Part shown: positions 1 through 64,000 of the stretch, in pieces | How the letters are laid out: the number at the start of each line of letters is the position of its first letter | Numbering within the stretch: the stretch's first letter is position 1 | Assembly: GCA_028687545.1 (NCBI GenBank) | Contig: JAQTZZ010000006.1 | Location: 1 to 64,000, forward strand | Direction: 5' to 3' | DNA length: 64,000 bases | From: Candidatus Wallbacteria bacterium | GTDB taxonomy: Bacteria > Muiribacteriota > JAQTZZ01 | Position numbers and translations under genes: made by a program | The notes under the pieces: generated by a model | Database searches by the model: none | What the model saw: only the letters and a program-made list of their open reading frames with translations | What the model was told of the DNA's origin: nothing

Positions 1-111
1 GGGCATATTCACACCAGGACCAATGTTGTGGGTTCTGAAGCAGCCTGTGGCTGCCAGAAAAACTGCAATGAAGCCCAGGATCAAAATTAAGTTTCCCCAT
101 GTTTTACTCAC
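1..111 (-). CDS. N-terminus of a lipoprotein, cut by the window edge
   Basis: Reading leftwards from a GTG at 111, 37 codons stay open to the window edge. The peptide has two charged or polar residues, a hydrophobic stretch (NLILILGFIAVFLAA) and then ATGC, which is a plausible lipobox with Cys24 as the lipidated residue. A purine-rich GGGGGAAAG sequence lies just before the GTG, and a TATAAT hexamer lies a little further upstream on the same strand (130 to 125). The start is short and typical for a type II signal peptide; the function of the mature protein cannot be told because only 13 residues after the Cys are present. It is divergent from the Nudix gene. Confidence 0.6.
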   Translation of the reverse strand, partial: MSKTWGNLILILGFIAVFLAATGCFRTHNIGPGVNMP

Positions 112-306
112 GCTTTCCCCCTGAATTATAGTTAAGCAAATCATTCTAGACTTACTTTGCCCCAGTATTTTTGAAGCTTTAACATTTTACAGAAGAGAAA
201 AATAAAATCCAATACTTTTTTATAGTGTGAGATGGACAGGCTGGAGAACTGGATTATAGGATAGGCAAGTTTGACTTATACTCTGCAGGTTGTTTATTTT
301 GGGACT

Positions 307-795
307 ATGAAGAAAATGGACGATTACATTTATTACAGGCAGCTCCCTGCCAAACGGATGGCCTCAGGTGCCCTGTTTTTCGATGCAGCGGAGCGCTTCC
401 TGATTCTGAGGCCGAATTATAAAAAAACCTGGGAGATTCCAGGTGGAGTGGTGGAAAAAGACGAATCACCCATCCAGGCATGCGTCAGGGAAGTGAAAGA
501 AGAATTAGATTTAGTACTTGACCCCGCAAACCTGCCCTTGCTCTGTCTCCAGTATTCGATAGGAGACTCCATCCGCACCGAATCGCTGATGTTCATATTT
601 AATGGAGGATTTCTCAATCGTAAACAGATCTCAAATCTTCATCTGGGCAGCGAAGAATTAATCGAGTCCAGGTTCATGACATTGGATGAATCAAAATCCT
701 TGCTTTCCCCGACCCTATGGGAAAGAGTGAAAAATGCCCTGCAAGCCAGGCGGGACAACAGAGTGTTTTACTTCGAGACTGCAGCTACTTGCTGA
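307..795 (+). CDS. Nudix hydrolase
   Basis: A protein of about 160 residues with a Nudix box: GGVVEKDE, seven residues, then REVKEEL, fitting Gx5Ex7REUxEExGU except that the late Gly is Asp. Nudix enzymes cleave nucleoside diphosphates linked to another group (for example oxidised dNTPs, ADP-ribose); the substrate is not predictable here. The helix-forming glutamates that bind the metal are all present. An upstream TTG at 271 would add 12 residues, but the residues in between look unlike a Nudix N-terminus, so the ATG at 307 (or 316) is preferred; no Shine-Dalgarno decides it. The 3' end overlaps the convergent ABC gene by 11 bases. Confidence 0.85.
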   Translation: MKKMDDYIYYRQLPAKRMASGALFFDAAERFLILRPNYKKTWEIPGGVVEKDESPIQACVREVKEELDLVLDPANLPLLCLQYSIGDSIRTESLMFIFNGGFLNRKQISNLHLGSEELIESRFMTLDESKSLLSPTLWERVKNALQARRDNRVFYFETAATC

Positions 796-2599
796 TCAGT
801 TCCCTGTAAGTCGCGCTTTTCTCGATCAGTTCGGCGTGATTGCCGATCGCTTCCACTGCGCCGTCAGTGAGCACCACGATCCTGTCTGCGCGCTGGGCTG
901 TGGAAAGCCTGTGCGTGACGATCAGCGAAGTGATCTCTGGAAATTCCTGGCTCATGCTGCGCCAGAACTGCTGCTCGTTCTCCGCGTCCAGGCTCGAGGT
1001 GACGTCGTCCATCAGGAAAAGCTGCGGCTTCCCGGCCAGAGCCCTGGCTATGGACAGGCGCTGCCGCTGGCCTCCTGACAGAGTTGTGCCGCGCTGCCCG
1101 ATCAGTTCGTCATATTTTCCTGGAAATTTCTCCACTTCTTCATGGAACTGGGCAATTCCCGCGCAGCCTTTGATTTCCTGCTCTGTCTTGTTCCTCCAGA
1201 AATCGATGTTTGTTCTGATGCTTTCCGAAAAGATGTTCGGCTCCTGCTGCACGTATCCGAGCAGGGAGCGGAAATTTTCTTTTTCCAGGGCTGATACAGG
1301 GATTCCGTTGATTAAAATTTCACCTGAGTCAGGATTCAGAAATCCGCAGAATAGATTCAGTACCGTAGTCTTGCCCGAGCCTATTTTTCCCACTATCGCA
1401 ACTTTTTCACCCTTTTTCACCTCAAAGCTGACTGATTTCAGCCCGAACCCTTTTTTCTTCGGATCTGAACTCTCAAGCTTTGCAGGATAAGCGAATCCAA
1501 CATTCCTGAATTCCAGGGATTCAATCCGGTCGATCTTGCGTTCACCGCAAAGATAATCTGGGTGGTCTGCTTCAAACTCCTCCATGTCGTCCAGTCTGTC
1601 GATTGCCACAAAAGACTGGGCTGCAGTTACGAAGAGCGTCGGTATGTCGAGGAGGGGCCAGACAATCATCCCCAGATAGCTGTAAAAAGCGTAATAGGTG
1701 CCTACGCTGATCTCGCCTCTGATCACCATCATGCCGCCGAACAGGAGCACCATCACCTGGCCCAGATAATTCATGAACTCGAAATAGACCATGAATAAAC
1801 CGTTGATCCTGATCAGCTTCATCTGCAGGTCCATCCGCCGTCCGAGTATACCGGCGAAATAATCCGCCTGCGAGGCCTCTGCATTGAATGACTTGACGAT
1901 CTTGATGCCCGCATAGGCAGACTCCAGAAAGTCATTAGTTTCAGACATGCATTCCTGGTATTTTTTATACCTGGACTCGATCACTGTTTCGAGTTTGATG
2001 AAGAACAGGAACATGAAGGGGATCGGGACTATCGAAAGCAGGGCCAGCTTGACCGAAAGTGTCATCATGCTGATCAGGCAGAACAGGATGATGCAGGCTG
2101 AATTGAAGCCGCGGAAAATCCCGGAGCAGATGAACCAGGCAATGCCCGGCTGATGCGAGCGCAGGTCTTCAGTGAGACGCGTCACGATATCGCCTGTCCT
2201 GTAGCGCAGGAAGAAGCGGTAGTTCTTCTGCAGGATCTCTGCGAAGAATTTTTCGCGGAAAGCCATCTCGAATACCAGATTCATCCGGCCACGCAGGAAG
2301 GGATAGAAATTCGAGATCATCAGCCCTACGCCCAAGCACAGTAAAAGTTTGATCACCCGCAGCCTGTCAGCCATCACCGCGTCCATGCTCAATTTTCCCT
2401 GTTCGAATAGTTTCAGGTTGCCGACCAGGCCGTCCAGGATGTACTTATAGACAATCGGATAAAGTACGCTGACTGTGGTGGAAAGCACTGTCATCAGCAC
2501 GAGCAGGAGTACCATGGGCAGCCTGGGTTTGTAATTGTTCCAGACCCATTTCAAGTAATAGAGCTTGGGTTTTTTGAGGCTTCTGACCTTGTCGATCAT
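785..2599 (-). CDS. ABC exporter subunit with degenerate ATPase site (permease-ATPase fusion)
   Basis: 604 residues: about six membrane helices in the first 330 residues followed by a nucleotide-binding domain with Walker A GKIGSGKTT (about residue 403), signature LSGGQRQRLSIARAL and Walker B LFLMDDVTSSLD. The catalytic Glu after Walker B is Asp, as in the degenerate-site subunit of heterodimeric type IV exporters such as TM287/288. The switch His is kept (THRLS). The start ATG overlaps the stop of the upstream partner by 4 bases (TCAT at 2596-2599), so the two are translationally coupled and should form one heterodimer. Exported substrate unknown: drug, lipid or peptide are all possible. Confidence 0.9.
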   Translation of the reverse strand: MIDKVRSLKKPKLYYLKWVWNNYKPRLPMVLLLVLMTVLSTTVSVLYPIVYKYILDGLVGNLKLFEQGKLSMDAVMADRLRVIKLLLCLGVGLMISNFYPFLRGRMNLVFEMAFREKFFAEILQKNYRFFLRYRTGDIVTRLTEDLRSHQPGIAWFICSGIFRGFNSACIILFCLISMMTLSVKLALLSIVPIPFMFLFFIKLETVIESRYKKYQECMSETNDFLESAYAGIKIVKSFNAEASQADYFAGILGRRMDLQMKLIRINGLFMVYFEFMNYLGQVMVLLFGGMMVIRGEISVGTYYAFYSYLGMIVWPLLDIPTLFVTAAQSFVAIDRLDDMEEFEADHPDYLCGERKIDRIESLEFRNVGFAYPAKLESSDPKKKGFGLKSVSFEVKKGEKVAIVGKIGSGKTTVLNLFCGFLNPDSGEILINGIPVSALEKENFRSLLGYVQQEPNIFSESIRTNIDFWRNKTEQEIKGCAGIAQFHEEVEKFPGKYDELIGQRGTTLSGGQRQRLSIARALAGKPQLFLMDDVTSSLDAENEQQFWRSMSQEFPEITSLIVTHRLSTAQRADRIVVLTDGAVEAIGNHAELIEKSATYRELISK

Positions 2600-4347
2600 T
2601 GACCCTCCACAGCCTGGATCAGGGAGAGTCTGCGGTATACGCCGTCTTTTCCCATCAGTTCGTCATGCCTGCCTGATTCCACAATCCCGCCGTTTTCGAA
2701 CACCAGGATCTTGTCAGCGCTCTTCACTGTGGAAAGCCGATGGGCAATGATTATGGCTGTGCGGCCTTCCATGAGTTTTTTGAGCGACTCCTGGAGGAAA
2801 TGCTCTGTGATCACGTCCACAGACGAAGTGGCTTCATCCAGAATCAAGATGTCAGGGTCCTTGACAAGGGCTCTGGTGAAAGACAAAAGCTGGCGCTCTC
2901 CCTGGGAAAGATTTCCGCCGCGCTCAGAAAGATATGTCTTATAGCCGTCCGGCTTTTTCATGATGAATTCATGAGCTCCGAGAAGCTTGGCAGCATCAAT
3001 CACACGTTCTTCAGGCAGTGACTGATCGAAAAATCTGAGGTTTTCCATGATCGTGCCTGGGAAGAGGTAGATCTCCTGCAATACGAGGCTGATGTCACGC
3101 CTGAGCTCGCAGAGTTGGAATTTTCTGTGATCCTGCCCGTCGATGGTGATGGTGCCGCTTTGACTGTCGTAGAAGCGCAGCAGCAGGTTGATGCAGGTAG
3201 TCTTGCCTGAACCAGATGCCCCTACAATCGCGATGTGTTCACCTTTTTTGACTGAAAAATTTACGTTTTTCAGCACTGCTTCCTTGTCATAGGCGAAGGT
3301 GACGTTCTGAAAGTCGATGCGGTCGGTGAGCTTGATTTTATCGCCGCATGTAAGATCATCGATCACGTCCGGCGGATTGTCCAGCAGGTCGAAAAGCCTT
3401 CTGCCTGCGGCCACGCTGCTCTGGAGCTGGGACAAGGTGTGCATCAGGCCCCTGAGCGGACCGAAGAACTGCCGCATCAGTTCCAGATACATGACCATTG
3501 TGCCCACGCTCATCTGCCCGGCGTATATTCTCTTCAGGCTGTATGCGAACAGCCCGATCAGCACCAGTACTTCTGAGATCATGTCGAAGCAGGCCCAGAA
3601 AATCCCGTATTCCAGAAACTGGGATTTGACTTCCAGATCATATTTGTCCTTCTGTTTATCCATGAGCAGTCTGCCTGCCACATCTTTTTTCGAGTAAAGC
3701 TGAAGAAGCGGCACGCCCTGCACATATTCCGCGATGTAACCGGTAAGTTCAGCGTTCTTTTCCCTGACTCTGGTGAAAAGCTTCACCATGTAGGACAGGT
3801 AGATATAAAAGAGAACGATCAGAACTGGTGCGAGGAACAGAATCCAGATGCCGAGTACAGGCTGTTCCCAGAAAATCACTCCGACAATTCCAAACAGCAT
3901 GAATCCCGTGGAGATCAGCATGCCCGTCATATTGGTGAACAGGGCTTCCAGCTTGTCCACGTCGGATTCTGTGCGCGAGAGGAGTTTGCCGGTCTGGTTC
4001 TTATCGAAAAAGCGCATGCCCTGGGAGACGACATGCGTGAACACTCTGTGCTTGAGAGTGCGGATGATCTCGGCCCCGGCCCGCGCCAGCACTACAACCT
4101 GCAGATAGCTCATTCCGGCTCCGACAGCGAGGCAGAGGATGAAAAAGAGCCCGCAGACAACCGCGCCATGGATATCTCCGGCAGGAATGTATTTATCGAT
4201 GATCCAGCGCAAAATGAAGGGTCTGATCAAATGAACTCCAGTAATGATGGTGACAGTGAACAGTGAAATCAGGAGCCTTTTTTTCTGCATGGCGAAATAA
4301 GGTAATAATCTTCTGAAAAAACTCGGACCGCTTTTACCCATCTGCAC
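2596..4347 (-). CDS. ABC exporter subunit with canonical ATPase site
   Basis: 583 residues, six-helix transmembrane domain then an ATPase domain with Walker A GASGSGKTT (about residue 375), signature LSQGERQLLSFTRAL, Walker B LILDEATSSVD with the catalytic Glu, and switch AHRLS. It is the consensus partner of the following gene, with which it shares a 4-base overlap. In heterodimeric exporters the Gln-containing signature of this subunit normally faces the degenerate site of the other. The first codon is GTG at 4347 with an ATG two codons later; neither has a strong ribosome site. First gene of a two-gene operon. Confidence 0.9.
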   Translation of the reverse strand: MQMGKSGPSFFRRLLPYFAMQKKRLLISLFTVTIITGVHLIRPFILRWIIDKYIPAGDIHGAVVCGLFFILCLAVGAGMSYLQVVVLARAGAEIIRTLKHRVFTHVVSQGMRFFDKNQTGKLLSRTESDVDKLEALFTNMTGMLISTGFMLFGIVGVIFWEQPVLGIWILFLAPVLIVLFYIYLSYMVKLFTRVREKNAELTGYIAEYVQGVPLLQLYSKKDVAGRLLMDKQKDKYDLEVKSQFLEYGIFWACFDMISEVLVLIGLFAYSLKRIYAGQMSVGTMVMYLELMRQFFGPLRGLMHTLSQLQSSVAAGRRLFDLLDNPPDVIDDLTCGDKIKLTDRIDFQNVTFAYDKEAVLKNVNFSVKKGEHIAIVGASGSGKTTCINLLLRFYDSQSGTITIDGQDHRKFQLCELRRDISLVLQEIYLFPGTIMENLRFFDQSLPEERVIDAAKLLGAHEFIMKKPDGYKTYLSERGGNLSQGERQLLSFTRALVKDPDILILDEATSSVDVITEHFLQESLKKLMEGRTAIIIAHRLSTVKSADKILVFENGGIVESGRHDELMGKDGVYRRLSLIQAVEGQ

Positions 4348-4455
4348 AGTTTATTTTACCCGCAGGTGGTTTGCAATCATAGAGAAAGGGACATCAAATT
4401 ATCTAAGATTTTTGGAGATAATTCCGATATTAATCTTATTATCAGGAGGCATGCT

Positions 4456-4593
4456 ATGTCCATTATGAAAAGAATCAAGGAAATCAACCACCGCCTTGGA
4501 AAAAAGGTGGAAGTCAGACCTGAAGATATCGGGGATGTACTCAGAACGAACTTTTTTGAGAGTTCAAAGTTCAGCGTAGGATATCGGTTTTAG
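4456..4593 (+). CDS. Small hypothetical protein, 45 residues
   Basis: A short frame starting MSIMKRIKEINHRLGKK and ending SVGYRF. It has a perfect AGGAGG at 4444-4449, six bases before the ATG, which is far better than expected by chance. The N-terminal half is basic and helix-forming; the middle (VRPEDIGDVLRTNFF) is mixed. No family recognised. It lies alone between two minus-strand genes and ends 9 bases before the end of the HD gene. A longer in-frame start at 4366 exists but would ignore the ribosome site. Confidence 0.5.
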   Translation: MSIMKRIKEINHRLGKKVEVRPEDIGDVLRTNFFESSKFSVGYRF

Positions 4594-4602
4594 CCCCGCA
4601 TT

Positions 4603-5376
4603 TTAATACCTGACAATGTTGATGATCTTTTCTTCCACTTCGCCTTCAATGAAGGCGTAAACTTCTACCCATTGTTCGATGCCGCTGTTCTTGAGCTTAT
4701 GCTTCAACAAACTGTCGATCTGGAAAATGCCTGAAGAATTGGCCATCAGGATCTTGATCTTGATCGGTTTTTCGTCGCCTTTTTCGATGGAAACTTCCTT
4801 GATGGCGTATGCGGAAACCGTGTGGATAGAGGTGGAACCGATCTCAGAGAAGGAGATTCTGGCTCTGCCGCGTTTCATGTCCAGAGCGTCGGCAACCCGC
4901 AGCGCGCCGGCTTCAATGGTCAGAGGAACTGCCTCTTCGCGGTGTGTGAAAATCGCGTGACAGACGTCTGCGATGATCCTGGCTTTATGTTCAGGCGGAT
5001 AAAGTCCTGTGATCATGCGTTCCAGAAACATCGGAGCCATCGCAGCTCCGAAGAAGGAATGATGATCTCTATGGACGATGTGCCCGATATCATGGAGAAT
5101 GCAGGCGAGAAACAGCACAACCTCTGAGTCCTGATAAGTCAGACCATGGTCTTTCTCAATACTGGTCTGGACGCCGTTTTCGTGCAGCATTCTCAGCAGC
5201 TTCATGGCGATGTTTGTGACTATGGTGACATGTACTCTGCCATGGTCATTCAGGTGCAGCCGGTCTATGGCTACCACATTTGCGGCTTCCCAGTAAGTCT
5301 GAAGCTCAATGTCTGCAGCTGCGATATCGTAGATTTTCTGGAGTTTCTCATTGCCGTGGATTGGGATTTTGAACAT
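4603..5376 (-). CDS. HD-domain metal-dependent phosphohydrolase
   Basis: About 257 residues. The N-terminal half carries the HD signature: His in NDHGRVHV, HD in CILHDIGH, further His residues in HRDHHSFFG, and Asp in RVADALDMKRGR, the usual metal ligands of HD phosphohydrolases. A C-terminal region of about 90 residues is alpha/beta-like and unassigned. Similar stand-alone HD proteins with the NDHGxxH motif occur in archaea and anaerobes; a nucleotide or cyclic-nucleotide substrate is likely but unproven. An ATG four codons upstream overlaps a GGAG that sits 6 bases before the internal ATG at 5376, so 5376 is chosen. Divergent from the giant SUMF1 gene. Confidence 0.8.
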   Translation of the reverse strand: MFKIPIHGNEKLQKIYDIAAADIELQTYWEAANVVAIDRLHLNDHGRVHVTIVTNIAMKLLRMLHENGVQTSIEKDHGLTYQDSEVVLFLACILHDIGHIVHRDHHSFFGAAMAPMFLERMITGLYPPEHKARIIADVCHAIFTHREEAVPLTIEAGALRVADALDMKRGRARISFSEIGSTSIHTVSAYAIKEVSIEKGDEKPIKIKILMANSSGIFQIDSLLKHKLKNSGIEQWVEVYAFIEGEVEEKIINIVRY

Positions 5377-5450
5377 TATTTTCTCCATTCGTGCTGGCGG
5401 GTAATAATTTTCATGATATCATTTTCGAAAAGACTCCGTACAATGAGCAT

Positions 5451-5466
5451 CTTGTCTTAAGACAAG
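5451..5466. promoter_or_regulatory. Perfect 16-bp palindrome, candidate operator
   Basis: CTTGTCTTAAGACAAG is a perfect palindrome in the 139-base divergent region between the HD gene and the giant SUMF1 gene. It has no T-run, so it is not an obvious terminator. A dimeric regulator could bind here and control one or both genes; no regulator is encoded next to it. Confidence 0.4.
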
Positions 5467-5515
5467 TGCCGCCAATGAATAAGAGTAGTCAAGCAATGCA
5501 AACTGGAGGCAAAGC

Positions 5516-8500
5516 ATGAATGCGGCGGCTAAAGTTATAGATGCATTAATTCTTGTTGGGATGCTAACTTCCGCGACTGCTGATGTGTCTGTTTCAGGAT
5601 CCTGCGGCATTTCCGGAGCAAGAATCACGCTCTGGAAAGCGAGTTCAATCATCAGGGAAACGACAGCTGATACCAGCGGGAATTTTACTTTTAACGGTAT
5701 TTCCCCGGCTGCTTATGCACTGACTGCATATAAAGGAGGGTATTTTCCTGGAACGATGCAGATCAAAGCAACAGATAAAAAGCTGGACGGCATTGAGATC
5801 AAATTATCCCCGATTCCTGAAATCAGTCTGTCGAATCTCAGTATGTGTATTTCCGGTACTGCAGAAGTGGATCATGACGGGGACGGCACGCTGGAAGCCG
5901 TAATCCCTGGTGACCTTATTACAGCCAGAGATGGTGATATCTGCGGACAGTCAGTCGTTGAACAATCGGGAGAATATGGTGCAATGACGATTTATGGAGA
6001 TGATCCCGCGACTGTTTCGATAGACGAAGGATACCTGGCCGGTGAAAAATTGAATCTGTTTATTAATGGAGCGCATGCTGCAGCCAGTCTCAGTTTCACT
6101 AATCATGCAACACAGACCTTGAGTCTTTCTGCCAGAGGAACTGCCAGGCGGATATCTTTGAAATCAGGCTGGAATCTGGTGAGCCTGGGATTGATTCCGG
6201 ATTCTGATTCAATCGAAACTATTTTTTCCGGCATTGACAATATGAGATACATTTTGGGTTTTTTCCGCAATCCTCCAGACAAAGGAAGCGAAGGATTCAG
6301 AACCTATCTGAATCTGCCGGAAGTGAAATCCTTCAGCACTTTGACAGCTCTTGATCCTGATCATGGCTACTGGGTTTACATGACCGGTGACGATACGCTG
6401 GAGGTGAGCGGTAACAGAATGCCTGGTAACCATTCGATTTCGCTTGGCCAGGGGTGGAATCTGGCCGGTTACTGGCTGGAGTCCTCACACATCCTGCCGA
6501 CAGCTCAGAATCAGCTGAACACTTCTATTGCTTCCATCTTTGGCGATACAGCCATCAGTGGAGAAGTGGAGTACATCATGGGATTCTATCGGTTTCCGCC
6601 TGATGCCGGAATGGAAGGATTCCGCACTTTTATGAACAACAGTGCTCTAAACTTCAGCACACTGAGGGAATTAACCCCGAACATGGGCTACTGGATATAT
6701 CTAAAGAACGAAGGCCTGCTGCAGTATGTTCCTGCCATCGCCTCTCTGAATCCACCGCACTGGATATCTGCCAGCGATGCTTCCTTCACTGACAGAGTGA
6801 GAGTGACCTGGGGCACTGTCGTTGATGCAGCTTGTTATCAGGTTTTCCGTGCTGATTCGATTACAGGTGCATATTCGGCCGTTTCGTCTCAAATAGCTGA
6901 AACTGCCTATGAAGATTCAGGAGTGTCGGCCGGGGTTTTGTATTACTACAAGGTCATGTCGGTAAACAATACTGGCGAGGCAAGTCAACTCAGCGCTTGC
7001 GATTCAGGATACTCAGCTTTATCCGGTGACAATAACACCCCTTTTATTACGAGCGTGGAAGTTCTTGGTGATTCTGGTGAAATCACTTTTTTCTACACTT
7101 TGTTTGACCCGGACAATGATACCTGCAGCGTGCAGGTCTTTTACTCTCTTGATGATGGTTACAGCTACACCAGATCAGCGAATATCAGCGGGACACTTAC
7201 CGGAATCACTCCAGGTATCGGAGCTGTTACCTGGAGTTCCAGATCAGACATCACAGGGAATCACACCAGAGTCAGGATTAAAATAGTCCCTGACGATGGA
7301 TTGAAAGTCGGCCTGGCTGGAGAATCGGGCATGTTTAAAGTGAAAAATGGAGATCTGGCTTCTCTTGCACTCCAGCCGTCAGTAATTCTTCTGGATAAAG
7401 GCTATAAATATGATCTTTCCTACATCAGAGTCTTGGCAGAGTATACGGTTGGCAGCAGCACGGAGGTCAATAGTGAAATCTGGAGTCTGACCTCAGGCGG
7501 CGGAACAATTGAAGGCAAATTATATTCAGTTCCACTGGATACAGGCAGTGTGATTCTGACTGCAAGTTACACGGAAGGCACAGTGACCAGGACTGCTGAG
7601 CTTTTAGTGACAGTAAAGGACCTGCATAACACCGGGGAATGCATTACTGTTTCACTGACCGGAGAGGTGAGCATGGAGTTTGTCAGGATCCCGTCCGGCA
7701 GCCTTACCATGGGCAGCCCTGAGAATGAGCCACTTCGGGATACCGATGAAGTGCAGCACACAGTAAGCATCACAAAGGATTTTTATCTTGGAAAATACGA
7801 GGTTACCCAGGCTCAGTGGCAGGCAGTGACTGGCAGCAATCCAAGCCATTTTTCCGGTAATCCCAATTATCCGGTGGAGCAGGTTTCCTGGGCAGACTGC
7901 CAGGATTTCATCAAACTGCTGAATGATAAGGGCAAAGCCACTTTCCGGCTTCCCTATGAAGCAGAGTGGGAATATGCCTGCCGGGCTGGGACTGTGACGC
8001 CATATTACTGGGGAGACTACATTGATGGAAATCACATGTGGTATTTCGGCATGAGCAGTGGACATACACATGACGTGGGTCAGAAACTCCCTAATCCCTG
8101 GGGTCTGTATGACATGAGCGGAAATGTCTGGGAATGGTGCAACGACTGGTATGGAGATTATACAGCTTCTCCTGCAGTCGACCCTGCCGGATCGGAATCC
8201 GGCCCTGCCCATGTCCTGCGGGGAGGCTCGTGGCTCAGTTTCTCCCAGTACTGCAGATCAGCTTCCCGCGTCTATTTCAATCCTGATTATCATATGACCA
8301 TGCATCTCGGATTGAGGCTGGTGGCTGAAGCAGATTCAATAGTGACAATGAATTCACTGAAGCTTGATCCGGCAGTGATCAACCTGGATGCCGGGCAGGC
8401 GTTTGATCTGTCTCTGATCAGGACATTTGCAGCATATTCGGACGGCAGCAGCGCAGAAGTCTACGGGGAAATCTGGAGTCTGTCCTCAGGCGGAGGTACG

Positions 8501-10384
8501 ATTCAAAACAACGTCTATACCGCTTCAACTGATGCCGGCATTGTGGTCCTGAACGCGAGATACACTGAAGGAGGGGTGACTGAAACTGCTGAGTTGAGAA
8601 TTACAGTGTGGGCCATCCCTGTCACAGGAGAATGCATTACCCTGCCCCTGACCGGAGAAGTGACTATGGACTTCGTCTGGATCCCTGCCGGCAGTTTTAC
8701 GATGGGCAGTCCGCCTGATGAACCGGACAGGGAACCTGACGAAGGCCCGCAGCATACCGTGAACATCACAAAAGGCTTTTATCTTGGAAAATATGAAGTG
8801 GCACAGTATCAATGGAGGGCAGTGACAGGAAGCAATCCCAGCAATGCCCAAGGGGCTGATTACCCAGACTCGGATTTTTACCCTCTTGAAGGCATTACCT
8901 GGGATGATTGCCAGTCTTTCGCTGCAGCTCTGAACGGCAGGGGAACCGGCACATTCCGGCTGCCGACAGAAGCGGAATGGGAATACGCCTGCAGGGCAGG
9001 TACCACTACGACATATTACTGGGGCAGCACGATCGAGGATGCATACTTCTGGTATCAAGGGAACAGCGGGGGCACCTTCCATGAGGTGGGAATGAAACTC
9101 CCCAATGCCTGGGGCCTGTATGACATGATCGGTGGCATCGATGAGCTGTGCCAGGACTGGTATAATCAGGATTATTACTGCATCTCTCCGGCAGACGATC
9201 CACCCGGAGCAGCGCCTGATTTCTACCATGCCCTGAGGGGAGGGTCGTTCTGCACTCCGGTCAATTATTGCCGCTCTGCGAAGCGTTTCTACGACGACAT
9301 CATCGACTGGTACTGGTACAACGGGCTGCGGCTGGCAGTGAATCGCGAAGCCAGATGGAAGCAGGTGACCCCGGAAATAAGGACAGTTTCCAGCATCAGC
9401 CTCTGTCCCGGTGTAATCACACTGAACTCCGGCGACTCATATGATCTGGGAAAAATCACAGTGACAGCGCATTATCTGAACACAGCGCAATCCACCGCTA
9501 CCGGCGAAGTCTGGAGCAAAAGTTCAGGCTGCGGTACGATCGAGCACAATGTCTATACAGCTCCGGCTGATACCGGAAGCGTCGTCCTGACAGCGAGCTA
9601 CACGGAAGGCGGCTCGACAGTGAGTACGGATCTGAGAATTACCGTCCGGAACATACCTTCAACCGGGGAGACGATGAGTGTGAATCTGACTGGTGTGCTG
9701 TCAATGGATTTCGTCTGGGTACCTGCGGGCAGCTTTGTGATGGGCAGCCCGGATACTGAGCTGGGCCGGCATTCGGACGAAGGTCCGCGGCATACCGTGA
9801 ACATCAGTAAAGGATTCTGGCTGGGTAAATATGAAGTGACTCAGGACCAGTGGCAGGAAGTGGTCCCCATGGACAACCCAAGCCACTGCCAGGGAGCCGG
9901 TTATCCGAATTCCGGCGTCAGACCGGTCGAGGTGGTGTCCTTTAGTTTCTGCCAGTACTTCATTGAAATGCTGAATCGCAGGGGTATTGGTACATTCAGA
10001 TTGCCCACTGAGGCGGAATGGGAATACGCCTGCCGCGCAGGTACACAGACAGCTTATTATTGGGGGGATACTGCTGATGTGAACTGCATGTGGTATGAAG
10101 CCAACAGCGGCGGCGAGTCTCATGCTGTGGGCCTGTTGCAGCCTAATGCCTGGGGGCTTCATGACATGCCGGGTAATGTCTGGGAATGGTGCAGCGACTT
10201 GTACGGGCCGTATTCAGACGAGGAAGAAGATGACCCGGCAGGGCCGTCTTCAGGCTCAGAATATGTTTATCGGGGTAGTGGTTATGACTCATACAGCACA
10301 TACAGCCGGTCCGCAACTCGAGGCCACTCTCCAGATCAGGGAGCCGGCTTTTACAACGGGGTACGCCTGGTAGTCGGCCCTTAA
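5516..10384 (+). CDS. Giant exported protein: carboxypeptidase-like, GWN, FN3, and three Ig-SUMF1 modules
   Basis: 1622 residues, GGAGG six bases before the ATG, hydrophobic signal-like N-terminus (about 1-23). Domains in order: carboxypeptidase-regulatory-like (28-98); two related domains beginning GWNLVSLG and GWNLAGYW (217-305, 310-405); fibronectin III (410-500); a beta-rich segment (508-610); then three tandem units each of a bacterial Ig-like domain followed by a SUMF1/FGE-type domain (SUMF1 at about 719-939, 1050-1275, 1396-1622). SUMF1 hallmarks are clear (MGSP, GKYEVTQ, RLPTEAEWEYACRAG, WGLYDMSGNVWEW). The FGE copper-site Cys pair is not conserved: unit 1 keeps only the second Cys (QYCRS), unit 2 has NYCRS plus a shifted Cys, and unit 3 has none (TYSRS). 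Binding or structural role in the envelope or outside is therefore more likely than formylglycine formation. Codon use matches neighbours. Confidence 0.85.
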   Translation: MNAAAKVIDALILVGMLTSATADVSVSGSCGISGARITLWKASSIIRETTADTSGNFTFNGISPAAYALTAYKGGYFPGTMQIKATDKKLDGIEIKLSPIPEISLSNLSMCISGTAEVDHDGDGTLEAVIPGDLITARDGDICGQSVVEQSGEYGAMTIYGDDPATVSIDEGYLAGEKLNLFINGAHAAASLSFTNHATQTLSLSARGTARRISLKSGWNLVSLGLIPDSDSIETIFSGIDNMRYILGFFRNPPDKGSEGFRTYLNLPEVKSFSTLTALDPDHGYWVYMTGDDTLEVSGNRMPGNHSISLGQGWNLAGYWLESSHILPTAQNQLNTSIASIFGDTAISGEVEYIMGFYRFPPDAGMEGFRTFMNNSALNFSTLRELTPNMGYWIYLKNEGLLQYVPAIASLNPPHWISASDASFTDRVRVTWGTVVDAACYQVFRADSITGAYSAVSSQIAETAYEDSGVSAGVLYYYKVMSVNNTGEASQLSACDSGYSALSGDNNTPFITSVEVLGDSGEITFFYTLFDPDNDTCSVQVFYSLDDGYSYTRSANISGTLTGITPGIGAVTWSSRSDITGNHTRVRIKIVPDDGLKVGLAGESGMFKVKNGDLASLALQPSVILLDKGYKYDLSYIRVLAEYTVGSSTEVNSEIWSLTSGGGTIEGKLYSVPLDTGSVILTASYTEGTVTRTAELLVTVKDLHNTGECITVSLTGEVSMEFVRIPSGSLTMGSPENEPLRDTDEVQHTVSITKDFYLGKYEVTQAQWQAVTGSNPSHFSGNPNYPVEQVSWADCQDFIKLLNDKGKATFRLPYEAEWEYACRAGTVTPYYWGDYIDGNHMWYFGMSSGHTHDVGQKLPNPWGLYDMSGNVWEWCNDWYGDYTASPAVDPAGSESGPAHVLRGGSWLSFSQYCRSASRVYFNPDYHMTMHLGLRLVAEADSIVTMNSLKLDPAVINLDAGQAFDLSLIRTFAAYSDGSSAEVYGEIWSLSSGGGTIQNNVYTASTDAGIVVLNARYTEGGVTETAELRITVWAIPVTGECITLPLTGEVTMDFVWIPAGSFTMGSPPDEPDREPDEGPQHTVNITKGFYLGKYEVAQYQWRAVTGSNPSNAQGADYPDSDFYPLEGITWDDCQSFAAALNGRGTGTFRLPTEAEWEYACRAGTTTTYYWGSTIEDAYFWYQGNSGGTFHEVGMKLPNAWGLYDMIGGIDELCQDWYNQDYYCISPADDPPGAAPDFYHALRGGSFCTPVNYCRSAKRFYDDIIDWYWYNGLRLAVNREARWKQVTPEIRTVSSISLCPGVITLNSGDSYDLGKITVTAHYLNTAQSTATGEVWSKSSGCGTIEHNVYTAPADTGSVVLTASYTEGGSTVSTDLRITVRNIPSTGETMSVNLTGVLSMDFVWVPAGSFVMGSPDTELGRHSDEGPRHTVNISKGFWLGKYEVTQDQWQEVVPMDNPSHCQGAGYPNSGVRPVEVVSFSFCQYFIEMLNRRGIGTFRLPTEAEWEYACRAGTQTAYYWGDTADVNCMWYEANSGGESHAVGLLQPNAWGLHDMPGNVWEWCSDLYGPYSDEEEDDPAGPSSGSEYVYRGSGYDSYSTYSRSATRGHSPDQGAGFYNGVRLVVGP

Positions 10385-10432
10385 CGCAGGGGCTGTTGAG
10401 TCTTGAACGCATGAATTCCCGTCGTTAAGCAA

Positions 10433-10457
10433 AAGAGGCCTATTGGGCCTCTTTTTT
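10433..10457. terminator. Bidirectional-looking terminator
   Basis: AGAGGCC, loop TATTG, GGCCTCTTTTTT. A 7-bp GC-rich stem with A-run before and T-run after, between the convergent SUMF1 gene and hcp, so it can serve both strands. Confidence 0.8.
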
Positions 10458-10479
10458 CACTGTTTTATTTTTTAAAAAA

Positions 10480-12153
10480 TTATGCCGTTGCTTCCTGGTT
10501 GATTGCATCAGTTTTCAGGATTGCTTTCAGATCCTCTTCAGGTGTCGTGATAGTCATCAGATTGAATTTTTCGTTCAGAACTTTCAGTACTGCTGGTTTT
10601 ACGAAAGCCGGAACTGTCGGCCCGAGGCGCATGCTGCGGATGCCGAGATGCAAAAGAGACAGGAGGATCACTACAGCCTTCTGCTCATACCAGGAAAGCA
10701 CCAGCGAAAGCGGCAGGCTGTTCACGTCAGTCTTGAAAGCGTCAGCCAGGGCCAGGGCAATTTTGACTGCAGAATATGCGTCATTGCACTGCCCGACATC
10801 GAGCAGCCTCGGTATGCCTCCGATGTCCCCGAATTCCAGCTTGTTGAAGCGATACTTGCCACAGGCCAGGGTCAGGATCACGCAATCTTTAGGCACTTTC
10901 TGAGCGAATTCAGTGTAATAATTGCGGCCGGGCTTGGCGCCGTCGCAGCCGCCCACGAGAAAAAAATGCCTGATCTTTCCATTTTTCACGGCATCAATCA
11001 CAGCTGGTGCGACACCCAGGACCGCATTTCGGCCAAAACCGACGGTTATTGTCTTTTCCGGCTCGTCGGCCTTGAAACCTTCGGCTGCCAGTGCGGCTTC
11101 GATCGCAGGAGAAAAGTTGCGGTCTGAAATGTGACGGACGCCGGGGTAGGCCACCAGGCCGGAAGTGAAAATCCTGTTCTTATAGGAATCTTTCGGCTTC
11201 TGGATGCAGTTGGTGGTCATCAGAATCGCGCCCGGGAATTGGTCGAATTCTTTCTGCTGATTCTGCCAGGCACTGCCATAGTTGCCGATGAAATGCGGAT
11301 ATTTTTTAAATCCGGGATATCCATGCGTAGGCAGCATCTCGCCATGAGTATAAATGTTGATGCCTTTTCCCAGGGTCTGTTTCAGAAGTTCTTCCAGATC
11401 TTTCAGGTCATGACCTGAAACAACGATGGCCTTCCCTTTTCTGGGAGTGATGCGGACTCTGGTTGGAACCGGATGCCCGTAAGTGCTGGTATTGGCCGTG
11501 TCCAGCAGCTCCATCACCCTGATATTGGTCTCCCCAACTTTCATTGCCAGGCCTACCAGTTCATCAACTGTAAACTTGTCCCTGTTCAGAAAATCGAGGG
11601 TTGTATGAAAAAAGGCATAGACACTGTCATCGTCCTGGTTCAACACATGGGCATGATCCGCATAAGCTGCCATTCCCTTCAGGCCATAAAGAACCATGTG
11701 GATCAGGCCGGCAATTACATCGCCATGTTTTTTTATGTCCGCTTCCAGGGTGGCATTCTCCCCCTGTTTGATCAATCCGGCTAAATCAGAGGCAGGCTGC
11801 CATTCTGCGGCACCGGTGAGTTTTTCTACGGATTTATTATTCAAGGCAGCCGCACTTTGGTATAAATGCATGGCTTTGGATTTTAAACCTGAGGCTTTTT
11901 TCAGGAGCTCTGCCATCCGCTGAGGATCAAAATTCACATTCGTGACTGTTGTGAACAGGGCTTCTGTGATAAAAACGTCAATTTCGCGATCTTTAATGCC
12001 GAAAATCCTGGCCCGGGTGGCATAGGCTGAAATCCCGCGGCAGGCGTAAACAAGCAGGTCCTGTAATGAAGCGGTTTGATGATCTTTCCCGCAGACTCCT
12101 GACTGAGTACAGCCCGTACCTTTGGCGGTTTGCTCACACTGATAACAGAACAT
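10480..12153 (-). CDS. hcp: Hydroxylamine reductase / hybrid-cluster protein
   Basis: 557 residues, usual length for class I Hcp of anaerobes. The N-terminal cluster motif is Cys3-x2-Cys6-x8-Cys15-x5-Cys21. Hybrid-cluster ligands are visible further on: HGEMLPTHGYP, TTNCIQKP, VGGCDGAKPGRNYY, LACGKYRFN and DVGQCNDAYS. Hcp removes nitric oxide (NO to N2O) or reduces hydroxylamine in the cytoplasm, with electrons from a ferredoxin-like or Hcr partner. CAGGAGG precedes the ATG. Its promoter carries the same inverted repeat as the promoter of the Rrf2-ferredoxin operon 12 kb away, which suggests that the regulator at 24336 controls it and that the ferredoxin at 24782 is its electron donor. Confidence 0.97.
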   Translation of the reverse strand: MFCYQCEQTAKGTGCTQSGVCGKDHQTASLQDLLVYACRGISAYATRARIFGIKDREIDVFITEALFTTVTNVNFDPQRMAELLKKASGLKSKAMHLYQSAAALNNKSVEKLTGAAEWQPASDLAGLIKQGENATLEADIKKHGDVIAGLIHMVLYGLKGMAAYADHAHVLNQDDDSVYAFFHTTLDFLNRDKFTVDELVGLAMKVGETNIRVMELLDTANTSTYGHPVPTRVRITPRKGKAIVVSGHDLKDLEELLKQTLGKGINIYTHGEMLPTHGYPGFKKYPHFIGNYGSAWQNQQKEFDQFPGAILMTTNCIQKPKDSYKNRIFTSGLVAYPGVRHISDRNFSPAIEAALAAEGFKADEPEKTITVGFGRNAVLGVAPAVIDAVKNGKIRHFFLVGGCDGAKPGRNYYTEFAQKVPKDCVILTLACGKYRFNKLEFGDIGGIPRLLDVGQCNDAYSAVKIALALADAFKTDVNSLPLSLVLSWYEQKAVVILLSLLHLGIRSMRLGPTVPAFVKPAVLKVLNEKFNLMTITTPEEDLKAILKTDAINQEATA

Positions 12154-12185
12154 GAATACCTCCTGGAGCGTTTTTTATTATTTTT

Positions 12186-12214
12186 ATATTAGTAATAAAG
12201 TACTTAAATGTCAA
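12186..12214 (-). promoter_or_regulatory. hcp promoter with AGTA-N6-TACT operator
   Basis: On the minus strand TTGACA (12214-12209), a 17-base spacer and TAATAT (12191-12186) form an almost consensus sigma-70 promoter. An inverted repeat AGTA-N6-TACT (12191-12204) fills the spacer and touches the first base of the -10 box. The promoter at 24289-24317 has the same arrangement base for base in position. Confidence 0.8.
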
Positions 12215-12226
12215 TAAAATGTTTTG

Positions 12227-12332
12227 CTGACCACTGACCAAGGGAAGACTAAAGGCTAAAAGTCGAATCTGAAAGGATGAAGCGTGTTTTCCAAGGCTTT
12301 CACCTTCAGTCTTTAACCTTGGTCAGCTGGTC
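12227..12332. repeat. Long imperfect inverted repeat
   Basis: The stretch 12154-12468 has no gene. After the hcp promoter it holds two arms of about 38 bases (12227-12264 and 12295-12332); each contains CTGACCAAGG and a following AAGACT-AAGG segment, in opposite orientation. It could fold into a long hairpin with a 30-base loop. No coding potential seen; possibly a miniature transposable element remnant. Confidence 0.55.
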
Positions 12333-12468
12333 GTATGTTTTGATGATTGCACTTGACGCAGGAGACATAATAAACTACTTCCAGCTATGAGTGCAGGGGG
12401 GGCTCATGGTATCCAGCGGTGATTCACCGCATGAAAAAAATATAGAAAAGAGTTTCAGGAGGAAGAGC

Positions 12469-14541
12469 ATGAGTAGGGCGTGTGTCTTTTTAGTTATCTG
12501 TTTTTTATCATTTCAAATTTATGCGGGCGAGTGGATTTCTATTGCTAAGAATGGAATCTCACCTGTTAAAACCCTGGTTGGTGAATCACAGGCAGCGATT
12601 GCGATCAAATTCACTGTACCTTGTTTCTACCTCGGCCAGGTCCAGATCAACGGGTGTGAATATTCCACAATCTGGATGCCTGAATCCTCGCTGTTTGACC
12701 AGAAGGGTTTACCTGAACTTAGAAAGATCACTTCGTTTGTGGCGATACCTGATTGCGAGAGAGCCCAGGCAGTGATCACCTCGAAAAATTACATCGAAAG
12801 GCCTGTCTCAGCATTGGCTCCGTCTAAAGGCAGGATCATGAGAAATGTAAATCCGGCGAGCGTGGCCTATGAATTCGGGGAGGCTTATAAAACAAAGGGC
12901 TGGTTTCCTGCTGATGATCAGCTGGTAACTGTCTCGGAACCTTTCCGGATGAGAGACATCAATGGCGTCCGCTTATGCGTGGTGCCGTTTCAGTATAATC
13001 ACGAGAAGAAACTGCTGAGGGTTTATACTGATCTCACAGTCAGCGTGATTCCAGTAGGAGCAACGAAATCCAGAGCGATCTCGGCAGTGACTTCCACAGA
13101 TTTCGGCAGGCTATATCAGAATCTTTTCATCAATTACAACGCAACTGTCTCCAAGGCGCTGAATGCTCCGGAGGTGAAAAAAAATCTGTTGATCATCGCT
13201 GCTGACGATTTCATGCAGGCAGCGGCTCCTCTTAAAGAATGGAAAACCAAGCAGGGTTACAATGTTGACCTCGTGAAACTGTCTGAAGCAGGAAAGACCG
13301 CAGAAGAAATCAAGGCATATCTGCAGAAGCGCTATGATGAAGGCAAACTTTGTTTTGTAATTCTGGTCGGAGATGCTGAGCAGATTCCAACTCTCAAGGG
13401 TAAAAATGAAAACGCCAATTCAGACCCCTGCTATGTAAAGCTTGCGGGAAATGACAATGTTCCAGATGCTTTCATCTCCAGAATTTCAGCTGAATCAGCT
13501 GAACAGGTAGAGTACATTGTGATGAAATCGATCAATTACGAGCAGTTTCCGTCCCAGGGTTCAGACGGAGCCTGGTACAGGCAGGCTCTGGCGATCGCCT
13601 CCGCAGAGGGAAGCCCCACTGATTACGAGCGGGTTGATCTGCTCAACAAGGACCTTACCGAGAAACTCGGATTCACAAAGATCTGGAAATGTTACGATTC
13701 AGGCGGAAGCAATGATGGCGGCGGCAATGATTATCCTCCTCCCTACGATTACCCTGATGTGAATCCCTGGCAATGGAATCATCCTCCTTATATGGCCAAA
13801 TCGCGAGACACAGGTGAAACCATTTCCAGCGACAAGAGCGTCATTTTCGATGCTGTAAACAGCGGAGTCAGCATCATCAACTATATCGGCCATGGCGGAG
13901 ACGATTGCTGGGTGACCAGCGATTTCAACGTTTCTGATTGCGGCCAGCTCAAGAACGGCATGAAGCTGCCTGTGATCTGGTCCGTAGCCTGCGTGAATGG
14001 CGCTTTTGTCGGGCAGACCTGCTTTGCCGAAGCCTGGCTCAGGTCAGGAAACAGGAATAATCCCGCAGGATGCATAGGCATAGCCGCGGCCTCCACCAAC
14101 ATGTCCTGGGTCCCGCCCTGCGTCTGGCAGAAACAGATTGTCTGCGAAGAAACCTGCAAAAAGCTTCATGCTATAGCATCTGTACAGAATCTTTACGGGG
14201 TTTTAAAGTGCATGGAAGAGAACGGCACTGACGACAGTTCAGACGGCAATCAGCTCAATGAACAGATCCATTATTTCGGTGACGGCACTGTCCAGTTGAG
14301 AACCGTAAATTCCAGGGCTGTCAGAGTGCAGAAGGAAATAGTGGGCAGCAGGGTCAGGTTCAGCATAGTGGGTGAAGGCTCAGAGGATTGCCTGATCACA
14401 GTCTACGATGACAACCTCAATAATTCCCGCGTTCTGCGGCCAGACAGCGACGGACGGTGCAGCCTGGAACTTCGGCGCGGTGAAACCCGCTACACAGTGA
14501 CCGGCCCGGACATAATCCCGATTATTGATGAGGAAATTTAG
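12469..14541 (+). CDS. Gingipain-like C25 family cysteine peptidase, exported
   Basis: 690 residues from the ATG at 12469, which has AGGAGG six bases upstream; an upstream in-frame GTG at 12391 lacks this. Signal peptide MSRACVFLVICFLSFQIYAG. Residues about 25-220 resemble a C25 propeptide. The catalytic domain has the His in NYIGHGGDD (His475) and the nucleophile in SVACVNGAF (Cys508), the standard C25 dyad. The last 70 residues are a beta-sandwich-like tail ending in acidic DEEI; there is no recognisable type IX sorting domain, and no such system is in the window. Likely a secreted or surface protease for protein degradation. A strong terminator follows. Confidence 0.9.
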   Translation: MSRACVFLVICFLSFQIYAGEWISIAKNGISPVKTLVGESQAAIAIKFTVPCFYLGQVQINGCEYSTIWMPESSLFDQKGLPELRKITSFVAIPDCERAQAVITSKNYIERPVSALAPSKGRIMRNVNPASVAYEFGEAYKTKGWFPADDQLVTVSEPFRMRDINGVRLCVVPFQYNHEKKLLRVYTDLTVSVIPVGATKSRAISAVTSTDFGRLYQNLFINYNATVSKALNAPEVKKNLLIIAADDFMQAAAPLKEWKTKQGYNVDLVKLSEAGKTAEEIKAYLQKRYDEGKLCFVILVGDAEQIPTLKGKNENANSDPCYVKLAGNDNVPDAFISRISAESAEQVEYIVMKSINYEQFPSQGSDGAWYRQALAIASAEGSPTDYERVDLLNKDLTEKLGFTKIWKCYDSGGSNDGGGNDYPPPYDYPDVNPWQWNHPPYMAKSRDTGETISSDKSVIFDAVNSGVSIINYIGHGGDDCWVTSDFNVSDCGQLKNGMKLPVIWSVACVNGAFVGQTCFAEAWLRSGNRNNPAGCIGIAAASTNMSWVPPCVWQKQIVCEETCKKLHAIASVQNLYGVLKCMEENGTDDSSDGNQLNEQIHYFGDGTVQLRTVNSRAVRVQKEIVGSRVRFSIVGEGSEDCLITVYDDNLNNSRVLRPDSDGRCSLELRRGETRYTVTGPDIIPIIDEEI

Positions 14542-14616
14542 CAGCTGTAATAAGTCCCTCGCTGCGCTCGGGACTTACAACTCTTCTAAACAATATTGAA
14601 TTCAAACGGCGTTATC

Positions 14617-14642
14617 AGGGGTGCGGACAGCACCCCTTTTTT
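14617..14642 (+). terminator. Rho-independent terminator after the C25 gene
   Basis: AGGGGTGC, loop GGACA, GCACCCCT followed by T6. The spacer also holds an upstream hairpin TAAGTCCC/GGGACTTA (14551-14577) and a downstream one CCTGCTGC/GCAGCAGG (14653-14672). Confidence 0.85.
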
Positions 14643-14675
14643 AGCTCAGCGCCCTGCTGCTTCCGCAGCAGGACA

Positions 14676-14709
14676 AGAGCTTCTAACAACAGTAATTGTA
14701 AGAAGCTCT
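14676..14709. repeat. Palindromic repeat, family 1 copy a
   Basis: A near-perfect palindrome beginning AGAGCTTCTAACA and ending TGTAAGAAGCTCT. A second copy with the same arms (AGCTTCTTACAAT and ATTGTTAGAAGCT) is at 26280-26309. Both lie at the 3' end of a minus-strand gene and may act as terminators. Confidence 0.6.
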
Positions 14710-14719
14710 AAAAGTGGGA

Positions 14720-15634
14720 TTATCTTGAAATAGGATCTATGTATTCATCGATCCAGACTTCCGGGTAAAAGAGATAGTCCTTGTCACCCCAGATCCTCAT
14801 TACATCCCCTACATAATAAGTATGCTCAGGAGTTTCTATTTTTTTTGTTTCCCGATTTATCTTATACCAGGGCGAATACTCATGATCCACCGGATTGACA
14901 AGAATCTGCAGATCCTGATTCGGATCCCCACCTTGTGCCAGCAGAAAAATCCTGGCTCCAGTATAGGGATTCTCAGCCTCATCTACAACTATCAATGAGC
15001 GCTCCCTGAACTTGCCTGTGGAAAAGATGTCTCCGATCTTCAGTTCTTCGAAACCCTGAATCCCCCTGTATTTTTTTAAATTGAAAACTGCTGACTGATT
15101 TTTCAGATATTCAGGGAAAAAAGAAACCAGACTTTTGTGATCATAGTTTTTGATCCAGAATTTGTCTGAATAATAGCGATTCTCATATCTCAGGTCAGGC
15201 CTGTATCCATAGCACCACCAGAAATAACTCATCCGGCAATTGTTTTCAGCGATGTAGCTGATTTCCTGATAGCGTTTCTGAAAAAACAGGTATTCTGACC
15301 AGAGTCTGAAAATAGCGCCCATGCCTTGCTGGCCATTGCGCCAGCCCTGATCTATATCGACAGCTGCCCAATGGGACTCCTGAATCGTCTTGATCTGATT
15401 GTGCCGGATCATGACTTGAGATTTTCCCGGCTTCAGGGGCAGATTGCGCAGCCAGTCGGCAAAAGAGTTTTCCGGTGACTGGACACGGTTGAACCCAGGC
15501 GGAGTCTGAAGCCTTTTGGGAATCGTGTCCTTCAGTTCAAATGAATCAAGCCAGAAATAGCGCTGGGGCTGATCTGCGGCGCAAGCTGTGAAAGCTGCAA
15601 CCAGAAAAATACAGAATGCTGTCTGAAAAATCAT
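14720..15634 (-). CDS. DUF4846 family exported protein
   Basis: About 304 residues. The N-terminus MIFQTAFCIFLVAAFTACAA is a signal peptide, possibly lipoprotein type although the -3 residue is Phe. The sequence FADWLRNLPLKPGKSQV, AAVDIDQGWRNGQQG and RLWSEYLFFQKRYQEI matches my memory of DUF4846, a family of unknown function found in many Gram-negatives. Aromatic-rich segment MSYFWWCYGYRPD follows. An upstream start at 15667 would place 11 polar residues before the signal peptide and is rejected. Divergent from the lipase-like gene at 15804; both are exported, so a joint role is possible. Confidence 0.7.
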   Translation of the reverse strand: MIFQTAFCIFLVAAFTACAADQPQRYFWLDSFELKDTIPKRLQTPPGFNRVQSPENSFADWLRNLPLKPGKSQVMIRHNQIKTIQESHWAAVDIDQGWRNGQQGMGAIFRLWSEYLFFQKRYQEISYIAENNCRMSYFWWCYGYRPDLRYENRYYSDKFWIKNYDHKSLVSFFPEYLKNQSAVFNLKKYRGIQGFEELKIGDIFSTGKFRERSLIVVDEAENPYTGARIFLLAQGGDPNQDLQILVNPVDHEYSPWYKINRETKKIETPEHTYYVGDVMRIWGDKDYLFYPEVWIDEYIDPISR

Positions 15635-15803
15635 GCCTGACCTATCGGAAAAATACGGATCCACCAATACAGATGTTCCGCTGATTGATTAAGAATGCAG
15701 ATGCCGTCATTGACATCCTGAAAGTGATTTTTCTGGACAAAATTACTGTTTCCGGGTATACTGAATTTCAAGTTTGGGGACCGATCAAAATAACTGGATA
15801 TTA

Positions 15804-17108
15804 ATGAAGCACGCATTCCGTCCGTTCAATTTTATTGTCCTGGCTCTGCTGATTGTTTCAATCAGTGTTTCCGGCTCAGGACGATTCAGCATTACTCCTG
15901 TCAGGACCCTGGACGGCCATGATGTACTGCCCTGGGAAAGGATCGAGTGCCTGCAGGACAAATCTTCCAATTTTAAAGTCGAGGCATTCCACGAAAAGTC
16001 CCATCTCACTCATAAAGTGCTTTTAAAAGTTTTCGAAGATGAAACACCAAGCTCCGGAACTTTTGCCCTGCATTTTGCGCCGGGCTGGAACAATGATTCA
16101 GGACGCAACCCGATCCTTTTAGTGCACGGCGCAGGCGACAACGCCTACCGGGCCTGGGTGCATCCCTGCTCAAACGAGCTGGGGCCTGAAGATACCATCA
16201 AATATCCGGGCCTGATGCAGTATTTATCAGGCGAAGGGTTCCAGGTGTTTGCCATTACTTTTGCCCATCCTCACGGCGACAACCTTTATCAGGCAGAAGT
16301 GCTCGCTGACGCCATCCAGAGAATCAGGAAAGTCCTGAACAGGGAAAGCGACTCCAGTTTCAAGGTGGACCTGATCTCTCACAGTAAAGGCGGGTTTCCG
16401 GTATTCTGCTATCTCTCGAGCATCGGGAAACAGTGCGCAGGCTATCAGTGGCTGACTCCATTCCGCGGCGATGTCGGCCGCTACATAGCTCTGGCCTGCC
16501 CGTTCAAGGGTACAGACATGATGTTCAGGTATTATATGTATAACCTGAGTGTGGTTGAAACAGGCTCTGCAGCTCCTCTAGCTCCAAAATCCATGGTTTA
16601 CATGATGCAGAACCTGGATTTCAGGACATACAACAGGATGTTCACAGGCCAGCTGCAGGTGCTGCATAACTTTTTCAATGATGAAGATCCGATCCCATTT
16701 ACCCCGGCTTCAGCCACCACTGACATGAATCTGACCATGAATGCCTTATATTTCGGCGGCACCAGCGCTTTCCTGAGCTCAGACGGGATCGACAAGGCGA
16801 TCATAGCCGGAGGCAACCTGGTCCAAAAGCTCAACAAAACCGGAGCAGATCCGAGCGTCAAGATCACAGTGCTTTGCGGCACCAACAATCTGTTCGACCC
16901 TGACATGGAATACTGCAGCCAGAACATGCCGCTCGGAGAACTGATCCCGTCAGACGGAGTGGTCTATCAGCAGAGCGGCGAATACACTGACGGCATCTGC
17001 CGCCGCGGCGCGCCCCTGATCATGAAGAAAGTTCTTTATCTCAATCATCTCAATATCTCTTTCCACGACACAGTCAAAGGCTATGTAAAAGAAGCGCTGA
17101 GCGAGTAA
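15804..17108 (+). CDS. Exported alpha/beta hydrolase, lipase-like
   Basis: 434 residues with a signal peptide (FIVLALLIVSISVSGSG). The lipase core is visible: oxyanion strand PILLVHGAGDNAYRAWV and nucleophile elbow LISHSKGG with Ser194, the G-x-S-x-G first Gly being Ser as in some EstA/class 2 lipases. Candidate acid DPIPF and a C-terminal His (LNHLNISFHDT) complete a triad. Length and pattern suggest a periplasmic or outer-membrane lipase/esterase. The ATG at 15804 is chosen over an upstream in-frame start because it opens the signal peptide. Confidence 0.8.
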   Translation: MKHAFRPFNFIVLALLIVSISVSGSGRFSITPVRTLDGHDVLPWERIECLQDKSSNFKVEAFHEKSHLTHKVLLKVFEDETPSSGTFALHFAPGWNNDSGRNPILLVHGAGDNAYRAWVHPCSNELGPEDTIKYPGLMQYLSGEGFQVFAITFAHPHGDNLYQAEVLADAIQRIRKVLNRESDSSFKVDLISHSKGGFPVFCYLSSIGKQCAGYQWLTPFRGDVGRYIALACPFKGTDMMFRYYMYNLSVVETGSAAPLAPKSMVYMMQNLDFRTYNRMFTGQLQVLHNFFNDEDPIPFTPASATTDMNLTMNALYFGGTSAFLSSDGIDKAIIAGGNLVQKLNKTGADPSVKITVLCGTNNLFDPDMEYCSQNMPLGELIPSDGVVYQQSGEYTDGICRRGAPLIMKKVLYLNHLNISFHDTVKGYVKEALSE

Positions 17109-17375
17109 TCAGAACGATCATTCCTGTCAATTGCCTGATTTACTGACCTATGAAAGTAATTGCTTTTCAGCCTGAGCAAATTTGTGGTGTGCAGCCAGAT
17201 GCTTTACGATGGCTTTGATTTGTGGCGGGTCCTGTCCTGCGGCAACTTTTTCTCTTCTTCGCAGTAGCTCAGATGACAAAAAGTTACCACCGGCCACCCC
17301 ACATGAATGGAGCGTTTAACATGGAAAATTTGCCGGAATCGTTGTATGATTTATTAAAACATAAGAAGGTCAAGA

Positions 17376-17615
17376 ATGAACAATGCCGATCTTTTAGCCA
17401 GGATCACGGTGGATCCAAAGGTAATGGTTGGAAAACCCATTATCCGGGGACTTAGAATCACAGTAGATCAGATTCTCAAAGCTCTGGCATCCGGAGTTAA
17501 AGCAGAAGAGTTGCTCGATGATTATCCTGAGCTTGAAAAGGAAGACATCCAGGCAGTTCTGTTATACGCTTCCGAAATTGTCAGCGAAGAACATATTTTT
17601 CGTTTAGCAAAATAA
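17376..17615 (+). CDS. DUF433 protein, antitoxin-like, without partner
   Basis: 79 residues. The phrase MVGKPIIRGLRITVDQILKA and the ending with DYPELEKEDIQAVLLYA are hallmarks of DUF433, a small DNA-binding family usually followed by a PIN-like DUF5615 toxin. AAGGT precedes the ATG. The expected toxin is absent: the next frame is a membrane protein of different base composition. Either an orphan antitoxin or a remnant of a lost module. Confidence 0.85.
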   Translation: MNNADLLARITVDPKVMVGKPIIRGLRITVDQILKALASGVKAEELLDDYPELEKEDIQAVLLYASEIVSEEHIFRLAK

Positions 17616-17640
17616 TTATTCCAACAATGCGGGAGCAACC

Positions 17641-18147
17641 TTGATTCTTCTTATTCTATCATGCAAAAAATTAGGGCTTATTGGTAAGCAATATCATTGG
17701 CAACCCGACATTACTAGATCAATCTTTGGCATTATGTATCTAATTTCTGGAGCATTTTTGACAATCCTTGGAGCTTTAAAATCATTAAGTTCATGTCTGT
17801 CAGGCCAACCCTTTTCTCTTTTACTATTTCGATCCTCATTTTTTATACTTGTTCTTTCTGTAATATGGCCCTTTGCATTCCAAATTTACGAGAGTGGAGA
17901 TGTTGATTGGGTGAGCTTTGCATCATTTTCAATAATCTTTATTCCATTTTTTCTGGCAGCATGTGGAGCAGGCATTCAAGGCTTATGGCTGAAATTACAA
18001 GTTTTCAGGGTAAAGCAGATTTATTTTTTTCAATGCTTAATTTTCTCTTCTTTCGTAATTCCAATGTTTAGCACGTTTCTTTTTTGGTTTATCGCCCAGA
18101 TCATTGAAAGTTATAAGTATTGGGGCTATGTAAGGTTGGATGCTTAA
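17641..18147 (+). CDS. AT-rich hypothetical membrane protein
   Basis: 168 residues from a TTG with GGGAG five bases upstream. Four hydrophobic segments ([66 protein letters not shown]) make it an integral membrane protein of unknown family. Base composition is clearly more AT-rich than the flanks, which suggests acquisition. It sits where the toxin of the DUF433 gene should be. Confidence 0.5.
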   Translation: MILLILSCKKLGLIGKQYHWQPDITRSIFGIMYLISGAFLTILGALKSLSSCLSGQPFSLLLFRSSFFILVLSVIWPFAFQIYESGDVDWVSFASFSIIFIPFFLAACGAGIQGLWLKLQVFRVKQIYFFQCLIFSSFVIPMFSTFLFWFIAQIIESYKYWGYVRLDA

Positions 18148-18267
18148 AAAAATGAATGTCTAGCCAATTAGTGTTAGCAAACCATTGTGCACTAATCATC
18201 TAATTTGCTCAAAACGAGTAAGCAGCTTAACTTGTGATAAAATAGGGAAAAACAGGCAGGCGGATTT

Positions 18268-18749
18268 ATGAAAAAAGATATTATCGTAAAATTAATGAAG
18301 TCCTTTGAAAGTGCTGCGTATGAAGAGAATGGCACAGAATACTGGCTGGCGCGTGAACTTCAGATATTGCTTGAGTACACTGAATGGAGAAATTTCCAGC
18401 AGGTAATCGAAAAAGCGAAGACTGCTTGTAAAACCTCCAACCAGGCGGTGTCTGATCATTTTGTTGACGTCAACAAAACGATCCAGATGCCCAAGGGAGC
18501 GGAAAAGGAAGTAGATGATTTAGTTTTAAGCCGCTATGCCTGCTATTTGATAGCCCATTCAATGTCAAAAAAGATAATCTTCAGGGTGAAATTCAAATAA
18601 CCGATGAACACGTTAAAAACAACAGTGATGTCCGGGATCTTCTTGCTAAAAGCGGGATCAAACCCGAAGAGTTGCCGCCAGAAGAGGATGTAAAAAAACT
18701 TGAGAGAAGAGTGAAGGCGGAAGATAAGAAACTGTTGAAGAAAAAATAG
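18268..18749 (+). pseudogene. Broken dinD-like gene (internal deletion and frameshift)
   Basis: The first frame (18268-18600) encodes a DinD-like N-terminus: YWLARELQILLEYTEWRNFQ, DLVLSRYACYLIA. The C-terminal part continues in another frame from about 18567: DNLQGEIQITDEHVKNN, then GIKPEELPPEEDVKKLERRV, to a TAG at 18749. DinD proteins are about 280 residues; here roughly 100 N-terminal and 60 C-terminal residues remain and the middle is missing. So the gene is most likely dead. Ribosome site GGCAGG precedes the first ATG. Confidence 0.8.
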
Positions 18750-18758
18750 GAGAGGCAC

Positions 18759-19349
18759 ATGTCTGAAAAAATCCTGATCAAGAAATACGAAAACCGCAGG
18801 TTATACAGCGTGGCGGAAAAGCGCTATGTATCGCTGGAGGAGATCCGGAAGCTAGTGGCTGCAGGGCATGATGTGGAAGTGATTGACCATAAAAGCGGGG
18901 AAGACATCACGCATCAGATCCTGTTCCAGGTGCTGCTTGAGACAGAGAGCGATAAGATTTCCACGCTGCCGGTGTTTTTTCTCAAGTTCCTGATTTCATC
19001 TTCGCCTGCCATGCTGACAGACTATTTCGGGAGCTTCTTCGAAAACCAGCTTTCTCTTTATCAGGGGAACCGCGAGGAATATCAGAGGTTTCTGAACCAG
19101 TTTTCCGAGTCATTCCTGAACTTCAACCCTGGCGCGTTCCCCAATCCCTTCGCTTCCCTGATGAACCAGAATCCATTTTTCACTACAGGGAAAAAATCTA
19201 AACCTGAGCCTGAGAAAAAGCCAGAACCTCCCGCAGAGCCGCTGCCAGCCGATGACGTTGATGATGACGACGATGTGAACGAGTTGCGGGATATGCTTAA
19301 AAAGCTTTCCAAAAAAGTGGACAAGCTGGAAAAGAAGAAGAAGCGATAA
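18759..19349 (+). CDS. phaR: Polyhydroxyalkanoate synthesis regulator PhaR-like
   Basis: 196 residues, GGAG before the ATG. Residues 4-65 (KILIKKYENRRLYSVAEKRY, SLEEIRKLVAAGHDVEVID) are the PHA-accumulation regulator DNA-binding domain, followed by ITHQILFQVLLE. The rest is a linker rich in Pro/Lys/Glu and a C-terminal acidic then lysine coiled coil. In Proteobacteria PhaR binds both PHA granules and the phasin promoter, releasing expression when polymer is made. First gene of the PHA cluster; element A and a terminator separate it from the next gene. Confidence 0.9.
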   Translation: MSEKILIKKYENRRLYSVAEKRYVSLEEIRKLVAAGHDVEVIDHKSGEDITHQILFQVLLETESDKISTLPVFFLKFLISSSPAMLTDYFGSFFENQLSLYQGNREEYQRFLNQFSESFLNFNPGAFPNPFASLMNQNPFFTTGKKSKPEPEKKPEPPAEPLPADDVDDDDDVNELRDMLKKLSKKVDKLEKKKKR

Positions 19350-19372
19350 GAATCGGAAATAAGCCAAATCAT

Positions 19373-19548
19373 CATGCTCACGGAACTGGCTCCTTCGGAG
19401 GAGTTCAAAGGCGTTGTCGAAAACTTTGCTAGAAGCACCAACCCGCTGAGGCTGGCCGAGGCATTCGCAACCGAAGATAAGTGAAGTCCTGCAGCCGGGG
19501 CTGGCTGCAGGACGAAACGACCGGAGAAGGAGCAGTTCTGCGAGCATG
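19373..19548 (+). ncRNA. Structured repeat element, copy A
   Basis: The gap 19350-19763 holds this element and a terminator. The closing stem pairs 19373-19396 with 19526-19548 (about 21 pairs, one bulge, one wobble). Inside, GGAGGAGTTCAAAGGCGTTG near the 5' side and CGAAACGACCGGAG at the 3' side match copies at 22512 and 29724, as does CCGAAGATAAGTG. A second hairpin, TCCTGCAGCC against GGCTGGCTGCAGGA, precedes the 3' conserved block. Closing-stem sequence differs from the other copies while pairing is kept. Strand is assigned from the common orientation of the conserved core. Confidence 0.7.
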
Positions 19549-19617
19549 TATAACTGGAAGTAATTTTCAGGCAAATCCATTTTTCGGAGCATAATTTAAC
19601 CTTGTATTGAGACACGC

Positions 19618-19642
19618 AAAGGCCCTAACCACGGGCCTTTTT
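19618..19642 (+). terminator. Terminator between phaR and phaE-like gene
   Basis: AAAGGCCC, loop TAACCAC, GGGCCTTTTT. It ends the phaR transcript, which includes element A as its 3' untranslated region. Confidence 0.8.
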
Positions 19643-19763
19643 GGATTATGCTGCGATGCGGTATCTGGTAAAATGTCGCAATGCAATAAAATATTCTTGA
19701 CAAACGATTTAATTCCGATAATAATGGAGAAAATGAAATGCTGCGATGCAGCACGGAGGAAAA

Positions 19764-20123
19764 ATGGAAATGATGAAAGACTGGATGGAAACCTGGGAAA
19801 AAAATACGGCAGCCTGGGTGGACGAACTGACTAAGAGCCAGAACTTTGTGAAGAACTATCTGAAGACTTACGAACCGGCTCTGACGGTTTCCAAAAATTT
19901 CAGGGAGACCCAGGAGAAGTTTTATGAACTGACTGGAATTCCTTCCAGAGAGGATATCTTCAGAGTGATGCAGAAACTCCAGGATGTTGAAACAAAGATC
20001 TCTGATGTCTGCGAGAAACTGGACAGCATAGAGGAGAAAATAGTCAGAATCGAAAAGACGGACAGAACCCCGAAAACAGTGAAGAGCACCAAGACCGCAG
20101 GAACCAGCAGGCAGAAAGCCTGA
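19764..20123 (+). CDS. PhaE-like / phasin-like granule protein
   Basis: 119 residues, GGAGG just before the first ATG (two more ATGs lie 2 and 3 codons later). Helical, with WMETWEKNTAAWVDELTKS near the N-terminus and a coiled coil (LQDVETKISDVCEKLDSIEE) before a basic Lys/Thr/Arg tail. The stretch NFRETQEKFYELTGIPSREDI resembles the C-terminal part of PhaE, the non-catalytic subunit of class III PHA synthase, but the protein is far shorter than typical PhaE. Probably needed for PhaC activity or granule attachment. The gene at 22687 encodes a related protein. Confidence 0.65.
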   Translation: MEMMKDWMETWEKNTAAWVDELTKSQNFVKNYLKTYEPALTVSKNFRETQEKFYELTGIPSREDIFRVMQKLQDVETKISDVCEKLDSIEEKIVRIEKTDRTPKTVKSTKTAGTSRQKA

Positions 20124-20139
20124 AATCATAGGAGGAACC

Positions 20140-20427
20140 ATGAAAAACTTTTTCTTCAACAACGAATTCATTGAGCTGAGCAGAAAGAACCTGGATTTCA
20201 CCCTTGACCTGATGAAGAACGGAGCAGAGAGCAATCAGAAGAACGCCAAGAAAATGCTTGAGGAGTATTTCAGCTATCTGACCGGCAACATCGACTTCGT
20301 GACAAAAAACTACCAGGAAGCCCTGAAAACCAATCAGGAAATCGCCACCATCTACCGCGAGAATCTCAACAAAGTATGGGAAATGACAAAAAAGGCCACA
20401 GAGCCGCCCCAGAAGAACGAGAAGTAA
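20140..20427 (+). CDS. Phasin-like small helical protein
   Basis: 95 residues, AGGAGG seven bases before the ATG, 16 bases after the previous gene. Predicted all-helical and amphipathic: FIELSRKNLDFTLDLMKNG, then LTGNIDFVTKNYQEALKTNQ, typical of phasins that coat PHA granules. Charged C-terminus KNEK. Function assigned mainly from context in the PHA cluster. Confidence 0.65.
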   Translation: MKNFFFNNEFIELSRKNLDFTLDLMKNGAESNQKNAKKMLEEYFSYLTGNIDFVTKNYQEALKTNQEIATIYRENLNKVWEMTKKATEPPQKNEK

Positions 20428-20494
20428 AAAATCAGGTGAAAGCGGAGGCCGGGATCTCCCAGCCTCTGCTGACACCTCCAGAAAGAAGGACCAG

Positions 20495-21625
20495 ATGGAT
20501 CCAAAAGAAAAAAATCTTGAAGCGCACCTGGACCAGTGTTTTCTGGCAGGCAAAGGGCTGCTGGAGCACATCGCAAAATGGAAGATCGACAATCTGTCTG
20601 AAATTAAGGACTGCTGCACAAAATCTGCCGGAAATGACCCACACACCGGTACTGGACTGCTTTATGAAACACCGAATTCGACAATTTACAGGGAAGGGAC
20701 TTTCCGTCTTCTCAAATACAACCCAAACCCCAGACTCTCTACCCCCCTTCTAATTGTCCCTTCCCTGATTAACAGATATTACATCCTGGATCTGATGCAG
20801 GGTAATTCGCTGATCGAGTACCTGACACAGGCTGGATTCTCCGTCTATCTTCTGGACTGGGGAATCCCGGGCAGAGAACAGGATCATCTCAGTTTCGAGC
20901 ATTACATCAATAAATGGATCAGAAGGGCAGTCACCCAGGTGCTCAGAGATTCCGGCGAGCCGTCCTGCGCTTTGCTTGGATACTGCATGGGAGGCACCAT
21001 GGCTGCCTGTTACGCGGCAGCAGACCAGAAGCGCATCAATGCCCTGATCTCACTGGCAGCGCCCTATGATTTCTCCGGCGACGATCCGCTTTCCCTGCTG
21101 GCGAGGAACATGGATCTGGACAAACTCGTGGATAGCAGAGGATACATTCCGGCCGAACTTCTGCAGGCCGGGTTTCTGATGGCTCAGCCTCTATCTCCGC
21201 TGCAGAAAGCCAGATCGCTCTATGACAACAATGACGATGCCAGGAAAAATGATGTATTCCTGCACCTGGAGCGCTGGCTGTCGGACAATGTGCCTTTTCC
21301 CAAGGAAGCCTACCGTCAGTATATAAGGGAATTTTACCGGGAAAACAATCTGATTTCCGGGAAATTCAGCCTGAATGGCAGGAAAATCAAATTGTCGGAC
21401 ATTAAAGCCCCAGTGCTTTCCGTGATCGCGACCCGCGATTCCATAGTGCCGGCTAAGGCTTCGCTTGCTTTGAACGAAGCTGTTTCAGGCACTGCCGAAA
21501 CCATCGAGATCGACGCCGGCCATATCGGGATCGTGATGGGCAGGAAGGCGAAGGAAGCGTGGATGGGAATGACGATGTGGCTGACAAAAGCCTGGGAGAA
21601 AGGTTCGAGGTACAATCCAGGATAA
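20495..21625 (+). CDS. phaC: Class III poly(3-hydroxyalkanoate) synthase catalytic subunit
   Basis: 376 residues, the usual size of class III PhaC. The lipase-like box is LGYCMGG with nucleophile Cys164, the acid is Asp in ATRDSIVPAK and the His is in DAGHIGIVMG. LLIVPSLINRYYILDL is a PhaC hallmark. It joins (R)-3-hydroxyacyl-CoA units into polyester at the granule surface and normally needs PhaE. Ribosome site GAAGGA. About 70 residues at the N-terminus are divergent. Two tandem hairpins separate it from phaB. Confidence 0.93.
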   Translation: MDPKEKNLEAHLDQCFLAGKGLLEHIAKWKIDNLSEIKDCCTKSAGNDPHTGTGLLYETPNSTIYREGTFRLLKYNPNPRLSTPLLIVPSLINRYYILDLMQGNSLIEYLTQAGFSVYLLDWGIPGREQDHLSFEHYINKWIRRAVTQVLRDSGEPSCALLGYCMGGTMAACYAAADQKRINALISLAAPYDFSGDDPLSLLARNMDLDKLVDSRGYIPAELLQAGFLMAQPLSPLQKARSLYDNNDDARKNDVFLHLERWLSDNVPFPKEAYRQYIREFYRENNLISGKFSLNGRKIKLSDIKAPVLSVIATRDSIVPAKASLALNEAVSGTAETIEIDAGHIGIVMGRKAKEAWMGMTMWLTKAWEKGSRYNPG

Positions 21626-21636
21626 ATGATCCATAG

Positions 21637-21675
21637 GGGCAAGGCTCGCCCTTGCCCGTCCGACGAATGTCGGAC
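21637..21675. repeat. Tandem hairpins between phaC and phaB
   Basis: GGGCAAGG/CCTTGCCC (21637-21657) directly followed by GTCCGAC/GTCGGAC (21658-21675). No T-run, so they may be attenuator or mRNA-processing hairpins rather than a terminator; phaB keeps its own ribosome site. Confidence 0.5.
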
Positions 21676-21712
21676 CTGTGCATAACCAAACCAAAACATC
21701 CAGGAGGATAAC

Positions 21713-22453
21713 ATGAGATTGAAAGACAAGACCGCCATCATCACAGGAGGAGCCCGCGGAATCGGAAAAGCGATTGCTGCCACATTTCTGCGCGAAGGCG
21801 CGAAAGTTGCCATCTTCGACCTTAATGAGGCCGATGCTAATGCCTTCAAACAGGAATTCCCGCAGTATGCGGACAGGATTCATTTCGAGCAGGTGAATGT
21901 TACGGAATATCCGTTAATGGAACAGGCGGTTGGGCGCGTGATCAGCAAATACGGGGCAGTCGACGTGATGATCTGCAATGCAGGTATCACCAGGGACGCC
22001 ATGACCCATAAGATGACCGAAGATCAGTTTGACCTGGTAGTGGACGTGAATCTCAAGGGAGCCTATAATTCCGCGAGGTCAGTCGTGGACAAGATGAGAG
22101 ATCAGAATCGCGGCAAGATCATTTTCACTTCATCCGTGGTCGGCGAATACGGCAATGTCGGACAGGCCAATTACGCGGCAAGCAAAGCCGGGATCATCGG
22201 CATGGCCAAATCCATGGCCAAGGAACTGGCCAGGAAGAATGTCTGTGTGAACGTGGTGGCTCCTGGCTACACCAACACTGAAATGATGAAGACTGTTCCT
22301 GAGAAGGTTCTCTCAGGGATCAGGGATAAAACTCCGATGGGTCGTCTGGCAGAGCCGGACGAGATCGCCAACGCCTTTTTATTCTTGGCATCCGACGAGT
22401 CGAACTATATTACCGGGCACGTTCTTTCAGTAAACGGCGGGCTGACACTGTAA
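21713..22453 (+). CDS. phaB: Acetoacetyl-CoA / 3-oxoacyl-ACP reductase (SDR)
   Basis: 246 residues, AGGAGG before the ATG. Classical short-chain dehydrogenase: NADP-binding TGGARGIGKA, CNAGITRD, catalytic Ser in SSVVGEYG and Tyr/Lys in YAASKAG, end SVNGGLTL. By sequence it could equally be FabG; its place between phaC and the second granule-gene pair favours the PhaB role of making (R)-3-hydroxybutyryl-CoA. No thiolase (phaA) is in the window, so that step is encoded elsewhere. Confidence 0.9.
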   Translation: MRLKDKTAIITGGARGIGKAIAATFLREGAKVAIFDLNEADANAFKQEFPQYADRIHFEQVNVTEYPLMEQAVGRVISKYGAVDVMICNAGITRDAMTHKMTEDQFDLVVDVNLKGAYNSARSVVDKMRDQNRGKIIFTSSVVGEYGNVGQANYAASKAGIIGMAKSMAKELARKNVCVNVVAPGYTNTEMMKTVPEKVLSGIRDKTPMGRLAEPDEIANAFLFLASDESNYITGHVLSVNGGLTL

Positions 22454-22472
22454 TTCAGAACGATTTTGATAC

Positions 22473-22505
22473 AGGTACACTCGACCGAGTGTACCTGCTT
22501 TTTAG
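22473..22505 (+). terminator. Terminator after phaB
   Basis: AGGTACACTCG then CGAGTGTACCT around a tight loop, followed by GCTTTTTAG. An 11-bp arm pair, just upstream of element B. Confidence 0.7.
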
Positions 22506-22511
22506 TAATGA

Positions 22512-22632
22512 ATATAAGCTATGGACTGATTCCTGCGGAGGCGTTCAAAGGCGTTGCTGAATATCCTGTATGAGGCAGAATCAAGTTCGCAGCCGAAGAC
22601 AGCCACAGCAGGATTCAGTCCATAGTTTATGT
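22512..22632 (+). ncRNA. Structured repeat element, copy B (short form)
   Basis: Closing stem 22512-22536 with 22608-22632: 25 positions, 24 paired counting two G-T wobbles. Inside, TCCTGCGGAGGCGTTCAAAG and GGCGTTGCTGAA, GAATCA and GCAGCCGAAGA match copies A and C. It lacks the second hairpin and the ACGACCGGAG block of A and C, so the 3' half is deleted or this is a minimal form. It ends 54 bases before the ATG of the next granule gene and could sit in its 5' leader. Confidence 0.7.
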
Positions 22633-22686
22633 GGCTTTCTGAGAAAAACAAAAAATGATAGAATTGAATTAAAAAAGGAAAAATCG

Positions 22687-23082
22687 ATGTTCAATCCGAT
22701 GTTAGATGAATTCCAGAAGCAATGGGAAAAAATGATGCTGGAGTGGTTTGAGAAGACCATGAACAGCCCTGAATTCCTGAAATCCATGGGAAATTCATTC
22801 GAAGGGGCGTTCAATTCCAAGGCAGTACTTGATGAATGCAAGGCCAGGATGCTGAAATCCATGTCCCTGCCCAGCGAAGAATCAATCGGCAAGCTGGGAA
22901 CATACATTTTGCGGATGGATTCAAAGCTTCTGGATCTCGAGGACAGACTGGAAGAACTGAAGCAGGATCTTGTGGAAGTGAAAAGATTGGTGAGACCGGA
23001 AAAGCAACCCTGTCCGGCCAGATCCGCCGGAAATTCTAAAACATCAGCCAAGACCAGGAAAGCGAGCCGAAAAAATGCCTGA
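22687..23082 (+). CDS. PhaE-like / phasin-like granule protein, second copy
   Basis: 131 residues from the ATG at 22687 (AAGGA upstream); longer in-frame starts run into element B. Pattern parallels the protein at 19764: MLDEFQKQWEKMMLEWFEKT, then LPSEESIGKLGTYILRMDSK, a coiled coil LEDRLEELKQDLVEVKRL and a basic Ser/Lys/Arg tail. The last 8 bases overlap the start of the second phaC, so the two form a coupled pair, like phaE-phaC. Confidence 0.6.
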   Translation: MFNPMLDEFQKQWEKMMLEWFEKTMNSPEFLKSMGNSFEGAFNSKAVLDECKARMLKSMSLPSEESIGKLGTYILRMDSKLLDLEDRLEELKQDLVEVKRLVRPEKQPCPARSAGNSKTSAKTRKASRKNA

Positions 23083-24157
23083 AATCCAGCTGGAAGAACT
23101 GCAGAAAAAATGCAATGATTTCTGGAAAGTGCTGGCTGCCTGCAATTATTCAAACGATGCCGAAAAGGAGAAAGCTTTCTGTGAGCTCGGGATCAGCCCG
23201 ACACCCAGGAAAACTCTCTATCAGGAAAACAGCCTCTGCGTGTATCATTATGAATCTCTTAATCCCACCGGGCTTCCGCTCTTGATCGTACCGTCGCTCA
23301 TCAACCGAAACTATATTCTGGACCTGCTGTCCGGGCACAGCGTGATTCAGGCCCTGGTCAATTCGGGAGTTTCCTGCTACCTGATCGACTGGGGCACTCC
23401 AGGAGTGGAACATGCTGAAATCACGCTTGACGACTATCTCGACACATATATCCACAGGGCAGTGAAAAGGGTTTTGAGGCATTCGGGCAAGTCCAGGCTG
23501 CATCTGATGGGACAATGCATCGGCGGGATCATGGCTTCAATTTATGCAGCCAAGTATAGTAAAGACAGCCTGCTGGCTTCCCTGACTCTGCTGACAACAC
23601 CTATAAACATGGAACATGGAGGCAAACTCTCGCTCTGGATGGATCCGAGACATTTCAACCTGGACTTGACAATCAATTCCTTCAAGCGGCAGGGATTTGT
23701 TCCGCCTGAAGTCCTGCACTCAGGGTTTCCCTTTCTGGACGTGAAAATGATGTTTGATAAATACAGGAATCTGTTCAATTTTTCCGATAACGCGGCTTTT
23801 GTGCAGCTTTATCGAGCCCTGGACTTCTGGTCACGGGACAACGTACCCTTCCCCTGCGAAGTATTGAGGAAGTTTATCCGTGAAATCTACCAGAAAAACA
23901 GCTTTTACCATGAACAGATGGAAATCGGGGGGCAGAAAACCGGTCCATCCTTTATCAATATACCTGTGCACAACCTGATTGCCAGATACGATCATGTGAT
24001 GCCTGTAGAAGCTTCAGCAGGCTGGCGCAAAAATGGTCATCCCAAAGACCGGGAAACAATTTATGACGGCGGGCATGTCACGATCATCGCCGGACTGCCG
24101 CTGAGATTCCAGGTCTATCAGGATCTGGTCGGGTTTTTCAAGACAACAGGTGATTGA
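23075..24157 (+). CDS. Second class III PHA synthase-like protein
   Basis: 360 residues. Keeps the full catalytic set: nucleophile Cys148 in MGQCIGG, acid in IARYDHVMP, His in DGGHVTIIAG, and the family stretch LLIVPSLINRNYILDL. It is a diverged paralogue of the protein at 20495, so the organism has two synthases with separate small partners; different chain-length specificity or different granule populations are possible. Start overlaps the partner gene by 8 bases. Confidence 0.88.
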   Translation: MPEIQLEELQKKCNDFWKVLAACNYSNDAEKEKAFCELGISPTPRKTLYQENSLCVYHYESLNPTGLPLLIVPSLINRNYILDLLSGHSVIQALVNSGVSCYLIDWGTPGVEHAEITLDDYLDTYIHRAVKRVLRHSGKSRLHLMGQCIGGIMASIYAAKYSKDSLLASLTLLTTPINMEHGGKLSLWMDPRHFNLDLTINSFKRQGFVPPEVLHSGFPFLDVKMMFDKYRNLFNFSDNAAFVQLYRALDFWSRDNVPFPCEVLRKFIREIYQKNSFYHEQMEIGGQKTGPSFINIPVHNLIARYDHVMPVEASAGWRKNGHPKDRETIYDGGHVTIIAGLPLRFQVYQDLVGFFKTTGD

Positions 24158-24158
24158 G

Positions 24159-24240
24159 TTAATAAGTTTATAAGTTTGTAAGAGGAGAAGAAAATCTTTT
24201 TCCGACTTACAAACTTACACTCATACAATCTTACCAACTT
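24159..24240. repeat. Long palindromic repeat, family 2 copy a
   Basis: Contains TAAGTTTGTAAG (24171-24182) and its complement CTTACAAACTTA (24206-24217), flanked by further related pieces (AAGTTTATAAG, CAATCTTACCAACTT). Its reverse complement aligns with the element at 54665-54746. Possibly a miniature inverted-repeat transposable element. Confidence 0.6.
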
Positions 24241-24288
24241 CTATTATGAAGATAAGTTCTTTTTGCAGTGCACAATTTTCACTGCTCC

Positions 24289-24317
24289 TTGACAAACAAG
24301 TATTTAGGTACTAAAAT
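24289..24317 (+). promoter_or_regulatory. rrf2 promoter with AGTA-N6-TACT operator
   Basis: TTGACA (24289-24294), 17-base spacer, TAAAAT (24312-24317). The inverted repeat AGTA-N6-TACT (24299-24312) lies in the spacer and touches the first base of the -10 box, exactly as in the hcp promoter. Implies autoregulation. Confidence 0.8.
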
Positions 24318-24335
24318 TAGCATTGAGGAGACAGC

Positions 24336-24737
24336 ATGGCTAAATTTATCCAGTTGTCAGAAGCAACGTATCTCGCTATCCACTCACTGGCATTACTTGT
24401 CCGCAGCAGGCAATTGCTGAATGTTAAAAAAATGGCGGAAATGACCGGATCATCTGAATTCCATCTCTCCAAAGTAATGCAGTTGTTGGAAAAAGGACGT
24501 CTTGTTAAGTCGGTGCGCGGTCCGAAAGGTGGTTTTACCCTGTCTGTGGAACCCCAACAAATAACTCTGCTTTCAGTCTATGAAATGATTGAAGGAAAAC
24601 TCACTCCTGAAGATTGCCCGTTCGGCAAGTCCGAATGTCCATTTGGAAATTGTCTGCTTGGTGCTGCCATGACCAGACTGGCTAAAAACTTCCAGAAATT
24701 TCTGAAAAAAACCACACTGGCGGATTTGGCTGAATAA
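24336..24737 (+). CDS. Rrf2-family Fe-S transcription regulator
   Basis: 133 residues, GAGGAG before the ATG. Winged helix-turn-helix at 5-75 (NVKKMAEMTGSSEFHLSKVM, SVRGPKGGF), then Cys94, Cys101 and Cys106 in CPFGKSECPFGNC, the cluster-binding triad seen in NsrR/IscR-type Rrf2 proteins. NsrR senses NO through such a cluster and represses hcp in many bacteria. Shared operators at its own promoter and at hcp make it the likely NO or redox sensor for hcp here. First gene of an apparent operon with a ferredoxin and a VOC protein. Confidence 0.9.
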   Translation: MAKFIQLSEATYLAIHSLALLVRSRQLLNVKKMAEMTGSSEFHLSKVMQLLEKGRLVKSVRGPKGGFTLSVEPQQITLLSVYEMIEGKLTPEDCPFGKSECPFGNCLLGAAMTRLAKNFQKFLKKTTLADLAE

Positions 24738-24781
24738 AGTGGTGGAATTCATCCGGAACCTGCTTAAATAGGAGGACCAAA

Positions 24782-25477
24782 GTGCAAAGAAAAATAGTCA
24801 AGATAGACAAAAATAAATGCAACGGCTGCGGGCTTTGCGTCGAAGCCTGCAATGAGGGTGCGATCGGGATCGTGAAGGGAAAAGCCAAGCTGCTGTCTGA
24901 AACATATTGCGACGGTCTTGGAACATGTCTCGCAGAGTGCCCTCAGGGTGCTATTTTTATTGAAGAGAGGGAAGCTAAGCCCTTTGATGAGCTGGCTGTA
25001 ATTAAGAAGGAGAAGAAGTTGGCTTGCGGCTGTCCCTCTTCAGCAGCCCGGGAATTGAAGCCTGCTCCCAGAAAAACTCCGGCTGAAAAATGCGGCCCAT
25101 CCCAACTCAAAAACTGGCCTGTGCAGTTGAATCTGATGCCAGTGAACGCTCCCTACTTCAAGCAAGCGGGCCTTCTGATCGCGGCTGACTGTGTTCCTTT
25201 TGCCTATGCCTCATTCCATTCCCAGCTGCTGGCCGGAAAAATATTATTGATCGGATGTCCCAAACTGGATGACGCCCAGCATTACATGATGAAGTTATCG
25301 GAAATTTTCAATGCCAATGATATTCATTCCATCACGATCGCCTTCATGGAAGTCCCCTGCTGCCATGGACTGGCAAGGCTGGTGAGGCAGGCGCTTGAGC
25401 AGTCTGGTCAGAGAATCTCCATCACTTTGATCAAGATCGGAATCAACGGTGAACTGCTGGAGAAAAGCAATGGCTGA
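24782..25477 (+). CDS. 4Fe-4S dicluster ferredoxin-like protein, probable Hcp partner
   Basis: 231 residues, GTG start with AGGAGG upstream. Two cluster motifs: CNGCGLCVEAC plus a closing-type pattern, and CDGLGTCLAECPQGA. The remaining 150 residues hold further Cys (CGCPSSAARE, DCVPFAYASFH, GCPKLDD, PCCHGLARL) and resemble ATP-independent ferredoxin proteins that accompany hcp in anaerobes. Probable cytoplasmic electron carrier to Hcp. Regulated with rrf2. Confidence 0.85.
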   Translation: MQRKIVKIDKNKCNGCGLCVEACNEGAIGIVKGKAKLLSETYCDGLGTCLAECPQGAIFIEEREAKPFDELAVIKKEKKLACGCPSSAARELKPAPRKTPAEKCGPSQLKNWPVQLNLMPVNAPYFKQAGLLIAADCVPFAYASFHSQLLAGKILLIGCPKLDDAQHYMMKLSEIFNANDIHSITIAFMEVPCCHGLARLVRQALEQSGQRISITLIKIGINGELLEKSNG

Positions 25478-25865
25478 AATCCGTCATGTCCTTACAATAT
25501 TGGCTGTTTCAGACCTTAAACGTGCTGAGAAATTTTACAACGAAGCCTTTGGATTCAAAACCAGGGTGAATGTACCGGTTTACATTGAATACGAGCTGCC
25601 CAACGGAATCAGCTTCGGGATCTACAAGAAGGATTCGTTTGCAATCAACACCGGTGAAAAACCTTTTCTGCCCCCTTCAAGCGCTATTTCCGGCTGCGAG
25701 ATTTATTTTCATTGTGACGATCTGGATCAGGCCATCCGGAATCTGAAAAAGGCCGGGGCCAGGATTCTTTCAGAGAGAAAGACACGCGACTGGGGTGATG
25801 AGGCAGCATATTTCGCAGACCCTGACGGGAATGTGCTGGTGCTGGCACAACCTATTCTTAAGTAG
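25470..25865 (+). CDS. VOC-family (glyoxalase/bleomycin-resistance fold) protein
   Basis: 131 residues, ATG overlaps the ferredoxin by 8 bases, GGAG upstream. Two beta-alpha-beta-beta-beta halves: VLTILAVSDLKRAEKFYNEA at the start and a typical ending AAYFADPDGNVLVLAQ. Candidate metal ligands are His6 and Glu47-like positions and Glu in the second half, but the substrate cannot be told. Third gene of the rrf2 operon; a role in nitrosative or electrophile stress is a guess. Confidence 0.85.
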   Translation: MAEIRHVLTILAVSDLKRAEKFYNEAFGFKTRVNVPVYIEYELPNGISFGIYKKDSFAINTGEKPFLPPSSAISGCEIYFHCDDLDQAIRNLKKAGARILSERKTRDWGDEAAYFADPDGNVLVLAQPILK

Positions 25866-25891
25866 GGGTGAACGGCCGTTCACCCCTACTT
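25860..25891. repeat. Perfect 32-bp palindrome at the end of the VOC gene
   Basis: Arms AAGTAGGGGTGAACGG and CCGTTCACCCCTACTT, no loop and no T-run; it includes the TAG stop of the VOC gene. The core GAACGG-GTTC recurs in the hairpin at 51814-51839. Could stop transcription or stabilise mRNA. Confidence 0.7.
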
Positions 25892-25924
25892 GAATCATTT
25901 CGGTCACGGTAATACAATTCCTTC

Positions 25925-26254
25925 ATGCTGACCATAGTTCTCTTGATCATTTCCAATGTTTTCATGACTTTTGCCTGGTACGGGCATCTGCGTTACAAAA
26001 GTTCCGCGCTCTGGCTGGCGATTCTGGTGAGCTGGCTGATCGCTTTTGTGGAATACTGCTTCCAGGTGCCTGCGAATCGATACGGTTCAGCAAAGTTCAC
26101 TACTGCCCAGCTCAAGACGATCCAGGAAGTGATCACTCTGGTGGTATTTTCGATCTTTTCAGTGTTATATCTGAAAGAACAGTTCCGCTGGAACTATCTG
26201 GTGGGTTTTTTCTTCCTGGTAGTGGCTGCTTTTTTCATTTTCAGGAAATGGTGA
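25925..26254 (+). CDS. DUF486 family membrane protein
   Basis: 109 residues, four membrane helices, with NVFMTFAWYGHL near the N-terminus, SWLIAFVEYCFQVPANRYG in the middle and LKEQFRWNYLVGF at the end, all typical of DUF486 proteins, which resemble half-size drug/metabolite transporters. They are thought to dimerise; the substrate is unknown. Confidence 0.88.
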   Translation: MLTIVLLIISNVFMTFAWYGHLRYKSSALWLAILVSWLIAFVEYCFQVPANRYGSAKFTTAQLKTIQEVITLVVFSIFSVLYLKEQFRWNYLVGFFFLVVAAFFIFRKW

Positions 26255-26279
26255 ATTAGTATAGGCTCCTAATCCTTCG

Positions 26280-26309
26280 AGCTTCTTACAATTAATATTG
26301 TTAGAAGCT
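26280..26309. repeat. Palindromic repeat, family 1 copy b
   Basis: Arms AGCTTCTTACAAT and ATTGTTAGAAGCT, related to 14676-14709. Overlaps the last codons and stop of modE and lies between two convergent genes, so it may end both transcripts. Confidence 0.6.
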
Positions 26310-27110
26310 TCCTATTATCACGCTGGAAGCCTTGAACATGGCGGTTACGGCAGAGCCGGTCCTGATCCCAAGGTTTTTTACGCTCTCGTCAGTGATCGCT
26401 GCGGTGAGTGTATTTCCACCAGGCAGCTTTAAAATCACCTCTGAATTGACCCCGTCTGACATGATTTTCTCTACTATGCCCCGATAGATATTTCTGGCAC
26501 TGGTTTGGAAGTCTTCTTCAACAGTCAGGATCACCCAGGATGCTTTCACCAGGCCGCAGGCCTCATCTCCGATTTTAAGCCTCAGATTTTCCAGGCTCTG
26601 ATTGGTGATAGTGGCTGCGATGCTGTCCCCGCCCTTGAGTGAGAGGACTACCTCTGCATTCAAAGTGCCCTGCTTGATCAGGGAAACAGTGCCGTAAAAA
26701 AGATTCCGCGCACTGGTCTTTAAAAGCATTTTTCTGAAAAACTGATAAGATTCGTCGAAATCGTCGAGAGCGAGGCGCAGAAAATCCAGTAGTTTCTGCT
26801 GTTCGGTTTCAATCTGGCGGAACATGGTGACCATTTTAAGCCCCTTTCCCGTGAGCCTGGTTCCACCACCGCCTGAACCTCCGCTGGAACTTTCCACCAG
26901 TGGTTCGTCTGATAGATTATTGACCCTGTCGATGGTGTCCCAGGCGGTTTTATAACTGATGCCGGCAGCTTTAGCTGCCTTGGTAATCGAGCCACATTCT
27001 GCGATTTTTTCCAGGAGCAGTACAGAGGGATTACCCAGAAATTCATGATTATCTTTTTTCAGCTGCAGAGATGTCTTAAGAGAGATTTCATGATCCGTTT
27101 TCCGCTTCAT
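26301..27110 (-). CDS. modE: ModE-type molybdate/[19 protein letters not shown] regulator
   Basis: 269 residues. LysR-like winged helix at about 25-100 with ITKAAKAAGISYKTAWDTID and the Gly-rich wing SSSGGSGGGGTRL, then two MOP domains (132-196 and 203-267), each starting TSARN. This is the complete ModE layout: oxyanion binding in the MOP pair makes the dimer bind DNA. Last gene of the minus-strand operon DUF364-exbB-exbD-tonB-modE, 9 bases after tonB. ModE-like operators at 29601, 31780 and 36404 suggest autoregulation and control of the neighbouring operons. Confidence 0.96.
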   Translation of the reverse strand: MKRKTDHEISLKTSLQLKKDNHEFLGNPSVLLLEKIAECGSITKAAKAAGISYKTAWDTIDRVNNLSDEPLVESSSGGSGGGGTRLTGKGLKMVTMFRQIETEQQKLLDFLRLALDDFDESYQFFRKMLLKTSARNLFYGTVSLIKQGTLNAEVVLSLKGGDSIAATITNQSLENLRLKIGDEACGLVKASWVILTVEEDFQTSARNIYRGIVEKIMSDGVNSEVILKLPGGNTLTAAITDESVKNLGIRTGSAVTAMFKASSVIIGSF

Positions 27111-27119
27111 TGTCTATCC

Positions 27120-27848
27120 TCATTCGATTTTTTTGATCAAAACCGGCAGTCTGAGCGTAAGAAAATCCAGTGGCTTTCCTTCGAATTTTCGAAGTCTGCC
27201 TGACAGCGATCTGATCTTATCAGCTACTGCCTGATCCAGTTCGGACCGGCTTGAATTTCTGATGAAATGCAGGTTACCGAGCGTTCCGTCTGAACGGACT
27301 TCGAATTCAACTTCCAGGCGCTGGTCGCTGCGTACTGAAAACTCATAGTTGAGTTCCTGCACTGTCCTGGCTATCTCCCCCTGCACATAGGTGAGGTAAC
27401 TTTCCTTGAAGCTCAAGTATTCAGCATTTGAATCGTGACGATCGGCCTGAGGGGTAGTTGAAAGAATAGCGATACCTGCCTGCGCCGGTTTATCAGCAGG
27501 AGGCGGGACTGAGCTGAAAATTGATGCAACAGGAGTGGCAGGCTCTGAGTGCTTCTCAGGTTTTCTGACCTGTGCATCAGATTTTTTCCTGACTGGCAGT
27601 TTTTCAGGTTCATGGATCACCGGTTTTGGTTCAGGTGGTTTCGGCTCGGGCTTAAGTTCGGGTTTCGGAAGTGGCGGGGGTGGAGGAGGTGCAATCACTG
27701 CCGGAAGTGGCGCGGGAACTGGAACTCTTGCCACCATCAGGGAGATTCTGGATTGCAGCGGAAGACTGGATGATCCTTCGCAGATTGGATACTGCAGGGC
27801 CAGGGCATGCAGGGATAAAGAGATAGCCATTGCCGCTTTAAAATTCAT
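27120..27848 (-). CDS. tonB: TonB energy-transducing protein
   Basis: 242 residues: N-terminal signal anchor (AMAISLSLHALALQ), a long Pro/Lys/Glu-rich periplasm-spanning region (IAPPPPPPLPKPELKPEPK and following), and a C-terminal domain with VRSDGTLGNLHFIRNSSRS typical of TonB. It passes the energy of the ExbB/ExbD motor to outer-membrane receptors. Its place directly before modE and after exbD points to a TonB dedicated to molybdate, tungstate or a chelate of them; no receptor gene is in the window. Confidence 0.92.
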   Translation of the reverse strand: MNFKAAMAISLSLHALALQYPICEGSSSLPLQSRISLMVARVPVPAPLPAVIAPPPPPPLPKPELKPEPKPPEPKPVIHEPEKLPVRKKSDAQVRKPEKHSEPATPVASIFSSVPPPADKPAQAGIAILSTTPQADRHDSNAEYLSFKESYLTYVQGEIARTVQELNYEFSVRSDQRLEVEFEVRSDGTLGNLHFIRNSSRSELDQAVADKIRSLSGRLRKFEGKPLDFLTLRLPVLIKKIE

Positions 27849-27859
27849 TGTATATCAGG

Positions 27860-28249
27860 TCACTCAAGGTTATAAACCAGATTTATCTTCGGGTTACGAT
27901 AACTCAAAACATCAAAAACGCGGGCAAAATCGTTGAATCTGCATTTCCTGTCCACAGCCAGTGTCACAGTATCGTCCGGAAGCGGGATTGTCTTCAGATC
28001 TTCAAGTGATGCTGGTTGTTTGTCTACCAGGATCGATCCGTCAGCACCCAGTTCGACGAGCTTCTGGGGAGGACCGCTGATCTGGTCCCGCTTTTCGGCT
28101 GCTGCGGGCGGGACAATGTCCAGGTAATTAAATTTGGCGAATGAGGTGGAGAGTACCAGAAAAATGATCAGCACAAGCAGCACATCAATCAAAGGGGTGA
28201 GGTACATGGTTAAAAGCGGATGTCGGTCCAGGTAGCTGAGTCTTTTCAT
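27860..28249 (-). CDS. exbD: ExbD/TolR-type motor protein
   Basis: 129 residues from the ATG at 28249, which almost abuts the exbB stop; an upstream in-frame start at 28294 lies inside exbB. One membrane helix with the proton-carrying Asp in YLTPLIDVLLVLIIFLVLS, then a periplasmic domain with ILVDKQPASLEDL and VTLAVDRKC. Ten bases before tonB. Confidence 0.92.
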   Translation of the reverse strand: MKRLSYLDRHPLLTMYLTPLIDVLLVLIIFLVLSTSFAKFNYLDIVPPAAAEKRDQISGPPQKLVELGADGSILVDKQPASLEDLKTIPLPDDTVTLAVDRKCRFNDFARVFDVLSYRNPKINLVYNLE

Positions 28250-28250
28250 T

Positions 28251-28793
28251 TCAGTTCCGGTTAGAGAAAATTTTTCGGAGTCTGAGCAGAGCATCCCTGT
28301 TTTTCAGGTCAAAATACTGCAGCATGGCTGTAGCAGGGATTGCGATCAGGATGCCGGTGAAGGTGGTGACCAGTGCTTCCCAGATGCCTGTGGCAAGAAA
28401 GGACGGATCAGTATGATAGCCTGTGACTGAAATGGCGCGGAACATTTTGATGATTCCGGAGATGGTGCCCAGAAGACCGATCAAGGGAGCGGTACTGGCC
28501 GCAAAATAAAGCACTCCGAAATAACGGGTATTCTGGCGGTATTCATCTTCCCAGAAAATCTCCTCCTGTTCACTGTTCTTACATCCTCCTGCAGCGAAAT
28601 CCTGATATCTCTTCTGCCTTGTTTCTAGATGTCCTTTTTTAAGGGACTCGTCAAGATCGTGGTAACTGGTTTCCAGTCCCCTGAAATAGAAATAGCGCTC
28701 GATCATTACACAGACTGTTAAAACCGAGAGCGCGAGCATGGGGTACATGAAAACAGCCCCCATTTTCAGATAATCAAGGAATGTCATCTGCAT
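28251..28793 (-). CDS. exbB: ExbB/TolQ/MotA-type proton channel
   Basis: 180 residues, AGGGGA seven bases before the ATG. Three membrane helices: FMYPMLALSVLTVCVMIERY, then AASTAPLIGLLGTISGIIKM and WEALVTTFTGILIAIPATAM, the latter two with the classical ExbB Thr and Pro residues. Works with ExbD and TonB. Slightly short for the family because the cytoplasmic loop is reduced. Confidence 0.93.
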   Translation of the reverse strand: MQMTFLDYLKMGAVFMYPMLALSVLTVCVMIERYFYFRGLETSYHDLDESLKKGHLETRQKRYQDFAAGGCKNSEQEEIFWEDEYRQNTRYFGVLYFAASTAPLIGLLGTISGIIKMFRAISVTGYHTDPSFLATGIWEALVTTFTGILIAIPATAMLQYFDLKNRDALLRLRKIFSNRN

Positions 28794-28804
28794 TGAATTA
28801 TCCC

Positions 28805-29584
28805 CTAAATTTTTTTCAGGAATTTCTGCAGTTGCGGAGTCCGGGTCAGGCAGACTGTCTGAAATGTGCCTGCCGGAGCTCCGGGCAGGCCGCCGCCCCC
28901 GTGCTGATAATAATCCAGCACCTGGCGCTCGTCGGGAAGCAGCACTGAGCCGACCAAGTCAATCCCGAAATCAAAAAAAACATCGGAAAAAGGAACAGTC
29001 GGACCAAGCAGGATCCGGTACTTTGCATTCGGAGTCCGCCTGATCACTTCTTCGAAAGTACCGTTGACCAGGGTCAGGCCGGTCAAAAAGAGCAGTTCGG
29101 TTTTGGAAAGCAGTTGATGCGAATCGCTCCACAGAATGTCGCCTGGGCCTGGAGACAGTTCGACTATGTCGACAGGCAGGCCCTGGTCGCGCCAGCGCTC
29201 AGCCAGGGGAAAGTGGCCGATAAAAGCGGTTTTATGGCTTGCGGCAAGCTTTTCAAAGGCATCGATGGCATCGCCTTCAAAGTAGAGATCCGGCAGAGGA
29301 AGCGCGCTGCTGATGCAGGCCATGCCCAGTGAGGCCTTCAGGCAATTTCTGCTCTCAAGCATTTCCACTGCCACATCCCGCACTTTCCTTCCCACCAGTT
29401 CCTTCAGATAACAGCGGTGATGTGTCTGCGAGTCATCATCCAGTCCGGGCATGCCTGTGATCATGATCGCCATGCCCAGGCGTTTCGACTTTGCGAGCAC
29501 TGCATTTACGAATGTATAAAATTCCTTGAGTTTGATTTTAGGGTCGATCCGGCTGAGCAGGGCGTCGCGCAATTTACTGTCCAT
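28805..29584 (-). CDS. DUF364 protein (putative heavy-metal chelation domain)
   Basis: About 259 residues. The N-terminal half resembles DUF4213 (VEMLESRNCLKASLGMACIS) and the C-terminal half DUF364: FIGHFPLAERWRDQG, VDIVELSPGPGDI, LTGLTLVNGTFEEVIRR, LLGPTVPFSDVFFDFGID. These proteins often lie beside metal or metal-chelate ABC transporters and radical SAM genes in anaerobes. Start: an ATG at 29596 overlaps a GGAG that serves the ATG at 29584, so 29584 is chosen. It is the first gene of the ModE operon, with the operator 17 bases upstream. Confidence 0.85.
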   Translation of the reverse strand: MDSKLRDALLSRIDPKIKLKEFYTFVNAVLAKSKRLGMAIMITGMPGLDDDSQTHHRCYLKELVGRKVRDVAVEMLESRNCLKASLGMACISSALPLPDLYFEGDAIDAFEKLAASHKTAFIGHFPLAERWRDQGLPVDIVELSPGPGDILWSDSHQLLSKTELLFLTGLTLVNGTFEEVIRRTPNAKYRILLGPTVPFSDVFFDFGIDLVGSVLLPDERQVLDYYQHGGGGLPGAPAGTFQTVCLTRTPQLQKFLKKI

Positions 29585-29600
29585 GATATTCTCCATTTAG

Positions 29601-29642
29601 CGTTATATAATGATTTATATCACAAAGCCAGTGGACTGTAAA
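29601..29642 (-). promoter_or_regulatory. ModE-like operator on the DUF364-exbBD-tonB-modE promoter
   Basis: Minus-strand promoter TTTACA (29642-29637), 17-base spacer, TATAAA (29619-29614). Over the -10 region lies CGT-TATAT-N7-TATAT (29601-29620), which fits the TATAT-N7-TAYAT rule for ModE. The ribosome site and ATG follow directly, so bound regulator would block initiation. Confidence 0.75.
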
Positions 29643-29723
29643 CAGAGTTTTAATGCAGGGACAGTGCTGGAAAAAGCGTTTAAGTGACCGGTTAAGCCAA
29701 CTGGCCATATGATGATTCAATTA

Positions 29724-29886
29724 AACTAAGGAATTGTTCCTGCGGAGGAGTTCAAGGCGTCGCTGAAGCCTTGCTATTGGTAGAATCACACCGAAGCAAG
29801 TTGCTGAGGTGGTCACAGCCGCCGATAAGTGTAGCTGGCACAAGAAGTGCCAGCGGAACGACCGGAGCAGGAATAATTCCTTAGTT
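29724..29886 (+). ncRNA. Structured repeat element, copy C
   Basis: The gene-free stretch 29585-29887 holds the ModE promoter and this element. Closing stem 29724-29743 with 29867-29886: 20 of 20 positions pair (one G-T). Inside, TCCTGCGGAGGAGTTCAAGG, CGTCGCTGAA, AGAATCA, GCCGATAAGTGTAG, a hairpin GCTGGCAC-AAGA-AGTGCCAGC, then GGAACGACCGGAGCAGGAA. Same core as copies A and B; the outer stem sequence is different but still paired. It lies antisense to its minus-strand neighbours and ends one base before the xdhC stop codon. Confidence 0.75.
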
Positions 29887-29887
29887 A

Positions 29888-30700
29888 TTATTCAGGGTCC
29901 CGCATGTGTCTGATCTGCACGCCTTCCTGCACAGCCTTGATCTCGGCGCTGATGGCCAGGGCAATCTCCGCAGGCTCCCTCACTCCAAGATTGAAGCCGA
30001 TCGGGGTGTATACGCGGGGACCGATTTTCAGACCTTTTTTCTCCATCATCTGTAAGGATACTGCTACCTTGGCTCTGCTGCCGATCATGCCGATGTAAGG
30101 AATTTCCGGGATTCTCAAAAGCTGCTCCAGTACCTCCTGATCATGGACATGGCCGTATGTCATGATCACGCAATAGGACTGGGCTTCAGGCTTGATCTTA
30201 TCGGAAATCTTAGTAAATTCTCCCAGAATCAGTTCAGCTTCGGGGTATTTTTCTTTTGTGAGAAACTCCGGCCTGTCGTCAAAGACCTTACAGGGCCAGG
30301 AGAGGATAGCGCAGTACTTGGCAAGCTGCTCGCCTATGTGGCCTGCACCGAAGATCAGCACTTCCAGAGCTTTATCAGGATACACGGGCTCGATGAAGAC
30401 AGTGGTTCTGCCGCCGCAGAGGGCCTTCTTTTCCTTTCCGTCTGCCGTGCTGACCCATTCTCCGCCGTCAAGTTTGTATTCATGGATCAGGGTTTTGCCG
30501 CTTTTGATCGACTCGATTGCCCTGGCGATGCAGTCGTGTTCCAGCGCGCCACCGCCCACAGTGCCTGCAATTTCTCCCTTTACGTTCACAGTCATTTTAG
30601 CGCCGGGTTCCCTGGGAGTCGAGCCTTCAATGCTGATGATCGTCACGAGCGCGCAGGGAATTTTTTCTGACAGCCAGTGGTTGAGTCTGGAAAGCCACAT
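29888..30700 (-). CDS. xdhC: XdhC/CoxI-type molybdenum-cofactor maturation protein
   Basis: 270 residues from the ATG at 30700, which has GGAGG six bases upstream; longer in-frame starts would run into the cysK gene. XdhC_CoxI N-terminal domain (ALVTIISIEGSTPREPGAKM, GTVGGGALE, ALCGGRTTVF) and C-terminal Rossmann domain (LIFGAGHIGEQLA, YIGMIGSRAKV, TPIGFNLGVREPAEIALA). XdhC binds Mo cofactor, helps sulfurate it and inserts it into xanthine-dehydrogenase-family enzymes; none of those enzymes is in the window. Confidence 0.93.
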   Translation of the reverse strand: MWLSRLNHWLSEKIPCALVTIISIEGSTPREPGAKMTVNVKGEIAGTVGGGALEHDCIARAIESIKSGKTLIHEYKLDGGEWVSTADGKEKKALCGGRTTVFIEPVYPDKALEVLIFGAGHIGEQLAKYCAILSWPCKVFDDRPEFLTKEKYPEAELILGEFTKISDKIKPEAQSYCVIMTYGHVHDQEVLEQLLRIPEIPYIGMIGSRAKVAVSLQMMEKKGLKIGPRVYTPIGFNLGVREPAEIALAISAEIKAVQEGVQIRHMRDPE

Positions 30701-30797
30701 GCCATACCTCCAATATAAGCCATGCATGTTGAATTGATGCAAACCTTCTTGGCAAAGCATATCATATCTTTGGAAGTAACTTAAAGTGGAGGACTGA

Positions 30798-31754
30798 ATG
30801 TCCAGGATTTTTGAAGACAACAGCATGAGCATTGGAAATACACCGCTGATCAGGCTCAACCGGATTGCAAAAGGCCTTGGAGCATTCCTGCTGGTCAAAA
30901 TCGAAGGCCGCAACCCTTCGTATTCTGTTAAATGCAGGGTTGGAGCTTCCATGATCTGGGACGCTGAGAAAAGAGGAATCCTGAAGCCTGGAAAAAGCGA
31001 TGTCACTGTGATCGAACCCACCAGCGGCAATACGGGAATCGGCCTGGCTTACGTCTGCGCGGCCAGGGGATATCCGCTGATGCTCACAATGCCTGAAACC
31101 ATGTCCATGGAACGGCGTAAGATGCTGCAGGCCTTTGGCGCCAGACTGATACTTACTGAAGGAACGAAAGGGATGAAGGGAGCAATCGACAGGGCCGAGG
31201 AAATTTGCGCACTGGAACCTGACCGATATTTCCTGCCGCAGCAATTCAAAAATCCAGCCAATCCTGAGATCCATTTCAAGACCACTGGCCCTGAAATCTG
31301 GAACGATACAGACGGGCAGATCGATATTTTCGTGGCCGGTATAGGGACAGGCGGCACTATCACAGGAGTCAGCCGATACATCAAGCAGATTCAGAACAAA
31401 GCGATCCTCTCCGTAGCTGTGGAACCATTGAATTCACCGGTACTGACGGCAATCAGAAACGGAAAAATCCCCAAACCTGGCCCTCATAAAATCCAGGGGA
31501 TCGGTGCCGGCTTCAAACCTGAGATTCTCGACCTGAGCCTGGTGGATGAGATTCAGACTGTTTCCGATGATGAAGCCCTCGAATTCGCCAAGAGACTGCA
31601 CCGTGAAGAAGGGGTTACTTGCGGCATCTCGAGCGGAGCGGCTGTAGCAGCAGCCATGCGCATCGCCGGATCTTCTGTTCATAAGGGGAAATGCGTTGTG
31701 GCCATTCTCCCGGATTCAGGGGAGCGTTATCTGAGTACAGAGCTGTTTGGATGA
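30798..31754 (+). CDS. cysK: O-acetylserine sulfhydrylase (cysteine synthase)
   Basis: 318 residues, GGAGG before the ATG. PLP Lys in NPSYSVKCR, phosphate and substrate loops PTSGNTGIG and GTGGTITG, end with [10 protein letters not shown]. Makes cysteine from O-acetylserine and sulfide. CysM/CBS-type relatives cannot be wholly excluded. It is divergent from xdhC; a link with sulfur supply for the Mo cofactor is an inference from position. Confidence 0.92.
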
Positions 31755-31757
31755 TTT

Positions 31758-31803
31758 TTGTAACAATTTCCCAGTTGTGCGCTATATATTAATATATAAA
31801 ACG
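31758..31803 (+). promoter_or_regulatory. Promoter with ModE-like operator before the fused permease
   Basis: TTGTAACAATT (31758-31768) as -35 region, then CGC-TATAT-N7-TATAA (31780-31799) covering the expected -10 region and containing a 16-bp perfect palindrome (31783-31798). The -35 region is identical to that at 36383. The end of cysK overlaps the upstream edge. Confidence 0.7.
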
Positions 31804-31818
31804 AAAACGGGTGACAAT

Positions 31819-33051
31819 TTGGGTTCTTCGGCTGTCAAGCGGACTTTAATGTTTATGATCTTCTGCGCTGCACATCTGCTCATTTTTTCCATGCTTCTTA
31901 AAAAAGTTCCAAGTCTTAACGGTGTTTCCAGCTATGACTGGCCTACTAATCTCATGTTCCTCTGCGGAAATTTCTGGCTGGTTTTCTGTGGTCTGAAATA
32001 CAAGCAAGCCCTTCCTGCATTCAGCTGGAAAAATTATCTGGCAGGGTATCTGCTTCTTCTTTTATTCGTATATCTGATCAACAAAAGAGAATTGCTTTTC
32101 CTGATGGCCATTTTTCTGTATGCAGGGATGTACCACAATAAAAGGCTTACTGTCTATCTCTATCTTTTCCTGTTTTCGCTGATTGCGGTGAGTGCATACT
32201 GGATTTCAGGATTCCTGATCCTGGCTTTCATCTACGCTGTTTTAAGCGGGTTATGGGAACGCCTGAGCAGCGGGTTTGAAAAAGTGCTGGCCTTGTCGGG
32301 CGGACTGATTCTGCTGCTGGTGATTTTCCCGCTGCTTAACCTGCTTTTCCAGTACCAGCCCCAGACCCTGATCAATGCCTGCGGTCCGGAAATATGGAAT
32401 GCCATGCAGCTGAGTGCAGTCACAGCGCTGGTCTCAACCCTGATGATTTTCGTGATGGGTGTCCCGCTTGGCTATATCATGGCCAGGAACGATTTCAGGC
32501 TGAAAGCCGCAGTCGATGCTTTGATCGACCTGCCGATCATGGTTCCCCAGACAGCGGCAGGAATCGCCATTCTGGTCCTGGTCGGTCCTAAAACACCTCT
32601 GGGAGACTTTTTAGCTCAGCAATTCGGAGTGTCTTTTGCCGGAACAGCCATCGGCATTATCTGCTGCCAGATCTTTGTCAGTTTCCCGTTTCTGGTTCGG
32701 TCTGCGATCAATGCCTTTGAAGCGGTGGACGTGAAATTCGAAAATGCCAGCCGCTCGCTGGGTGCATCTGCAGCCCTGACTTTTTTCCGGATCACCCTGC
32801 CGCTTGCCGCGCCTGGGATTTTCAACGGCTGCATCCTGAGTTTTTCCAGGGCTCTCTCCGAAGCAGGCAGCCTGATGATAGTAGCTTACAGGCCGAGCAC
32901 GATCCCGATCATGATCGATGACACATTCAATCAGTTCGGCATGCGGGAGGCAGCCCCGATCACAGTAGTGTTTGTGGGCATCTGCTTCTGGGGGTTCATT
33001 TCTTTGAAATGGTTTTACGAGAGCCATAAAAAAAGGCTTTCCAGAGCTTGA
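31819..33051 (+). CDS. Molybdate/tungstate ABC permease with extra N-terminal membrane domain
   Basis: About 410 residues from a TTG at 31819 (or 393 from the ATG at 31849); any earlier start would overlap the operator. The first 180 or so residues are hydrophobic helices of unknown family (AYWISGFLILAFIYAVLSG and others). The last 230 are a ModB/WtpB-type permease: LIDLPIMVPQTAAGIAIL, then the EAA-like loop ENASRSLGASAALTFFRITL. Permeases of this family are normally 230-270 residues, so the N-terminal part is an addition. No ATPase or binding protein follows; the nearest are WtpA at 35336 (minus) and ATPases beyond 42 kb. Confidence 0.85.
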   Translation: MGSSAVKRTLMFMIFCAAHLLIFSMLLKKVPSLNGVSSYDWPTNLMFLCGNFWLVFCGLKYKQALPAFSWKNYLAGYLLLLLFVYLINKRELLFLMAIFLYAGMYHNKRLTVYLYLFLFSLIAVSAYWISGFLILAFIYAVLSGLWERLSSGFEKVLALSGGLILLLVIFPLLNLLFQYQPQTLINACGPEIWNAMQLSAVTALVSTLMIFVMGVPLGYIMARNDFRLKAAVDALIDLPIMVPQTAAGIAILVLVGPKTPLGDFLAQQFGVSFAGTAIGIICCQIFVSFPFLVRSAINAFEAVDVKFENASRSLGASAALTFFRITLPLAAPGIFNGCILSFSRALSEAGSLMIVAYRPSTIPIMIDDTFNQFGMREAAPITVVFVGICFWGFISLKWFYESHKKRLSRA

Positions 33052-33065
33052 TTCTGGAGGACACT

Positions 33066-34010
33066 TTGTTTCACAAATTATTTAACGAACCTTTCCTGCC
33101 TGTGATGGGAAGCTGGATCGACGGCCTGCCTGTAGTGCTTGTTTTTCTGATCATGCTGATCGGAATGCAATGTCTTCTTCAGCTTAAGCCTTCCAAACTC
33201 CTGCGCATGAGGAGGTACATTCAGGCTGCGTCTCTACTGGTGTTCGTTTTTTTTGTCTACGAGTGCCTCTGCGTGATGCGTCTCGCCATGTTCGGGTTGA
33301 CTGAGATCGGACGTGATGATCTGCTTTCATTCGCGCATCTCAGTATATTCGCAGTTGTCGGCGGTTTCGCCTTTTTATCCGGACGGCTTTTCTGCAGCTT
33401 CGTCTGCCCGCTTGGATTTCTTCAGGAGATCGGCAACCGGATCACACCGGTAAAAACGAATCGGGCAAAGCGCTGTCTGCTGGGACTGCTTCTTGTTTCA
33501 GCTCTTTGCATCCTGTACAAAACTTTGCCCAGCAATGAATTCGCTGTGGAATATGTAACAGCTATCTTTGCACTGATCATGCTCTTCAACATTCTCCTGG
33601 CTTTGCTGAAACCTGAATGGGAGCCGGCACTTTTGAAATTCAGATTCGTATCCCTGATCATATACGGACTTTTAAGCGCTTCCAGCGTTTATTTCAGCGA
33701 TGCCTGGTGCCCTCTTTATGGATTTGAAATTGATGCTTCTTCGATCATTTCCATCAACATCGTGATTTTCAGCTCTTTCCTGGTGACAGCCCCCTGGTGC
33801 AGATTCATGTGCCCGACCGGACTGTTTCTGGCCCTGATCGGCCGCCAGGCCTTATTTCAGATTGAATTGAATCCAGCCGGGCTTTCAGCTGCCGGTCGCA
33901 GTTCCTGCCCGGAAGCCGCGATCAGCAGAGACTGTATCGACCGATTACTCTGCATCAACTGCGGCACTTGCAAGGCTACCTGCGGATCTTCTTTTGGTGC
34001 TTCGCGATGA
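33066..34010 (+). CDS. NapH-like membrane protein with Fe-S motifs
   Basis: About 314 residues from the TTG at 33066, which has GGAGG five bases upstream; an earlier TTG at 33048 overlaps the permease stop. Six to seven helices with two CxxxCP motifs, CSFVCPLGF and CRFMCPTGL, diagnostic of the NapH/CcoG/NosR membrane ferredoxin family, and a C-terminal CINCGTCKATC cluster site. Likely carries electrons across or at the membrane. Only one complete C-terminal cluster motif is seen, whereas NapH has two. Overlaps the next gene by 4 bases. Confidence 0.8.
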   Translation: MFHKLFNEPFLPVMGSWIDGLPVVLVFLIMLIGMQCLLQLKPSKLLRMRRYIQAASLLVFVFFVYECLCVMRLAMFGLTEIGRDDLLSFAHLSIFAVVGGFAFLSGRLFCSFVCPLGFLQEIGNRITPVKTNRAKRCLLGLLLVSALCILYKTLPSNEFAVEYVTAIFALIMLFNILLALLKPEWEPALLKFRFVSLIIYGLLSASSVYFSDAWCPLYGFEIDASSIISINIVIFSSFLVTAPWCRFMCPTGLFLALIGRQALFQIELNPAGLSAAGRSSCPEAAISRDCIDRLLCINCGTCKATCGSSFGASR

Positions 34011-35311
34011 AGCCGCTTTGCTGTCTTTTTTCATTGCTTTTCTTTTTGATCACGGCAGATCACACCGCCTTTGCGACTTCAGAGACCAATCTGGAATGGG
34101 TGATGGCCGGCGGAGACTCAGGGCGGAGCTATTGTTCAGACCTCAATTTGAACAGCCTCAATCAGCTCTGGACTTTCACCCTCGATTCCCATGTCTGGGA
34201 ATACAGGCAGAAAATGAGCGTCTGGTCCGAGTCGGCAGTTGCAGGCAATCCGGATGGAAACCTGCGGATATTCATCGGCTCCTATGATCATAATCTCTAT
34301 TGCATTGATGCAAAAGACGGCAGGGAAATCTGGCGCTATACTACCGGAGCTGCGATCAATTCCAGTCCGCTTTATTTCAGGTTAAACGGCAAAGCTTTTG
34401 TGCTGGCCGTGTCTACAGACAGGGTGGTTTACTGCCTGGATGCTTTAAGCGGAAAACCGGCCTGGACTCGCGAGATTTATCCCTGGAGTTTTACAGTATA
34501 TGACGCAGTGACATCTTCACCGGTATTGGCGGAGTCCGGAGGAATGCAAAGAATCATCCTGACTATCTGGTATTCGGACAAAAAGATGTTCAAACCAGTG
34601 CAGAAAAGCGAAGTTCTCAGCCTGGAACCTTCAACAGGTGTAATAATCTGGAGAAAGACTCTGGGAATGATGAATGTTTTTTCCCCTGTTTCAGCTGTAA
34701 TCAATGGACAGGACAAACTTTTTGTGACTTCAGCGGATGGAAACCTTTTCTGCCTGTCGCAGGATTCCGGAGAAGTCCTCTGGAAATTCACTACATCATT
34801 GCAGATAACCTCTGCACCGGTAGTTTCGGAACTGGGGACTAAGGTTTATTTCGGCACAATGTTCGGGGTTTATTATGCGATCGACGCAGTCAAAGGGAAG
34901 GAAAAGTGGAAAGACAAGCTGGGCATGAACATCGTCTATCCCGGCAGTCTGGATCAAAGCAGCAAAACAGTGATAGTTCCTGATTTCGACAGAAACATCT
35001 ATGCCATCGAGACGGACGGCGGAAAAATTCTCTGGAAATTCCGCTGCGGAAAGTACAATTCCTCTTCCCCGGTGATTTTCAAATACAAAAACAGGCAGGT
35101 TGTGCTGGTCGCATCTTTAGACAACCTGCTCTACCTGCTGGACCTGAAAACAGGAGATAAACTATGGGAATTCAGCCTCGGGGGCAAGCTCTGGTCATAC
35201 GATACCAGGGGGCAGACTCTCTGGCCATCACCTCTTGTCTGCAGAACTAACGGCAGGGGTCTGCTGGTAGTTCCCTGGTATGACGGAAAGGTTTATGCAT
35301 TCGGGGAATGA
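34007..35311 (+). CDS. Exported PQQ-like beta-propeller protein
   Basis: 434 residues, signal peptide (CCLFSLLFFLITADHTAFA). At least six PQQ-type blades are recognisable by their ends: ALSGKPAWT, PSTGVIIW, DSGEVLWKF, AVKGKEKWK, TDGGKILWKF and LKTGDKLWEF. No PQQ-dehydrogenase cofactor residues were identified, so it may be a scaffold or sensor rather than an enzyme. Coupled by ATGA to the NapH-like gene, third in the operon started by the ModE-controlled promoter. Could be the periplasmic partner of the NapH-like protein. Confidence 0.82.
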   Translation: MKPLCCLFSLLFFLITADHTAFATSETNLEWVMAGGDSGRSYCSDLNLNSLNQLWTFTLDSHVWEYRQKMSVWSESAVAGNPDGNLRIFIGSYDHNLYCIDAKDGREIWRYTTGAAINSSPLYFRLNGKAFVLAVSTDRVVYCLDALSGKPAWTREIYPWSFTVYDAVTSSPVLAESGGMQRIILTIWYSDKKMFKPVQKSEVLSLEPSTGVIIWRKTLGMMNVFSPVSAVINGQDKLFVTSADGNLFCLSQDSGEVLWKFTTSLQITSAPVVSELGTKVYFGTMFGVYYAIDAVKGKEKWKDKLGMNIVYPGSLDQSSKTVIVPDFDRNIYAIETDGGKILWKFRCGKYNSSSPVIFKYKNRQVVLVASLDNLLYLLDLKTGDKLWEFSLGGKLWSYDTRGQTLWPSPLVCRTNGRGLLVVPWYDGKVYAFGE

Positions 35312-35335
35312 TCCGGACGGCCCCTTCCGGTTCCA

Positions 35336-36292
35336 TCAGTCTCCGCAGTATTTCAGAAGTTCAGCCGGGATTTTCGTTTTATCGCTTGGAATGCAGGGTC
35401 TGAAAGGGTTCTGATGATTGCGTTCGATGATCTGTTTTCCCTCATCAGACAATAAAAATTCCATGAACATCAGGGCCAGTTTTGGGTTGGAGGCACTTTT
35501 GGGAATTGTGGCGGCATAGCTGATCTCAGTACCTTTCATGATTGAAATTGTGTCTGGAGTTTTTCCGGTGATTTCAATCGTTGCGCAGGCATAGAATTCA
35601 TTGAATTTAGAAGAACCAAGATTGATCTCATCCGGCAGATTCAGATATTTCAGCTTGTGCTGCATGGCTATTGATTCATACAAGAAGGCATAATCCAATG
35701 CGTAATTCTGAAGAAGCGCTACAAGTTCGATACTCATCGGTCTGATATTGGCGGCAGGACAGTTCCGGGAAAGCGCTTCTGATAGTTTTCCTTTGACCTG
35801 TTCTTTATAGTAATTGTCCGCAAGCTTCCAGCAGAGAATAGCTCTATATCCGTCAGGGTCAAGATTCTGATCCGAGTGTCCGACTTTGATTTCCGCAGAT
35901 GTGAGAACTGACAGCCAGTTTTGCTCAGTTATCTCTGAACCGAATTTTGAATGTTCGGTATATGCGATCACCATCCGGTTGCCGGCAAAAATAACGTACC
36001 AGTCAGATTCGTTCGGCATCAGCAGATCTTCGATCACCAGGTAATCGGCGGAGAGGATGAGATCTGCCTTCCTTTTGAGTTGAAGCACTTTCCAGCAGCA
36101 GGCGCGGCTGCCGGAAGCTTCAGTGTTGACTTTGAGACCTGGGTTTTCCAGCTGGAACTTCTCGACAAGGTCTTTCATCGGCCTGGCCAGACTTCCGGCA
36201 TAGAAAATGGTCAGAGACGGTTCTGGACTGCCGCAGCCGGTGAGCAGCGCAAGAATCAGGAAAGTCAAAAAACGGGTGTGCAGATGTTTCAT
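35336..36292 (-). CDS. wtpA: Tungstate/molybdate-binding lipoprotein, WtpA type
   Basis: 318 residues. Lipoprotein signal LILALLTGC with Cys20. Core motifs match WtpA: IFYAGSLARP, TEASGSRACCW, LILSADYLVIEDLLMP, DWYVIFAGNRMVIAYT and DQNLDPDGYRA. WtpA binds tungstate or molybdate with very high affinity as six-coordinate oxyanion and hands it to WtpB/WtpC. It is on the opposite strand from all permeases and is the only binding protein of its kind in the window. A TATAAT at 36328-36323 on the minus strand is a plausible -10. Confidence 0.93.
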   Translation of the reverse strand: MKHLHTRFLTFLILALLTGCGSPEPSLTIFYAGSLARPMKDLVEKFQLENPGLKVNTEASGSRACCWKVLQLKRKADLILSADYLVIEDLLMPNESDWYVIFAGNRMVIAYTEHSKFGSEITEQNWLSVLTSAEIKVGHSDQNLDPDGYRAILCWKLADNYYKEQVKGKLSEALSRNCPAANIRPMSIELVALLQNYALDYAFLYESIAMQHKLKYLNLPDEINLGSSKFNEFYACATIEITGKTPDTISIMKGTEISYAATIPKSASNPKLALMFMEFLLSDEGKQIIERNHQNPFRPCIPSDKTKIPAELLKYCGD

Positions 36293-36382
36293 TCGTTTTG
36301 TCTGAGCCTCTTATTATATCCTATTATACTGCGCTCGGAAATTATCTGTTACAGCAACCATGCTCGCTGAGGGAATAAGTCA

Positions 36383-36427
36383 TTGTAACAATTATCGGCC
36401 CTTCGTTATATAATATATTATAGAACG
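36383..36427 (+). promoter_or_regulatory. Promoter with ModE-like operator before the radical SAM operon
   Basis: TTGTAACAATT (36383-36393) as -35 region and CGT-TATAT-N7-TATAG (36404-36423) over the -10 region. The 24 bases 36404-36427 form a palindrome with a single mismatched pair. It lies between divergent wtpA and the radical SAM gene and could affect both. Confidence 0.75.
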
Positions 36428-36434
36428 GTTTGCT

Positions 36435-36500
36435 GTGAAACTCGATAACGATAAATTTAAGATGTTCATGGAACAGCCGCTGAACGGAGTGAATGGATGA
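36435..36500 (+). CDS. Possible 21-residue leader or precursor peptide
   Basis: A GTG-started frame MKLDNDKFKMFMEQPLNGVN plus a final Gly. It begins just after the ModE-like operator and its TGA overlaps the radical SAM ATG as ATGA, the same coupling used by other genes in this operon. No good ribosome site precedes the GTG. It could be a regulatory leader, a radical SAM substrate peptide, or chance. Confidence 0.3.
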   Translation: MKLDNDKFKMFMEQPLNGVNG

Positions 36501-37504
36501 GATGTAATTATTGCGAATGGCGTTGTGATCTCAGCGCAGGGCAAGCCGGCGTGTGCAGGATGTACCGCGAAGAACAGGGAGCAGTCAAAGAGCGTTTTCC
36601 CATGCAGTGGAGCGCTTGTTCGGTTTCAAGGATGGAGTCCATGCCTTTTTATCACGCCCATCCTGACAGCCGGACTCTGACCATCGGAACATATGGCTGC
36701 AATTTCAGCTGCCGTTATTGTTCAAATGCCCATGTCGCCCGTCGTGACCCTTTAGAATTCAAAGCTGAAATGAACGGAATGGCTCCTGAAGAACTGATCC
36801 GCATGGCCTTGAAACACGGGTGCCAGAACATCGTCTTTAATGTGAATGAGCCGGCAATGTCGCTGCAGAGCTTGTTGAAGCTGAAACAAAATGCAGACCA
36901 GGCCGGCCTGCCGATGGGTTGCCTCACCAATGCCTATACCACTGAGGAGTCGACTGAGATACTGGCAGCGATTTTTTCCTTTCTCAATATAGGCCTTAAA
37001 GGCTTTTCTGCGGAATTTCATCGCAATTACATTGGAATTGGAAGCATTGATCCCATCCTGCGAAACATCAGCAGGCTTGCAAAAATCAGGCACATTGAAG
37101 TAACTACACCCGTGATTGAGGGTGTCAATGATTCTGAGCTGGGTGCAATTTCAGAATTTATAGCAGGCATTGATCCGGATATTCCATGGCATGTTTTCCG
37201 ACTCCTGCCTGAACATGAGATGAAAAGTGTTGCATATCCCAGTATTGAAAGGATCAATCAGTTGCTTCAGACAGCACGTAAAAAACTGTCATATGTGTAT
37301 TTCCACAATTTTGTAGGTTCGGACTGGGTCAATACGGTTTGTCCGGATTGTGGCACCAGAGTGATTGAACGCTTCAGTTTGGGTTGCGGAGGCGACAGGA
37401 TGGACAAGTTTTTGTGCAAAGAAGGCAATCAATGCCCATCCTGCGGACGCAGGATAAAAATTCACGGCAGGCCGTATCAAACTGATGTTAAGGAGGCAAC
37501 ATGA
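36497..37504 (+). CDS. Radical SAM protein with N- and C-terminal Cys clusters
   Basis: 335 residues, GGAG upstream. N-terminal Cys3-x2-Cys6-x3-Cys10 with Cys20, then the radical SAM site CNFSCRYC (Cys68, Cys72, Cys75), then SAM-domain features (NVNEPAMS, GLKGFSAEF, TPVIEG). The C-terminus carries a zinc-ribbon-like pair CPDCGTRV and CPSCGRRI. It resembles the activase-like group found with AmmeMemo-type proteins. The reaction is unknown. First full gene of the ModE-controlled operon, coupled by ATGA to the next gene. Confidence 0.88.
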   Translation: MRCNYCEWRCDLSAGQAGVCRMYREEQGAVKERFPMQWSACSVSRMESMPFYHAHPDSRTLTIGTYGCNFSCRYCSNAHVARRDPLEFKAEMNGMAPEELIRMALKHGCQNIVFNVNEPAMSLQSLLKLKQNADQAGLPMGCLTNAYTTEESTEILAAIFSFLNIGLKGFSAEFHRNYIGIGSIDPILRNISRLAKIRHIEVTTPVIEGVNDSELGAISEFIAGIDPDIPWHVFRLLPEHEMKSVAYPSIERINQLLQTARKKLSYVYFHNFVGSDWVNTVCPDCGTRVIERFSLGCGGDRMDKFLCKEGNQCPSCGRRIKIHGRPYQTDVKEAT

Positions 37505-38652
37505 GCATAGTGATTGTTGATGCAAGAGAATGGCAGAACATGCTTGACCTGAAGACAGGGGAAAAAATTCAGGTGGAAAACTATTCTACGGAAATATTGC
37601 GCGGGGTGCTGCAGAGGCACCATTATCCAGGGGATGTGGATCAATTGAGCAACCGCTGGGTCAGCGAAACTGCTCTGGACCTGATCGGACAATATCATCC
37701 GCAGCTGGTCTGCCTGATGTACAGCAGGCAGTATTTTATCAGCCGCTTCAATCCCTTGTCTGAAACGGAAAGAATCCGCCTGCTGGAAGAAGTTTTCAGT
37801 GAAGTTGAATTTATGCTCGCACAATCCGGATACACACCTGTCATAGTCGGCACAGGCAATCTGACTGAGCACATAGCCGAACTGGACCTCAACGGACTGG
37901 ATGGGCTGGCTATTTCCGGCAACTGGTCTGCGCGTTATGCAGGCCTGCATAAACCGACTCCAAAAGATCTGGCATACTTGTCAACTCTACCTGAGATTGA
38001 ACGCATTGCAGCCAGACAGGAATTGATTGATCTTTTCCCCGGAGCCGAATGCATTCTGGAGCGTATTCCTGAGTATCTTCTGGTGGCAAAAGAAGGTTTT
38101 ACTTTCAGAACTTCAGGCACTCCTGGACGTAAAATTTACCGAGTACCGGGCATCTCTTATCAGATTCCTGTGGCAACCCCGCTTGGAAATGTTGAAACAA
38201 TTACCGGTCTGCGCAAACTGGTAAGGGACAATCTGAAAGACCATAAAATAGCTTTGATCATTCTGGAGGGAATCGGGGAGCAGGATTTCAGGACGCCATA
38301 TTCAGCATCTAAAAACTCGATGGGCTGGTATTATTATGAACCAGGTGAAAATCAGCTGCTCACAATGTCTACAGGCACACAGCAGGTCTTTGCTTTTCCC
38401 AATGGATACAATTATCTGGAAGAAAACGATAACAAGGAATTTCCATTTTCCGGCTACTTCAAGAAAATCCCGGCCGGCACGATTGCTGAAGACTCCGGCT
38501 TCAGAAGCATTGCTGTGGGAAATCACAGCATGCATACGCATATGGTATTTGGAGCTGACATCTGCGTGGAATGCTTTGCCCGCAATCTTTACAATCAAGG
38601 GTGCATGGGCGTGATCCACAGGACAGCTGAAATTCAGCAGGAAAACCATTGA
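37501..38652 (+). CDS. Unknown protein coupled to the radical SAM enzyme
   Basis: 383 residues, not recognised. No signal peptide or membrane helices. Notable segments: HHYPGDVDQLSNRWVSETAL, MYSRQYFISRFNPL, IVGTGNLTEHIAELDLNGLD, GLAISGNW, IILEGIGEQDF and, near the end, GNHSMHTHMVFGADICVECF. The His/Cys/Asp-rich last stretch and the Gly-rich strands suggest a metal-dependent enzyme, perhaps alkaline-phosphatase-like, but I cannot support a family. ATGA overlap with the radical SAM gene implies a shared pathway. Confidence 0.75.
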   Translation: MSIVIVDAREWQNMLDLKTGEKIQVENYSTEILRGVLQRHHYPGDVDQLSNRWVSETALDLIGQYHPQLVCLMYSRQYFISRFNPLSETERIRLLEEVFSEVEFMLAQSGYTPVIVGTGNLTEHIAELDLNGLDGLAISGNWSARYAGLHKPTPKDLAYLSTLPEIERIAARQELIDLFPGAECILERIPEYLLVAKEGFTFRTSGTPGRKIYRVPGISYQIPVATPLGNVETITGLRKLVRDNLKDHKIALIILEGIGEQDFRTPYSASKNSMGWYYYEPGENQLLTMSTGTQQVFAFPNGYNYLEENDNKEFPFSGYFKKIPAGTIAEDSGFRSIAVGNHSMHTHMVFGADICVECFARNLYNQGCMGVIHRTAEIQQENH

Positions 38653-38712
38653 GCAGCCTTAATTAGAAATGAAAATCCGGTTTGAATACTTAATAATCTG
38701 AAATGGACAAAG

Positions 38713-40047
38713 ATGATCAAGTTAAAAAATTTATCTCTTTATCTTGATGGAAAAACCAGGAATCTGGAGATTTCTGAACTGGAAGTCCAACCAGGTGATT
38801 TCTGGTATCTGGCAGGCAGGAACGGCAGCGGCAAAACCACGTTGCTGGAATATCTGGGTGGCCTTTCGACTTGCTATCCACAGGCACGCTTTGAAGCGGA
38901 ATCAACGGAAAACAGCTATAAAAAGAGCTTTGTAGTATTGCAGAACATTGATTCTCCTTTTTTCTATGACACAGTTGCCAATGAACTTTCCCACAGCCTG
39001 ATCCAGCAGGGCGGTGAAGATTCCACTCAGGCTCTCACGACTTGGGCTGAGAAAATCGGACTGAAAGATAAACTGGAGCTTCCGGTGCGCACACTCTCGG
39101 CTGGTGAAAAACAGAGACTGATCCTTGGCATTGCTCTTATTTCACGGCCTGACCTTTTACTGCTGGATGAACCTACCGCTCATCTGGATTCGCTGGGCAG
39201 CGATCTGGCGCTCGGAATTTTCAGGGAATTCCAAATCCAGGGCGGAACGATGATGATCACAGACCATAAAACACGCGAAATCAAGGGTCAGCAAGGTCAT
39301 TTTCTGGGACTGGAAAAAGGTGGGGTAGTATCTTCTTGCGTCTGGAATGGAAATACGATCAATTCCGCTCTGATTGAGCGATTCGGGCTTTATCCTGATC
39401 AGCATGCGGGTTCGGCTGGCAATCGTGAGCAGGGAGAATCTGTAATCAAGCTTGAGTCTTTCGGGATCTGTTTTGAAAACGGCAATCAGCTTTTTCAGGA
39501 TGTCAATCTTGAGCTGAAAAGGGGACAATGGATTCATCTCTCCGGACTGAATGGGACAGGCAAGACTACCCTGATCAACCTGATTCTGGGTCGGATAAAG
39601 CAATCCGCCGGCACGATTTGCAGGAAACCCGGATTAAAATTCGGTTATCTTCCGCAGAATTTCCGTTATTTCGCTCAGTGTGACACATTCGCTGAGGAAA
39701 TTGAGTTTATAAAAAAAAGGAACATCAACAGCCTGAACAGTGATGATCTGATTGAAACGCTCGGGCTGAAACATCTGCTTGAGCGGGATCCCTTGTACCT
39801 GTCAAGGGGTGAATCTCAAAGGGTTTTTCTATTTCTGGCGCTGCTTTCGCGGCCTGATGTGCTGATCCTGGATGAGCCTGCCTCAGGCCAGGATTTTCAA
39901 AGCCTGACCGCCATGATGGGCGTTCTGGATAGAATGGTAGCCCAAGGAATGGCGCTGATACTGGTGAGCCATGAAGACTGGCTTGGTTCATACGCGGATA
40001 CGGTCTGGGAGATAAAGGAGAAAAAAATATGTTCAGATTCACGCTGA
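38713..40047 (+). CDS. ECF transporter energy-coupling ATPase, two fused ABC domains
   Basis: 444 residues with two complete cassettes. First: GRNGSGKTT, LSAGEKQRLILG, LLLLDEPTAHLD. Second: GLNGTGKTT, LSRGESQRVFLF, LILDEPASGQD. Tandem ATPases of this size with a following CbiQ-type gene are the EcfA-EcfA' fusion of energy-coupling-factor importers. Overlaps the next gene by 19 bases. Together with 40029 and 40683 it makes a full ECF importer. Confidence 0.88.
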   Translation: MIKLKNLSLYLDGKTRNLEISELEVQPGDFWYLAGRNGSGKTTLLEYLGGLSTCYPQARFEAESTENSYKKSFVVLQNIDSPFFYDTVANELSHSLIQQGGEDSTQALTTWAEKIGLKDKLELPVRTLSAGEKQRLILGIALISRPDLLLLDEPTAHLDSLGSDLALGIFREFQIQGGTMMITDHKTREIKGQQGHFLGLEKGGVVSSCVWNGNTINSALIERFGLYPDQHAGSAGNREQGESVIKLESFGICFENGNQLFQDVNLELKRGQWIHLSGLNGTGKTTLINLILGRIKQSAGTICRKPGLKFGYLPQNFRYFAQCDTFAEEIEFIKKRNINSLNSDDLIETLGLKHLLERDPLYLSRGESQRVFLFLALLSRPDVLILDEPASGQDFQSLTAMMGVLDRMVAQGMALILVSHEDWLGSYADTVWEIKEKKICSDSR

Positions 40048-40673
40048 GAGAAACTGTCCTGATCGGTGTAATGGGCGGAGTCTGGGGTTTTCTGGAACTG
40101 ACCCTGGGCATGGTGTTGCATAATTTCCGGGTCCCTTACCGGGGGATTCTCCTCGCTTCGCTGGGATTTTTCGTGATGCTGACTCTGAAGCGCCTGGTGC
40201 CTCGCTTTGGCAGCATTCTGCTGGCCGGTCTGATAGCAGTAGCCATCAAGCTGCTGGCAGCCAATGCCATGATCGCCAACATCATGCTGGCGATTTATCT
40301 GGAAGCCATCGGCTGGGAATTCATCTGCCATTTTCTGCGGAAGCGGAGCTTGCTGTTAACTATTTTCGGAGGAATTTACACTGGCTTTGTCTGTTCCTCT
40401 TTTTTTATTATAGGGATGATGCTGTTTTCAGGCATGAAGTGGGAACAGGTGTATAAAATGTACAGAAGTCAGGCTGAATTTTTTACCTCCTACATGCCTC
40501 AAGGCATGGACCCTGTGGTGGTCTATCTGATCTTTGAATCGATGCTGGCTCTGGTTTTTGTAAGCATAGCCGTGCGCTCAAGCGACCGGCTGATCAAACG
40601 CTTTACGAGGTTCTCAGGTGTGCCTCTAACAAAATGTTCACCCGAGACAGAGCATGATATCAACATTTTGTAA
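40029..40673 (+). CDS. Putative ECF substrate-binding (S) component
   Basis: 214 residues, GGAG upstream, five or six hydrophobic segments (VMGGVWGFLELTLGMVL, ILLAGLIAVAIKLLAANAM, LTIFGGIYTGFVCSSFFIIG). Size, helix count and position between the ATPase and T genes fit an S component; no known vitamin-specific motif was recognised, so the ligand is open. Given the ModE-like operator and radical SAM gene upstream, a Mo/W ligand, a cofactor precursor or the product of that enzyme are candidates. Confidence 0.7.
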   Translation: MFRFTLRETVLIGVMGGVWGFLELTLGMVLHNFRVPYRGILLASLGFFVMLTLKRLVPRFGSILLAGLIAVAIKLLAANAMIANIMLAIYLEAIGWEFICHFLRKRSLLLTIFGGIYTGFVCSSFFIIGMMLFSGMKWEQVYKMYRSQAEFFTSYMPQGMDPVVVYLIFESMLALVFVSIAVRSSDRLIKRFTRFSGVPLTKCSPETEHDINIL

Positions 40674-40682
40674 GAGGCTCTC

Positions 40683-41420
40683 ATGAAAAAGCTGCATCCA
40701 TTTAGCTCTCTGGCTCTGATTTTTTCCCTGATCCTGCTGGGAAGATTTGAGAATGTCATGCACGCTCTCTGCCTGTCAGGCATTTACTGGTTTTTTTCCT
40801 GGTACCTGATCAGGGAAAGAATCTGGAAAGTGCTCAATAAAGGTCTGATTATTCCATTGTTGATTTTTTCCCTGTTCTATATTCTGCTGACATCTGAACC
40901 GCCCTATTTGTTTCAGTCCGGCTGGCTCAGAGTCGGACGGACAGCAATTGTTCAGGCTTTCATGATGACAGTGAGGATGCTGACATTTCTGGTGATGGTG
41001 CTGACCATGATTCAAAAAAGCGACCGCACTGACTGGATGAATCTGATGCTGAAATTCGGGCCTCAGAAATCCGGGCTGATGTTCGGAGTCGCATTCAACC
41101 TGCTGCCTGTGCTGCAATCCACATTCGAGGAATTTTACTGGTATCTGAAGACCAATGCTTTCGGTAAATTTGAGATCATGAGAATGATTGTTCGATTTCC
41201 CTATGTTCTTTTGACCTACAGCCTTGTCCATGCCGAGGATATTTATAAATCAGCCTATGCCCGCGGATTTCAGCATGGTTTTCCGATCAAGCGAAAACCG
41301 CTTACACCTGACAAATGGAATCTGACTCTGATCCTGTTCCTGCTGGCAGTGAATCTCTCTGCTCTGACTCTTGGCTGGGATAAGCTTCCCCCAATCGCTC
41401 ACTTTACCTATACACCGTGA
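40683..41420 (+). CDS. ECF transporter T component, CbiQ family
   Basis: 245 residues, membrane protein with the coupling-helix motif SAYARGFQHG typical of EcfT/CbiQ, and KFGPQKSGLMFGVAFNL upstream of it. It links the two ATPase domains to the S component. Nine bases after the S gene. Confidence 0.85.
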   Translation: MKKLHPFSSLALIFSLILLGRFENVMHALCLSGIYWFFSWYLIRERIWKVLNKGLIIPLLIFSLFYILLTSEPPYLFQSGWLRVGRTAIVQAFMMTVRMLTFLVMVLTMIQKSDRTDWMNLMLKFGPQKSGLMFGVAFNLLPVLQSTFEEFYWYLKTNAFGKFEIMRMIVRFPYVLLTYSLVHAEDIYKSAYARGFQHGFPIKRKPLTPDKWNLTLILFLLAVNLSALTLGWDKLPPIAHFTYTP

Positions 41421-41465
41421 AGACCTAAAACCTGAAGTGCTATAATTAGCATGGAGAAAAACGAA

Positions 41466-42257
41466 ATGCGGCCTAAAACAATCGATCCTTTTTACCTGAT
41501 GTTTTCCCTGCTGGGAGGGATTGTACTGCTGTTCGTCGTGGCACCGCTCGCAGGGATGTTCTGGAATGTATCTCCTGCAGATTTAAATGGAGCGCTGATC
41601 GATTCTGAAGTGCAGAGCAGCATCTTTCTGACGGTATTTTCATCCATGGCAGCTACCCTGATCTTTGCGATTCCGGCGATCCCGCTCGCCTATCTGCTGG
41701 CCAGATTCAAATTTCCGTTGAAACGGCTGGTGACTGGAATCATTGAAATGCCTGTAGTGATACCCCATTCAGCTGCAGGTATCGCCCTGCTCGGCATGCT
41801 CACGCGGGACACTCTGCTTGGGAAAACCGCCGGGTTTTTCGGCCTGCAGTTCGTGGGCGGAGCGCTTGGAATTATGATGGCGATGGCTTTTGTGAGCCTT
41901 CCTTTTCTAATCAATGCGGCACGCGACGGTTTTGCGGCTGTTCCGGAGCGGCTGGAAAAAGCTGCTCTAAACCTTGGCGCATCGAGGCTTCGAGTGTTTT
42001 TTACCATCGCACTGCCACTGGCGCTGAGGTCCATCATTTCCGGCCTGATTCTGATGTTCGGCCGCGGCATGAGCGAATTCGGCGCGGTAGTGATCATCAC
42101 CTATCACCCCATGATCACTCCGATCCTGATCTACGAAAGATTTGGAGCTTTCGGCCTGAAATACGCCCGGCCTGTGGCTGTGCTTTTTATCATGATCTGC
42201 CTGGTATTCTTCATACTGCTGAGACTGATTTCGAGGGAAAAAGATGGAGACACTTAA
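41466..42257 (+). CDS. Tungstate/molybdate ABC permease (WtpB/ModB type), set 1
   Basis: About 263 residues. The first ATG (41451) overlaps a GGAG that suits the ATG at 41466 better. Permease hallmarks: IEMPVVIPHSAAGIALLGM and the EAA-like loop EKAALNLGASRLRVFFTIAL, end FGRGMSEFGAVVIITYHP, as in WtpB. A TATAAT hexamer lies at 41441, so some transcription may start here, but the gap to the ECF T gene is only 45 bases. Overlaps its ATPase by 14 bases. Confidence 0.9.
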   Translation: MRPKTIDPFYLMFSLLGGIVLLFVVAPLAGMFWNVSPADLNGALIDSEVQSSIFLTVFSSMAATLIFAIPAIPLAYLLARFKFPLKRLVTGIIEMPVVIPHSAAGIALLGMLTRDTLLGKTAGFFGLQFVGGALGIMMAMAFVSLPFLINAARDGFAAVPERLEKAALNLGASRLRVFFTIALPLALRSIISGLILMFGRGMSEFGAVVIITYHPMITPILIYERFGAFGLKYARPVAVLFIMICLVFFILLRLISREKDGDT

Positions 42258-43335
42258 TCCAAATCATTGTGCAAAATGCGCCCTGCTGAAGGTTGAAAAG
42301 CTTTCTAAAAAATTCCCGGATTTTTTTCTGGACAATGTTTCCTTTGAAATACAGGAAGGTGAATATTTCATTCTTCTCGGACCGTCAGGGGTAGGAAAAA
42401 CTGTCCTGCTGGAATTGATCACAGGACTCAGCACCCCTGATTCCGGACGGATTTTCCTGGATGATTGCGAAATCACAAACACTGGAATCCAGGAGCGCAG
42501 GATCGGAATGGTATATCAGGATCAGATGCTGTTTCCGCATCTGACTGTGAAGCAGAATATTGCCTATGGTTTGAACAGCCGTCACCAGCCCCGTGAAGAG
42601 ACAGGCAGAACAGTGGCAGAACTCGCTGATCAGCTGGGTGTTTCAACTCTGCTGGACCGCCTGCCTGAGTCATTATCAGGCGGCGAACGCCAGAGAGTGG
42701 CTTTAGCGAGAGTCCTGGCGATAAAGCCCCGCTGCCTGCTGCTGGATGAACCCCTGTCAGCGCTTGACCCCGGCTCCCGCAGCGAGCTGCGGCGGATTCT
42801 GCGGAAAATTCATCAGGCTGGTAATACAATCGTGCATGTCACACATGATTATGAGGAAGCAGTTTCTCTGGCTCAGAGGATCGCAGTGATGGATGAAGGG
42901 AGAATCATCCAGACCGATCTGCCGGAAGAGGTTTTCCTGCATCCCAGATCCGCCTTTGTAGCCAGATTCGTGGGAATCAGGAATTTTTATCACGGGGAGC
43001 TTAAGGGCCAAAGCAGTGAAATAAGGGAATTCCAGACCTGCGGAAAGACAATTCATCTTACCACAGTGGAATGTGATGGGCCTGGTTTTATCATGATCGC
43101 TTCCAGTGAGGTCACGCTTTCCAGTAACAGACCTGACTCCAGCGCCAGAAATGTCTTTGAAGGTGTGATCATCGACATCGCTCCGGTTCTGTCAGGAATC
43201 GAAGTGATGGTGGAGGCGGGATTCAGGATTTCTGCTCTGATCACAAGGAGCGCCAGAGAAGAAATGCATCTTTCCAATGGGGCGAAAGTCTGGGTAAGCA
43301 TCAAGGCAACTGCTGTCAAATATTATCCCCAGTAA
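42244..43335 (+). CDS. Tungstate/molybdate ABC ATPase with MOP-type C-terminus, set 1
   Basis: 363 residues. ATPase: GPSGVGKT, LSGGERQRVALARVL, LLLDEPLSALD, VTHDYEEA. The last 70 residues (SARNVFEGVIIDIAPVLSG, ISALITRSAREE, VSIKATAVKYY) form a TOBE/MOP domain, which binds oxyanion and can shut the transporter when metal is abundant. An unusual 10-residue N-terminal extension contains HCAKC. Partner of the permease just before it. Confidence 0.92.
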   Translation: METLNPNHCAKCALLKVEKLSKKFPDFFLDNVSFEIQEGEYFILLGPSGVGKTVLLELITGLSTPDSGRIFLDDCEITNTGIQERRIGMVYQDQMLFPHLTVKQNIAYGLNSRHQPREETGRTVAELADQLGVSTLLDRLPESLSGGERQRVALARVLAIKPRCLLLDEPLSALDPGSRSELRRILRKIHQAGNTIVHVTHDYEEAVSLAQRIAVMDEGRIIQTDLPEEVFLHPRSAFVARFVGIRNFYHGELKGQSSEIREFQTCGKTIHLTTVECDGPGFIMIASSEVTLSSNRPDSSARNVFEGVIIDIAPVLSGIEVMVEAGFRISALITRSAREEMHLSNGAKVWVSIKATAVKYYPQ

Positions 43336-43384
43336 ATTCAAGCTGATCTCTTTTCCTTTTACCTTGTCATTTCATTACAGATCT

Positions 43385-43401
43385 GCGATATATAAGATAT
43401 G
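43385..43401 (+). promoter_or_regulatory. Weak ModE-like half-site before permease set 2
   Basis: GCGATATATAAGATATG resembles one half of the operators at 29601, 31780 and 36404, with TTGTCA 20 or so bases upstream. The second half-site is not evident. The permease ATG lies inside it, so any transcript from here would be nearly leaderless. Confidence 0.3.
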
Positions 43402-44181
43402 AAGGCAATCTCAGATCTGGACCGTTTTGAAGTTTTCTGCTGGTTTTTCACCTTTCTGGCGATTTTTTTTCTGGCCGGTCCGGTGATGGCTCTGTTTGTC
43501 TCCTTAAAACCTGCTTTTTTCTATCAGGACGCCTTTGATCCTGAAATCTGGGAGTCCTTGAGACTCACCTTGTTTTCAGGGTTTGTTTCGTCGATTTTTG
43601 GAGTGCTGACTGGCATTCCCATGGCTTATGTCCTCTCGATATCCTCCCGGAAAGTCAGGACGATCGTTGAACCTTTGATTGAAATTCCAATCATACTTCC
43701 GCCAGTGATTGCAGGAATTTCTCTGGTCTGTTTTCTTTCTCCAGACTTCGTTGTCGGAAATGCCTTTTCCAGAATCGGGATCCATTTCATCAGTTCGATT
43801 TACGGCATCATCGCAGGCATGTACTTCGTCGGTGTGCCTTTCATCGTAAAAACAAGTCTGGCTGCCTTCCAGGAGATCGACTCCAGAGTGGTTAAAACTG
43901 CGAGATGCCTTGGAGCGTCAGGTTTTAGAGCATTCATGACCGTAATACTTCCGCTTTCCGCACCACAGGTGTTTACAGGATTCATACTGATGCTGGGCAG
44001 GAGCATCGGGATCTTCGGGACAGTGGTATTGATAGCGTATAATCCTAAAACAATTCCGGTTCTGGCTTACGACCGTTTTCTCTCCTCAGGCATGGAATCA
44101 GCCAAGACTCCTGCCGTCATCCTGGTCCTGCTCTCTTTCGTGTTCTATGCGATGAGAAGATTGACGATCGGCGGGAAATGA
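43399..44181 (+). CDS. Tungstate/molybdate-type ABC permease, set 2
   Basis: 260 residues. IEIPIILPPVIAGISLVCFL and the EAA-like loop VKTARCLGASGFRAFMTVIL, end RSIGIFGTVVLIAYNPK, are typical of the ModB/WtpB/TupB group. No Shine-Dalgarno precedes the ATG. One base separates it from its ATPase gene. The existence of two closely spaced permease-ATPase pairs suggests separate molybdate and tungstate routes or a different oxyanion. Confidence 0.88.
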   Translation: MKAISDLDRFEVFCWFFTFLAIFFLAGPVMALFVSLKPAFFYQDAFDPEIWESLRLTLFSGFVSSIFGVLTGIPMAYVLSISSRKVRTIVEPLIEIPIILPPVIAGISLVCFLSPDFVVGNAFSRIGIHFISSIYGIIAGMYFVGVPFIVKTSLAAFQEIDSRVVKTARCLGASGFRAFMTVILPLSAPQVFTGFILMLGRSIGIFGTVVLIAYNPKTIPVLAYDRFLSSGMESAKTPAVILVLLSFVFYAMRRLTIGGK

Positions 44182-44182
44182 T

Positions 44183-45202
44183 ATGCTTAGAGTAAGCGGC
44201 CTGACTTCTTCTCTCTCTGATTTCAGCCTGGCAGTGGATGAGCTTGAAATCCAGGGCTCCACATATTTTGTGCTGATGGGTCCGTCCGGAGCCGGAAAAA
44301 CTCTGCTCTGCGAATGCCTGACAGGATTCAGGGCAATGGATGCCGGCAGGGTTGAACTGTATCAGCGTGAAATCACCTGCCTGAAGCCCGAAGAAAGAGG
44401 AATTTCTCTAGTCCATCAGGAACACTGCCTGTTCCGCCATCTGGATGTTTTTGAAAATGTGGCTTACGGACTCCGCTGCAGAAGAGTCTCTCAAGCGGAA
44501 ATTAACAGGACCGTCAACGGGATACTGGAAAAAATCGGGATCCCGCAATTAGCCAGGCGCAGGATGGAAGAGCTTTCCGGAGGTGAGCGCCAGAGAGTGG
44601 CCCTGGCCAGGGCAGTCGCGGTGAAACCAAAGTTGCTGATCATGGATGAACCGCTGAATTCGCTGGATATCATGTCCAAGCGTGGAATGATGGACCTGCT
44701 GCTTTCGCTGAAGAGTGAGTTCAATCATGTGACGCTTCACGTCAGTCACGATCTGGAAGAAGCTTTGTATCTTGGCGACAGGATCGGACTCCTGCTGAAC
44801 GGGAAACTGGTCCAGACAGGCGAAACCGGTGCAGTGGTTCTCAAACCTGCCACCATTGAGGCAGCTCAGTTTTTCGGCATTGAAAACATCTACCGGGTCA
44901 CAGGAAAAGGAGGAGGCGGGGTAGCTCTCAGTGAGGGATTTGCCTTTTTGGTTGATTTCCCGGACAGAAACTTCAAGTATTGCTGCATTCATTCAGAATT
45001 GCCGAGGCTCTATCGGGAGCAGAGTACTGACGGATCCAGATATCCGGGAACTGTAAAAGCAATCAGAAAAAGCGGCAAGCAATGGATAGTCAAGATCGAT
45101 CTTGGGATGGAATTGACAGTCAGACTGTACCATGACCCTGCTGAATATTGTTCAGGCAAGGTTTTCGTGCAGTTCCCGGATGAAGCGATTCATTTTATCT
45201 GA
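44183..45202 (+). CDS. Oxyanion-type ABC ATPase, set 2
   Basis: 339 residues: GPSGAGKT, LSGGERQRVALARAV, LIMDEPLNSLD, VSHDLEEA. The C-terminal 100 residues look like a diverged TOBE domain (YPGTVKAIRKSGKQWIVKID). Compared with set 1 the MOP-like SARN motif is absent, so oxyanion feedback may be lost. Partner of the permease at 43399. Confidence 0.88.
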   Translation: MLRVSGLTSSLSDFSLAVDELEIQGSTYFVLMGPSGAGKTLLCECLTGFRAMDAGRVELYQREITCLKPEERGISLVHQEHCLFRHLDVFENVAYGLRCRRVSQAEINRTVNGILEKIGIPQLARRRMEELSGGERQRVALARAVAVKPKLLIMDEPLNSLDIMSKRGMMDLLLSLKSEFNHVTLHVSHDLEEALYLGDRIGLLLNGKLVQTGETGAVVLKPATIEAAQFFGIENIYRVTGKGGGGVALSEGFAFLVDFPDRNFKYCCIHSELPRLYREQSTDGSRYPGTVKAIRKSGKQWIVKIDLGMELTVRLYHDPAEYCSGKVFVQFPDEAIHFI

Positions 45203-45286
45203 CACTTCGGATCCAGCTGAAGGTCCGCTCATCCGGTTGTGCAACAAAAGGCAGGATGCCGGGTAATAGATACTCAGGAGGTATTG

Positions 45287-45946
45287 ATGAAATTATCGGT
45301 CCTGATCTGCCTTTTAGGATTCAGTGCAGTTTTCGCCTGTCCGGCCTTTACTCTCAAGGATTCCACATACAATGATATCAAACGGGCCTCGTCAAAACTC
45401 TTTTTCGGGCTCGTGGCTGAGATCAACAAGTTCGAGGATACCGGCACAGGGGAAACAGAAACTCTGAAAACCCGCTGGGACGGTATTTCACTGATCTGGG
45501 TCCAGTTCCAGACCAGGCTGGAGAATTGGCTGAACATGATTCCTGCGAACCTCGGCAGGGAAGAATGGATCAAGGCATTGAACGATTTTCAAAGACGGAT
45601 CAGCGATGTGAGGAAACAGATCCGCTCGGGAAGTGTTGAAGTGGCCCTTTCAGACATGGCTGAGATCAAGATTGAACTTCTGCTGTTTTTCCACTACAAT
45701 TTCCTGGATGCCGCTAAAAACTCAGCCGTGAATGGTGACAAGGCGTTACTGAAAGAAACCATCTCAGACATCACCTGGCTGAAAAATCTGCCTCCCTCTG
45801 TACAGGAATTTCAGAAGCGGATCAGTGAACTTTACAACAATTTCGACGATACTCACCGGAAAGAATTCATCGAATGGAAAGAAAAGATGAAAGTGCAGCT
45901 CAAAAAAGACTTGAGTGAATATTTTGAAAAGAACAGCTGGTATTAG
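45287..45946 (+). CDS. Exported helical protein of unknown function
   Basis: 219 residues from the ATG at 45287 (AGGAGG seven bases upstream). Signal peptide MKLSVLICLLGFSAVFACPA, perhaps lipidated at Cys18. The mature part is almost all helical and charged (ISLIWVQFQTRLENWLNMIP, RRISDVRKQIRSGSVEVAL, KMKVQLKKDLSEYFEKNSWY). It sits between two ATPase genes, where a binding protein would be expected, but does not look like a periplasmic oxyanion-binding fold. Confidence 0.7.
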   Translation: MKLSVLICLLGFSAVFACPAFTLKDSTYNDIKRASSKLFFGLVAEINKFEDTGTGETETLKTRWDGISLIWVQFQTRLENWLNMIPANLGREEWIKALNDFQRRISDVRKQIRSGSVEVALSDMAEIKIELLLFFHYNFLDAAKNSAVNGDKALLKETISDITWLKNLPPSVQEFQKRISELYNNFDDTHRKEFIEWKEKMKVQLKKDLSEYFEKNSWY

Positions 45947-45961
45947 CGGAGGTGCCTGCTT

Positions 45962-46600
45962 TTGATCAGAATCGAGAATCTTTCCCGCAGTTTCGGCAAA
46001 TTCAGCCTGAAGAGGATAAATTTCGAACTCCAGAGCGGGGAATTTCTGCTTCTGTCCGGTCATAATGGTGCCGGGAAGACCCTGCTTCTGGAAACGATTG
46101 CCGGATTCTGGAAACCGGATGAGGGAAGAATTTGCATCAATGGCAGGGATATGCTTGATCAGCAACCGGAAATGCGGGGAATCGGATTTGTTTACCAGGA
46201 TCTCTGGCTTTTCCCCCATCTCTCGGCCAGGGAAAATATCTGTTACGGGTTGAGGATTCAGCATAAAGGGAAACGGGAAATCGATGAAAAAATTGCATTC
46301 CTCGATAATCTGATCGAGCTTCGGGATCTCCTGTCACGGACGAATGTTGCTCTCCTGTCTGGAGGGGAGCGTCAGAAACTGGCACTGGCGAGAACCCTTG
46401 CAGTTGACCCGGAGATACTTTTTTTCGACGAACCCACTCATATGCTGGATAACGACAGCGTAGCCGTGCTTAACAGGATTGTGGCCCACCTGAAAAGAGA
46501 ACAGCACAAAACAATCATCTACATCAGTCACAGAGACGACAAAATCAGGGAACTGGCTGACAGGACGATTACACTCAAAGACGGGGAAATGGTTTCCTGA
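45962..46600 (+). CDS. Stand-alone short ABC ATPase
   Basis: 212 residues, TTG start with GGAGG eight bases upstream. GHNGAGKT, LSGGERQKLALARTL, LFFDEPTHMLD and ISHRDD are present; no accessory domain. It has no permease beside it, so it may serve the fused permease at 31819. The Walker B box is followed by THMLD instead of the usual T/S-x-LD with Ser/Ala. Its last 73 bases overlap the convergent gene. Confidence 0.85.
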   Translation: MIRIENLSRSFGKFSLKRINFELQSGEFLLLSGHNGAGKTLLLETIAGFWKPDEGRICINGRDMLDQQPEMRGIGFVYQDLWLFPHLSARENICYGLRIQHKGKREIDEKIAFLDNLIELRDLLSRTNVALLSGGERQKLALARTLAVDPEILFFDEPTHMLDNDSVAVLNRIVAHLKREQHKTIIYISHRDDKIRELADRTITLKDGEMVS

Positions 46601-47874
46601 AATCTTCTGGATAATTTTCCGCATTTATCAAGGCACTGGTTGCAGTCTATGCAGTCCAGCTGATGAATTTTATAATCCATCCCGCACTCTATCGCATTCG
46701 TGGGGCAGGTCTTGCTGCAGGCATTGCATGTTCTGCAGGGAGAAGTAATCCGGATTTTGTTGATGCAGAATAACTTGAGCAGCGAGATTAAAGCGCCGGT
46801 AGGGCACAGCCATCGACAGTAAACCCTGCTGATAAAAAGCCCGCAGCAGAGGAGCAGCAGGCTCAGGGCCAGAGACAGTCTGCCGGGAAAATTGAAGGTG
46901 AAGAAAAAGTTAAGCGGCTCCCAGTTGAGAAAAAACGGATTTGCCAGTCTGAAATAAGCTAAGATTGAGGCAATCAGCAGGCCGAAACGGATCAATCTTG
47001 CCTGACGATCAATTCCGGCTGGAATCTTAACAGCTGTTTTAAAGGGGCTGAAATTGAAAATAAGTTCCTGGGTCATGCCAAACGGGCAGAGATACCCGCA
47101 GTAAAATCTGCCGGCCGGAATTGAGGCGAGCAGGCTCAGCAGGAAAAAAATCCAGGGAAAACCCGGGCCTTGCTTCAGAAGCGGGATCAGCAGCAGGATG
47201 CCGGGCATTGAAAGCTGAAGATTACCCCATAAACCAAGGACCAGGGTGTTGGCAGCGAGAAGCAGCCGTCTGTCCGGACCAGGCCTTTTAAAAAACGAAT
47301 AAAGGCTGATCCAGAGGACAATCCAGGTAAGTATTGGCTTGAGATCAGCCCATTTCATTTTGGGATGTCTCAGCGGCCTGAAAGCGCCGCCTGCGAATTT
47401 TTCACGATAAATCCTGCAGACTGCAGCGATTTCGTCTCTGACCCCTTTTGAGGAAAATGTTGCTCCTGCTACAGTGTCGAGGTCCCCCATTTCCAATGAA
47501 TCAGTCGTTTTCCCCGAAAATTTACTCGGATAACTCTCAGCCAGCAACCGGGAAAAATATTCAGGAGTCTCATTGTTAGGCAGAACAAAAACACGTTCCA
47601 CCCTGTTGTCGGCTATTAATACAATCAGTGGGACATGTCCGGCAAAGCCCTTGATTTCAGGGCATAACTCACTGCTCTCCAGGAGTATTCCCAGTTCGCG
47701 CTTGAAAAAGCCCTTTTTTAACACCGTCCAATGAGGGACAGGAGTTTGAGACAGGACAAAATCTGCTGTACCGAAGTAATCGATCTCTACTGAAGTCAAT
47801 TTATCAGAAATAACCGCATTGGCTGAGACCAGGCTGGAGAAAATCAGAAAAAAAAACAGGAACACAGGCATCAT
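46528..47874 (-). CDS. NosR-like FMN-binding / NapH-like membrane ferredoxin
   Basis: About 448 residues from the ATG at 47874; a TTG at 47892 is possible. Signal-like N-terminus, then a periplasmic FMN-binding domain (GHVPLIVLIADNRV, and DTVAGATFSSKGV where the Thr would carry FMN), membrane helices with CGYLCPFGM and CRWLCPTGA, and two ferredoxin motifs (CRTCNACSKTCPTNAIEC and CIDCNQCLDKC). This is the NosR/RnfG-NapH type of electron-transfer protein. It overlaps the convergent ATPase gene by 73 bases and may feed electrons to the same periplasmic process as the NapH-like protein at 33066. Confidence 0.85.
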   Translation of the reverse strand: MMPVFLFFFLIFSSLVSANAVISDKLTSVEIDYFGTADFVLSQTPVPHWTVLKKGFFKRELGILLESSELCPEIKGFAGHVPLIVLIADNRVERVFVLPNNETPEYFSRLLAESYPSKFSGKTTDSLEMGDLDTVAGATFSSKGVRDEIAAVCRIYREKFAGGAFRPLRHPKMKWADLKPILTWIVLWISLYSFFKRPGPDRRLLLAANTLVLGLWGNLQLSMPGILLLIPLLKQGPGFPWIFFLLSLLASIPAGRFYCGYLCPFGMTQELIFNFSPFKTAVKIPAGIDRQARLIRFGLLIASILAYFRLANPFFLNWEPLNFFFTFNFPGRLSLALSLLLLCCGLFISRVYCRWLCPTGALISLLKLFCINKIRITSPCRTCNACSKTCPTNAIECGMDYKIHQLDCIDCNQCLDKCGKLSRRFQETISPSLSVIVLSASSLILSSL

Positions 47875-47909
47875 TCCATTATATTCGAGCAAGGGAAATT
47901 TTGCTTTTG

Positions 47910-48170
47910 TTATTTATAATATGCCGGTGTGAGCCTTGGGTAATGCTTGAAAAATTTCGGATTGCAGGCATGGTTGCAGTGATGGAGTAGTTTCCGCAGG
48001 AGCCGGATGCCGTCAGCAGTCAGAAGCTGATGTCCTTTTTTATCTTGCAGGATTTTACCTAAGAATTCCCTGAAATGGGCTTTGATAATAGTTGAAACTG
48101 TTTTTCCCGGTATTCCCAGGAATTTTCCGGCTTCACTCAACTGACAGGCTTTTGGAATCCCCTCGCTCAT
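47910..48170 (-). CDS. Small HTH protein with Cys/His-rich end
   Basis: 86 residues, GGGGG nine bases before the ATG. The first 60 residues read as a helix-turn-helix of MerR-like or excisionase-like type (LSEAGKFLGIPGKTVSTIIK, LLTADGIRLLRKLL). The end is rich in His and Cys (HHCNHACNPKFFKHYP) and could bind metal. It lies 36 bases upstream of the NosR-like gene on the same strand, so it may regulate it. Confidence 0.6.
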   Translation of the reverse strand: MSEGIPKACQLSEAGKFLGIPGKTVSTIIKAHFREFLGKILQDKKGHQLLTADGIRLLRKLLHHCNHACNPKFFKHYPRLTPAYYK

Positions 48171-48316
48171 GTTAATAACCCCCTTTTATTCTCTCCCCCG
48201 ATTTCCAATTACATATTGCCCATTTCTTCTTCCAGGGCAACTACCGGTCTGGGAAGATCTTGAAGGTTATGGTATATTAATGGAAAAATCGCTGTTTTTC
48301 GCTGCAGGAGGCTTTC

Positions 48317-49993
48317 ATGGCGGAGATGGAGAGGGAAAGAGCCAAGGATTTTATCCGGGAGATTGTGACGCAGGACATGGAGTCAGGGAAACACAAGAAG
48401 ATAATCACCAGATTCCCTCCAGAACCTAACGGTTACCTCCACATCGGACATGCCAAGGCCCTCAGCATCGATTTCGGTGTTGCCGAAGAATTCGGCGGTG
48501 TCTGCAGCCTGCGCTTTGACGATACAAATCCTGCCAAAGAAGAAACCGAATATGTAGATGCCATTCAGCAGGACATCCGCTGGATGGGATTTGACTGGGG
48601 AGACAGGCTGTATTTCGCTTCCGGTTATTTTGAGCAGATGTATGAATGGGCTCTGCAGATGATCCAAAAAGGGAAAGCCTATGTCTGCGATCTATCCGCT
48701 GAGGAACTCAAAGACTGCGCGAATCGAGGTACATTGACCCAGCCGGGCAAAGACAGCCCTTGGCGCAACAGGCCTGTGGAAGAAAATCTGGACCTGTTCC
48801 GCCGCATGCGCGAAGGGGAATTCCAGGATGGAACCCGTACCCTGCGGGCCAAGATAGACATGGCGCATCCCAATCTGAACATGCGCGATCCGGTAATGTA
48901 CCGCATTCTGCACAAGGAACATCATCGTACAGGCGGCAAGTGGTGCATCTATCCCATGTACGACTGGGCACACGGACTGGAAGACTCCATCGAGGGAGTC
49001 ACCCATTCTCTCTGTTCGCTGGAATACGAGGATCACAGGCCGCTTTACGACTGGTTCCTGGATGAACTGGGAATCTACCATCCCAGGCAGATCGAGTTTG
49101 CCAGGCTGAATCTCAATTACACAGTGATGAGCAAGAGAAAACTTCTGGAACTGGTGCGCGAAAAGATAGTGGACGGCTGGGACGACCCGCGCATGCCGAC
49201 TCTCTGCGGATTGCGCCGCCGCGGTTATACTCCAGCCGCCATCCGTGATTTTCTGGACCGCATCGGTGTGGCCAAGAACAACAGTGTAGTGGATTATGCC
49301 CTGCTCGAGCACTGTCTGCGGGAGGACCTGAATAAGAGTGCCCCCCGTGTGATGGCTGTGCTCAAACCCATCAAGGTAGTAATTGAAAACTATCCCGAAG
49401 ACAAGATGGAAATGCTGGACGCAGAGAATAATCCTGAAGATCCGTCCGCAGGTACCAGGAAAGTACCGTTTTCCAGAGTGATCTATATCGAAGAAGATGA
49501 TTTCAGGGAAGATCCGCCTAAGAAATATTTCCGGCTTTCTCCGGGTGCTGAAGTGCGGCTCAAGCATGCCTATTACATCAAATGCGTAAGCGTAATCAAA
49601 GACGGCAGCGGCATGATCACTGAACTGCGCTGCACATATGACCCGGAATCGCGCGGAGGCGGCACGCCGGATGGCCGCAGGGTCAAAGGCACACTGCACT
49701 GGGTCTCTGCCGGCCATGCCATCTCTGCTGAAGTCAATCTCTATGACAACCTTTTCCTGGTGCCTGATCCGGACGCAGGTGAATATAAAGCCAGTCTGAA
49801 TCCCGAATCACTGATCAGGCTTAAACAATGCATGCTGGAGCCGGGCTTGAAGGATGCTAAACCGGGAGATCGCTTCCAGTTCATGAGGCAGGGCTATTTC
49901 TGCGTGGATCCTGAGCGCGCGGACGGGAAACTGGTGTTCAACAGAACAGTACAGCTGACAGATACATGGGCCAAGATCGAGAAAAAAGGTTAA
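48317..49993 (+). CDS. glnS: Glutaminyl-tRNA synthetase
   Basis: 558 residues, AGGAGG before the ATG. Class I signature [14 protein letters not shown] (HIGH at 42-45) and KMSKS variant VMSKRKL at about 270; [19 protein letters not shown] is typical of GlnRS. The C-terminal anticodon-binding beta barrels are complete. Charges tRNA-Gln directly, so the organism need not depend only on the GatCAB route. Confidence 0.97.
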
Positions 49994-50115
49994 AGCTGTT
50001 GAAAAACTCTGATCTGCTTTGTTGCCCTCACCATGCGCGGCTCACCGTATGATTAAATACGTTTCGCCTTGCGCAGGCTCGTGCGCTTAACAGCTCAGAT
50101 TTTTTAAACAGCTTT
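49992..50115. repeat. Inverted-repeat element downstream of glnS
   Basis: Arms 49992-50012 (AAAGCTGTTGAAAAACTCTG) and 50095-50115 (AGATTTTTTAAACAGCTTT) pair over about 20 positions around an 82-base loop that has smaller GC-rich hairpins. It overlaps the glnS stop. The core does not match elements A-C. Confidence 0.55.
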
Positions 50116-50228
50116 GTGGTTTTTTTCGGCAATCTCCAGGGAAAATATCCACAGAAAAGCCAGCCTGAAAAATGCCGGTATGCCTTAAAAACCCTGAAAA
50201 TCAAGGAATTTTATCCTGAGACCAGATA

Positions 50229-50245
50229 TTGGCATGAACGTTGTT
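50229..50245 (+). promoter_or_regulatory. Sigma-54-like promoter before hsp20
   Basis: TTGGCATGAACGTTGTT has the GG-N10-GC spacing of a -24/-12 element with GT in place of GC. The same layout occurs, closer to consensus, at 52144. Confidence 0.5.
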
Positions 50246-50285
50246 AAATTAATTTACAGAAATAAATTCAAAACGGAGGTGCAAA

Positions 50286-50711
50286 ATGTTTGGAATCATC
50301 AGGAGAGAAAAAAAGAACGATCTGCCTGCCTTTGATCAGCTGGCCAGGGAATTTTTCAACACAGATCTCTGGGAGACAGGTTACAGGTATCCGGCTGTGG
50401 ACATCTATGAAAAGGACAAAATCGTGCACATTGATGCCGAAGTCCCGGGACTTGACAAAGAAGACATCAAAGTTGAACTGGAAGAAGGAATTCTCTCGAT
50501 CTCAGGGGAAACGAAAGCGGAAACTGAAGAGAAAGACAAGAACTATTTCAGGACTGAGCGCAGATACGGCACATTCAAACGCACATTCACACTGGGCGAT
50601 GGAGTCGATGAAACCGGAATCCAGGCTAAATTCGACAACGGTATCTTGAAAGTGCTGGTTCCGCTCAAAGAGATTCCCAAAAAAGAGGCCAAATTGATCG
50701 AAGTGAAGTAA
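50286..50711 (+). CDS. Small heat-shock protein, Hsp20 family
   Basis: 141 residues, CGGAGG before the ATG. Alpha-crystallin domain at about 35-135: VDIYEKDKIVHIDAEVPGLD, then GILSISGETK, RRYGTFKRTF and the A-x-x-x-NGIL motif AKFDNGILKV. ATP-independent holdase chaperone. A terminator follows directly, so it is monocistronic. Confidence 0.95.
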   Translation: MFGIIRREKKNDLPAFDQLAREFFNTDLWETGYRYPAVDIYEKDKIVHIDAEVPGLDKEDIKVELEEGILSISGETKAETEEKDKNYFRTERRYGTFKRTFTLGDGVDETGIQAKFDNGILKVLVPLKEIPKKEAKLIEVK

Positions 50712-50735
50712 AACAAAATCACGAACTGTACGCGG

Positions 50736-50762
50736 AAAGGCCGGGAAATCCCGGCCTTTTTT
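50736..50762 (+). terminator. Terminator after hsp20
   Basis: AAAGGCCGGG, loop AAAT, CCCGGCCTTTTTT. Confidence 0.92.
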
Positions 50763-50790
50763 CTGGTCACTGGTAACTGGAGATGCCATC

Positions 50791-50819
50791 TTGACATTAA
50801 GATGATATCACTGTAATAT
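50791..50819 (+). promoter_or_regulatory. Sigma-70 promoter of the SPFH gene
   Basis: TTGACA (50791-50796), 17-base spacer, TAATAT (50814-50819), with the ribosome site AAGGAGG about 18 bases further on. Confidence 0.75.
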
Positions 50820-50848
50820 TAAATTAGAAGATGTCAAGGAGGTGTGTC

Positions 50849-51805
50849 ATGACAAGAGAGAAAAATGTACAGGCATTGAGCGGCTGGGGTATGCTCCTGC
50901 TCACTCTGGCTCTGTTTTTAAGTGTTCCGCTCTGGGGTTATTATGCCTCTCAAACCGATTCCGGGATGCTGGTCGCTGTTTTGGTACTCAGTCTGGTGGC
51001 CGCACTGTTTTTCTGCACAGGTTTTTTCACCCTTCAGCCCAATGAGGCGCAGATTCTGATTCTGTTCGGTTCTTACTGTGGAACAGTGAGGGAATCAGGT
51101 TTTCACTGGGTCAATCCTTTCAAACTGACCAGAAGGGAAGTCCCGCTAAATCAGCCTGAAACCCTCAGAAGCTCACACGGAGCGACTTACACCGGGTTTA
51201 CCACTTCGAAAAGCATGAAGCTCTCGCTAAGGACCCGCAACTTCGAGTGTGAACGACTGAAGGTCAATGACAAGCGCGGCAATCCGATCGAGATCGCGGC
51301 TGTAGTCGTCTGGAAGATCGAGGACACTGCCATGGCTGTGTTCGATGTGGACGATTACGAGAACTATGTGCGGGTGCAGAGCGAATCTGCAGTCAGGCAT
51401 CTGGCTAATTCATATCCATACGATCACATGGACGATGGTGAGGAAGTAACCCTGCGTGGCGGAGGGGACGAAATCGCTAATGCACTTCAGAAAGAATTGC
51501 AGGATCGTCTGAGTAAAGCTGGAGTGCATGTAGAGGAAGCCAGGCTTACCCATCTTGCTTACTCCCCTGAAATCGCCCAGACCATGTTGCGGCGTCAGCA
51601 GGCGGAAGCTGTGATTGCAGCCCGGCAGAAAATAGTGCACGGAGCTGTGAGCATGGTGGAGATGGCTCTGCGTGAATTGTCAGAAAAGAAGGTGCTGATC
51701 CTGGATGAGGAGCGGAAAGCGGCAATGGTCAGCAATCTGCTTGTCGTCCTTTGCGGCGAGTCCGAAACAAAGCCTGTGATTAATACCGGGACATTGTATC
51801 AATAA
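50849..51805 (+). CDS. SPFH-domain (stomatin/flotillin-like) membrane protein
   Basis: 318 residues from the ATG at 50849 (AAGGAGG upstream). Two hydrophobic segments in the first 60 residues (MLLLTLALFLSVPLWGYYA and VAVLVLSLVAALFFCTGFF), then an SPFH domain beginning TLQPNEAQILILFGSYCG and including DKRGNPIEIAAVVVWKIED. Such proteins form membrane-scaffold oligomers. The RHH protein just downstream is a common neighbour of this SPFH type. Confidence 0.9.
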   Translation: MTREKNVQALSGWGMLLLTLALFLSVPLWGYYASQTDSGMLVAVLVLSLVAALFFCTGFFTLQPNEAQILILFGSYCGTVRESGFHWVNPFKLTRREVPLNQPETLRSSHGATYTGFTTSKSMKLSLRTRNFECERLKVNDKRGNPIEIAAVVVWKIEDTAMAVFDVDDYENYVRVQSESAVRHLANSYPYDHMDDGEEVTLRGGGDEIANALQKELQDRLSKAGVHVEEARLTHLAYSPEIAQTMLRRQQAEAVIAARQKIVHGAVSMVEMALRELSEKKVLILDEERKAAMVSNLLVVLCGESETKPVINTGTLYQ

Positions 51806-51813
51806 TCTCTTCG

Positions 51814-51839
51814 TAAGGGCGAACGGCTGTTCGCCCTTA
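51814..51839. repeat. Hairpin between SPFH and RHH genes
   Basis: TAAGGGCGAAC, loop GGCT, GTTCGCCCTTA; followed by only two or three T. Core GAACGG-GTTC as in the palindrome at 25860. Confidence 0.65.
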
Positions 51840-51856
51840 TATTTATGGTGGCTGAC

Positions 51857-52033
51857 ATGAGTGAAAAAAAATCATTTGCCCTGCGGATCGACCCTGTGCT
51901 TTATGCTGACCTTGAAGCTTGGGCTCAGGCTGAATTCAGGAGCATCAACGGCCAGATCGAATATCTGCTGAAAATGGCTGTGGAACGGCGGAAACGGGGA
52001 GAAAAGCCGGATAAAACACCGGATCCGAACTGA
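51857..52033 (+). CDS. Arc-type ribbon-helix-helix protein
   Basis: 58 residues. SFALRIDPVLYADLEAWAQ and SINGQIEYLLKMAVERRK are the beta strand and two helices of an RHH DNA-binding dimer. The ATG at 51857 is preferred over 51845. Located 52 bases after the SPFH gene; probably its regulator or co-transcribed partner. Confidence 0.85.
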   Translation: MSEKKSFALRIDPVLYADLEAWAQAEFRSINGQIEYLLKMAVERRKRGEKPDKTPDPN

Positions 52034-52143
52034 TGTAAAAAATCTGACAATGCTGCCAGAAAAGTGACGTACCATCCTCCGGTTTCCCCAGGAAGCGAAA
52101 AGAGAAAGCTTTCAACAGCAGGCTTTTACCAGAATTATAATTA

Positions 52144-52160
52144 CTGGCATGAAAATTGCA
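52144..52160 (+). promoter_or_regulatory. Sigma-54 promoter before the basic exported protein
   Basis: CTGGCATGAAAATTGCA fits YTGGCACG-N4-TTGCW with one mismatch and exact -24/-12 spacing. Expected transcription start near 52171, about 20 bases before the ribosome site GGAGG. No sigma-54 gene or enhancer-binding protein is in the window. Confidence 0.7.
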
Positions 52161-52200
52161 ATAACAAAACCGTCGTAAAATTCATTTCTGGAGGAAGCGC

Positions 52201-53208
52201 ATGAGAAAAATCACGGGTCTGGTTTTGGCGGTTTTGTTTCTGTTAATGGGTACAGTCTGCTTTGCCGGTCAGGATAAGGCTGCTGGAATGCGGGAGAAGG
52301 TTCAGATGGACCGCCAGATTATCGAAACAAATGATGGCGGGATAGTGGTGCTGCAGGGTAACCTGCTTTTCAAATTCGATAAAAACCTGAAACCTGTCGC
52401 CCAGACCGATATCAAGCCAGGTCTTCTGAACAGGAAAGTGAAAGCAAAGAATCAGAAAGTAACAGCTGATAAACCGATAAAAAGAGATGCATTCCAGGCA
52501 TGCTGTGAAAGGCTTTCACGCCAGTGTCGCGGAGATATGCAGAAGATCGCCAGGCATGGGAAGAATCTGCAGTCAGCCGGCCTGAAAAAAAACGCTCCGG
52601 AACGCCGGAAGATTCTTAAAGACCAGCATTTCCGACAGGTGCAGGCTGCCGCCTGGAAACAGAACCATCTCAATAACCTGAATCGTGAACGGCCTGCAGG
52701 AAAGCAGAATCCGAAATTTTTCGCACAGCAGCGGGAAAACCGGAAAGCCCTGGCAGCCGGTAAAAGCCTGCAAAGAAAGGTTCCCGGAAAAAACGACACC
52801 TGGAAGAAACTGTACCTTGCCAATCTCGACCGCCAGAAGCCGCTGGATAAGCTTTTTAAGAATCAGCAGAAAGCAGTCGGACACGACCGGCTCCTGATGC
52901 AGGAGAAAAGGAACCCCCAGTTTGTGAACAAGACTGCCTTTACCCCAGGCGCGGGAATTCGACCGCCGTTTCTCGGTCAGCAGAACCCCGGGAGGAAAGT
53001 TGTTTCCCTGAAGGACGGAGGAATTGTGATCCTCACCGGCAACAGGCTGGTGAAATTCGACGCCAGACTGAAAAAAGTCGGCGAAACCAAGATCAAGCCG
53101 AATCCAAAATTCCAGCAGAAGCAGCTGAAAAAAACCGGGCTGAAATCGAAACACGCTAAAAAGGACGGACTGAAAGCGCCGCTGGGCAGTAAAATCGACA
53201 AACACTGA
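52201..53208 (+). CDS. Highly basic exported protein with duplicated motif
   Basis: 335 residues, GGAGG before the ATG, signal peptide ITGLVLAVLFLLMGTVCFAG. The mature protein is extremely rich in Lys, Arg, Gln and Asn. A motif of about 34 residues occurs twice, near residues 47-80 (NDGGIVVLQGNLLFKFDKNL) and 270-303 (KDGGIVILTGNRLVKFDARL), each ending in an I-K-P; these look like two halves of one short beta unit separated by a 190-residue basic linker. No family recognised. Possibly binds an acidic polymer such as DNA, polyphosphate or envelope glycan. Confidence 0.75.
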   Translation: MRKITGLVLAVLFLLMGTVCFAGQDKAAGMREKVQMDRQIIETNDGGIVVLQGNLLFKFDKNLKPVAQTDIKPGLLNRKVKAKNQKVTADKPIKRDAFQACCERLSRQCRGDMQKIARHGKNLQSAGLKKNAPERRKILKDQHFRQVQAAAWKQNHLNNLNRERPAGKQNPKFFAQQRENRKALAAGKSLQRKVPGKNDTWKKLYLANLDRQKPLDKLFKNQQKAVGHDRLLMQEKRNPQFVNKTAFTPGAGIRPPFLGQQNPGRKVVSLKDGGIVILTGNRLVKFDARLKKVGETKIKPNPKFQQKQLKKTGLKSKHAKKDGLKAPLGSKIDKH

Positions 53209-53234
53209 AGATTTTTCAGTAACAATTGTGATCA

Positions 53235-53266
53235 ATAAAAAAGGGGTTGCCTTATTGGGCAGCCCC
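53235..53266 (-). terminator. Terminator of the tRNA-Asn transcript
   Basis: On the minus strand GGGGCTGCC, loop AATAA, GGCAACCCC followed by a T-run. It also sits 27 bases past the end of the basic protein gene and may help end that transcript. Confidence 0.75.
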
Positions 53267-53276
53267 TTGGATTTTC

Positions 53277-53352
53277 TGGCTCCTGAGGAGGGACTCGAAC
53301 CCCCGACCCAGTGGTTAACAGCCACTTGCTCTGCCAACTGAGCTACTCAGGA
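53277..53352 (-). tRNA. tRNA-Asn (anticodon GTT)
   Basis: Reading the minus strand: acceptor TCCTGAG paired with CTCAGGA, D arm GCTCAGTTGGCAGAGC, anticodon arm AGTGG-CTGTTAA-CCACT with anticodon GTT, T arm GGGGG-TTCGAGT-CCCTC, discriminator G and an encoded CCA. All stems pair. The gene-free stretch 53209-53541 holds this tRNA, its terminator and a possible promoter for the next gene (TTGACA at about 53474). Confidence 0.97.
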
Positions 53353-53541
53353 ACCTCTGGTGTCAATTACCAATGTTAAAAAATCAGATCCCATTTTTCA
53401 AGAGCAGGGATAATTTACGCTAAAATACCACTCACCGTTTCCAGGAAGTGACCTTTTCTGGTAAAATTATCTTGACAGGAAACCGGGTTGGCACTTAGTA
53501 TGTGTTAGGCCATTAATTAAGCCACAGGGGCAATCGAGTCT

Positions 53542-54612
53542 ATGCCGAAATATCAGTTCAAAATCGGGGATGCCAAAGTCGAGCTGCCGATTATTCAGGG
53601 CGGGATGGGAGTAGGCTACTCTCTACATAAACTAGCTTCAGCCGTGGCACGCGAAGGTGGGATCGGGATCATCGCAACCGCCGGAGTAGGCTTTGCGGAA
53701 CCGGATTTCGCCACCCATTACCCTGATGCCAACAACCGCGCTTTGCGCCAGGAAATACGCAAAGCCAGGGAATTGGCCAGGGGCGGACTGCTGGGCACCA
53801 ACATCATGGTCGCCCTTACCAATTACGACGACATGGTATCCGCTGCGATCGAGGAAGGCATTGATTTCATTTTTTCCGGAGCAGGTCTGCCGCTGCACCT
53901 GCCTGCCCTGCTGCATAAAGTCCCCAATGCAAAGACCAAACTGGTCCCGATTGTCAGTTCCGGGCGCGCCCTTGAACTGATCACCAAGACCTGGGTCAAA
54001 AACTATAACTATTTTCCTGACGCCACAGTCGTAGAAGGACCAAAGGCAGGCGGCCACCTGGGTTACAAATACGAGGAACTCACCGGAACACCGCCCAAAC
54101 TGAAAGATATTTTCCTGGACGTGAAAGCTTCGGCTGAGAAGATCAGACAGCAATTCAAGAAAACAATACCAGTGATTGCAGCGGGCGGTATTTTCACAGG
54201 CAAGGATATAAAAGAATACCTTGATCTGGGTGCTGTAGCGGCGCAGATAGGAACCCGCTTTGTAGCCACCGAAGAGGCTGATGTTTCGCAGGCAGTCAAG
54301 GAATTGTATGTAAGGACAAAAAAGGAAGACGTGATCATCATCAAGAGTCCGGTAGGGATGCCTGGCCGGGCGATCAGGAATGAGTTCCTGAATGCCGTGG
54401 GAAGAGGTGAAAAAAAACCTTTCCGCTGCCCATATCACTGCATCAAAACCTGCAATCCAACACAATCTCCATACTGCATCGCCTTTGCCCTGATCAATGC
54501 CAATCTGGGCAAGCTGGAGGAAGGATTCGCTTTCTGTGGTTCAAATGTTTACAGGGTCAAGGAAATCAGCACTGTCCCAAAGCTGATTCATGAGTTGATT
54601 TCGGGATTGTAA
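53542..54612 (+). CDS. Nitronate monooxygenase-like FMN oxidoreductase
   Basis: 356 residues. TIM barrel of the 2-nitropropane dioxygenase/FabK family: PIIQGGMGVGYSLHKLASAV, FIFSGAGLPLHLP, EGPKAGGHLGY with the catalytic His near residue 171, IPVIAAGGIFTGKDIKEYL and AAQIGTRFVATEEA. It may oxidise alkyl nitronates or act as enoyl-ACP reductase FabK. The C-terminus has extra Cys residues (CPYHCIKTCNP), as in forms from anaerobes. Start lacks a clear ribosome site (AGGGG nine bases upstream). Confidence 0.87.
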   Translation: MPKYQFKIGDAKVELPIIQGGMGVGYSLHKLASAVAREGGIGIIATAGVGFAEPDFATHYPDANNRALRQEIRKARELARGGLLGTNIMVALTNYDDMVSAAIEEGIDFIFSGAGLPLHLPALLHKVPNAKTKLVPIVSSGRALELITKTWVKNYNYFPDATVVEGPKAGGHLGYKYEELTGTPPKLKDIFLDVKASAEKIRQQFKKTIPVIAAGGIFTGKDIKEYLDLGAVAAQIGTRFVATEEADVSQAVKELYVRTKKEDVIIIKSPVGMPGRAIRNEFLNAVGRGEKKPFRCPYHCIKTCNPTQSPYCIAFALINANLGKLEEGFAFCGSNVYRVKEISTVPKLIHELISGL

Positions 54613-54664
54613 TCAAAACCGTACATCATAAACGATATTCATTTAATCGCTTGAAATCAGAATG

Positions 54665-54746
54665 AAGTTTGTAAGTTGGTAAGATTATAAGTTTGTAAGT
54701 TTTCGACACCTCTTGAAACTTACCCTCTTACGATCTTATAAACTTA
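54665..54746. repeat. Long palindromic repeat, family 2 copy b
   Basis: Left arm has AAGTTTGTAAGTTGGTAAG and TATAAGTTTGTAAG; right arm has CTTGAAACTTACC and CTTATAAACTTA. Pairs as a long imperfect hairpin and matches the reverse complement of 24159-24240. Confidence 0.6.
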
Positions 54747-54762
54747 AAAAACCTATCTCAGT

Positions 54763-55566
54763 TCATTCTACGCTTGAGTAAAAAGAAAGCAGCGATGAAT
54801 TGGCAAGCTTCTGCAGCGCAAAGTTCTTGATCTGTCTGATTCTTTCCTTAGTGAGGCGGTAGATGCCGGAAAGTTCCCTCAACGTCTTGGGCTGATCGCT
54901 GCCGATCCCGAAATATGACTTGATGATTTCCCGTTCCTTTTCTGATAGGTCGCAGAGGGCGTCATTGATTACTGAAGTCAGCTCATTCTGATAGGAATTG
55001 TTTACTGCAGTCTCTTCCGGAGTGCAGTCTCCTTCAAGTGCAGCATGATAATTTTCCAGCGACAGAACTTTTTCGAAATATCCATTGATCCGTTCCACTC
55101 TCTGAAAAGAGATTCCGGTTTTTTCGGAAATTTCCCTGTCAGTGGGCCAGGTTTGGTACTTCTGATAGAATTGTTCTGAGAACTTCCTGATTTTCAGGAA
55201 TTTCTCATACAAGTGCACTGGCAGGCGGATTGTTCTGCTCTGGTTGTATATGGCACGCAGGATATTCTGCCGCACACAATAAGTGGCATAAGTGTTGAAT
55301 CGATTCTTCCACTTGAGATCGAATTTCTTAATGGCCTGGAGCAGAGCCAGGTTTCCTTCCTGAATCAGGTCTGAAAGTCCGATCCCATGATTCAGGTAGT
55401 TTTTAGCAATGTTCACGACCAGAGGCAGGTGGGCACAGACAAGAATCCTCCGTGCTTCCTTATCGCCGTTTTTTGCTTTGGCAAGATATTGACGCTCCTC
55501 AACCTTATCCAGAAAACTGAATCTGGAGATTTCTTTGAGGTAAAAAACTATTTCTTTGTTTTCCAT
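54763..55566 (-). CDS. Sigma-70 family sigma factor
   Basis: 267 residues, RpoD/RpoS-like without region 1.1. Region 1.2 (MENKEIVFYLKEISRFSFL), region 2 (NLIQEGN-type stretch DLIQEGNLALLQAIKKFD, then FNTYATYCVRQNILRAI), region 3 (TWPTDREISEKTGIS) and region 4 (LSEKEREIIKSYFGIG, LRELSGIYRLTKERIRQIK). An alternative sigma factor of group 2/3, comparable to stationary-phase or stress sigma factors; target promoters unknown. Confidence 0.93.
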   Translation of the reverse strand: MENKEIVFYLKEISRFSFLDKVEERQYLAKAKNGDKEARRILVCAHLPLVVNIAKNYLNHGIGLSDLIQEGNLALLQAIKKFDLKWKNRFNTYATYCVRQNILRAIYNQSRTIRLPVHLYEKFLKIRKFSEQFYQKYQTWPTDREISEKTGISFQRVERINGYFEKVLSLENYHAALEGDCTPEETAVNNSYQNELTSVINDALCDLSEKEREIIKSYFGIGSDQPKTLRELSGIYRLTKERIRQIKNFALQKLANSSLLSFYSSVE

Positions 55567-55703
55567 ATTCCTTTAATCAGAAATCTCCTGTTTCGGATTC
55601 GATCCTTCCACAGACACGCGACTGGTTTTCAAAACATATCGTTTTTTTTTTCGGATAGGTTTAATTTATTTCGCAGTTGATGAATTGAAGGTGATGATCA
55701 AAA

Positions 55704-55734
55704 GTAGAGGGCAGGGTTACCCCCTGCCCTCTAC
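55704..55734. repeat. 31-base perfect hairpin
   Basis: Arms GTAGAGGGCAGGG and CCCTGCCCTCTAC around TTACC, 30 bases before the end of the small acidic membrane protein gene. No T-run on either strand; resembles other GTAGGG-type palindromes of this genome. Confidence 0.65.
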
Positions 55735-55763
55735 ACTGACGATTAATGTTTTCCTGATCGATT

Positions 55764-55946
55764 TCAACTCTTCTTTTCTTCCGAAGAATTATCTTCTTCG
55801 AAATCGTCTTCGTCGAAATCAAAATCATCATCATCTTCGAATTTTTCCATGATGAAGGCGGCGGCGATGATGATGCCGATCACGCCAAGGAATGCGAGGA
55901 TCAAAGTGACCACGGTCTTGATAAGCAGAACGATCAACTTTTTCAT
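55764..55946 (-). CDS. Small membrane protein with acidic tail
   Basis: 60 residues: one or two hydrophobic helices (LIVLLIKTVVTLILAFLGV, IGIIIAAAFIM) followed by a tail that is nearly all Asp, Glu and Phe (FEDDDDFDFDEDDFEEDN). AGGAGG precedes the ATG, which overlaps the upstream gene by 4 bases, so it is translated together with the MshEN protein. Function unknown. Confidence 0.75.
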   Translation of the reverse strand: MKKLIVLLIKTVVTLILAFLGVIGIIIAAAFIMEKFEDDDDFDFDEDDFEEDNSSEEKKS

Positions 55947-56752
55947 ACTTCACCTCCTCTCTTGATTTCTTTTTCTTCAATATAGCTGATTTGTGTAAAA
56001 TTTAAAAGTTTTTTCCCGGTGGAGGTGGAGATCAGGATGAATTTTTCAGAACTATCCAGCACAGATCCCGCAAATTTTTCGCCGTTCTGCATGGCAACTA
56101 TGAAATGCCTGTCGGGATCTTTAAGCATTTCCAGGAATTCCTGGATGCCTGCTTCTTTTCCCATTCTGGCCACATCGGCACGAGGAGCCTCTGGCAGGCG
56201 GATTTCCCCCCTGCCATCCGAAAGCGCGGCTTCGAGAGATCCGGTTTTCAGAAAGCGCTTGAGAAAACTGAGGTTTTCATCGGCTTCTGTTCCGGTTTCT
56301 TCTATTTTTCCGATCCTGGAAAGGTATTTTTTGCGTTTGGCGGAAATTTTTTCCCTGTTCCCAAGAAAGAATTCCACCTTGTCGGCATAATGCAGTTTGA
56401 GATCCGCGAGCATTGACTGGTCTGTCGGGTCATCTATGATCACAATGATTTTATCCGGAAGCTTTTTGAGCGGGAGAAAATTATAGGTAACCATAAGTTC
56501 AGGCGGGGTTTCTGAAAGCAGCGATTCAGGGGGTGGATAACTGGTGATGTCGAAAAAAGGCATGTGAAACTGGGTGGCGAGCCCTTTAGCCAGGTCATCT
56601 AAATTGATCGCTCCTTCCTGCACCAGGAGTTGCCCGATCAGTTCGTCCGAGCCGGGCTGCAATTTCAACACCTTGGCCAGAACTTCGGAATTGATCGCCC
56701 CTGACTCCAGGAGGATCTGCCCTAGTTTTTTGTTTTTCCCGTCTCCATCCAT
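55943..56752 (-). CDS. MshEN (GspE N-terminal) domain protein without ATPase
   Basis: 269 residues. Residues about 8-150 match the N-terminal domain of type II secretion/type IV pilus ATPases: LGQILLESGAINSEVLAKVL, then IGQLLVQEGAINLDDLAKGL, then PFFDI and LLPLKKLPDKIIV-like text. These domains can bind cyclic di-GMP. The ATPase half is missing; instead there is a tail with IQEFLEMLKDPDRHFIVAMQ. Possibly a c-di-GMP-responsive adaptor. Coupled to the small acidic membrane protein. Confidence 0.8.
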   Translation of the reverse strand: MDGDGKNKKLGQILLESGAINSEVLAKVLKLQPGSDELIGQLLVQEGAINLDDLAKGLATQFHMPFFDITSYPPPESLLSETPPELMVTYNFLPLKKLPDKIIVIIDDPTDQSMLADLKLHYADKVEFFLGNREKISAKRKKYLSRIGKIEETGTEADENLSFLKRFLKTGSLEAALSDGRGEIRLPEAPRADVARMGKEAGIQEFLEMLKDPDRHFIVAMQNGEKFAGSVLDSSEKFILISTSTGKKLLNFTQISYIEEKEIKRGGEV

Positions 56753-56817
56753 TAAATTTATTTCTCCGGAGATCCGATAACTTTATTGTAAAACTCTAAG
56801 TTTTACCCTCTCTTTGG

Positions 56818-56848
56818 AGGTGCAGTCCGTAAGGCTGCACCTTTTTTT
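56818..56848 (+). terminator. Terminator-like hairpin on the + strand
   Basis: AGGTGCAG, loop TCCGTAAGG, CTGCACCT followed by T6. The T-run is on the + strand although both flanking genes are on the minus strand. Confidence 0.6.
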
Positions 56849-57070
56849 CTACTTTTTCCCGTCATCCTTATCATCTCTTGCTTTGTAAAATTCACAAACC
56901 GAAGCAGCTTCGACTATGGGTTTGAATCCACCCGCTTTTTCGCAGTTGCAATGACCGTATTGTTCATCAAGCCGCTCGTAATAAATGCATTTTCTGCACA
57001 TATGGACATGATAATCATAAAGAGACACATGGTCAAGTTTGAATAAACCTGGTAATTCTAATAAACTCAT
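56849..57070 (-). CDS. Small Cys-rich hypothetical protein
   Basis: 73 residues from the ATG at 57070 (a further ATG at 57115 is in frame). Contains MCRKCIYYERLDEQYGHCNC and ASVCEFY, five Cys and several His that could bind Zn or an Fe-S cluster, and a charged tail DDKDDGKK. No family recognised. Its 5' end overlaps or nearly touches the divergent DUF401 gene, so start assignment on both sides is uncertain. Confidence 0.6.
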   Translation of the reverse strand: MSLLELPGLFKLDHVSLYDYHVHMCRKCIYYERLDEQYGHCNCEKAGGFKPIVEAASVCEFYKARDDKDDGKK

Positions 57071-57080
57071 ACCCGTGGTA

Positions 57081-58286
57081 ATGCTGAAAATCGGATTAAT
57101 CCTGCTTCTGTTCATTGTGCTACTCGCGATGAGACTGCCGCTCTATATCACTTTGTTTGCCGCAGCATTCCTGACCGGTTTTCAGTACTTGATCATGCCC
57201 GAAGATTTCCTGAGAATCTTTGTCTCCACCTTGTCTGACCGTGATGTATGGGAACTTTTCATCGCTATTTACCTGATCCTGTTTCTGGCTAAACTGATTG
57301 AAGTTTACAAGGTTTTCCCCCCGGTCTTTAATTTCCTGCACCAGCGGCTGCGAGACAAGCGCCTGATCATTCCGATTTTCCCATCGATACTTGGACTGCT
57401 GCCCATGCTGGGCGGGGCGGTCTTTTCAGCTCCATTTGTAGAAGAAGCCGGCCGCAACCTCACCCTTGAACCCGAACATAAGACTTTTGCCAATTACTGG
57501 TTCCGCCATGTCTGGGAGTTTTTTTTCCCCCTCTATTCTGGTGTAGTGATGATGGTGAAAATACTGGGAGTCCCGCTCTGGATGATAGTCAAGAGTCAGT
57601 GGTATATGACTCCAATCGCCCTGGTTTACGGAGTGGGATACTTATTCCATTTCATCAAAAAGCAACCTCCGCCGGATTCCGACCTGGGCTCTGAGCAGGC
57701 AATCAGCGGGAAACAGGTTTTGACTGCATTTTTCCCCTTCATCGTGATAGTGATAGGAGTATTTCTGAAGTTGGATTTCGTGGTTTTGATAGCTCTGGCC
57801 ACGATCCCTTACGCCATCTGGCTCACTGTGAAAATGAAGGGGTCTTTCTGGAGGGTTCTGTACGATTCATTGGAGATCAAAATGGCGGCATTGATTGTCA
57901 CAGTTTTCTTTTTCAAGAAAACGATTGAACTTTCAGGAATGGCGATGGAATTCAAGGTGTATTCTCAGAACGCGGGATTCAGCGTCGAACTTCTGCTGAT
58001 TCTGCTGCCATTTATGATCGGGCTGCTTACCGGTGTCTCGAATGCTTTTGTCGGCATCGGTTTTCCCCTGCTCCTGCCCCTTCTCCGTCAGAACGGCGAC
58101 GTGGACTTTTCCAGAGTTCTGCTGGCATATGTGTCCGGATACGGAGGCGTGCTCTGTTCCCCGGTACATCTCTGCCTGATTCTCTCCAACGAATATTTCG
58201 GGTCCCGGCTTCATAAAGTTTACCCGCCTGTGATCCTTGGAGTTGCGATCCTGATCGGAGTTGCACTATGCAGGGTATTGTTTTAG
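57081..58286 (+). CDS. DUF401 family integral membrane protein
   Basis: About 401 residues from the ATG at 57081; a TTG at 57039 is in frame. Roughly ten helices. The segment FPSILGLLPMLGGAVFSAPF and FANYWFRHVWEFFFPLYSG fit DUF401, a group related to ion-transporter (ArsB/NhaD-like) permeases found in thermophiles and anaerobes. Repeat of the Pro-Gly-rich loop in the second half (GLLTGVSNAFVGIGFPLLLP) supports an inverted-repeat transporter fold. Substrate unknown. Confidence 0.8.
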   Translation: MLKIGLILLLFIVLLAMRLPLYITLFAAAFLTGFQYLIMPEDFLRIFVSTLSDRDVWELFIAIYLILFLAKLIEVYKVFPPVFNFLHQRLRDKRLIIPIFPSILGLLPMLGGAVFSAPFVEEAGRNLTLEPEHKTFANYWFRHVWEFFFPLYSGVVMMVKILGVPLWMIVKSQWYMTPIALVYGVGYLFHFIKKQPPPDSDLGSEQAISGKQVLTAFFPFIVIVIGVFLKLDFVVLIALATIPYAIWLTVKMKGSFWRVLYDSLEIKMAALIVTVFFFKKTIELSGMAMEFKVYSQNAGFSVELLLILLPFMIGLLTGVSNAFVGIGFPLLLPLLRQNGDVDFSRVLLAYVSGYGGVLCSPVHLCLILSNEYFGSRLHKVYPPVILGVAILIGVALCRVLF

Positions 58287-58765
58287 ACCTTCGCTTGTCG
58301 CAGGATCTGGCGAATCGAATTCTTGAGAGAGCTCTGCAGGAGCGAAATCTGGACGGGAAAATACTGCGGCTGCTTTTCAAGGAAAAAACGTTGATTCTAG
58401 TCCTTTATGCCAGGAAGGCTTTCAGCTGTTTTCCCAGGGAAAAAATCATAATCTCACTGCTGCTTCGGGAATTTTATCAGAAAGGAAGACGCTGTCACGC
58501 GGTTTTTACATGCAATTCCGCGCTGATCAATCTGCTCCTTTCCCTGACATCACCTCTCGCGCGGAAATGGCTGCCTGGATTTGACTGCAGGATCGTTCAC
58601 CAGGAACTGGCGCTGTCCTTCGACCTGTCCGAAGGCATGGCGAACGTGGAAATCCTGGAAATCGGATTGGCTCCAGGTGAATTGAAACTGATCCTGTCGA
58701 TAGATGCAGACGATGCCATGGTCGGGCGATTAGTATCCTGGTTGTGCAAGGGACATGGGAATTAA
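58268..58765 (+). CDS. Hypothetical protein coupled to DUF401 gene
   Basis: 165 residues, starts inside the DUF401 gene (19-base overlap). No membrane helix or signal. Alternating hydrophobic pattern (KEKTLILVLYARKAF, LILSIDADDAMVGRLVSWL) suggests an alpha/beta domain. Not recognised; translational coupling suggests it works with the permease. Confidence 0.65.
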   Translation: MQGIVLDLRLSQDLANRILERALQERNLDGKILRLLFKEKTLILVLYARKAFSCFPREKIIISLLLREFYQKGRRCHAVFTCNSALINLLLSLTSPLARKWLPGFDCRIVHQELALSFDLSEGMANVEILEIGLAPGELKLILSIDADDAMVGRLVSWLCKGHGN

Positions 58766-58819
58766 GAAGAGGAAGCAGTATAATAGTTGGTGATAGAGGA
58801 ACAGGTGCGAATTTAATTT

Positions 58820-60451
58820 ATGCCGTTAATCACCGTATATTTTTTAAACAAGGATCAGGAGTCATTTCATCTTTCCGCTGAGCGGCCCGAATTGCGGATG
58901 GGCAGGGGGAAAGACAATCTGATTGTTTTAGAAGATTATAAGGTTTCCCGTACCCATGCCAGAATTTATTATGAAGTCAACGGAGCTTATATTGAAGATC
59001 TCGGCAGCACGAACGGAGTCTTTGTCAATCGGAAGAGAGTGAAAAAAGCGAGGCTTATCCACAACGACGAGATCATGATCGGTGACACCATGATCGTTTT
59101 CCGGAGGGACACCGCAATTCCCGAATTGATCCAGGGAGTTTTTGACGAACGGGAAGGACAGAGTGGAAAGACCGAGAAGAAGGTCAGCGACAATCTGGAA
59201 CAGATGGCGAAACAGCTGGAAAAGACGATTGCCATGGCAGAGCAGGGGAAGAGTGCAATCAACTATTGCGACCTGAAAAAAATTCATGACTCCCTGACTG
59301 GAACCTTGAATTCGTGCCGGGAAATGGAAAAATCCTATCAGATCATGCTGACTCTAAACAGGATCAACGAAGCTGTCAGTTCTGTCTATGATCTCCGGGA
59401 ACTTCTGAATCTGATCATTGACATGGTGATCAAGATCATGAACGCGGAGCGGGGATTTCTGATGTTATACAGCGCAGAAACCAAGGAACTCGTCCCTGCG
59501 GTCGCCAGGAAAATGCACGATGTGCTGTCAAGCGAAGAGCGGCAGGGCGTCAGCAAGAGCATCGCCTCTCAGGTGGCCAAGAGCGGAAAATCCATCGTCA
59601 CCACCGATGCTTTGCTGGATCCCAGGTTCAAGGAAGGAGCCAGCATCATCAACATGAACATCCGCTCAGTGATGTGCGTGCCTCTGAAAACCAGGCGCGA
59701 GATCGTGGGGGTGCTCTATGTCGACAACCGGCAGAAGTCCCATTGTTTTAACAGTAAAGACTTGAAACTTCTGGAAGGTTTCGCCGCTCAGGCGGCTACT
59801 GCCATAGAAAAAACCAAACTCTATGCGGACCTGGAAGAAAGTTATCTGGCTTCGGTTGAAGTTCTGGCCAATGTCCTGGATGCTTCTGATCCTTACACAC
59901 ATGGACATTCTGTGCGCGTGTCCCGCTACTCTGTGGAGATTGCGGAACAGATGGGTCTGAATGAGATGCTGATCAAGAATCTGCGCTACGGCTCACTTCT
60001 TCACGATATCGGCAAGGTGGGTATCCCGCCTGAAATCATCAACAAGACCGGACGCCTGTCGGATTCCGAGTTTGAGTTGATCAGAAAGCACCCGGTCAAG
60101 GGATTTGAAATCATCAAACCGATCAAATTCCTGGAGGAAAAACTTTCTGCCATCCGGTATCATCACGAAAGTTTCAACGGGAAGGGTTATCCGAGCGGAC
60201 TGGCAGGGACTAAAATACCCATTGAAGCCAGGATCGTGGCTGTGGCTGATTCTTTCGACGCCATGACCTCCACCCGATCCTACCGTCAGGCCATGGAGTA
60301 TGAAGCTGCCATGGCGGAAATCCGCAAAAATTCCGGTACTCAGTTCGACCCGCAGGTGGTGGAATCTTTTCTCAAAATTTCCAAAAAATGTTATGACGAG
60401 ATCTTGAATTCAGATGTCAGCATCATCTCAATCGGAAATGAAAGGCACTGA
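58820..60451 (+). CDS. FHA-GAF-HD-GYP cyclic-di-GMP phosphodiesterase
   Basis: 543 residues. FHA domain 1-95 (RMGRGKDNLIVLEDYKVSRT, STNGVFVN), coiled coil 105-180, GAF domain about 195-340 (MNAERGFLMLYSA, VMCVPLKTRREIVGVLYVD), then HD-GYP 350-525 with HDIGKVGIPPEI and YHHESFNGKGYPSGL. The complete HD-GYP residues indicate hydrolysis of c-di-GMP to GMP, tuned by FHA phospho-peptide binding and by a GAF ligand. With the cyclase downstream and MshEN protein upstream it makes this a second-messenger-rich region. Confidence 0.95.
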   Translation: MPLITVYFLNKDQESFHLSAERPELRMGRGKDNLIVLEDYKVSRTHARIYYEVNGAYIEDLGSTNGVFVNRKRVKKARLIHNDEIMIGDTMIVFRRDTAIPELIQGVFDEREGQSGKTEKKVSDNLEQMAKQLEKTIAMAEQGKSAINYCDLKKIHDSLTGTLNSCREMEKSYQIMLTLNRINEAVSSVYDLRELLNLIIDMVIKIMNAERGFLMLYSAETKELVPAVARKMHDVLSSEERQGVSKSIASQVAKSGKSIVTTDALLDPRFKEGASIINMNIRSVMCVPLKTRREIVGVLYVDNRQKSHCFNSKDLKLLEGFAAQAATAIEKTKLYADLEESYLASVEVLANVLDASDPYTHGHSVRVSRYSVEIAEQMGLNEMLIKNLRYGSLLHDIGKVGIPPEIINKTGRLSDSEFELIRKHPVKGFEIIKPIKFLEEKLSAIRYHHESFNGKGYPSGLAGTKIPIEARIVAVADSFDAMTSTRSYRQAMEYEAAMAEIRKNSGTQFDPQVVESFLKISKKCYDEILNSDVSIISIGNERH

Positions 60452-60528
60452 GGAGATTTTCACGCAGCTGTTGACAATAAGCGATAATCTGATAAATTGT
60501 TAAAAACAGTAAGTTTGGGAGATAGACC

Positions 60529-61083
60529 ATGCTTAAAAAAGGTTTCACTTTGATCGAACTGATGATCATTCTGGTAGTAATTGGTATCCTGGTGGCAGTT
60601 GGATTGCCTCGTTTCAATCAATTCATTGAAGAAGGCCGGGTTTCCGCCACCAAACAGGAAATGTCAGCGATCAAATCCGCGGCCAAGATGTATGAGATGC
60701 ACATGCGTGTCATGCCGCAGTCCACTTACAACCTGATGGTGGCTCCGGCAGACAATTATTCCAACAGCAAAGCTCCCTGGATCGCAGGAGTCGAAGTCTG
60801 GAAAGGCCCTTACATGGATGGTGCAGTGGAAGACGTCTGTACCGATGCCTGGGGACACCCCTATATCGTATATTATGAAACTGCAGGTCCTTCAGGATTT
60901 GTGGTCTATTCATTCGGCCCGGACGGCCTGAAAGGCACAGCCACTCCCAATGACGACATCAAGGACTGGCTCAGATATGACGGCGGCGAAGCCAAAGCCG
61001 GTCCTGCTGGATATTTTACCTGGGATCAGGTACCCGGGAACTTCCAGAACCTCACGCCTATGCTTGGCGTCAGTCCCAACTGA
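60529..61083 (+). CDS. Pseudopilin GspG-like
   Basis: 184 residues, GGGAG before the ATG. Prepilin signal MLKKGFTLIEL with cleavage after Gly5, hydrophobic helix to about residue 30. The C-terminal part has VCTDAWGHPYIV and YSFGPDGLKGT, the calcium-loop hallmarks of major pseudopilin GspG. A sigma-70 promoter TTGACA with 16-base spacer and TAAATT lies at about 60471-60498. No secretion ATPase or platform gene is in the window. Confidence 0.88.
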   Translation: MLKKGFTLIELMIILVVIGILVAVGLPRFNQFIEEGRVSATKQEMSAIKSAAKMYEMHMRVMPQSTYNLMVAPADNYSNSKAPWIAGVEVWKGPYMDGAVEDVCTDAWGHPYIVYYETAGPSGFVVYSFGPDGLKGTATPNDDIKDWLRYDGGEAKAGPAGYFTWDQVPGNFQNLTPMLGVSPN

Positions 61084-61101
61084 TGCGGATTTACGCTGTT
61101 C

Positions 61102-61641
61102 GTGAAACATGATGCTTTTACCCTGATCGAATTGTCGATAGCGATCGTGCTGATCGGTATCATAGCAGTCATCGGTTATCCAAACCTCAGCAGAATGTAT
61201 TATGTGTTTCAGCTGGAAGGCTGTGTGGTGAATGTGGCCGGCGATATCAGGTTCATCATGAACGAATCTCTTTCTCATAAGGAAGTGGTCAGGCAGAACG
61301 GCACTGGGGAAGCTTACATCAATGTCTGCTACGGGCTTGAATTTACCAGCGACAAATCATACAAGCTGTATCGCTATGTTTACAACCCGGATACCAAAAC
61401 CTGGGATGTGGAAAACGATCTTACGGAAGTGAAATTTTTCCCGGCAGGCGCGCAAATCGAAGGTTTCTCAGACCCGGTTTCTCCTCCTCCCCATAAAATC
61501 CTGTATAATAACCGGGGAGAACCGACTGGAGATGGAATCAACCTGCTCGGCAATAACCAGATAATTTTTCGTTCGACATACATCAATCAGACCAGAAAGA
61601 TTACGATTGACCTCAGCACAGGAAAACCGAGGATTGAATGA
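61102..61641 (+). CDS. Pseudopilin, GspH-like
   Basis: 179 residues, GTG start. Prepilin-type start MKHDAFTLIELSIAIVLIG (Ala in place of Gly before Phe), then a beta-rich domain with VCYGLEFTSDKSYKLYRY. Probably a minor pseudopilin of the tip complex. Overlaps the next gene by 4 bases. Confidence 0.8.
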   Translation: MKHDAFTLIELSIAIVLIGIIAVIGYPNLSRMYYVFQLEGCVVNVAGDIRFIMNESLSHKEVVRQNGTGEAYINVCYGLEFTSDKSYKLYRYVYNPDTKTWDVENDLTEVKFFPAGAQIEGFSDPVSPPPHKILYNNRGEPTGDGINLLGNNQIIFRSTYINQTRKITIDLSTGKPRIE

Positions 61642-62270
61642 CCAGGCTTAGAGGCATCACATTGATCGAGATCGTCATTTCCCTGGCAGTGTCTTCGATC
61701 GTGCTGATGGCTGCCTACAGTTTTTTCAACGTATCAGTGCAGTCCTGGGATTTTTCCAGTTCCAGAATGGATGCGGCTCAGAGCAGCACCTATATCATTG
61801 ACACACTGGAAAAGCTGCTGAAGGAAAACTATTTCAACTGCATGGAATGGTATGTCGGGACTGAGAAATACGACATTGAAACGATCAAAACTCAGCTTGC
61901 ATTGCCCAGAAAGTGGAGATCAGCGTTTGCATTCAGGAACGGAATCGCTCTGCCGTTCGACGCAGAGGATCAGATCGATGAACATTCCAAATACTACGGA
62001 CTGTACAATGACTTGATTTCTCATGAAGTCAGACTCTGGAACAGTCGTTTCGAAAACGGGAACCGGGTTGAAACCAATTCTCTTCTTGGGCAGAACGTCT
62101 CGGAAATGACCCTCACTTTTTTTGACAAGAATTTCACCACCAAGGAAGTTCCGAGTTTGAGCGTGACATGGTATACTAGCAGAGAGATATGCTGGGTTGG
62201 CATCAAAGTCAAATCAGTGGTCGGCAAGGAGTCCTCGGAAAGCAGCAGGATGATTTCTTTATGGAGGTAG
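61638..62270 (+). CDS. Minor pseudopilin, GspJ/GspI-like
   Basis: 210 residues. MTRLRGITLIEIVISLAVSS with cleavage after Gly6; the body has a GspJ-like pattern of helix (AQSSTYIIDTLEKLLKENYF) and late strands (VSEMTLTFFDKNF, LSVTWYTSREICWVG). Third in the pseudopilin operon. Confidence 0.8.
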   Translation: MTRLRGITLIEIVISLAVSSIVLMAAYSFFNVSVQSWDFSSSRMDAAQSSTYIIDTLEKLLKENYFNCMEWYVGTEKYDIETIKTQLALPRKWRSAFAFRNGIALPFDAEDQIDEHSKYYGLYNDLISHEVRLWNSRFENGNRVETNSLLGQNVSEMTLTFFDKNFTTKEVPSLSVTWYTSREICWVGIKVKSVVGKESSESSRMISLWR

Positions 62271-62274
62271 GGTC

Positions 62275-63789
62275 TTGAAACTGAAACAGCTGATCATCAA
62301 GATGGTCAAACTGCTGATCCCGATAGCGCTGCTCGCGCTGGCGTTCGCCTTCAAAGGTCAGATCTATTCCTTTTATGGATATTTCGGGAAGCTGCTGCAG
62401 AATCCTCAGAACGCTCCTTTTTTTTCCTTTATCCTGCTGGCCCTGATCATCATGAACGGGTTGCAGTTTTATCTGCTTTTCTCCCTGCCGTTCGAACTGA
62501 ACGCCGCTCGCGGAGCGATGAAAGTCAAGGGACAGGAGCTCGAGCGCCAGTTGGAGCGTTTAAACAACGAGTTCAGGGATAAAGCGGTAAAATTCACCTC
62601 TCTGATGGTGAAAGTTAAGGACATTGCCTCTGCAATCGACAAGGAAACCCTGTTCACCACCATTATCAGTGTGCTGGAAAAAGGCATTGAAGCCGAGGCT
62701 GTAGATATTTTTCTGGTCGACGCCAAGAAGCAGGAAGCCTTTCTTGTGCGCAGCAACCACTATCCTCAGGGAGCAGACGTGAAATTCAAGCTGTCCGACG
62801 AATCCCTGCTCGCCAAAGCCACCCGGGAAGGACTGTTTGTAATCAGGGATGAAGCCAGGAAAAATGCGCTGCTGGCCGGACTTTTGAACAAGGGTGAAAT
62901 TCCGGCTGTGGTCTGCGTTCCCCTTTTCAAGGGCAAAGAGATCGCCGGCGTCATCAATGTAGGGAAACTGAGTGGAAACCGCGAGGATGTCAAGGAAGAA
63001 GAGAAGCTCCTGATCACTACAGTCGGGCGCGTTGCGGCACTTGCAATGGCCAACTCGAATATCTATGAACTGACAAAAGACGAGCTGGTTTCTCAGAAGA
63101 AAATTTCTCAGGACCAGATCGAGGAAAAAAAGAAGATCAAAGATGTTCTTTCGAGATATACATCCCCTGCTGTCATGGAACAGGTGCTGAACCATCCTGA
63201 AATGCTCAAGCTGGGCGGCGAGAAACGCATGGCTACTGTTTTTTTCTCCGATATCCGCAGTTTCACCACCTATTCCGAAAAATATCCTCCTGAACGGGTG
63301 GTGGCGATCCTTAACGAATATTTAACCGCAATGACCGATATCATCATGGACTACAACGGCACCCTGGACAAGTTCGTGGGCGACGAAATCATGGCCATCT
63401 GGGGAGTGCCTGTTCCCCAGAAAGAGCATGCCCACCTGGCAGTGAAAGCTTCCTGGGCCATGCTCCTGAAACTCAAGGAGCTTCAGAAGAGCTGGCAGAA
63501 GAGAGGCGTGGAACCATTCGACATCGGCATCGGCATCAATACAGGCGAGATGATCGCAGGGAACATGGGATCTGAAAAACGAATGGACTATACAGTGATC
63601 GGAGATCATGTGAACTCCGCCTCCAGGATTCAGACACTCACCAGACAATTCAACTGCCACATGCTGATCAGCGAGTACACTTACCAGCTCGTGAAGGAGA
63701 TTGTGGACGCCAAGGCGCTGGGCTATTCGCAGGTCAAAGGCAAGACTCAGAAAATACTTGTTTACATGATAAACGGCGTAAAGCTGTAA
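62275..63789 (+). CDS. GAF-domain class III adenylate cyclase, membrane-bound
   Basis: 504 residues, TTG start with GGAGG about 9 bases upstream, four bases after the pseudopilin. Two N-terminal membrane helices (about 10-28 and 42-66), coiled coil, GAF domain (100-265) and cyclase domain (305-500). Metal Asp residues in FFSDIRSFTTYSE and FVGDEIMAIWG, and DYTVIGDHVNSASRI, are those of active adenylate cyclases. Likely makes cAMP in response to the GAF ligand. Confidence 0.93.
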   Translation: MKLKQLIIKMVKLLIPIALLALAFAFKGQIYSFYGYFGKLLQNPQNAPFFSFILLALIIMNGLQFYLLFSLPFELNAARGAMKVKGQELERQLERLNNEFRDKAVKFTSLMVKVKDIASAIDKETLFTTIISVLEKGIEAEAVDIFLVDAKKQEAFLVRSNHYPQGADVKFKLSDESLLAKATREGLFVIRDEARKNALLAGLLNKGEIPAVVCVPLFKGKEIAGVINVGKLSGNREDVKEEEKLLITTVGRVAALAMANSNIYELTKDELVSQKKISQDQIEEKKKIKDVLSRYTSPAVMEQVLNHPEMLKLGGEKRMATVFFSDIRSFTTYSEKYPPERVVAILNEYLTAMTDIIMDYNGTLDKFVGDEIMAIWGVPVPQKEHAHLAVKASWAMLLKLKELQKSWQKRGVEPFDIGIGINTGEMIAGNMGSEKRMDYTVIGDHVNSASRIQTLTRQFNCHMLISEYTYQLVKEIVDAKALGYSQVKGKTQKILVYMINGVKL

Positions 63790-63821
63790 ATTGAATTCAA
63801 TACATCGTTCTGTTGCTGCAA

Positions 63822-63855
63822 GAAGTTAGTAAGTTGGTAGGTTTGTATGTGGGAG
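63822..63855. repeat. Palindromic repeat, family 2 partial copy c
   Basis: AAGTTAGTAAGTTGGTAGG and TTTGTATGTGGG resemble the arm of the elements at 24159 and 54665; only one arm is evident. Confidence 0.4.
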
Positions 63856-63896
63856 ATGTTTACGCAACATTGGTTGCTGACTAGTCGGGATTTTTT

Positions 63897-64000
63897 ATGA
63901 TCTGTTCCTTCTTATTTCTGGCCGCCGTTGCTTCCGAAGAACTGTCTCTTTTTACCAGGGAATCCAGGGACAGCATCAATTTCCAGCCCAATCTGAATTT
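63897..64000 (+). CDS. N-terminus of an exported protein, cut by the window edge
   Basis: From the ATG at 63897 (GGGA six bases upstream) 34 codons stay open: MICSFLFLAAVASEELSLFT and on. The short hydrophobic start is a possible signal peptide. Function unknown. Confidence 0.45.
   Translation, partial: MICSFLFLAAVASEELSLFTRESRDSINFQPNLN

Follow-up and report, generated by a model that had tools for sequence, protein, structure and literature searches.

A small dispersed repeat with covarying stems, probably mobile, in a bacterial genome and its nearest sequenced relative

The hairpin at the locus studied here is one of three in a 64,000-nucleotide stretch of DNA (the window), each with a shared core closed by a long stem, which raises the question of whether it is a structured RNA, as a preliminary description proposed, or a repeat of another kind. 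We find that it is a small dispersed repeat, probably mobile, seen so far only in the genome of the window (G000) and in its nearest sequenced relative (G001), the sole other genome of the same family among 39 genomes of the phylum. All three window copies lie where the preliminary description had placed them, with the closing stems given in Table 1, and all contain TCCTKCGGAGG. CCGAAGA or CCGATAAG is likewise present in all three and ACGACCGGAG in two. The block GTTCAAAGGCGTTG, described as shared, is exact in two of the copies, but the copy at 29.7 kb has GTTCAAGGCGTCG, one A short.

Table 1. Positions in the window of the three copies of the element and of the parts of copy 3.
Feature	Positions	Strand	Basis	Remarks
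Copy 1	19373-19548	+		Type A, with P3 hairpin; P1 arms 19373-19396 and 19526-19548
Copy 2	22516-22628	+		Type B, short form without P3; P1 arms 22516-22536 and 22608-22628
Copy 3	29724-29886	+		Type A; the copy named in the preliminary finding
Copy 3, P1 5' arm	29724-29743	+	sequence	Partner 29867-29886
Copy 3, conserved core, 5' strand (GGAGGAGTTCAAGGCG)	29744-29759	+
Copy 3, P2a hairpin CACC-GAA-GC-loop-GC-TGA-GGTG	29789-29811	+	sequence	Helices 5 and 6 of the covariation test
Copy 3, conserved core, 3' strand (GCCGCCGATAAG)	29818-29829	+		Pairing with 5' strand weakly supported (helices 3 and 4)
Copy 3, P3 hairpin GCTGGCAC-AAGAA-GTGCCAGC	29834-29854	+	sequence	Helix 7; 7 of 8 pairs with double changes
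Copy 3, conserved GAACGACCGGA preceding the 3' arm	29856-29866	+
Copy 3, P1 3' arm	29867-29886	+		Partner 29724-29743

Searching the 39 phylum genomes with models built from the copies gave a family of at least 22 members, 12 in G000 and 10 in G001, which span two genera and range from 112 to 222 nt in length. The G000 total was raised to 12 by a DNA search, two pattern searches and model R1, which was built from six copies that are themselves among its 12 matches in that genome; with E values from 1.3e-38 to 5.6e-7, these matches indicate that the family is not a product of chance. R1 found eight copies in G001, and a second model, R2, built from 20 copies (12 from G000 and eight from G001), found ten there and left the G000 count unchanged, with a lowest accepted score of 38.3 bits. 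The two scans scored at most 72 or 75 first-look candidates of each genome, which makes 22 a minimum and limits absence elsewhere to the candidates scored. Among those candidates, the other 37 phylum genomes gave one weak match, in coding sequence of G022 (32.0 bits, E 4e-4; E 0.016 with R1), which was left out of the count since it falls within long open frames on both strands. Also left out was the antisense match at C77, the same element read backwards.

The core pattern also occurs at 24 other genome-contig loci and one viral locus. Because 24 of these 25 loci lie in an open frame of at least 100 codons and their longest exact arm complement is 9 nt, we read them as chance occurrences. When R2 was run on five of them, three had no match, and L058 and L063 scored 17.4-19.4 bits, below the accepted minimum, with one match at the L063 pattern site. 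A second viral pattern gave zero matches, as did a comparison of one copy with phages and plasmids, and a 1-mismatch site in G024 (L031; 35 relatives searched) had no R2 match. No Rfam covariance model matched at its gathering score; two sub-threshold overlaps were seen, of ivy-DE with copy 3 (26.3 bits versus 41.4, E 0.63) and of isrG with C77 (15.3 bits versus 100, E 1.7). The family thus lies outside Rfam, none of whose members fits, as had been supposed, and we found no description of it in the literature searched, which left out most subscription journals.

The element consists of a closing stem of ~20 bp, P1, around a conserved core that reads about GGCGnUCnnAGGCGUUGC on its 5' side and about GCAGCCGARGA on its 3' side. 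Some G000 copies have the core GUUCAAAGGCGUUGC opposite GCAGCCGAAGAUA, and the G001 copy L086 has GAUCGGAGGCGUUGC opposite GCAGCCGAGGA. An inner hairpin with symmetric purine loops, P2a, occurs in about half of the copies and a P3 hairpin in most of them (type A), with GGAUG in the P3 loop of eight of the ten G001 copies (by reading); the P3 stem of copy 3 is unlike those of the other G000 copies in sequence. A further small hairpin, P2b, is a by-eye observation only. An extra hairpin, module X, is carried at varying places by C66, C77 and both C7 copies, and a search beyond these four elements returned one 2-mismatch site in each of G000 and G001, neither with an R2 match. A longer copy of 208 nt, L112 (G001:C37:701-908), bears an inner hairpin insert seemingly unlike the module X of G000, which suggests nested gain of modules. 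A GGA/GGA internal loop was considered as an essential motif and dropped, as pairing at this point is possible in C66 and in L082 and L086 of G001 (by reading).

All 22 copies fold more stably than their own dinucleotide shuffles (Z -2.7 to -11.0). In an alignment of 20 rows and 43 named pairs, with C66 entered without its P1 arms, standard pairs fill 91.7% of cells, compared to 71.2% in shuffles and 30.5-42.4% in slid versions, and the covariation score of the whole structure is 0.389, compared to 0.113 in shuffles and at most 0.085 in slid versions, placing it above all 500 shuffles and all slid controls. In P1, 94.4% of stem cells pair and 17 of 19 pairs show double changes, as do seven of eight pairs in P3 and four of six in P2a. 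Support is weak for core helices 3 and 4, in which 80.6% and 74.2% of cells pair and one of eight pairs shows a double change, and RNAalifold, unaided, returned only P1 and two further pairs (double changes in 19 of 22). The check that the preliminary description had proposed, building a model from the copies and searching the genome and its relatives with it, yielded both more copies and covarying pairs in P1, P2a and P3.

The alignment was fitted to P1 and P3, and a check of the arms at fixed register is free of such fitting. Of the 12 copies in G000, 10 to 12 are paired at each of arm positions 1-19 and nine at positions 20-21, while from position 22 at most eight pair, falling to background; pairwise identity is 0.32-1.0 over arm positions 7-19 and about 0.25 past the stem. 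In the ten G001 copies, seven to ten pair up to position 21 and four at position 22, with weaker arm similarity than in G000. Since arm similarity and pairing end together in G000, and more weakly in G001, the stem is part of the element, with a sequence that drifts while pairing is kept. The near-complete pairing of the outer arms is therefore as first described, but their sequences are not wholly unrelated, being more similar than background among the 12 G000 copies.

Around the copies, gene calls are longest open frames, most of them checked with Pfam, and at least six tested flanking frames had no Pfam match. The neighbours are unrelated to one another, among them a PHA regulator, a short-chain dehydrogenase, XdhC, an Era-like GTPase, TrpD/TrpC-type enzymes, RecO and fumarase. 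By count, six copies lie between convergent genes, 15 between tandem genes (nine sense and six antisense, the fumB copy included) and one inside a gene, and no divergent pair clearly flanks a copy; a stop codon lies at most 40 nt away, measured from the model match, in 17 of 22. Two copies fall inside a PHA (polyhydroxyalkanoate) locus at 18759-24157 of the window, which comprises a PhaR-type regulator (Pfam), a short-chain dehydrogenase, two PhaC-like hydrolases (by eye) and small phasin- or PhaE-like genes. Another copy adjoins a gene for a 92-aa RRM-domain RNA-binding protein (L072:1794-2072, G000:C23).

Two loci bear on mobility. In G001:C445, a copy of 138 nt (46 codons) is open in frame inside a gene for a polytopic membrane protein, and the paralogues on C339 and C100 of the same genome align on both sides of it, lack the element and are 51 residues shorter there. 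The element explains 46 of these 51 residues, and five lie beyond it; the C445 gene, C-terminally shorter than its paralogues, may be decaying. The second locus is fumB, whose homologues in the two genomes (54% identical over 161 aa) have the element on different sides: it lies 34 nt downstream of the gene in G000 and on the 5' side in G001, a genome whose fumB has no element on the other side within the 143 nt examined. In G001 (C31) the copy stands between fumA and fumB, and a frame stays open from an ATG upstream of it through to the fumarase match. However, the early part of that match has a TTG (aa 80) and an ATG (aa 87) downstream of the element, so translation could begin at either and this copy is only possibly intragenic, leaving one clear (C445) and one possible (fumB) intragenic copy of 22.

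Because copies stand beside unrelated genes in both orientations, with one inserted in frame, a mobile palindromic element whose fold is maintained is the better reading of the family. The different places of copies in G000 and G001, the paralogues without the insert and covariation far above both controls agree with this. We assign a probability of about 0.65 to a non-autonomous dispersed palindromic element, confined in the searched data to one bacterial family and presumably moved by an enzyme in trans that recognises the folded strand. Such an element would have reached intergenic places unrelated to one another and, in at least one case, entered a gene in frame, and we infer that the enzyme would recognise the folded single strand (ssDNA or RNA) by its shape and not by its end sequence. 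Systems acting on single-stranded hairpins exist, and it is by analogy with them that we propose recognition of a folded strand. Recognition by shape would let stem sequences drift with pairing kept, and part of the covariation may come from template switching that corrects one arm from the other. A tentative extension, which we consider doubtful, is that the family represents an undescribed class of transposition in which mobility is signalled by the shape that one strand (ssDNA or RNA) folds into rather than by end sequence.

Several observations count against a mobile element. The flanks of the 12 G000 copies show no consistent direct repeats indicative of target-site duplication: the best shared match is 2 nt in six of the 12 and falls within the stem, being the GC of arm positions 18-19, and the longest repeat of any copy is 6 nt. 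No autonomous relative was found, all ten sites with the 5' motif (at most three mismatches) being short elements, and R2 matched nothing in the ~1.7 kb around the two Y1-transposase genes examined, one being the sole Y1 match of G000 and the other one of seven in G001. The ends are less conserved than the core, unlike those of ordinary MITEs, and near-perfect stems in divergent copies suggest upkeep in place, unlike a dead insertion. The C445 insert, five residues too long and in a possibly decaying gene, the weakly supported core pairs and the sparse fold returned by unaided RNAalifold weigh in the same direction, as do the strand signals. P1 mispairs on the sense strand comprise 26 G-U versus 6 A-C (p = 0.0005), but the excess is 14:6 (p = 0.12) after collapse by column and type. 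The sense strand is the more stable fold in 18 of 22 copies, with a bias not significantly different from that of shuffles (mean -5.3 versus -3.6 kcal/mol, paired p = 0.17), so that a strand-specific fold is suggested at most. A minus-strand open frame is kept in 18 of 22 copies, compared to 12.9 in dinucleotide shuffles (29 versus 17.2 such frames overall); we claim no peptide, as the copies are related and these frames differ between them.

The main functional rival to a mobile element is a cis-acting, REP/BIME-like RNA at gene ends, whose stem in either orientation would protect mRNA 3' ends or limit read-through, and which, having once spread, would now be selected in place. The closeness of most copies to a stop codon, the six between convergent genes with none clearly between divergent ones, and stems that stay near perfect despite sequence drift all favor such a role. 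However, the core is asymmetric and yet tandem-gene copies occur in both orientations, copies are found between trpD and trpC and inside one gene, and copy 2 follows a terminator-like site (22472-22497), where a need for it in termination is not obvious. The copies may nonetheless act as RNA, alone or in cis, and we rate the cis-acting account as unlikely. We find it rather improbable that the stem covariation is mainly mutational, arising from template switching in replication that rewrites one arm from the other. Passages of PMC8794818 report that template switching creates and maintains stems, and the long arms here would be suitable substrates, but the arms are about 70-180 nt apart, the separate helices P1, P2a and P3 all covary, and G-U mispairs outnumber A-C, which is unexpected from unbiased correction although the excess is weak once collapsed.

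It is quite improbable that the copies are trans-acting structured RNA genes with many paralogues. The conserved core and compensatory stem change on which the preliminary description based its structured-RNA reading stand and extend to a second genome, and the covarying helices and one-strand G-U excess would suit RNA genes; the scattered copies, many of them abutting stop codons and one in frame inside a gene, do not. Nor did the three window copies have a consistent promoter (15 sigma-70-like sites versus 10.7 in shuffles). A weak sigma-70-like site (9/12) at 29684-29713 of the window ends 11 nt upstream of copy 3. The GGA loops, together with the ACAGGAUGU loop of the G001 copy L086, had hinted at a CsrA sponge, an idea rejected because neither G000 nor G001 has a CsrA match, such matches being present in 31 of the 39 phylum genomes and missing from these two and six others. 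That a core element entered palindromes (the alternative raised in the preliminary description) or terminators that were already there is very improbable, and we reject this: the outer arms look unrelated in the three-copy view only, the 12 G000 arms are alike to about the point where pairing ends (G001 agreeing more weakly), so that the stems end with the element's own similarity, and no T run follows the 3' arm in those 12 copies (by reading). An orphan guide RNA of OMEGA/HEARO type, belonging to an IscB or TnpB transposon, would also be a long structured element of similar size at many places, but is extremely improbable given zero HEARO matches at gathering or relaxed thresholds and no IscB or TnpB among the neighbours with Pfam matches.

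Compensatory change is usually regarded as strong evidence for a functional RNA, and here it occurs in a dispersed, apparently mobile repeat. The family therefore offers a test of whether mobility based on shape recognition, or template switching, can produce covariation like that of RNA genes, and provides a further example of a palindromic repeat in frame in a bacterial protein gene.

Among known repeats, the BOX elements of pneumococcus have a modular build, and the element resembles them by description in adding optional inner modules, P3 and module X, to constant parts, but its constant part is the inner core and not end boxes. Passages of PMC3733652 describe REPs as repeats of 20-40 bp with a GTAG or CGTC tag, the GTAG repeats often near a RAYT gene, and report G-T pairs in REP stems that are taken as a hint of RNA function. 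Like REPs and BIMEs, the copies are intergenic palindromes, but they measure 110-220 nt, have several helices and lie away from the two Y1-transposase genes examined. With MITEs (bcr1, ERIC, RUP, NEMIS) the element shares its short length, intergenic placement, foldability and lack of a transposase gene. MITEs have terminal repeats of 15-30 bp, according to the same passages (PMC3733652), and direct repeats, whereas here the ends are least conserved and neither a duplication nor a parent transposon was found; the inverted repeats at MITE ends are conserved and have counterparts in an autonomous transposon, but the arms here vary in sequence. As portrayed in passages of the sources cited, none of the RPE, MITE, REP, bcr (PMC3446304) and stem-loop (PMC2267715) families matches all of the defining features. 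Rickettsia palindromic elements (RPE) are ~150-bp dispersed palindromes, some of them in frame in protein genes, in passages of PMC10969869 and PMC3733652, and a dispersed palindrome with an in-frame intragenic copy is found here too, a likeness drawn from description. Nearly half of RPE are intragenic, compared to one clear and one possible copy of 22 here, and, in a further difference from RPE, the stems of the present family covary.

Follow-up and report, generated by a model that had tools for sequence, protein, structure and literature searches.

Why should a radical SAM enzyme, a protein of 383 residues without recognizable relatives and an ECF importer be encoded together behind a ModE-type operator, immediately ahead of genes for tungstate and molybdate uptake? 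The question is raised by a stretch of 64,000 nucleotides from a Candidatus Wallbacteria bacterium (the window), in which a first-pass annotation had described such a module, with an ATGA overlap between the first two genes and a direct run into wtpBC. Every element of this layout was recovered in place, the ATGA coupling is exact and is also kept in other genomes, and the same predicted regulon takes in the operon at 26301–29596 and a receptor gene on another contig, both absent from that annotation. The features of the window are listed in Table 1. The explanation that we favour, with moderate confidence, is ModE-controlled acquisition of a molybdenum or tungsten (Mo/W) chelate, in which the radical SAM enzyme and the 383-residue protein would form a two-subunit enzyme acting on the ligand in the cytoplasm.

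Table 1. Genes and predicted operators of the molybdenum/tungsten-related region of the window
Feature	Coordinates	Strand	Remarks
ModE regulator	26301..27110	-	TIGR00637 domain and two Mop domains
TonB-like protein	27120..27848	-	just under Pfam cut-offs
ExbD-like protein, 144 aa	27860..28294	-	called from sequence inspection and position alone
ExbB	28251..28793	-	above cut-off
DUF364/DUF4213 protein	28805..29596	-	
ModE-type operator	29601..29624	.	precedes DUF364-ExbB-ExbD-TonB-ModE operon
ModE-type operator	31780..31803	.	precedes operon for WtpB-like permease, Fe-S protein and beta-propeller protein (31849-35311)
WtpA binding protein	35336..36292	-	TIGR03730, 261.4 bits, cut-off 242.75; divergent from radical SAM operon
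ModE-type operator	36404..36427	.	between wtpA (-) and radical SAM operon (+); shared by both
Radical SAM enzyme, 335 aa	36497..37504	+	CxxxCxxC; extra N- and C-terminal Cys clusters
383-aa orphan protein	37501..38652	+	near-obligate radical SAM partner; ATGA overlap; natural fusions
ECF A component, 444 aa	38713..40047	+	two fused ABC ATPase domains in one protein
Putative ECF S component, 214 aa	40029..40673	+	without Pfam, NCBIfam or PDB family
ECF T component	40683..41420	+	CbiQ-like, weak match by itself
WtpB-like tungstate/molybdate permease	41451..42257	+	begins 30 bases past T gene
WtpC-like ATPase	42244..43335	+	
Second wtpB-wtpC pair	43399..45202	+	

The ModE of the window passes both models for this regulator (TIGR00637, 100.4 bits, cut-off 98.5; TIGR00638, 146.7 bits, cut-off 55), and its gene is the last of the 26–29.6 kb operon. 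A second WtpA model (NF003196) scores 301.7 of 355, under its cut-off; WtpB and WtpC are the best-scoring families for the permease and ATPase genes but lie under cut-off (269 of 340 and 372 of 440 bits). Other parts of this region are unusual in their own right. At 31780–35311 a ModE site is followed by genes for a Wtp-like permease, extended at its N terminus by a further membrane segment, for a NapH-like Fe-S membrane protein and for a beta-propeller protein, a curious combination for Mo control; at 29888–31754 an XdhC/CoxI gene (minus strand) and a cysteine-synthase-like gene (plus strand) overlap within the Mo island; and at 43399–46600 the second wtpB-wtpC pair is followed by a protein of 235 residues that has no family and by an isolated ABC ATPase.

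The operator ahead of the radical SAM gene, CGTTATATAATATATTATAGAACG, forms an inverted repeat of 12 bases with a single mismatch, differs at one position from the E. coli ModE core CGNTATATA-N6-TATATANCG and agrees with the consensus that has been applied to ModE sites in Geobacter (PMC2700814, PMC545781); no comparable site was present in shuffled window sequence. It overlaps the best -10-like hexamers in both directions and therefore could also control wtpA. When the whole 4.54 Mb genome was searched with the E. coli core, allowing up to two mismatches, four sites were obtained, against one for the reversed pattern used as control, and all four front the system: the radical SAM operon, the DUF364-ExbB-ExbD-TonB-ModE operon, the Wtp-like permease operon and a TonB-dependent receptor gene. 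This fourth site is on the other contig (C1), 18 bases ahead of the likely start of the receptor gene. We predict from these matches that ModE binds the four operators and controls the system, and the receptor, ExbB (above cut-off) and TonB (just under cut-off) would fall in one ModE regulon. The receptor has a Plug domain, is one of two TonB-dependent receptors found in the genome, and is encoded near a double Mop-domain protein; the genome also gave two hits to the tungsten/molybdenum aldehyde oxidoreductase family. A putative secreted protein without Pfam match is encoded divergently from the receptor gene (L118, 10073–11077).

The 383-residue protein has no relative in Pfam, NCBIfam or PDB, and profile searches of these three collections with 29 members of its family gave nothing convincing; scattered weak matches of three members to oxaloacetate decarboxylase models were taken as noise. 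Fold prediction from four sequences reached a pLDDT of 38. The family shares a C-terminal stretch, S..VGN.SM..H...G......ECF.RN..N.G, with invariant His, Glu, Cys and Arg residues, as would be expected for an enzyme or a metal site. In the loci that we examined in detail, the radical SAM gene lies upstream of the 383 gene in 32 of 33, the overlap is exactly four bases in 29 of these 32, and in six genomes the two are fused into one polypeptide of about 670 residues. This order, the four-base overlap and the fusions make it very likely that the two proteins function jointly. The natural fusions (L096–L101) lack the N-terminal Cys cluster of the stand-alone radical SAM enzyme and adjoin an NTPase_1-like gene and a binding protein gene. 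In another genome (L071, G349) the 383-family gene is in two reading frames, possibly a pseudogene or an assembly error.

The radical SAM enzyme itself matches PF04055 (62.2 bits, cut-off 29.5) with a conserved CNFSCRYC motif; it has an N-terminal cluster, CxxCxxxC...C, and its C-terminal CxxC pairs are conserved among relatives. Its nearest named family is the AmmeMemoRadiSam radical SAM enzyme (TIGR04337; 144.1 bits, cut-off 220, E 5e-42). No match to the MEMO or AMMECR1 partner was found in the 383-residue family or in neighbouring window genes, and the idea that the 383-residue protein is a hidden MEMO/AMMECR1 was rejected at the sequence level. Two radical SAM paralogues (L003, 10859–12616; L055, 425–2251) carry a C-terminal PF01497-like chelate-binding domain (E 5e-10 and 3e-17, respectively), and the paralogue protein starts right at the Cys motif, without evident signal peptide.

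A search of 84,980 genomes with the single 383-residue query returned three relatives, in a Deltaproteobacteria MAG, a Desulfuromonadales MAG and Sporomusa acidovorans. Profile searches raised the total to about 40 genomes: in the Sporomusa class 15 of 381 carry the family, in the Desulfuromonadales class 18 of 277, two of these matches being weak or partial, and in a third class 8 of 42. Within the phylum of the window, none of the 39 further genomes (40 with the window's own) yielded a member, and the distribution of the family is therefore patchy. No family match occurred in plasmids or viral contigs, and in a tree the window's copy groups with that of the Deltaproteobacteria MAG. In a neighbourhood survey of 42 loci of the family, a PF01497 chelate-binding protein is encoded at 35, a FecCD permease at 31, a TonB receptor at 25, FmdE and ExbB at 17 each and DUF364 at 14.

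In the model that we favour, scarcity of Mo or W would cause ModE to leave its operators, and three layers of uptake would be made: the TonB-dependent outer-membrane receptor with ExbB-ExbD-TonB, the ECF importer (two-domain A, S and T) for the chelate or its ligand, and the Wtp importers for the free oxyanion, the window operon supplying the inner-membrane and cytoplasmic part. In anaerobic haem-uptake loci a radical SAM enzyme opens the imported haem; similarly, the two subunits together might open or remodel the imported ligand in the cytoplasm, so that the metal would be freed without oxygen. We infer the metal complex, the reaction and the direction it takes, as well as the ligand of S, from gene order, the predicted regulon, the coupling of the pair, the fusions and the chelate importers. 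Our slight leaning towards breakdown or remodelling of the ligand for metal release comes from the chelate-binding domain of the radical SAM paralogues, from the finding that no exporter family recurs among the shared neighbours of the pair, and from the fact that no scaffold-building enzymes were seen there.

These same observations count against the close rival, ligand synthesis by the pair. Here the two proteins, together with DUF364 and a varying set of methyltransferases, would start from a common metabolite (e.g. a precursor of pterins or flavins) and turn it into a Mo/W chelator for secretion, to be re-imported by the receptor and by ECF or FecCD importers. We consider this possible but rather unlikely, and it stays a close rival because methyltransferases of three kinds recur near the pair (in 7–8 of the 42 loci each) and because DUF364 proteins, with their Mo/W transport neighbours, are proposed to make pterin- or flavin-like metal chelators in the passages of PMC2954201 devoted to them. 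DUF364 also lies within the predicted regulon here, and both it and the methyltransferases, which recur beside the pair, are better suited to synthesis than to breakdown. The first-pass annotation had suggested synthesis or uptake of a small molecule tied to Mo/W, and this is partly supported: such small-molecule chemistry agrees with chelate import of the TonB and ECF types, with synthesis and a pterin as possibilities.

That the metal of this system is Mo or W is strongly supported by the modE gene and predicted regulon of this genome and, in remote relatives, by modABCDE with nifHDK, MOT1, Mo/W riboswitches and ModE-like sites. Markers specific for these metals (ModABDE, MOT1, Mo/W riboswitches, ModE sites and nifHDK) are present at 13 of the 42 loci. 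The richest locus is L061, where modE, modD, modA, modB, modC and nifHDK all lie within 10 kb of the pair, all models being over cut-off except the longest ModE and ModB models. The others include two modA genes, modB, modD and a PBP-like regulator in L053, ModE in L059 and L065, ModD in L064 and L066, MOT1 in L093, Mo/W riboswitches in L048 (two), L052 and L065 (two), and a PBP-like regulator in L054. ModE-like sites precede the pair in L056 and an ExbB-ExbD-rSAM-383-DUF364-FmdE-receptor operon in L062; shuffled sequence of three times the size contained none with two or fewer mismatches. Behind a Mo/W riboswitch, both L048 (16900–18851) and L052 (508–2456) encode a protein of 98–99 residues and one of 538 residues without Pfam match.

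Wide occurrence of the 383-residue protein without Mo/W genes would, according to the first-pass annotation, have spoken against a role linked to these metals; 29 of the 42 loci indeed have no such genes in view, so that the metal could differ among lineages, yet the protein is nearly always beside metal-chelate importers. It is improbable that the system as a whole is meant for a different metal chelate or cofactor (corrinoid, cobalt, nickel or iron), with Mo/W genes nearby for other reasons. Uptake of B12 and of siderophores typically involves FecCD/PF01497 importers and TonB receptors, most loci carry no Mo/W marker, and the best-named relatives of the receptor are B12 and haem receptors; these matches are far under cut-off, however, the best NCBIfam one, to the B12 receptor family, scoring 89 bits against a cut-off of 600. 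Moreover, the four ModE sites of the genome all belong to the system, and Mo/W riboswitches are present in three loci compared with no cobalamin riboswitch in the 40 scanned. A cobalamin system in particular is disfavoured, both by the lack of this riboswitch and by the wrong regulator.

Even less probable is a role of the pair in modifying some protein or bound cofactor, for instance in the maturation of a Mo/W enzyme, unconnected with any imported ligand. In favour of such a role, the radical SAM enzyme comes closest to the AmmeMemoRadiSam enzyme and to glycyl-radical activases, and at L053 a 383-family member (9796–10938) stands beside modABCD-like genes alone, without an adjacent radical SAM gene, which also counts against the chelate-processing model; the only radical SAM paralogue of that genome is distant and located elsewhere. 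Against such a modifying role, the recurrent neighbours of the pair are importers, not Mo/W enzymes or Moco genes.

The ECF importer accompanies the pair in the window, in L054 and in L056. In the A component, PF00005 is found in two stretches of the 444 residues. The T component matches CbiQ in NCBIfam with an E of 0.054, and its counterparts in L054 and L056 are above the PF02361 cut-off. A known vitamin family for S would have undermined the first-pass proposal: none was found for the window S, which is hydrophobic and helical, has no match to PF09819, NCBIfam or PDB, and gave a model of pLDDT 55 without fold match. The S profile match between L056 and L054 has a probability of 74%, and the L054 counterpart matches PF09819 (YkoE-type; 40.1 bits, cut-off 25.2). 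In L054 the order S-T-methyltransferase-receptor-TonB-A-A-rSAM-383-regulator places a complete path in one run, and ECF and FecCD importers appear to be interchangeable inner-membrane steps for a receptor-delivered ligand. The L054 match and a fused two-domain ATPase that resembles YkoD (PMC5037267) are what could be said for import of thiamine or its pyrimidine, with the pair as a salvage enzyme and incidental co-transcription of wtpBC, a reading that we regard as very unlikely given the unmatched window S, the absence of any riboswitch in the window and of TPP riboswitches in the 40 scanned loci, and the FecCD-type importers, not ECF, at most loci.

Known Mo uptake is mainly by oxyanion importers, and the Mo-binding metallophores known to us are catecholates of aerobic nitrogen fixers. 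More tentatively than the chelate-uptake model itself, we suggest that the present genes could be a new anaerobic Mo/W metallophore system, in which a radical SAM enzyme and a new partner enzyme family would build or dismantle the ligand, and a ModE-controlled TonB receptor and a chelate-specific ECF importer would take it up. If true, this would help to explain the Mo and W supply of anaerobes in sulfidic settings (in the L061 relative, the pair is less than 10 kb from nifHDK), would give a context to DUF364 and FmdE proteins, and would provide a new radical SAM reaction open to testing.

Parts of this picture have been noted before. DUF364 (PF04016) is described beside Mo/W and other metal importers, as here, in PMC2954201, whose passages on these neighbourhoods do not mention the radical SAM-383 pair, the ECF importer or the ModE-controlled receptor. 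In Pelobacter carbinolicus, TonB receptors near molybdopterin-binding proteins and Mo riboswitches were suggested to act in metal transport (PMC3543383); the window adds the enzyme pair, the ECF importer and ModE sites, which the part of that paper concerned with these receptors does not name. Our search of the open-access literature turned up no account of the pair, of a ModE regulon that includes an ECF importer, or of these genes in company with a receptor under ModE control. The radical SAM enzyme aligns over nearly its full length with the AmmeMemoRadiSam enzyme (TIGR04337) and shares its N-terminal and central Cys patterns, but it is under the cut-off of that family and its partner is the 383-residue protein without family. 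The importer is like those of the YkoEDC type (group I) in that its own S and T are encoded together with a fused two-domain A, but it is preceded by a ModE operator instead of a TPP riboswitch and is linked to a TonB receptor and Mo/W genes. In gene content rather than in sequence, a parallel may be drawn with anaerobic haem uptake and opening loci of the ChuW/HutW type, which likewise combine a receptor, TonB/ExbBD, an importer and a radical SAM enzyme for a metal complex. The window differs from these loci in its radical SAM family, in the additional 383-residue partner and in its predicted regulation by Mo/W, and we regard the system as a probable variant of metal-chelate uptake built around a new protein family.
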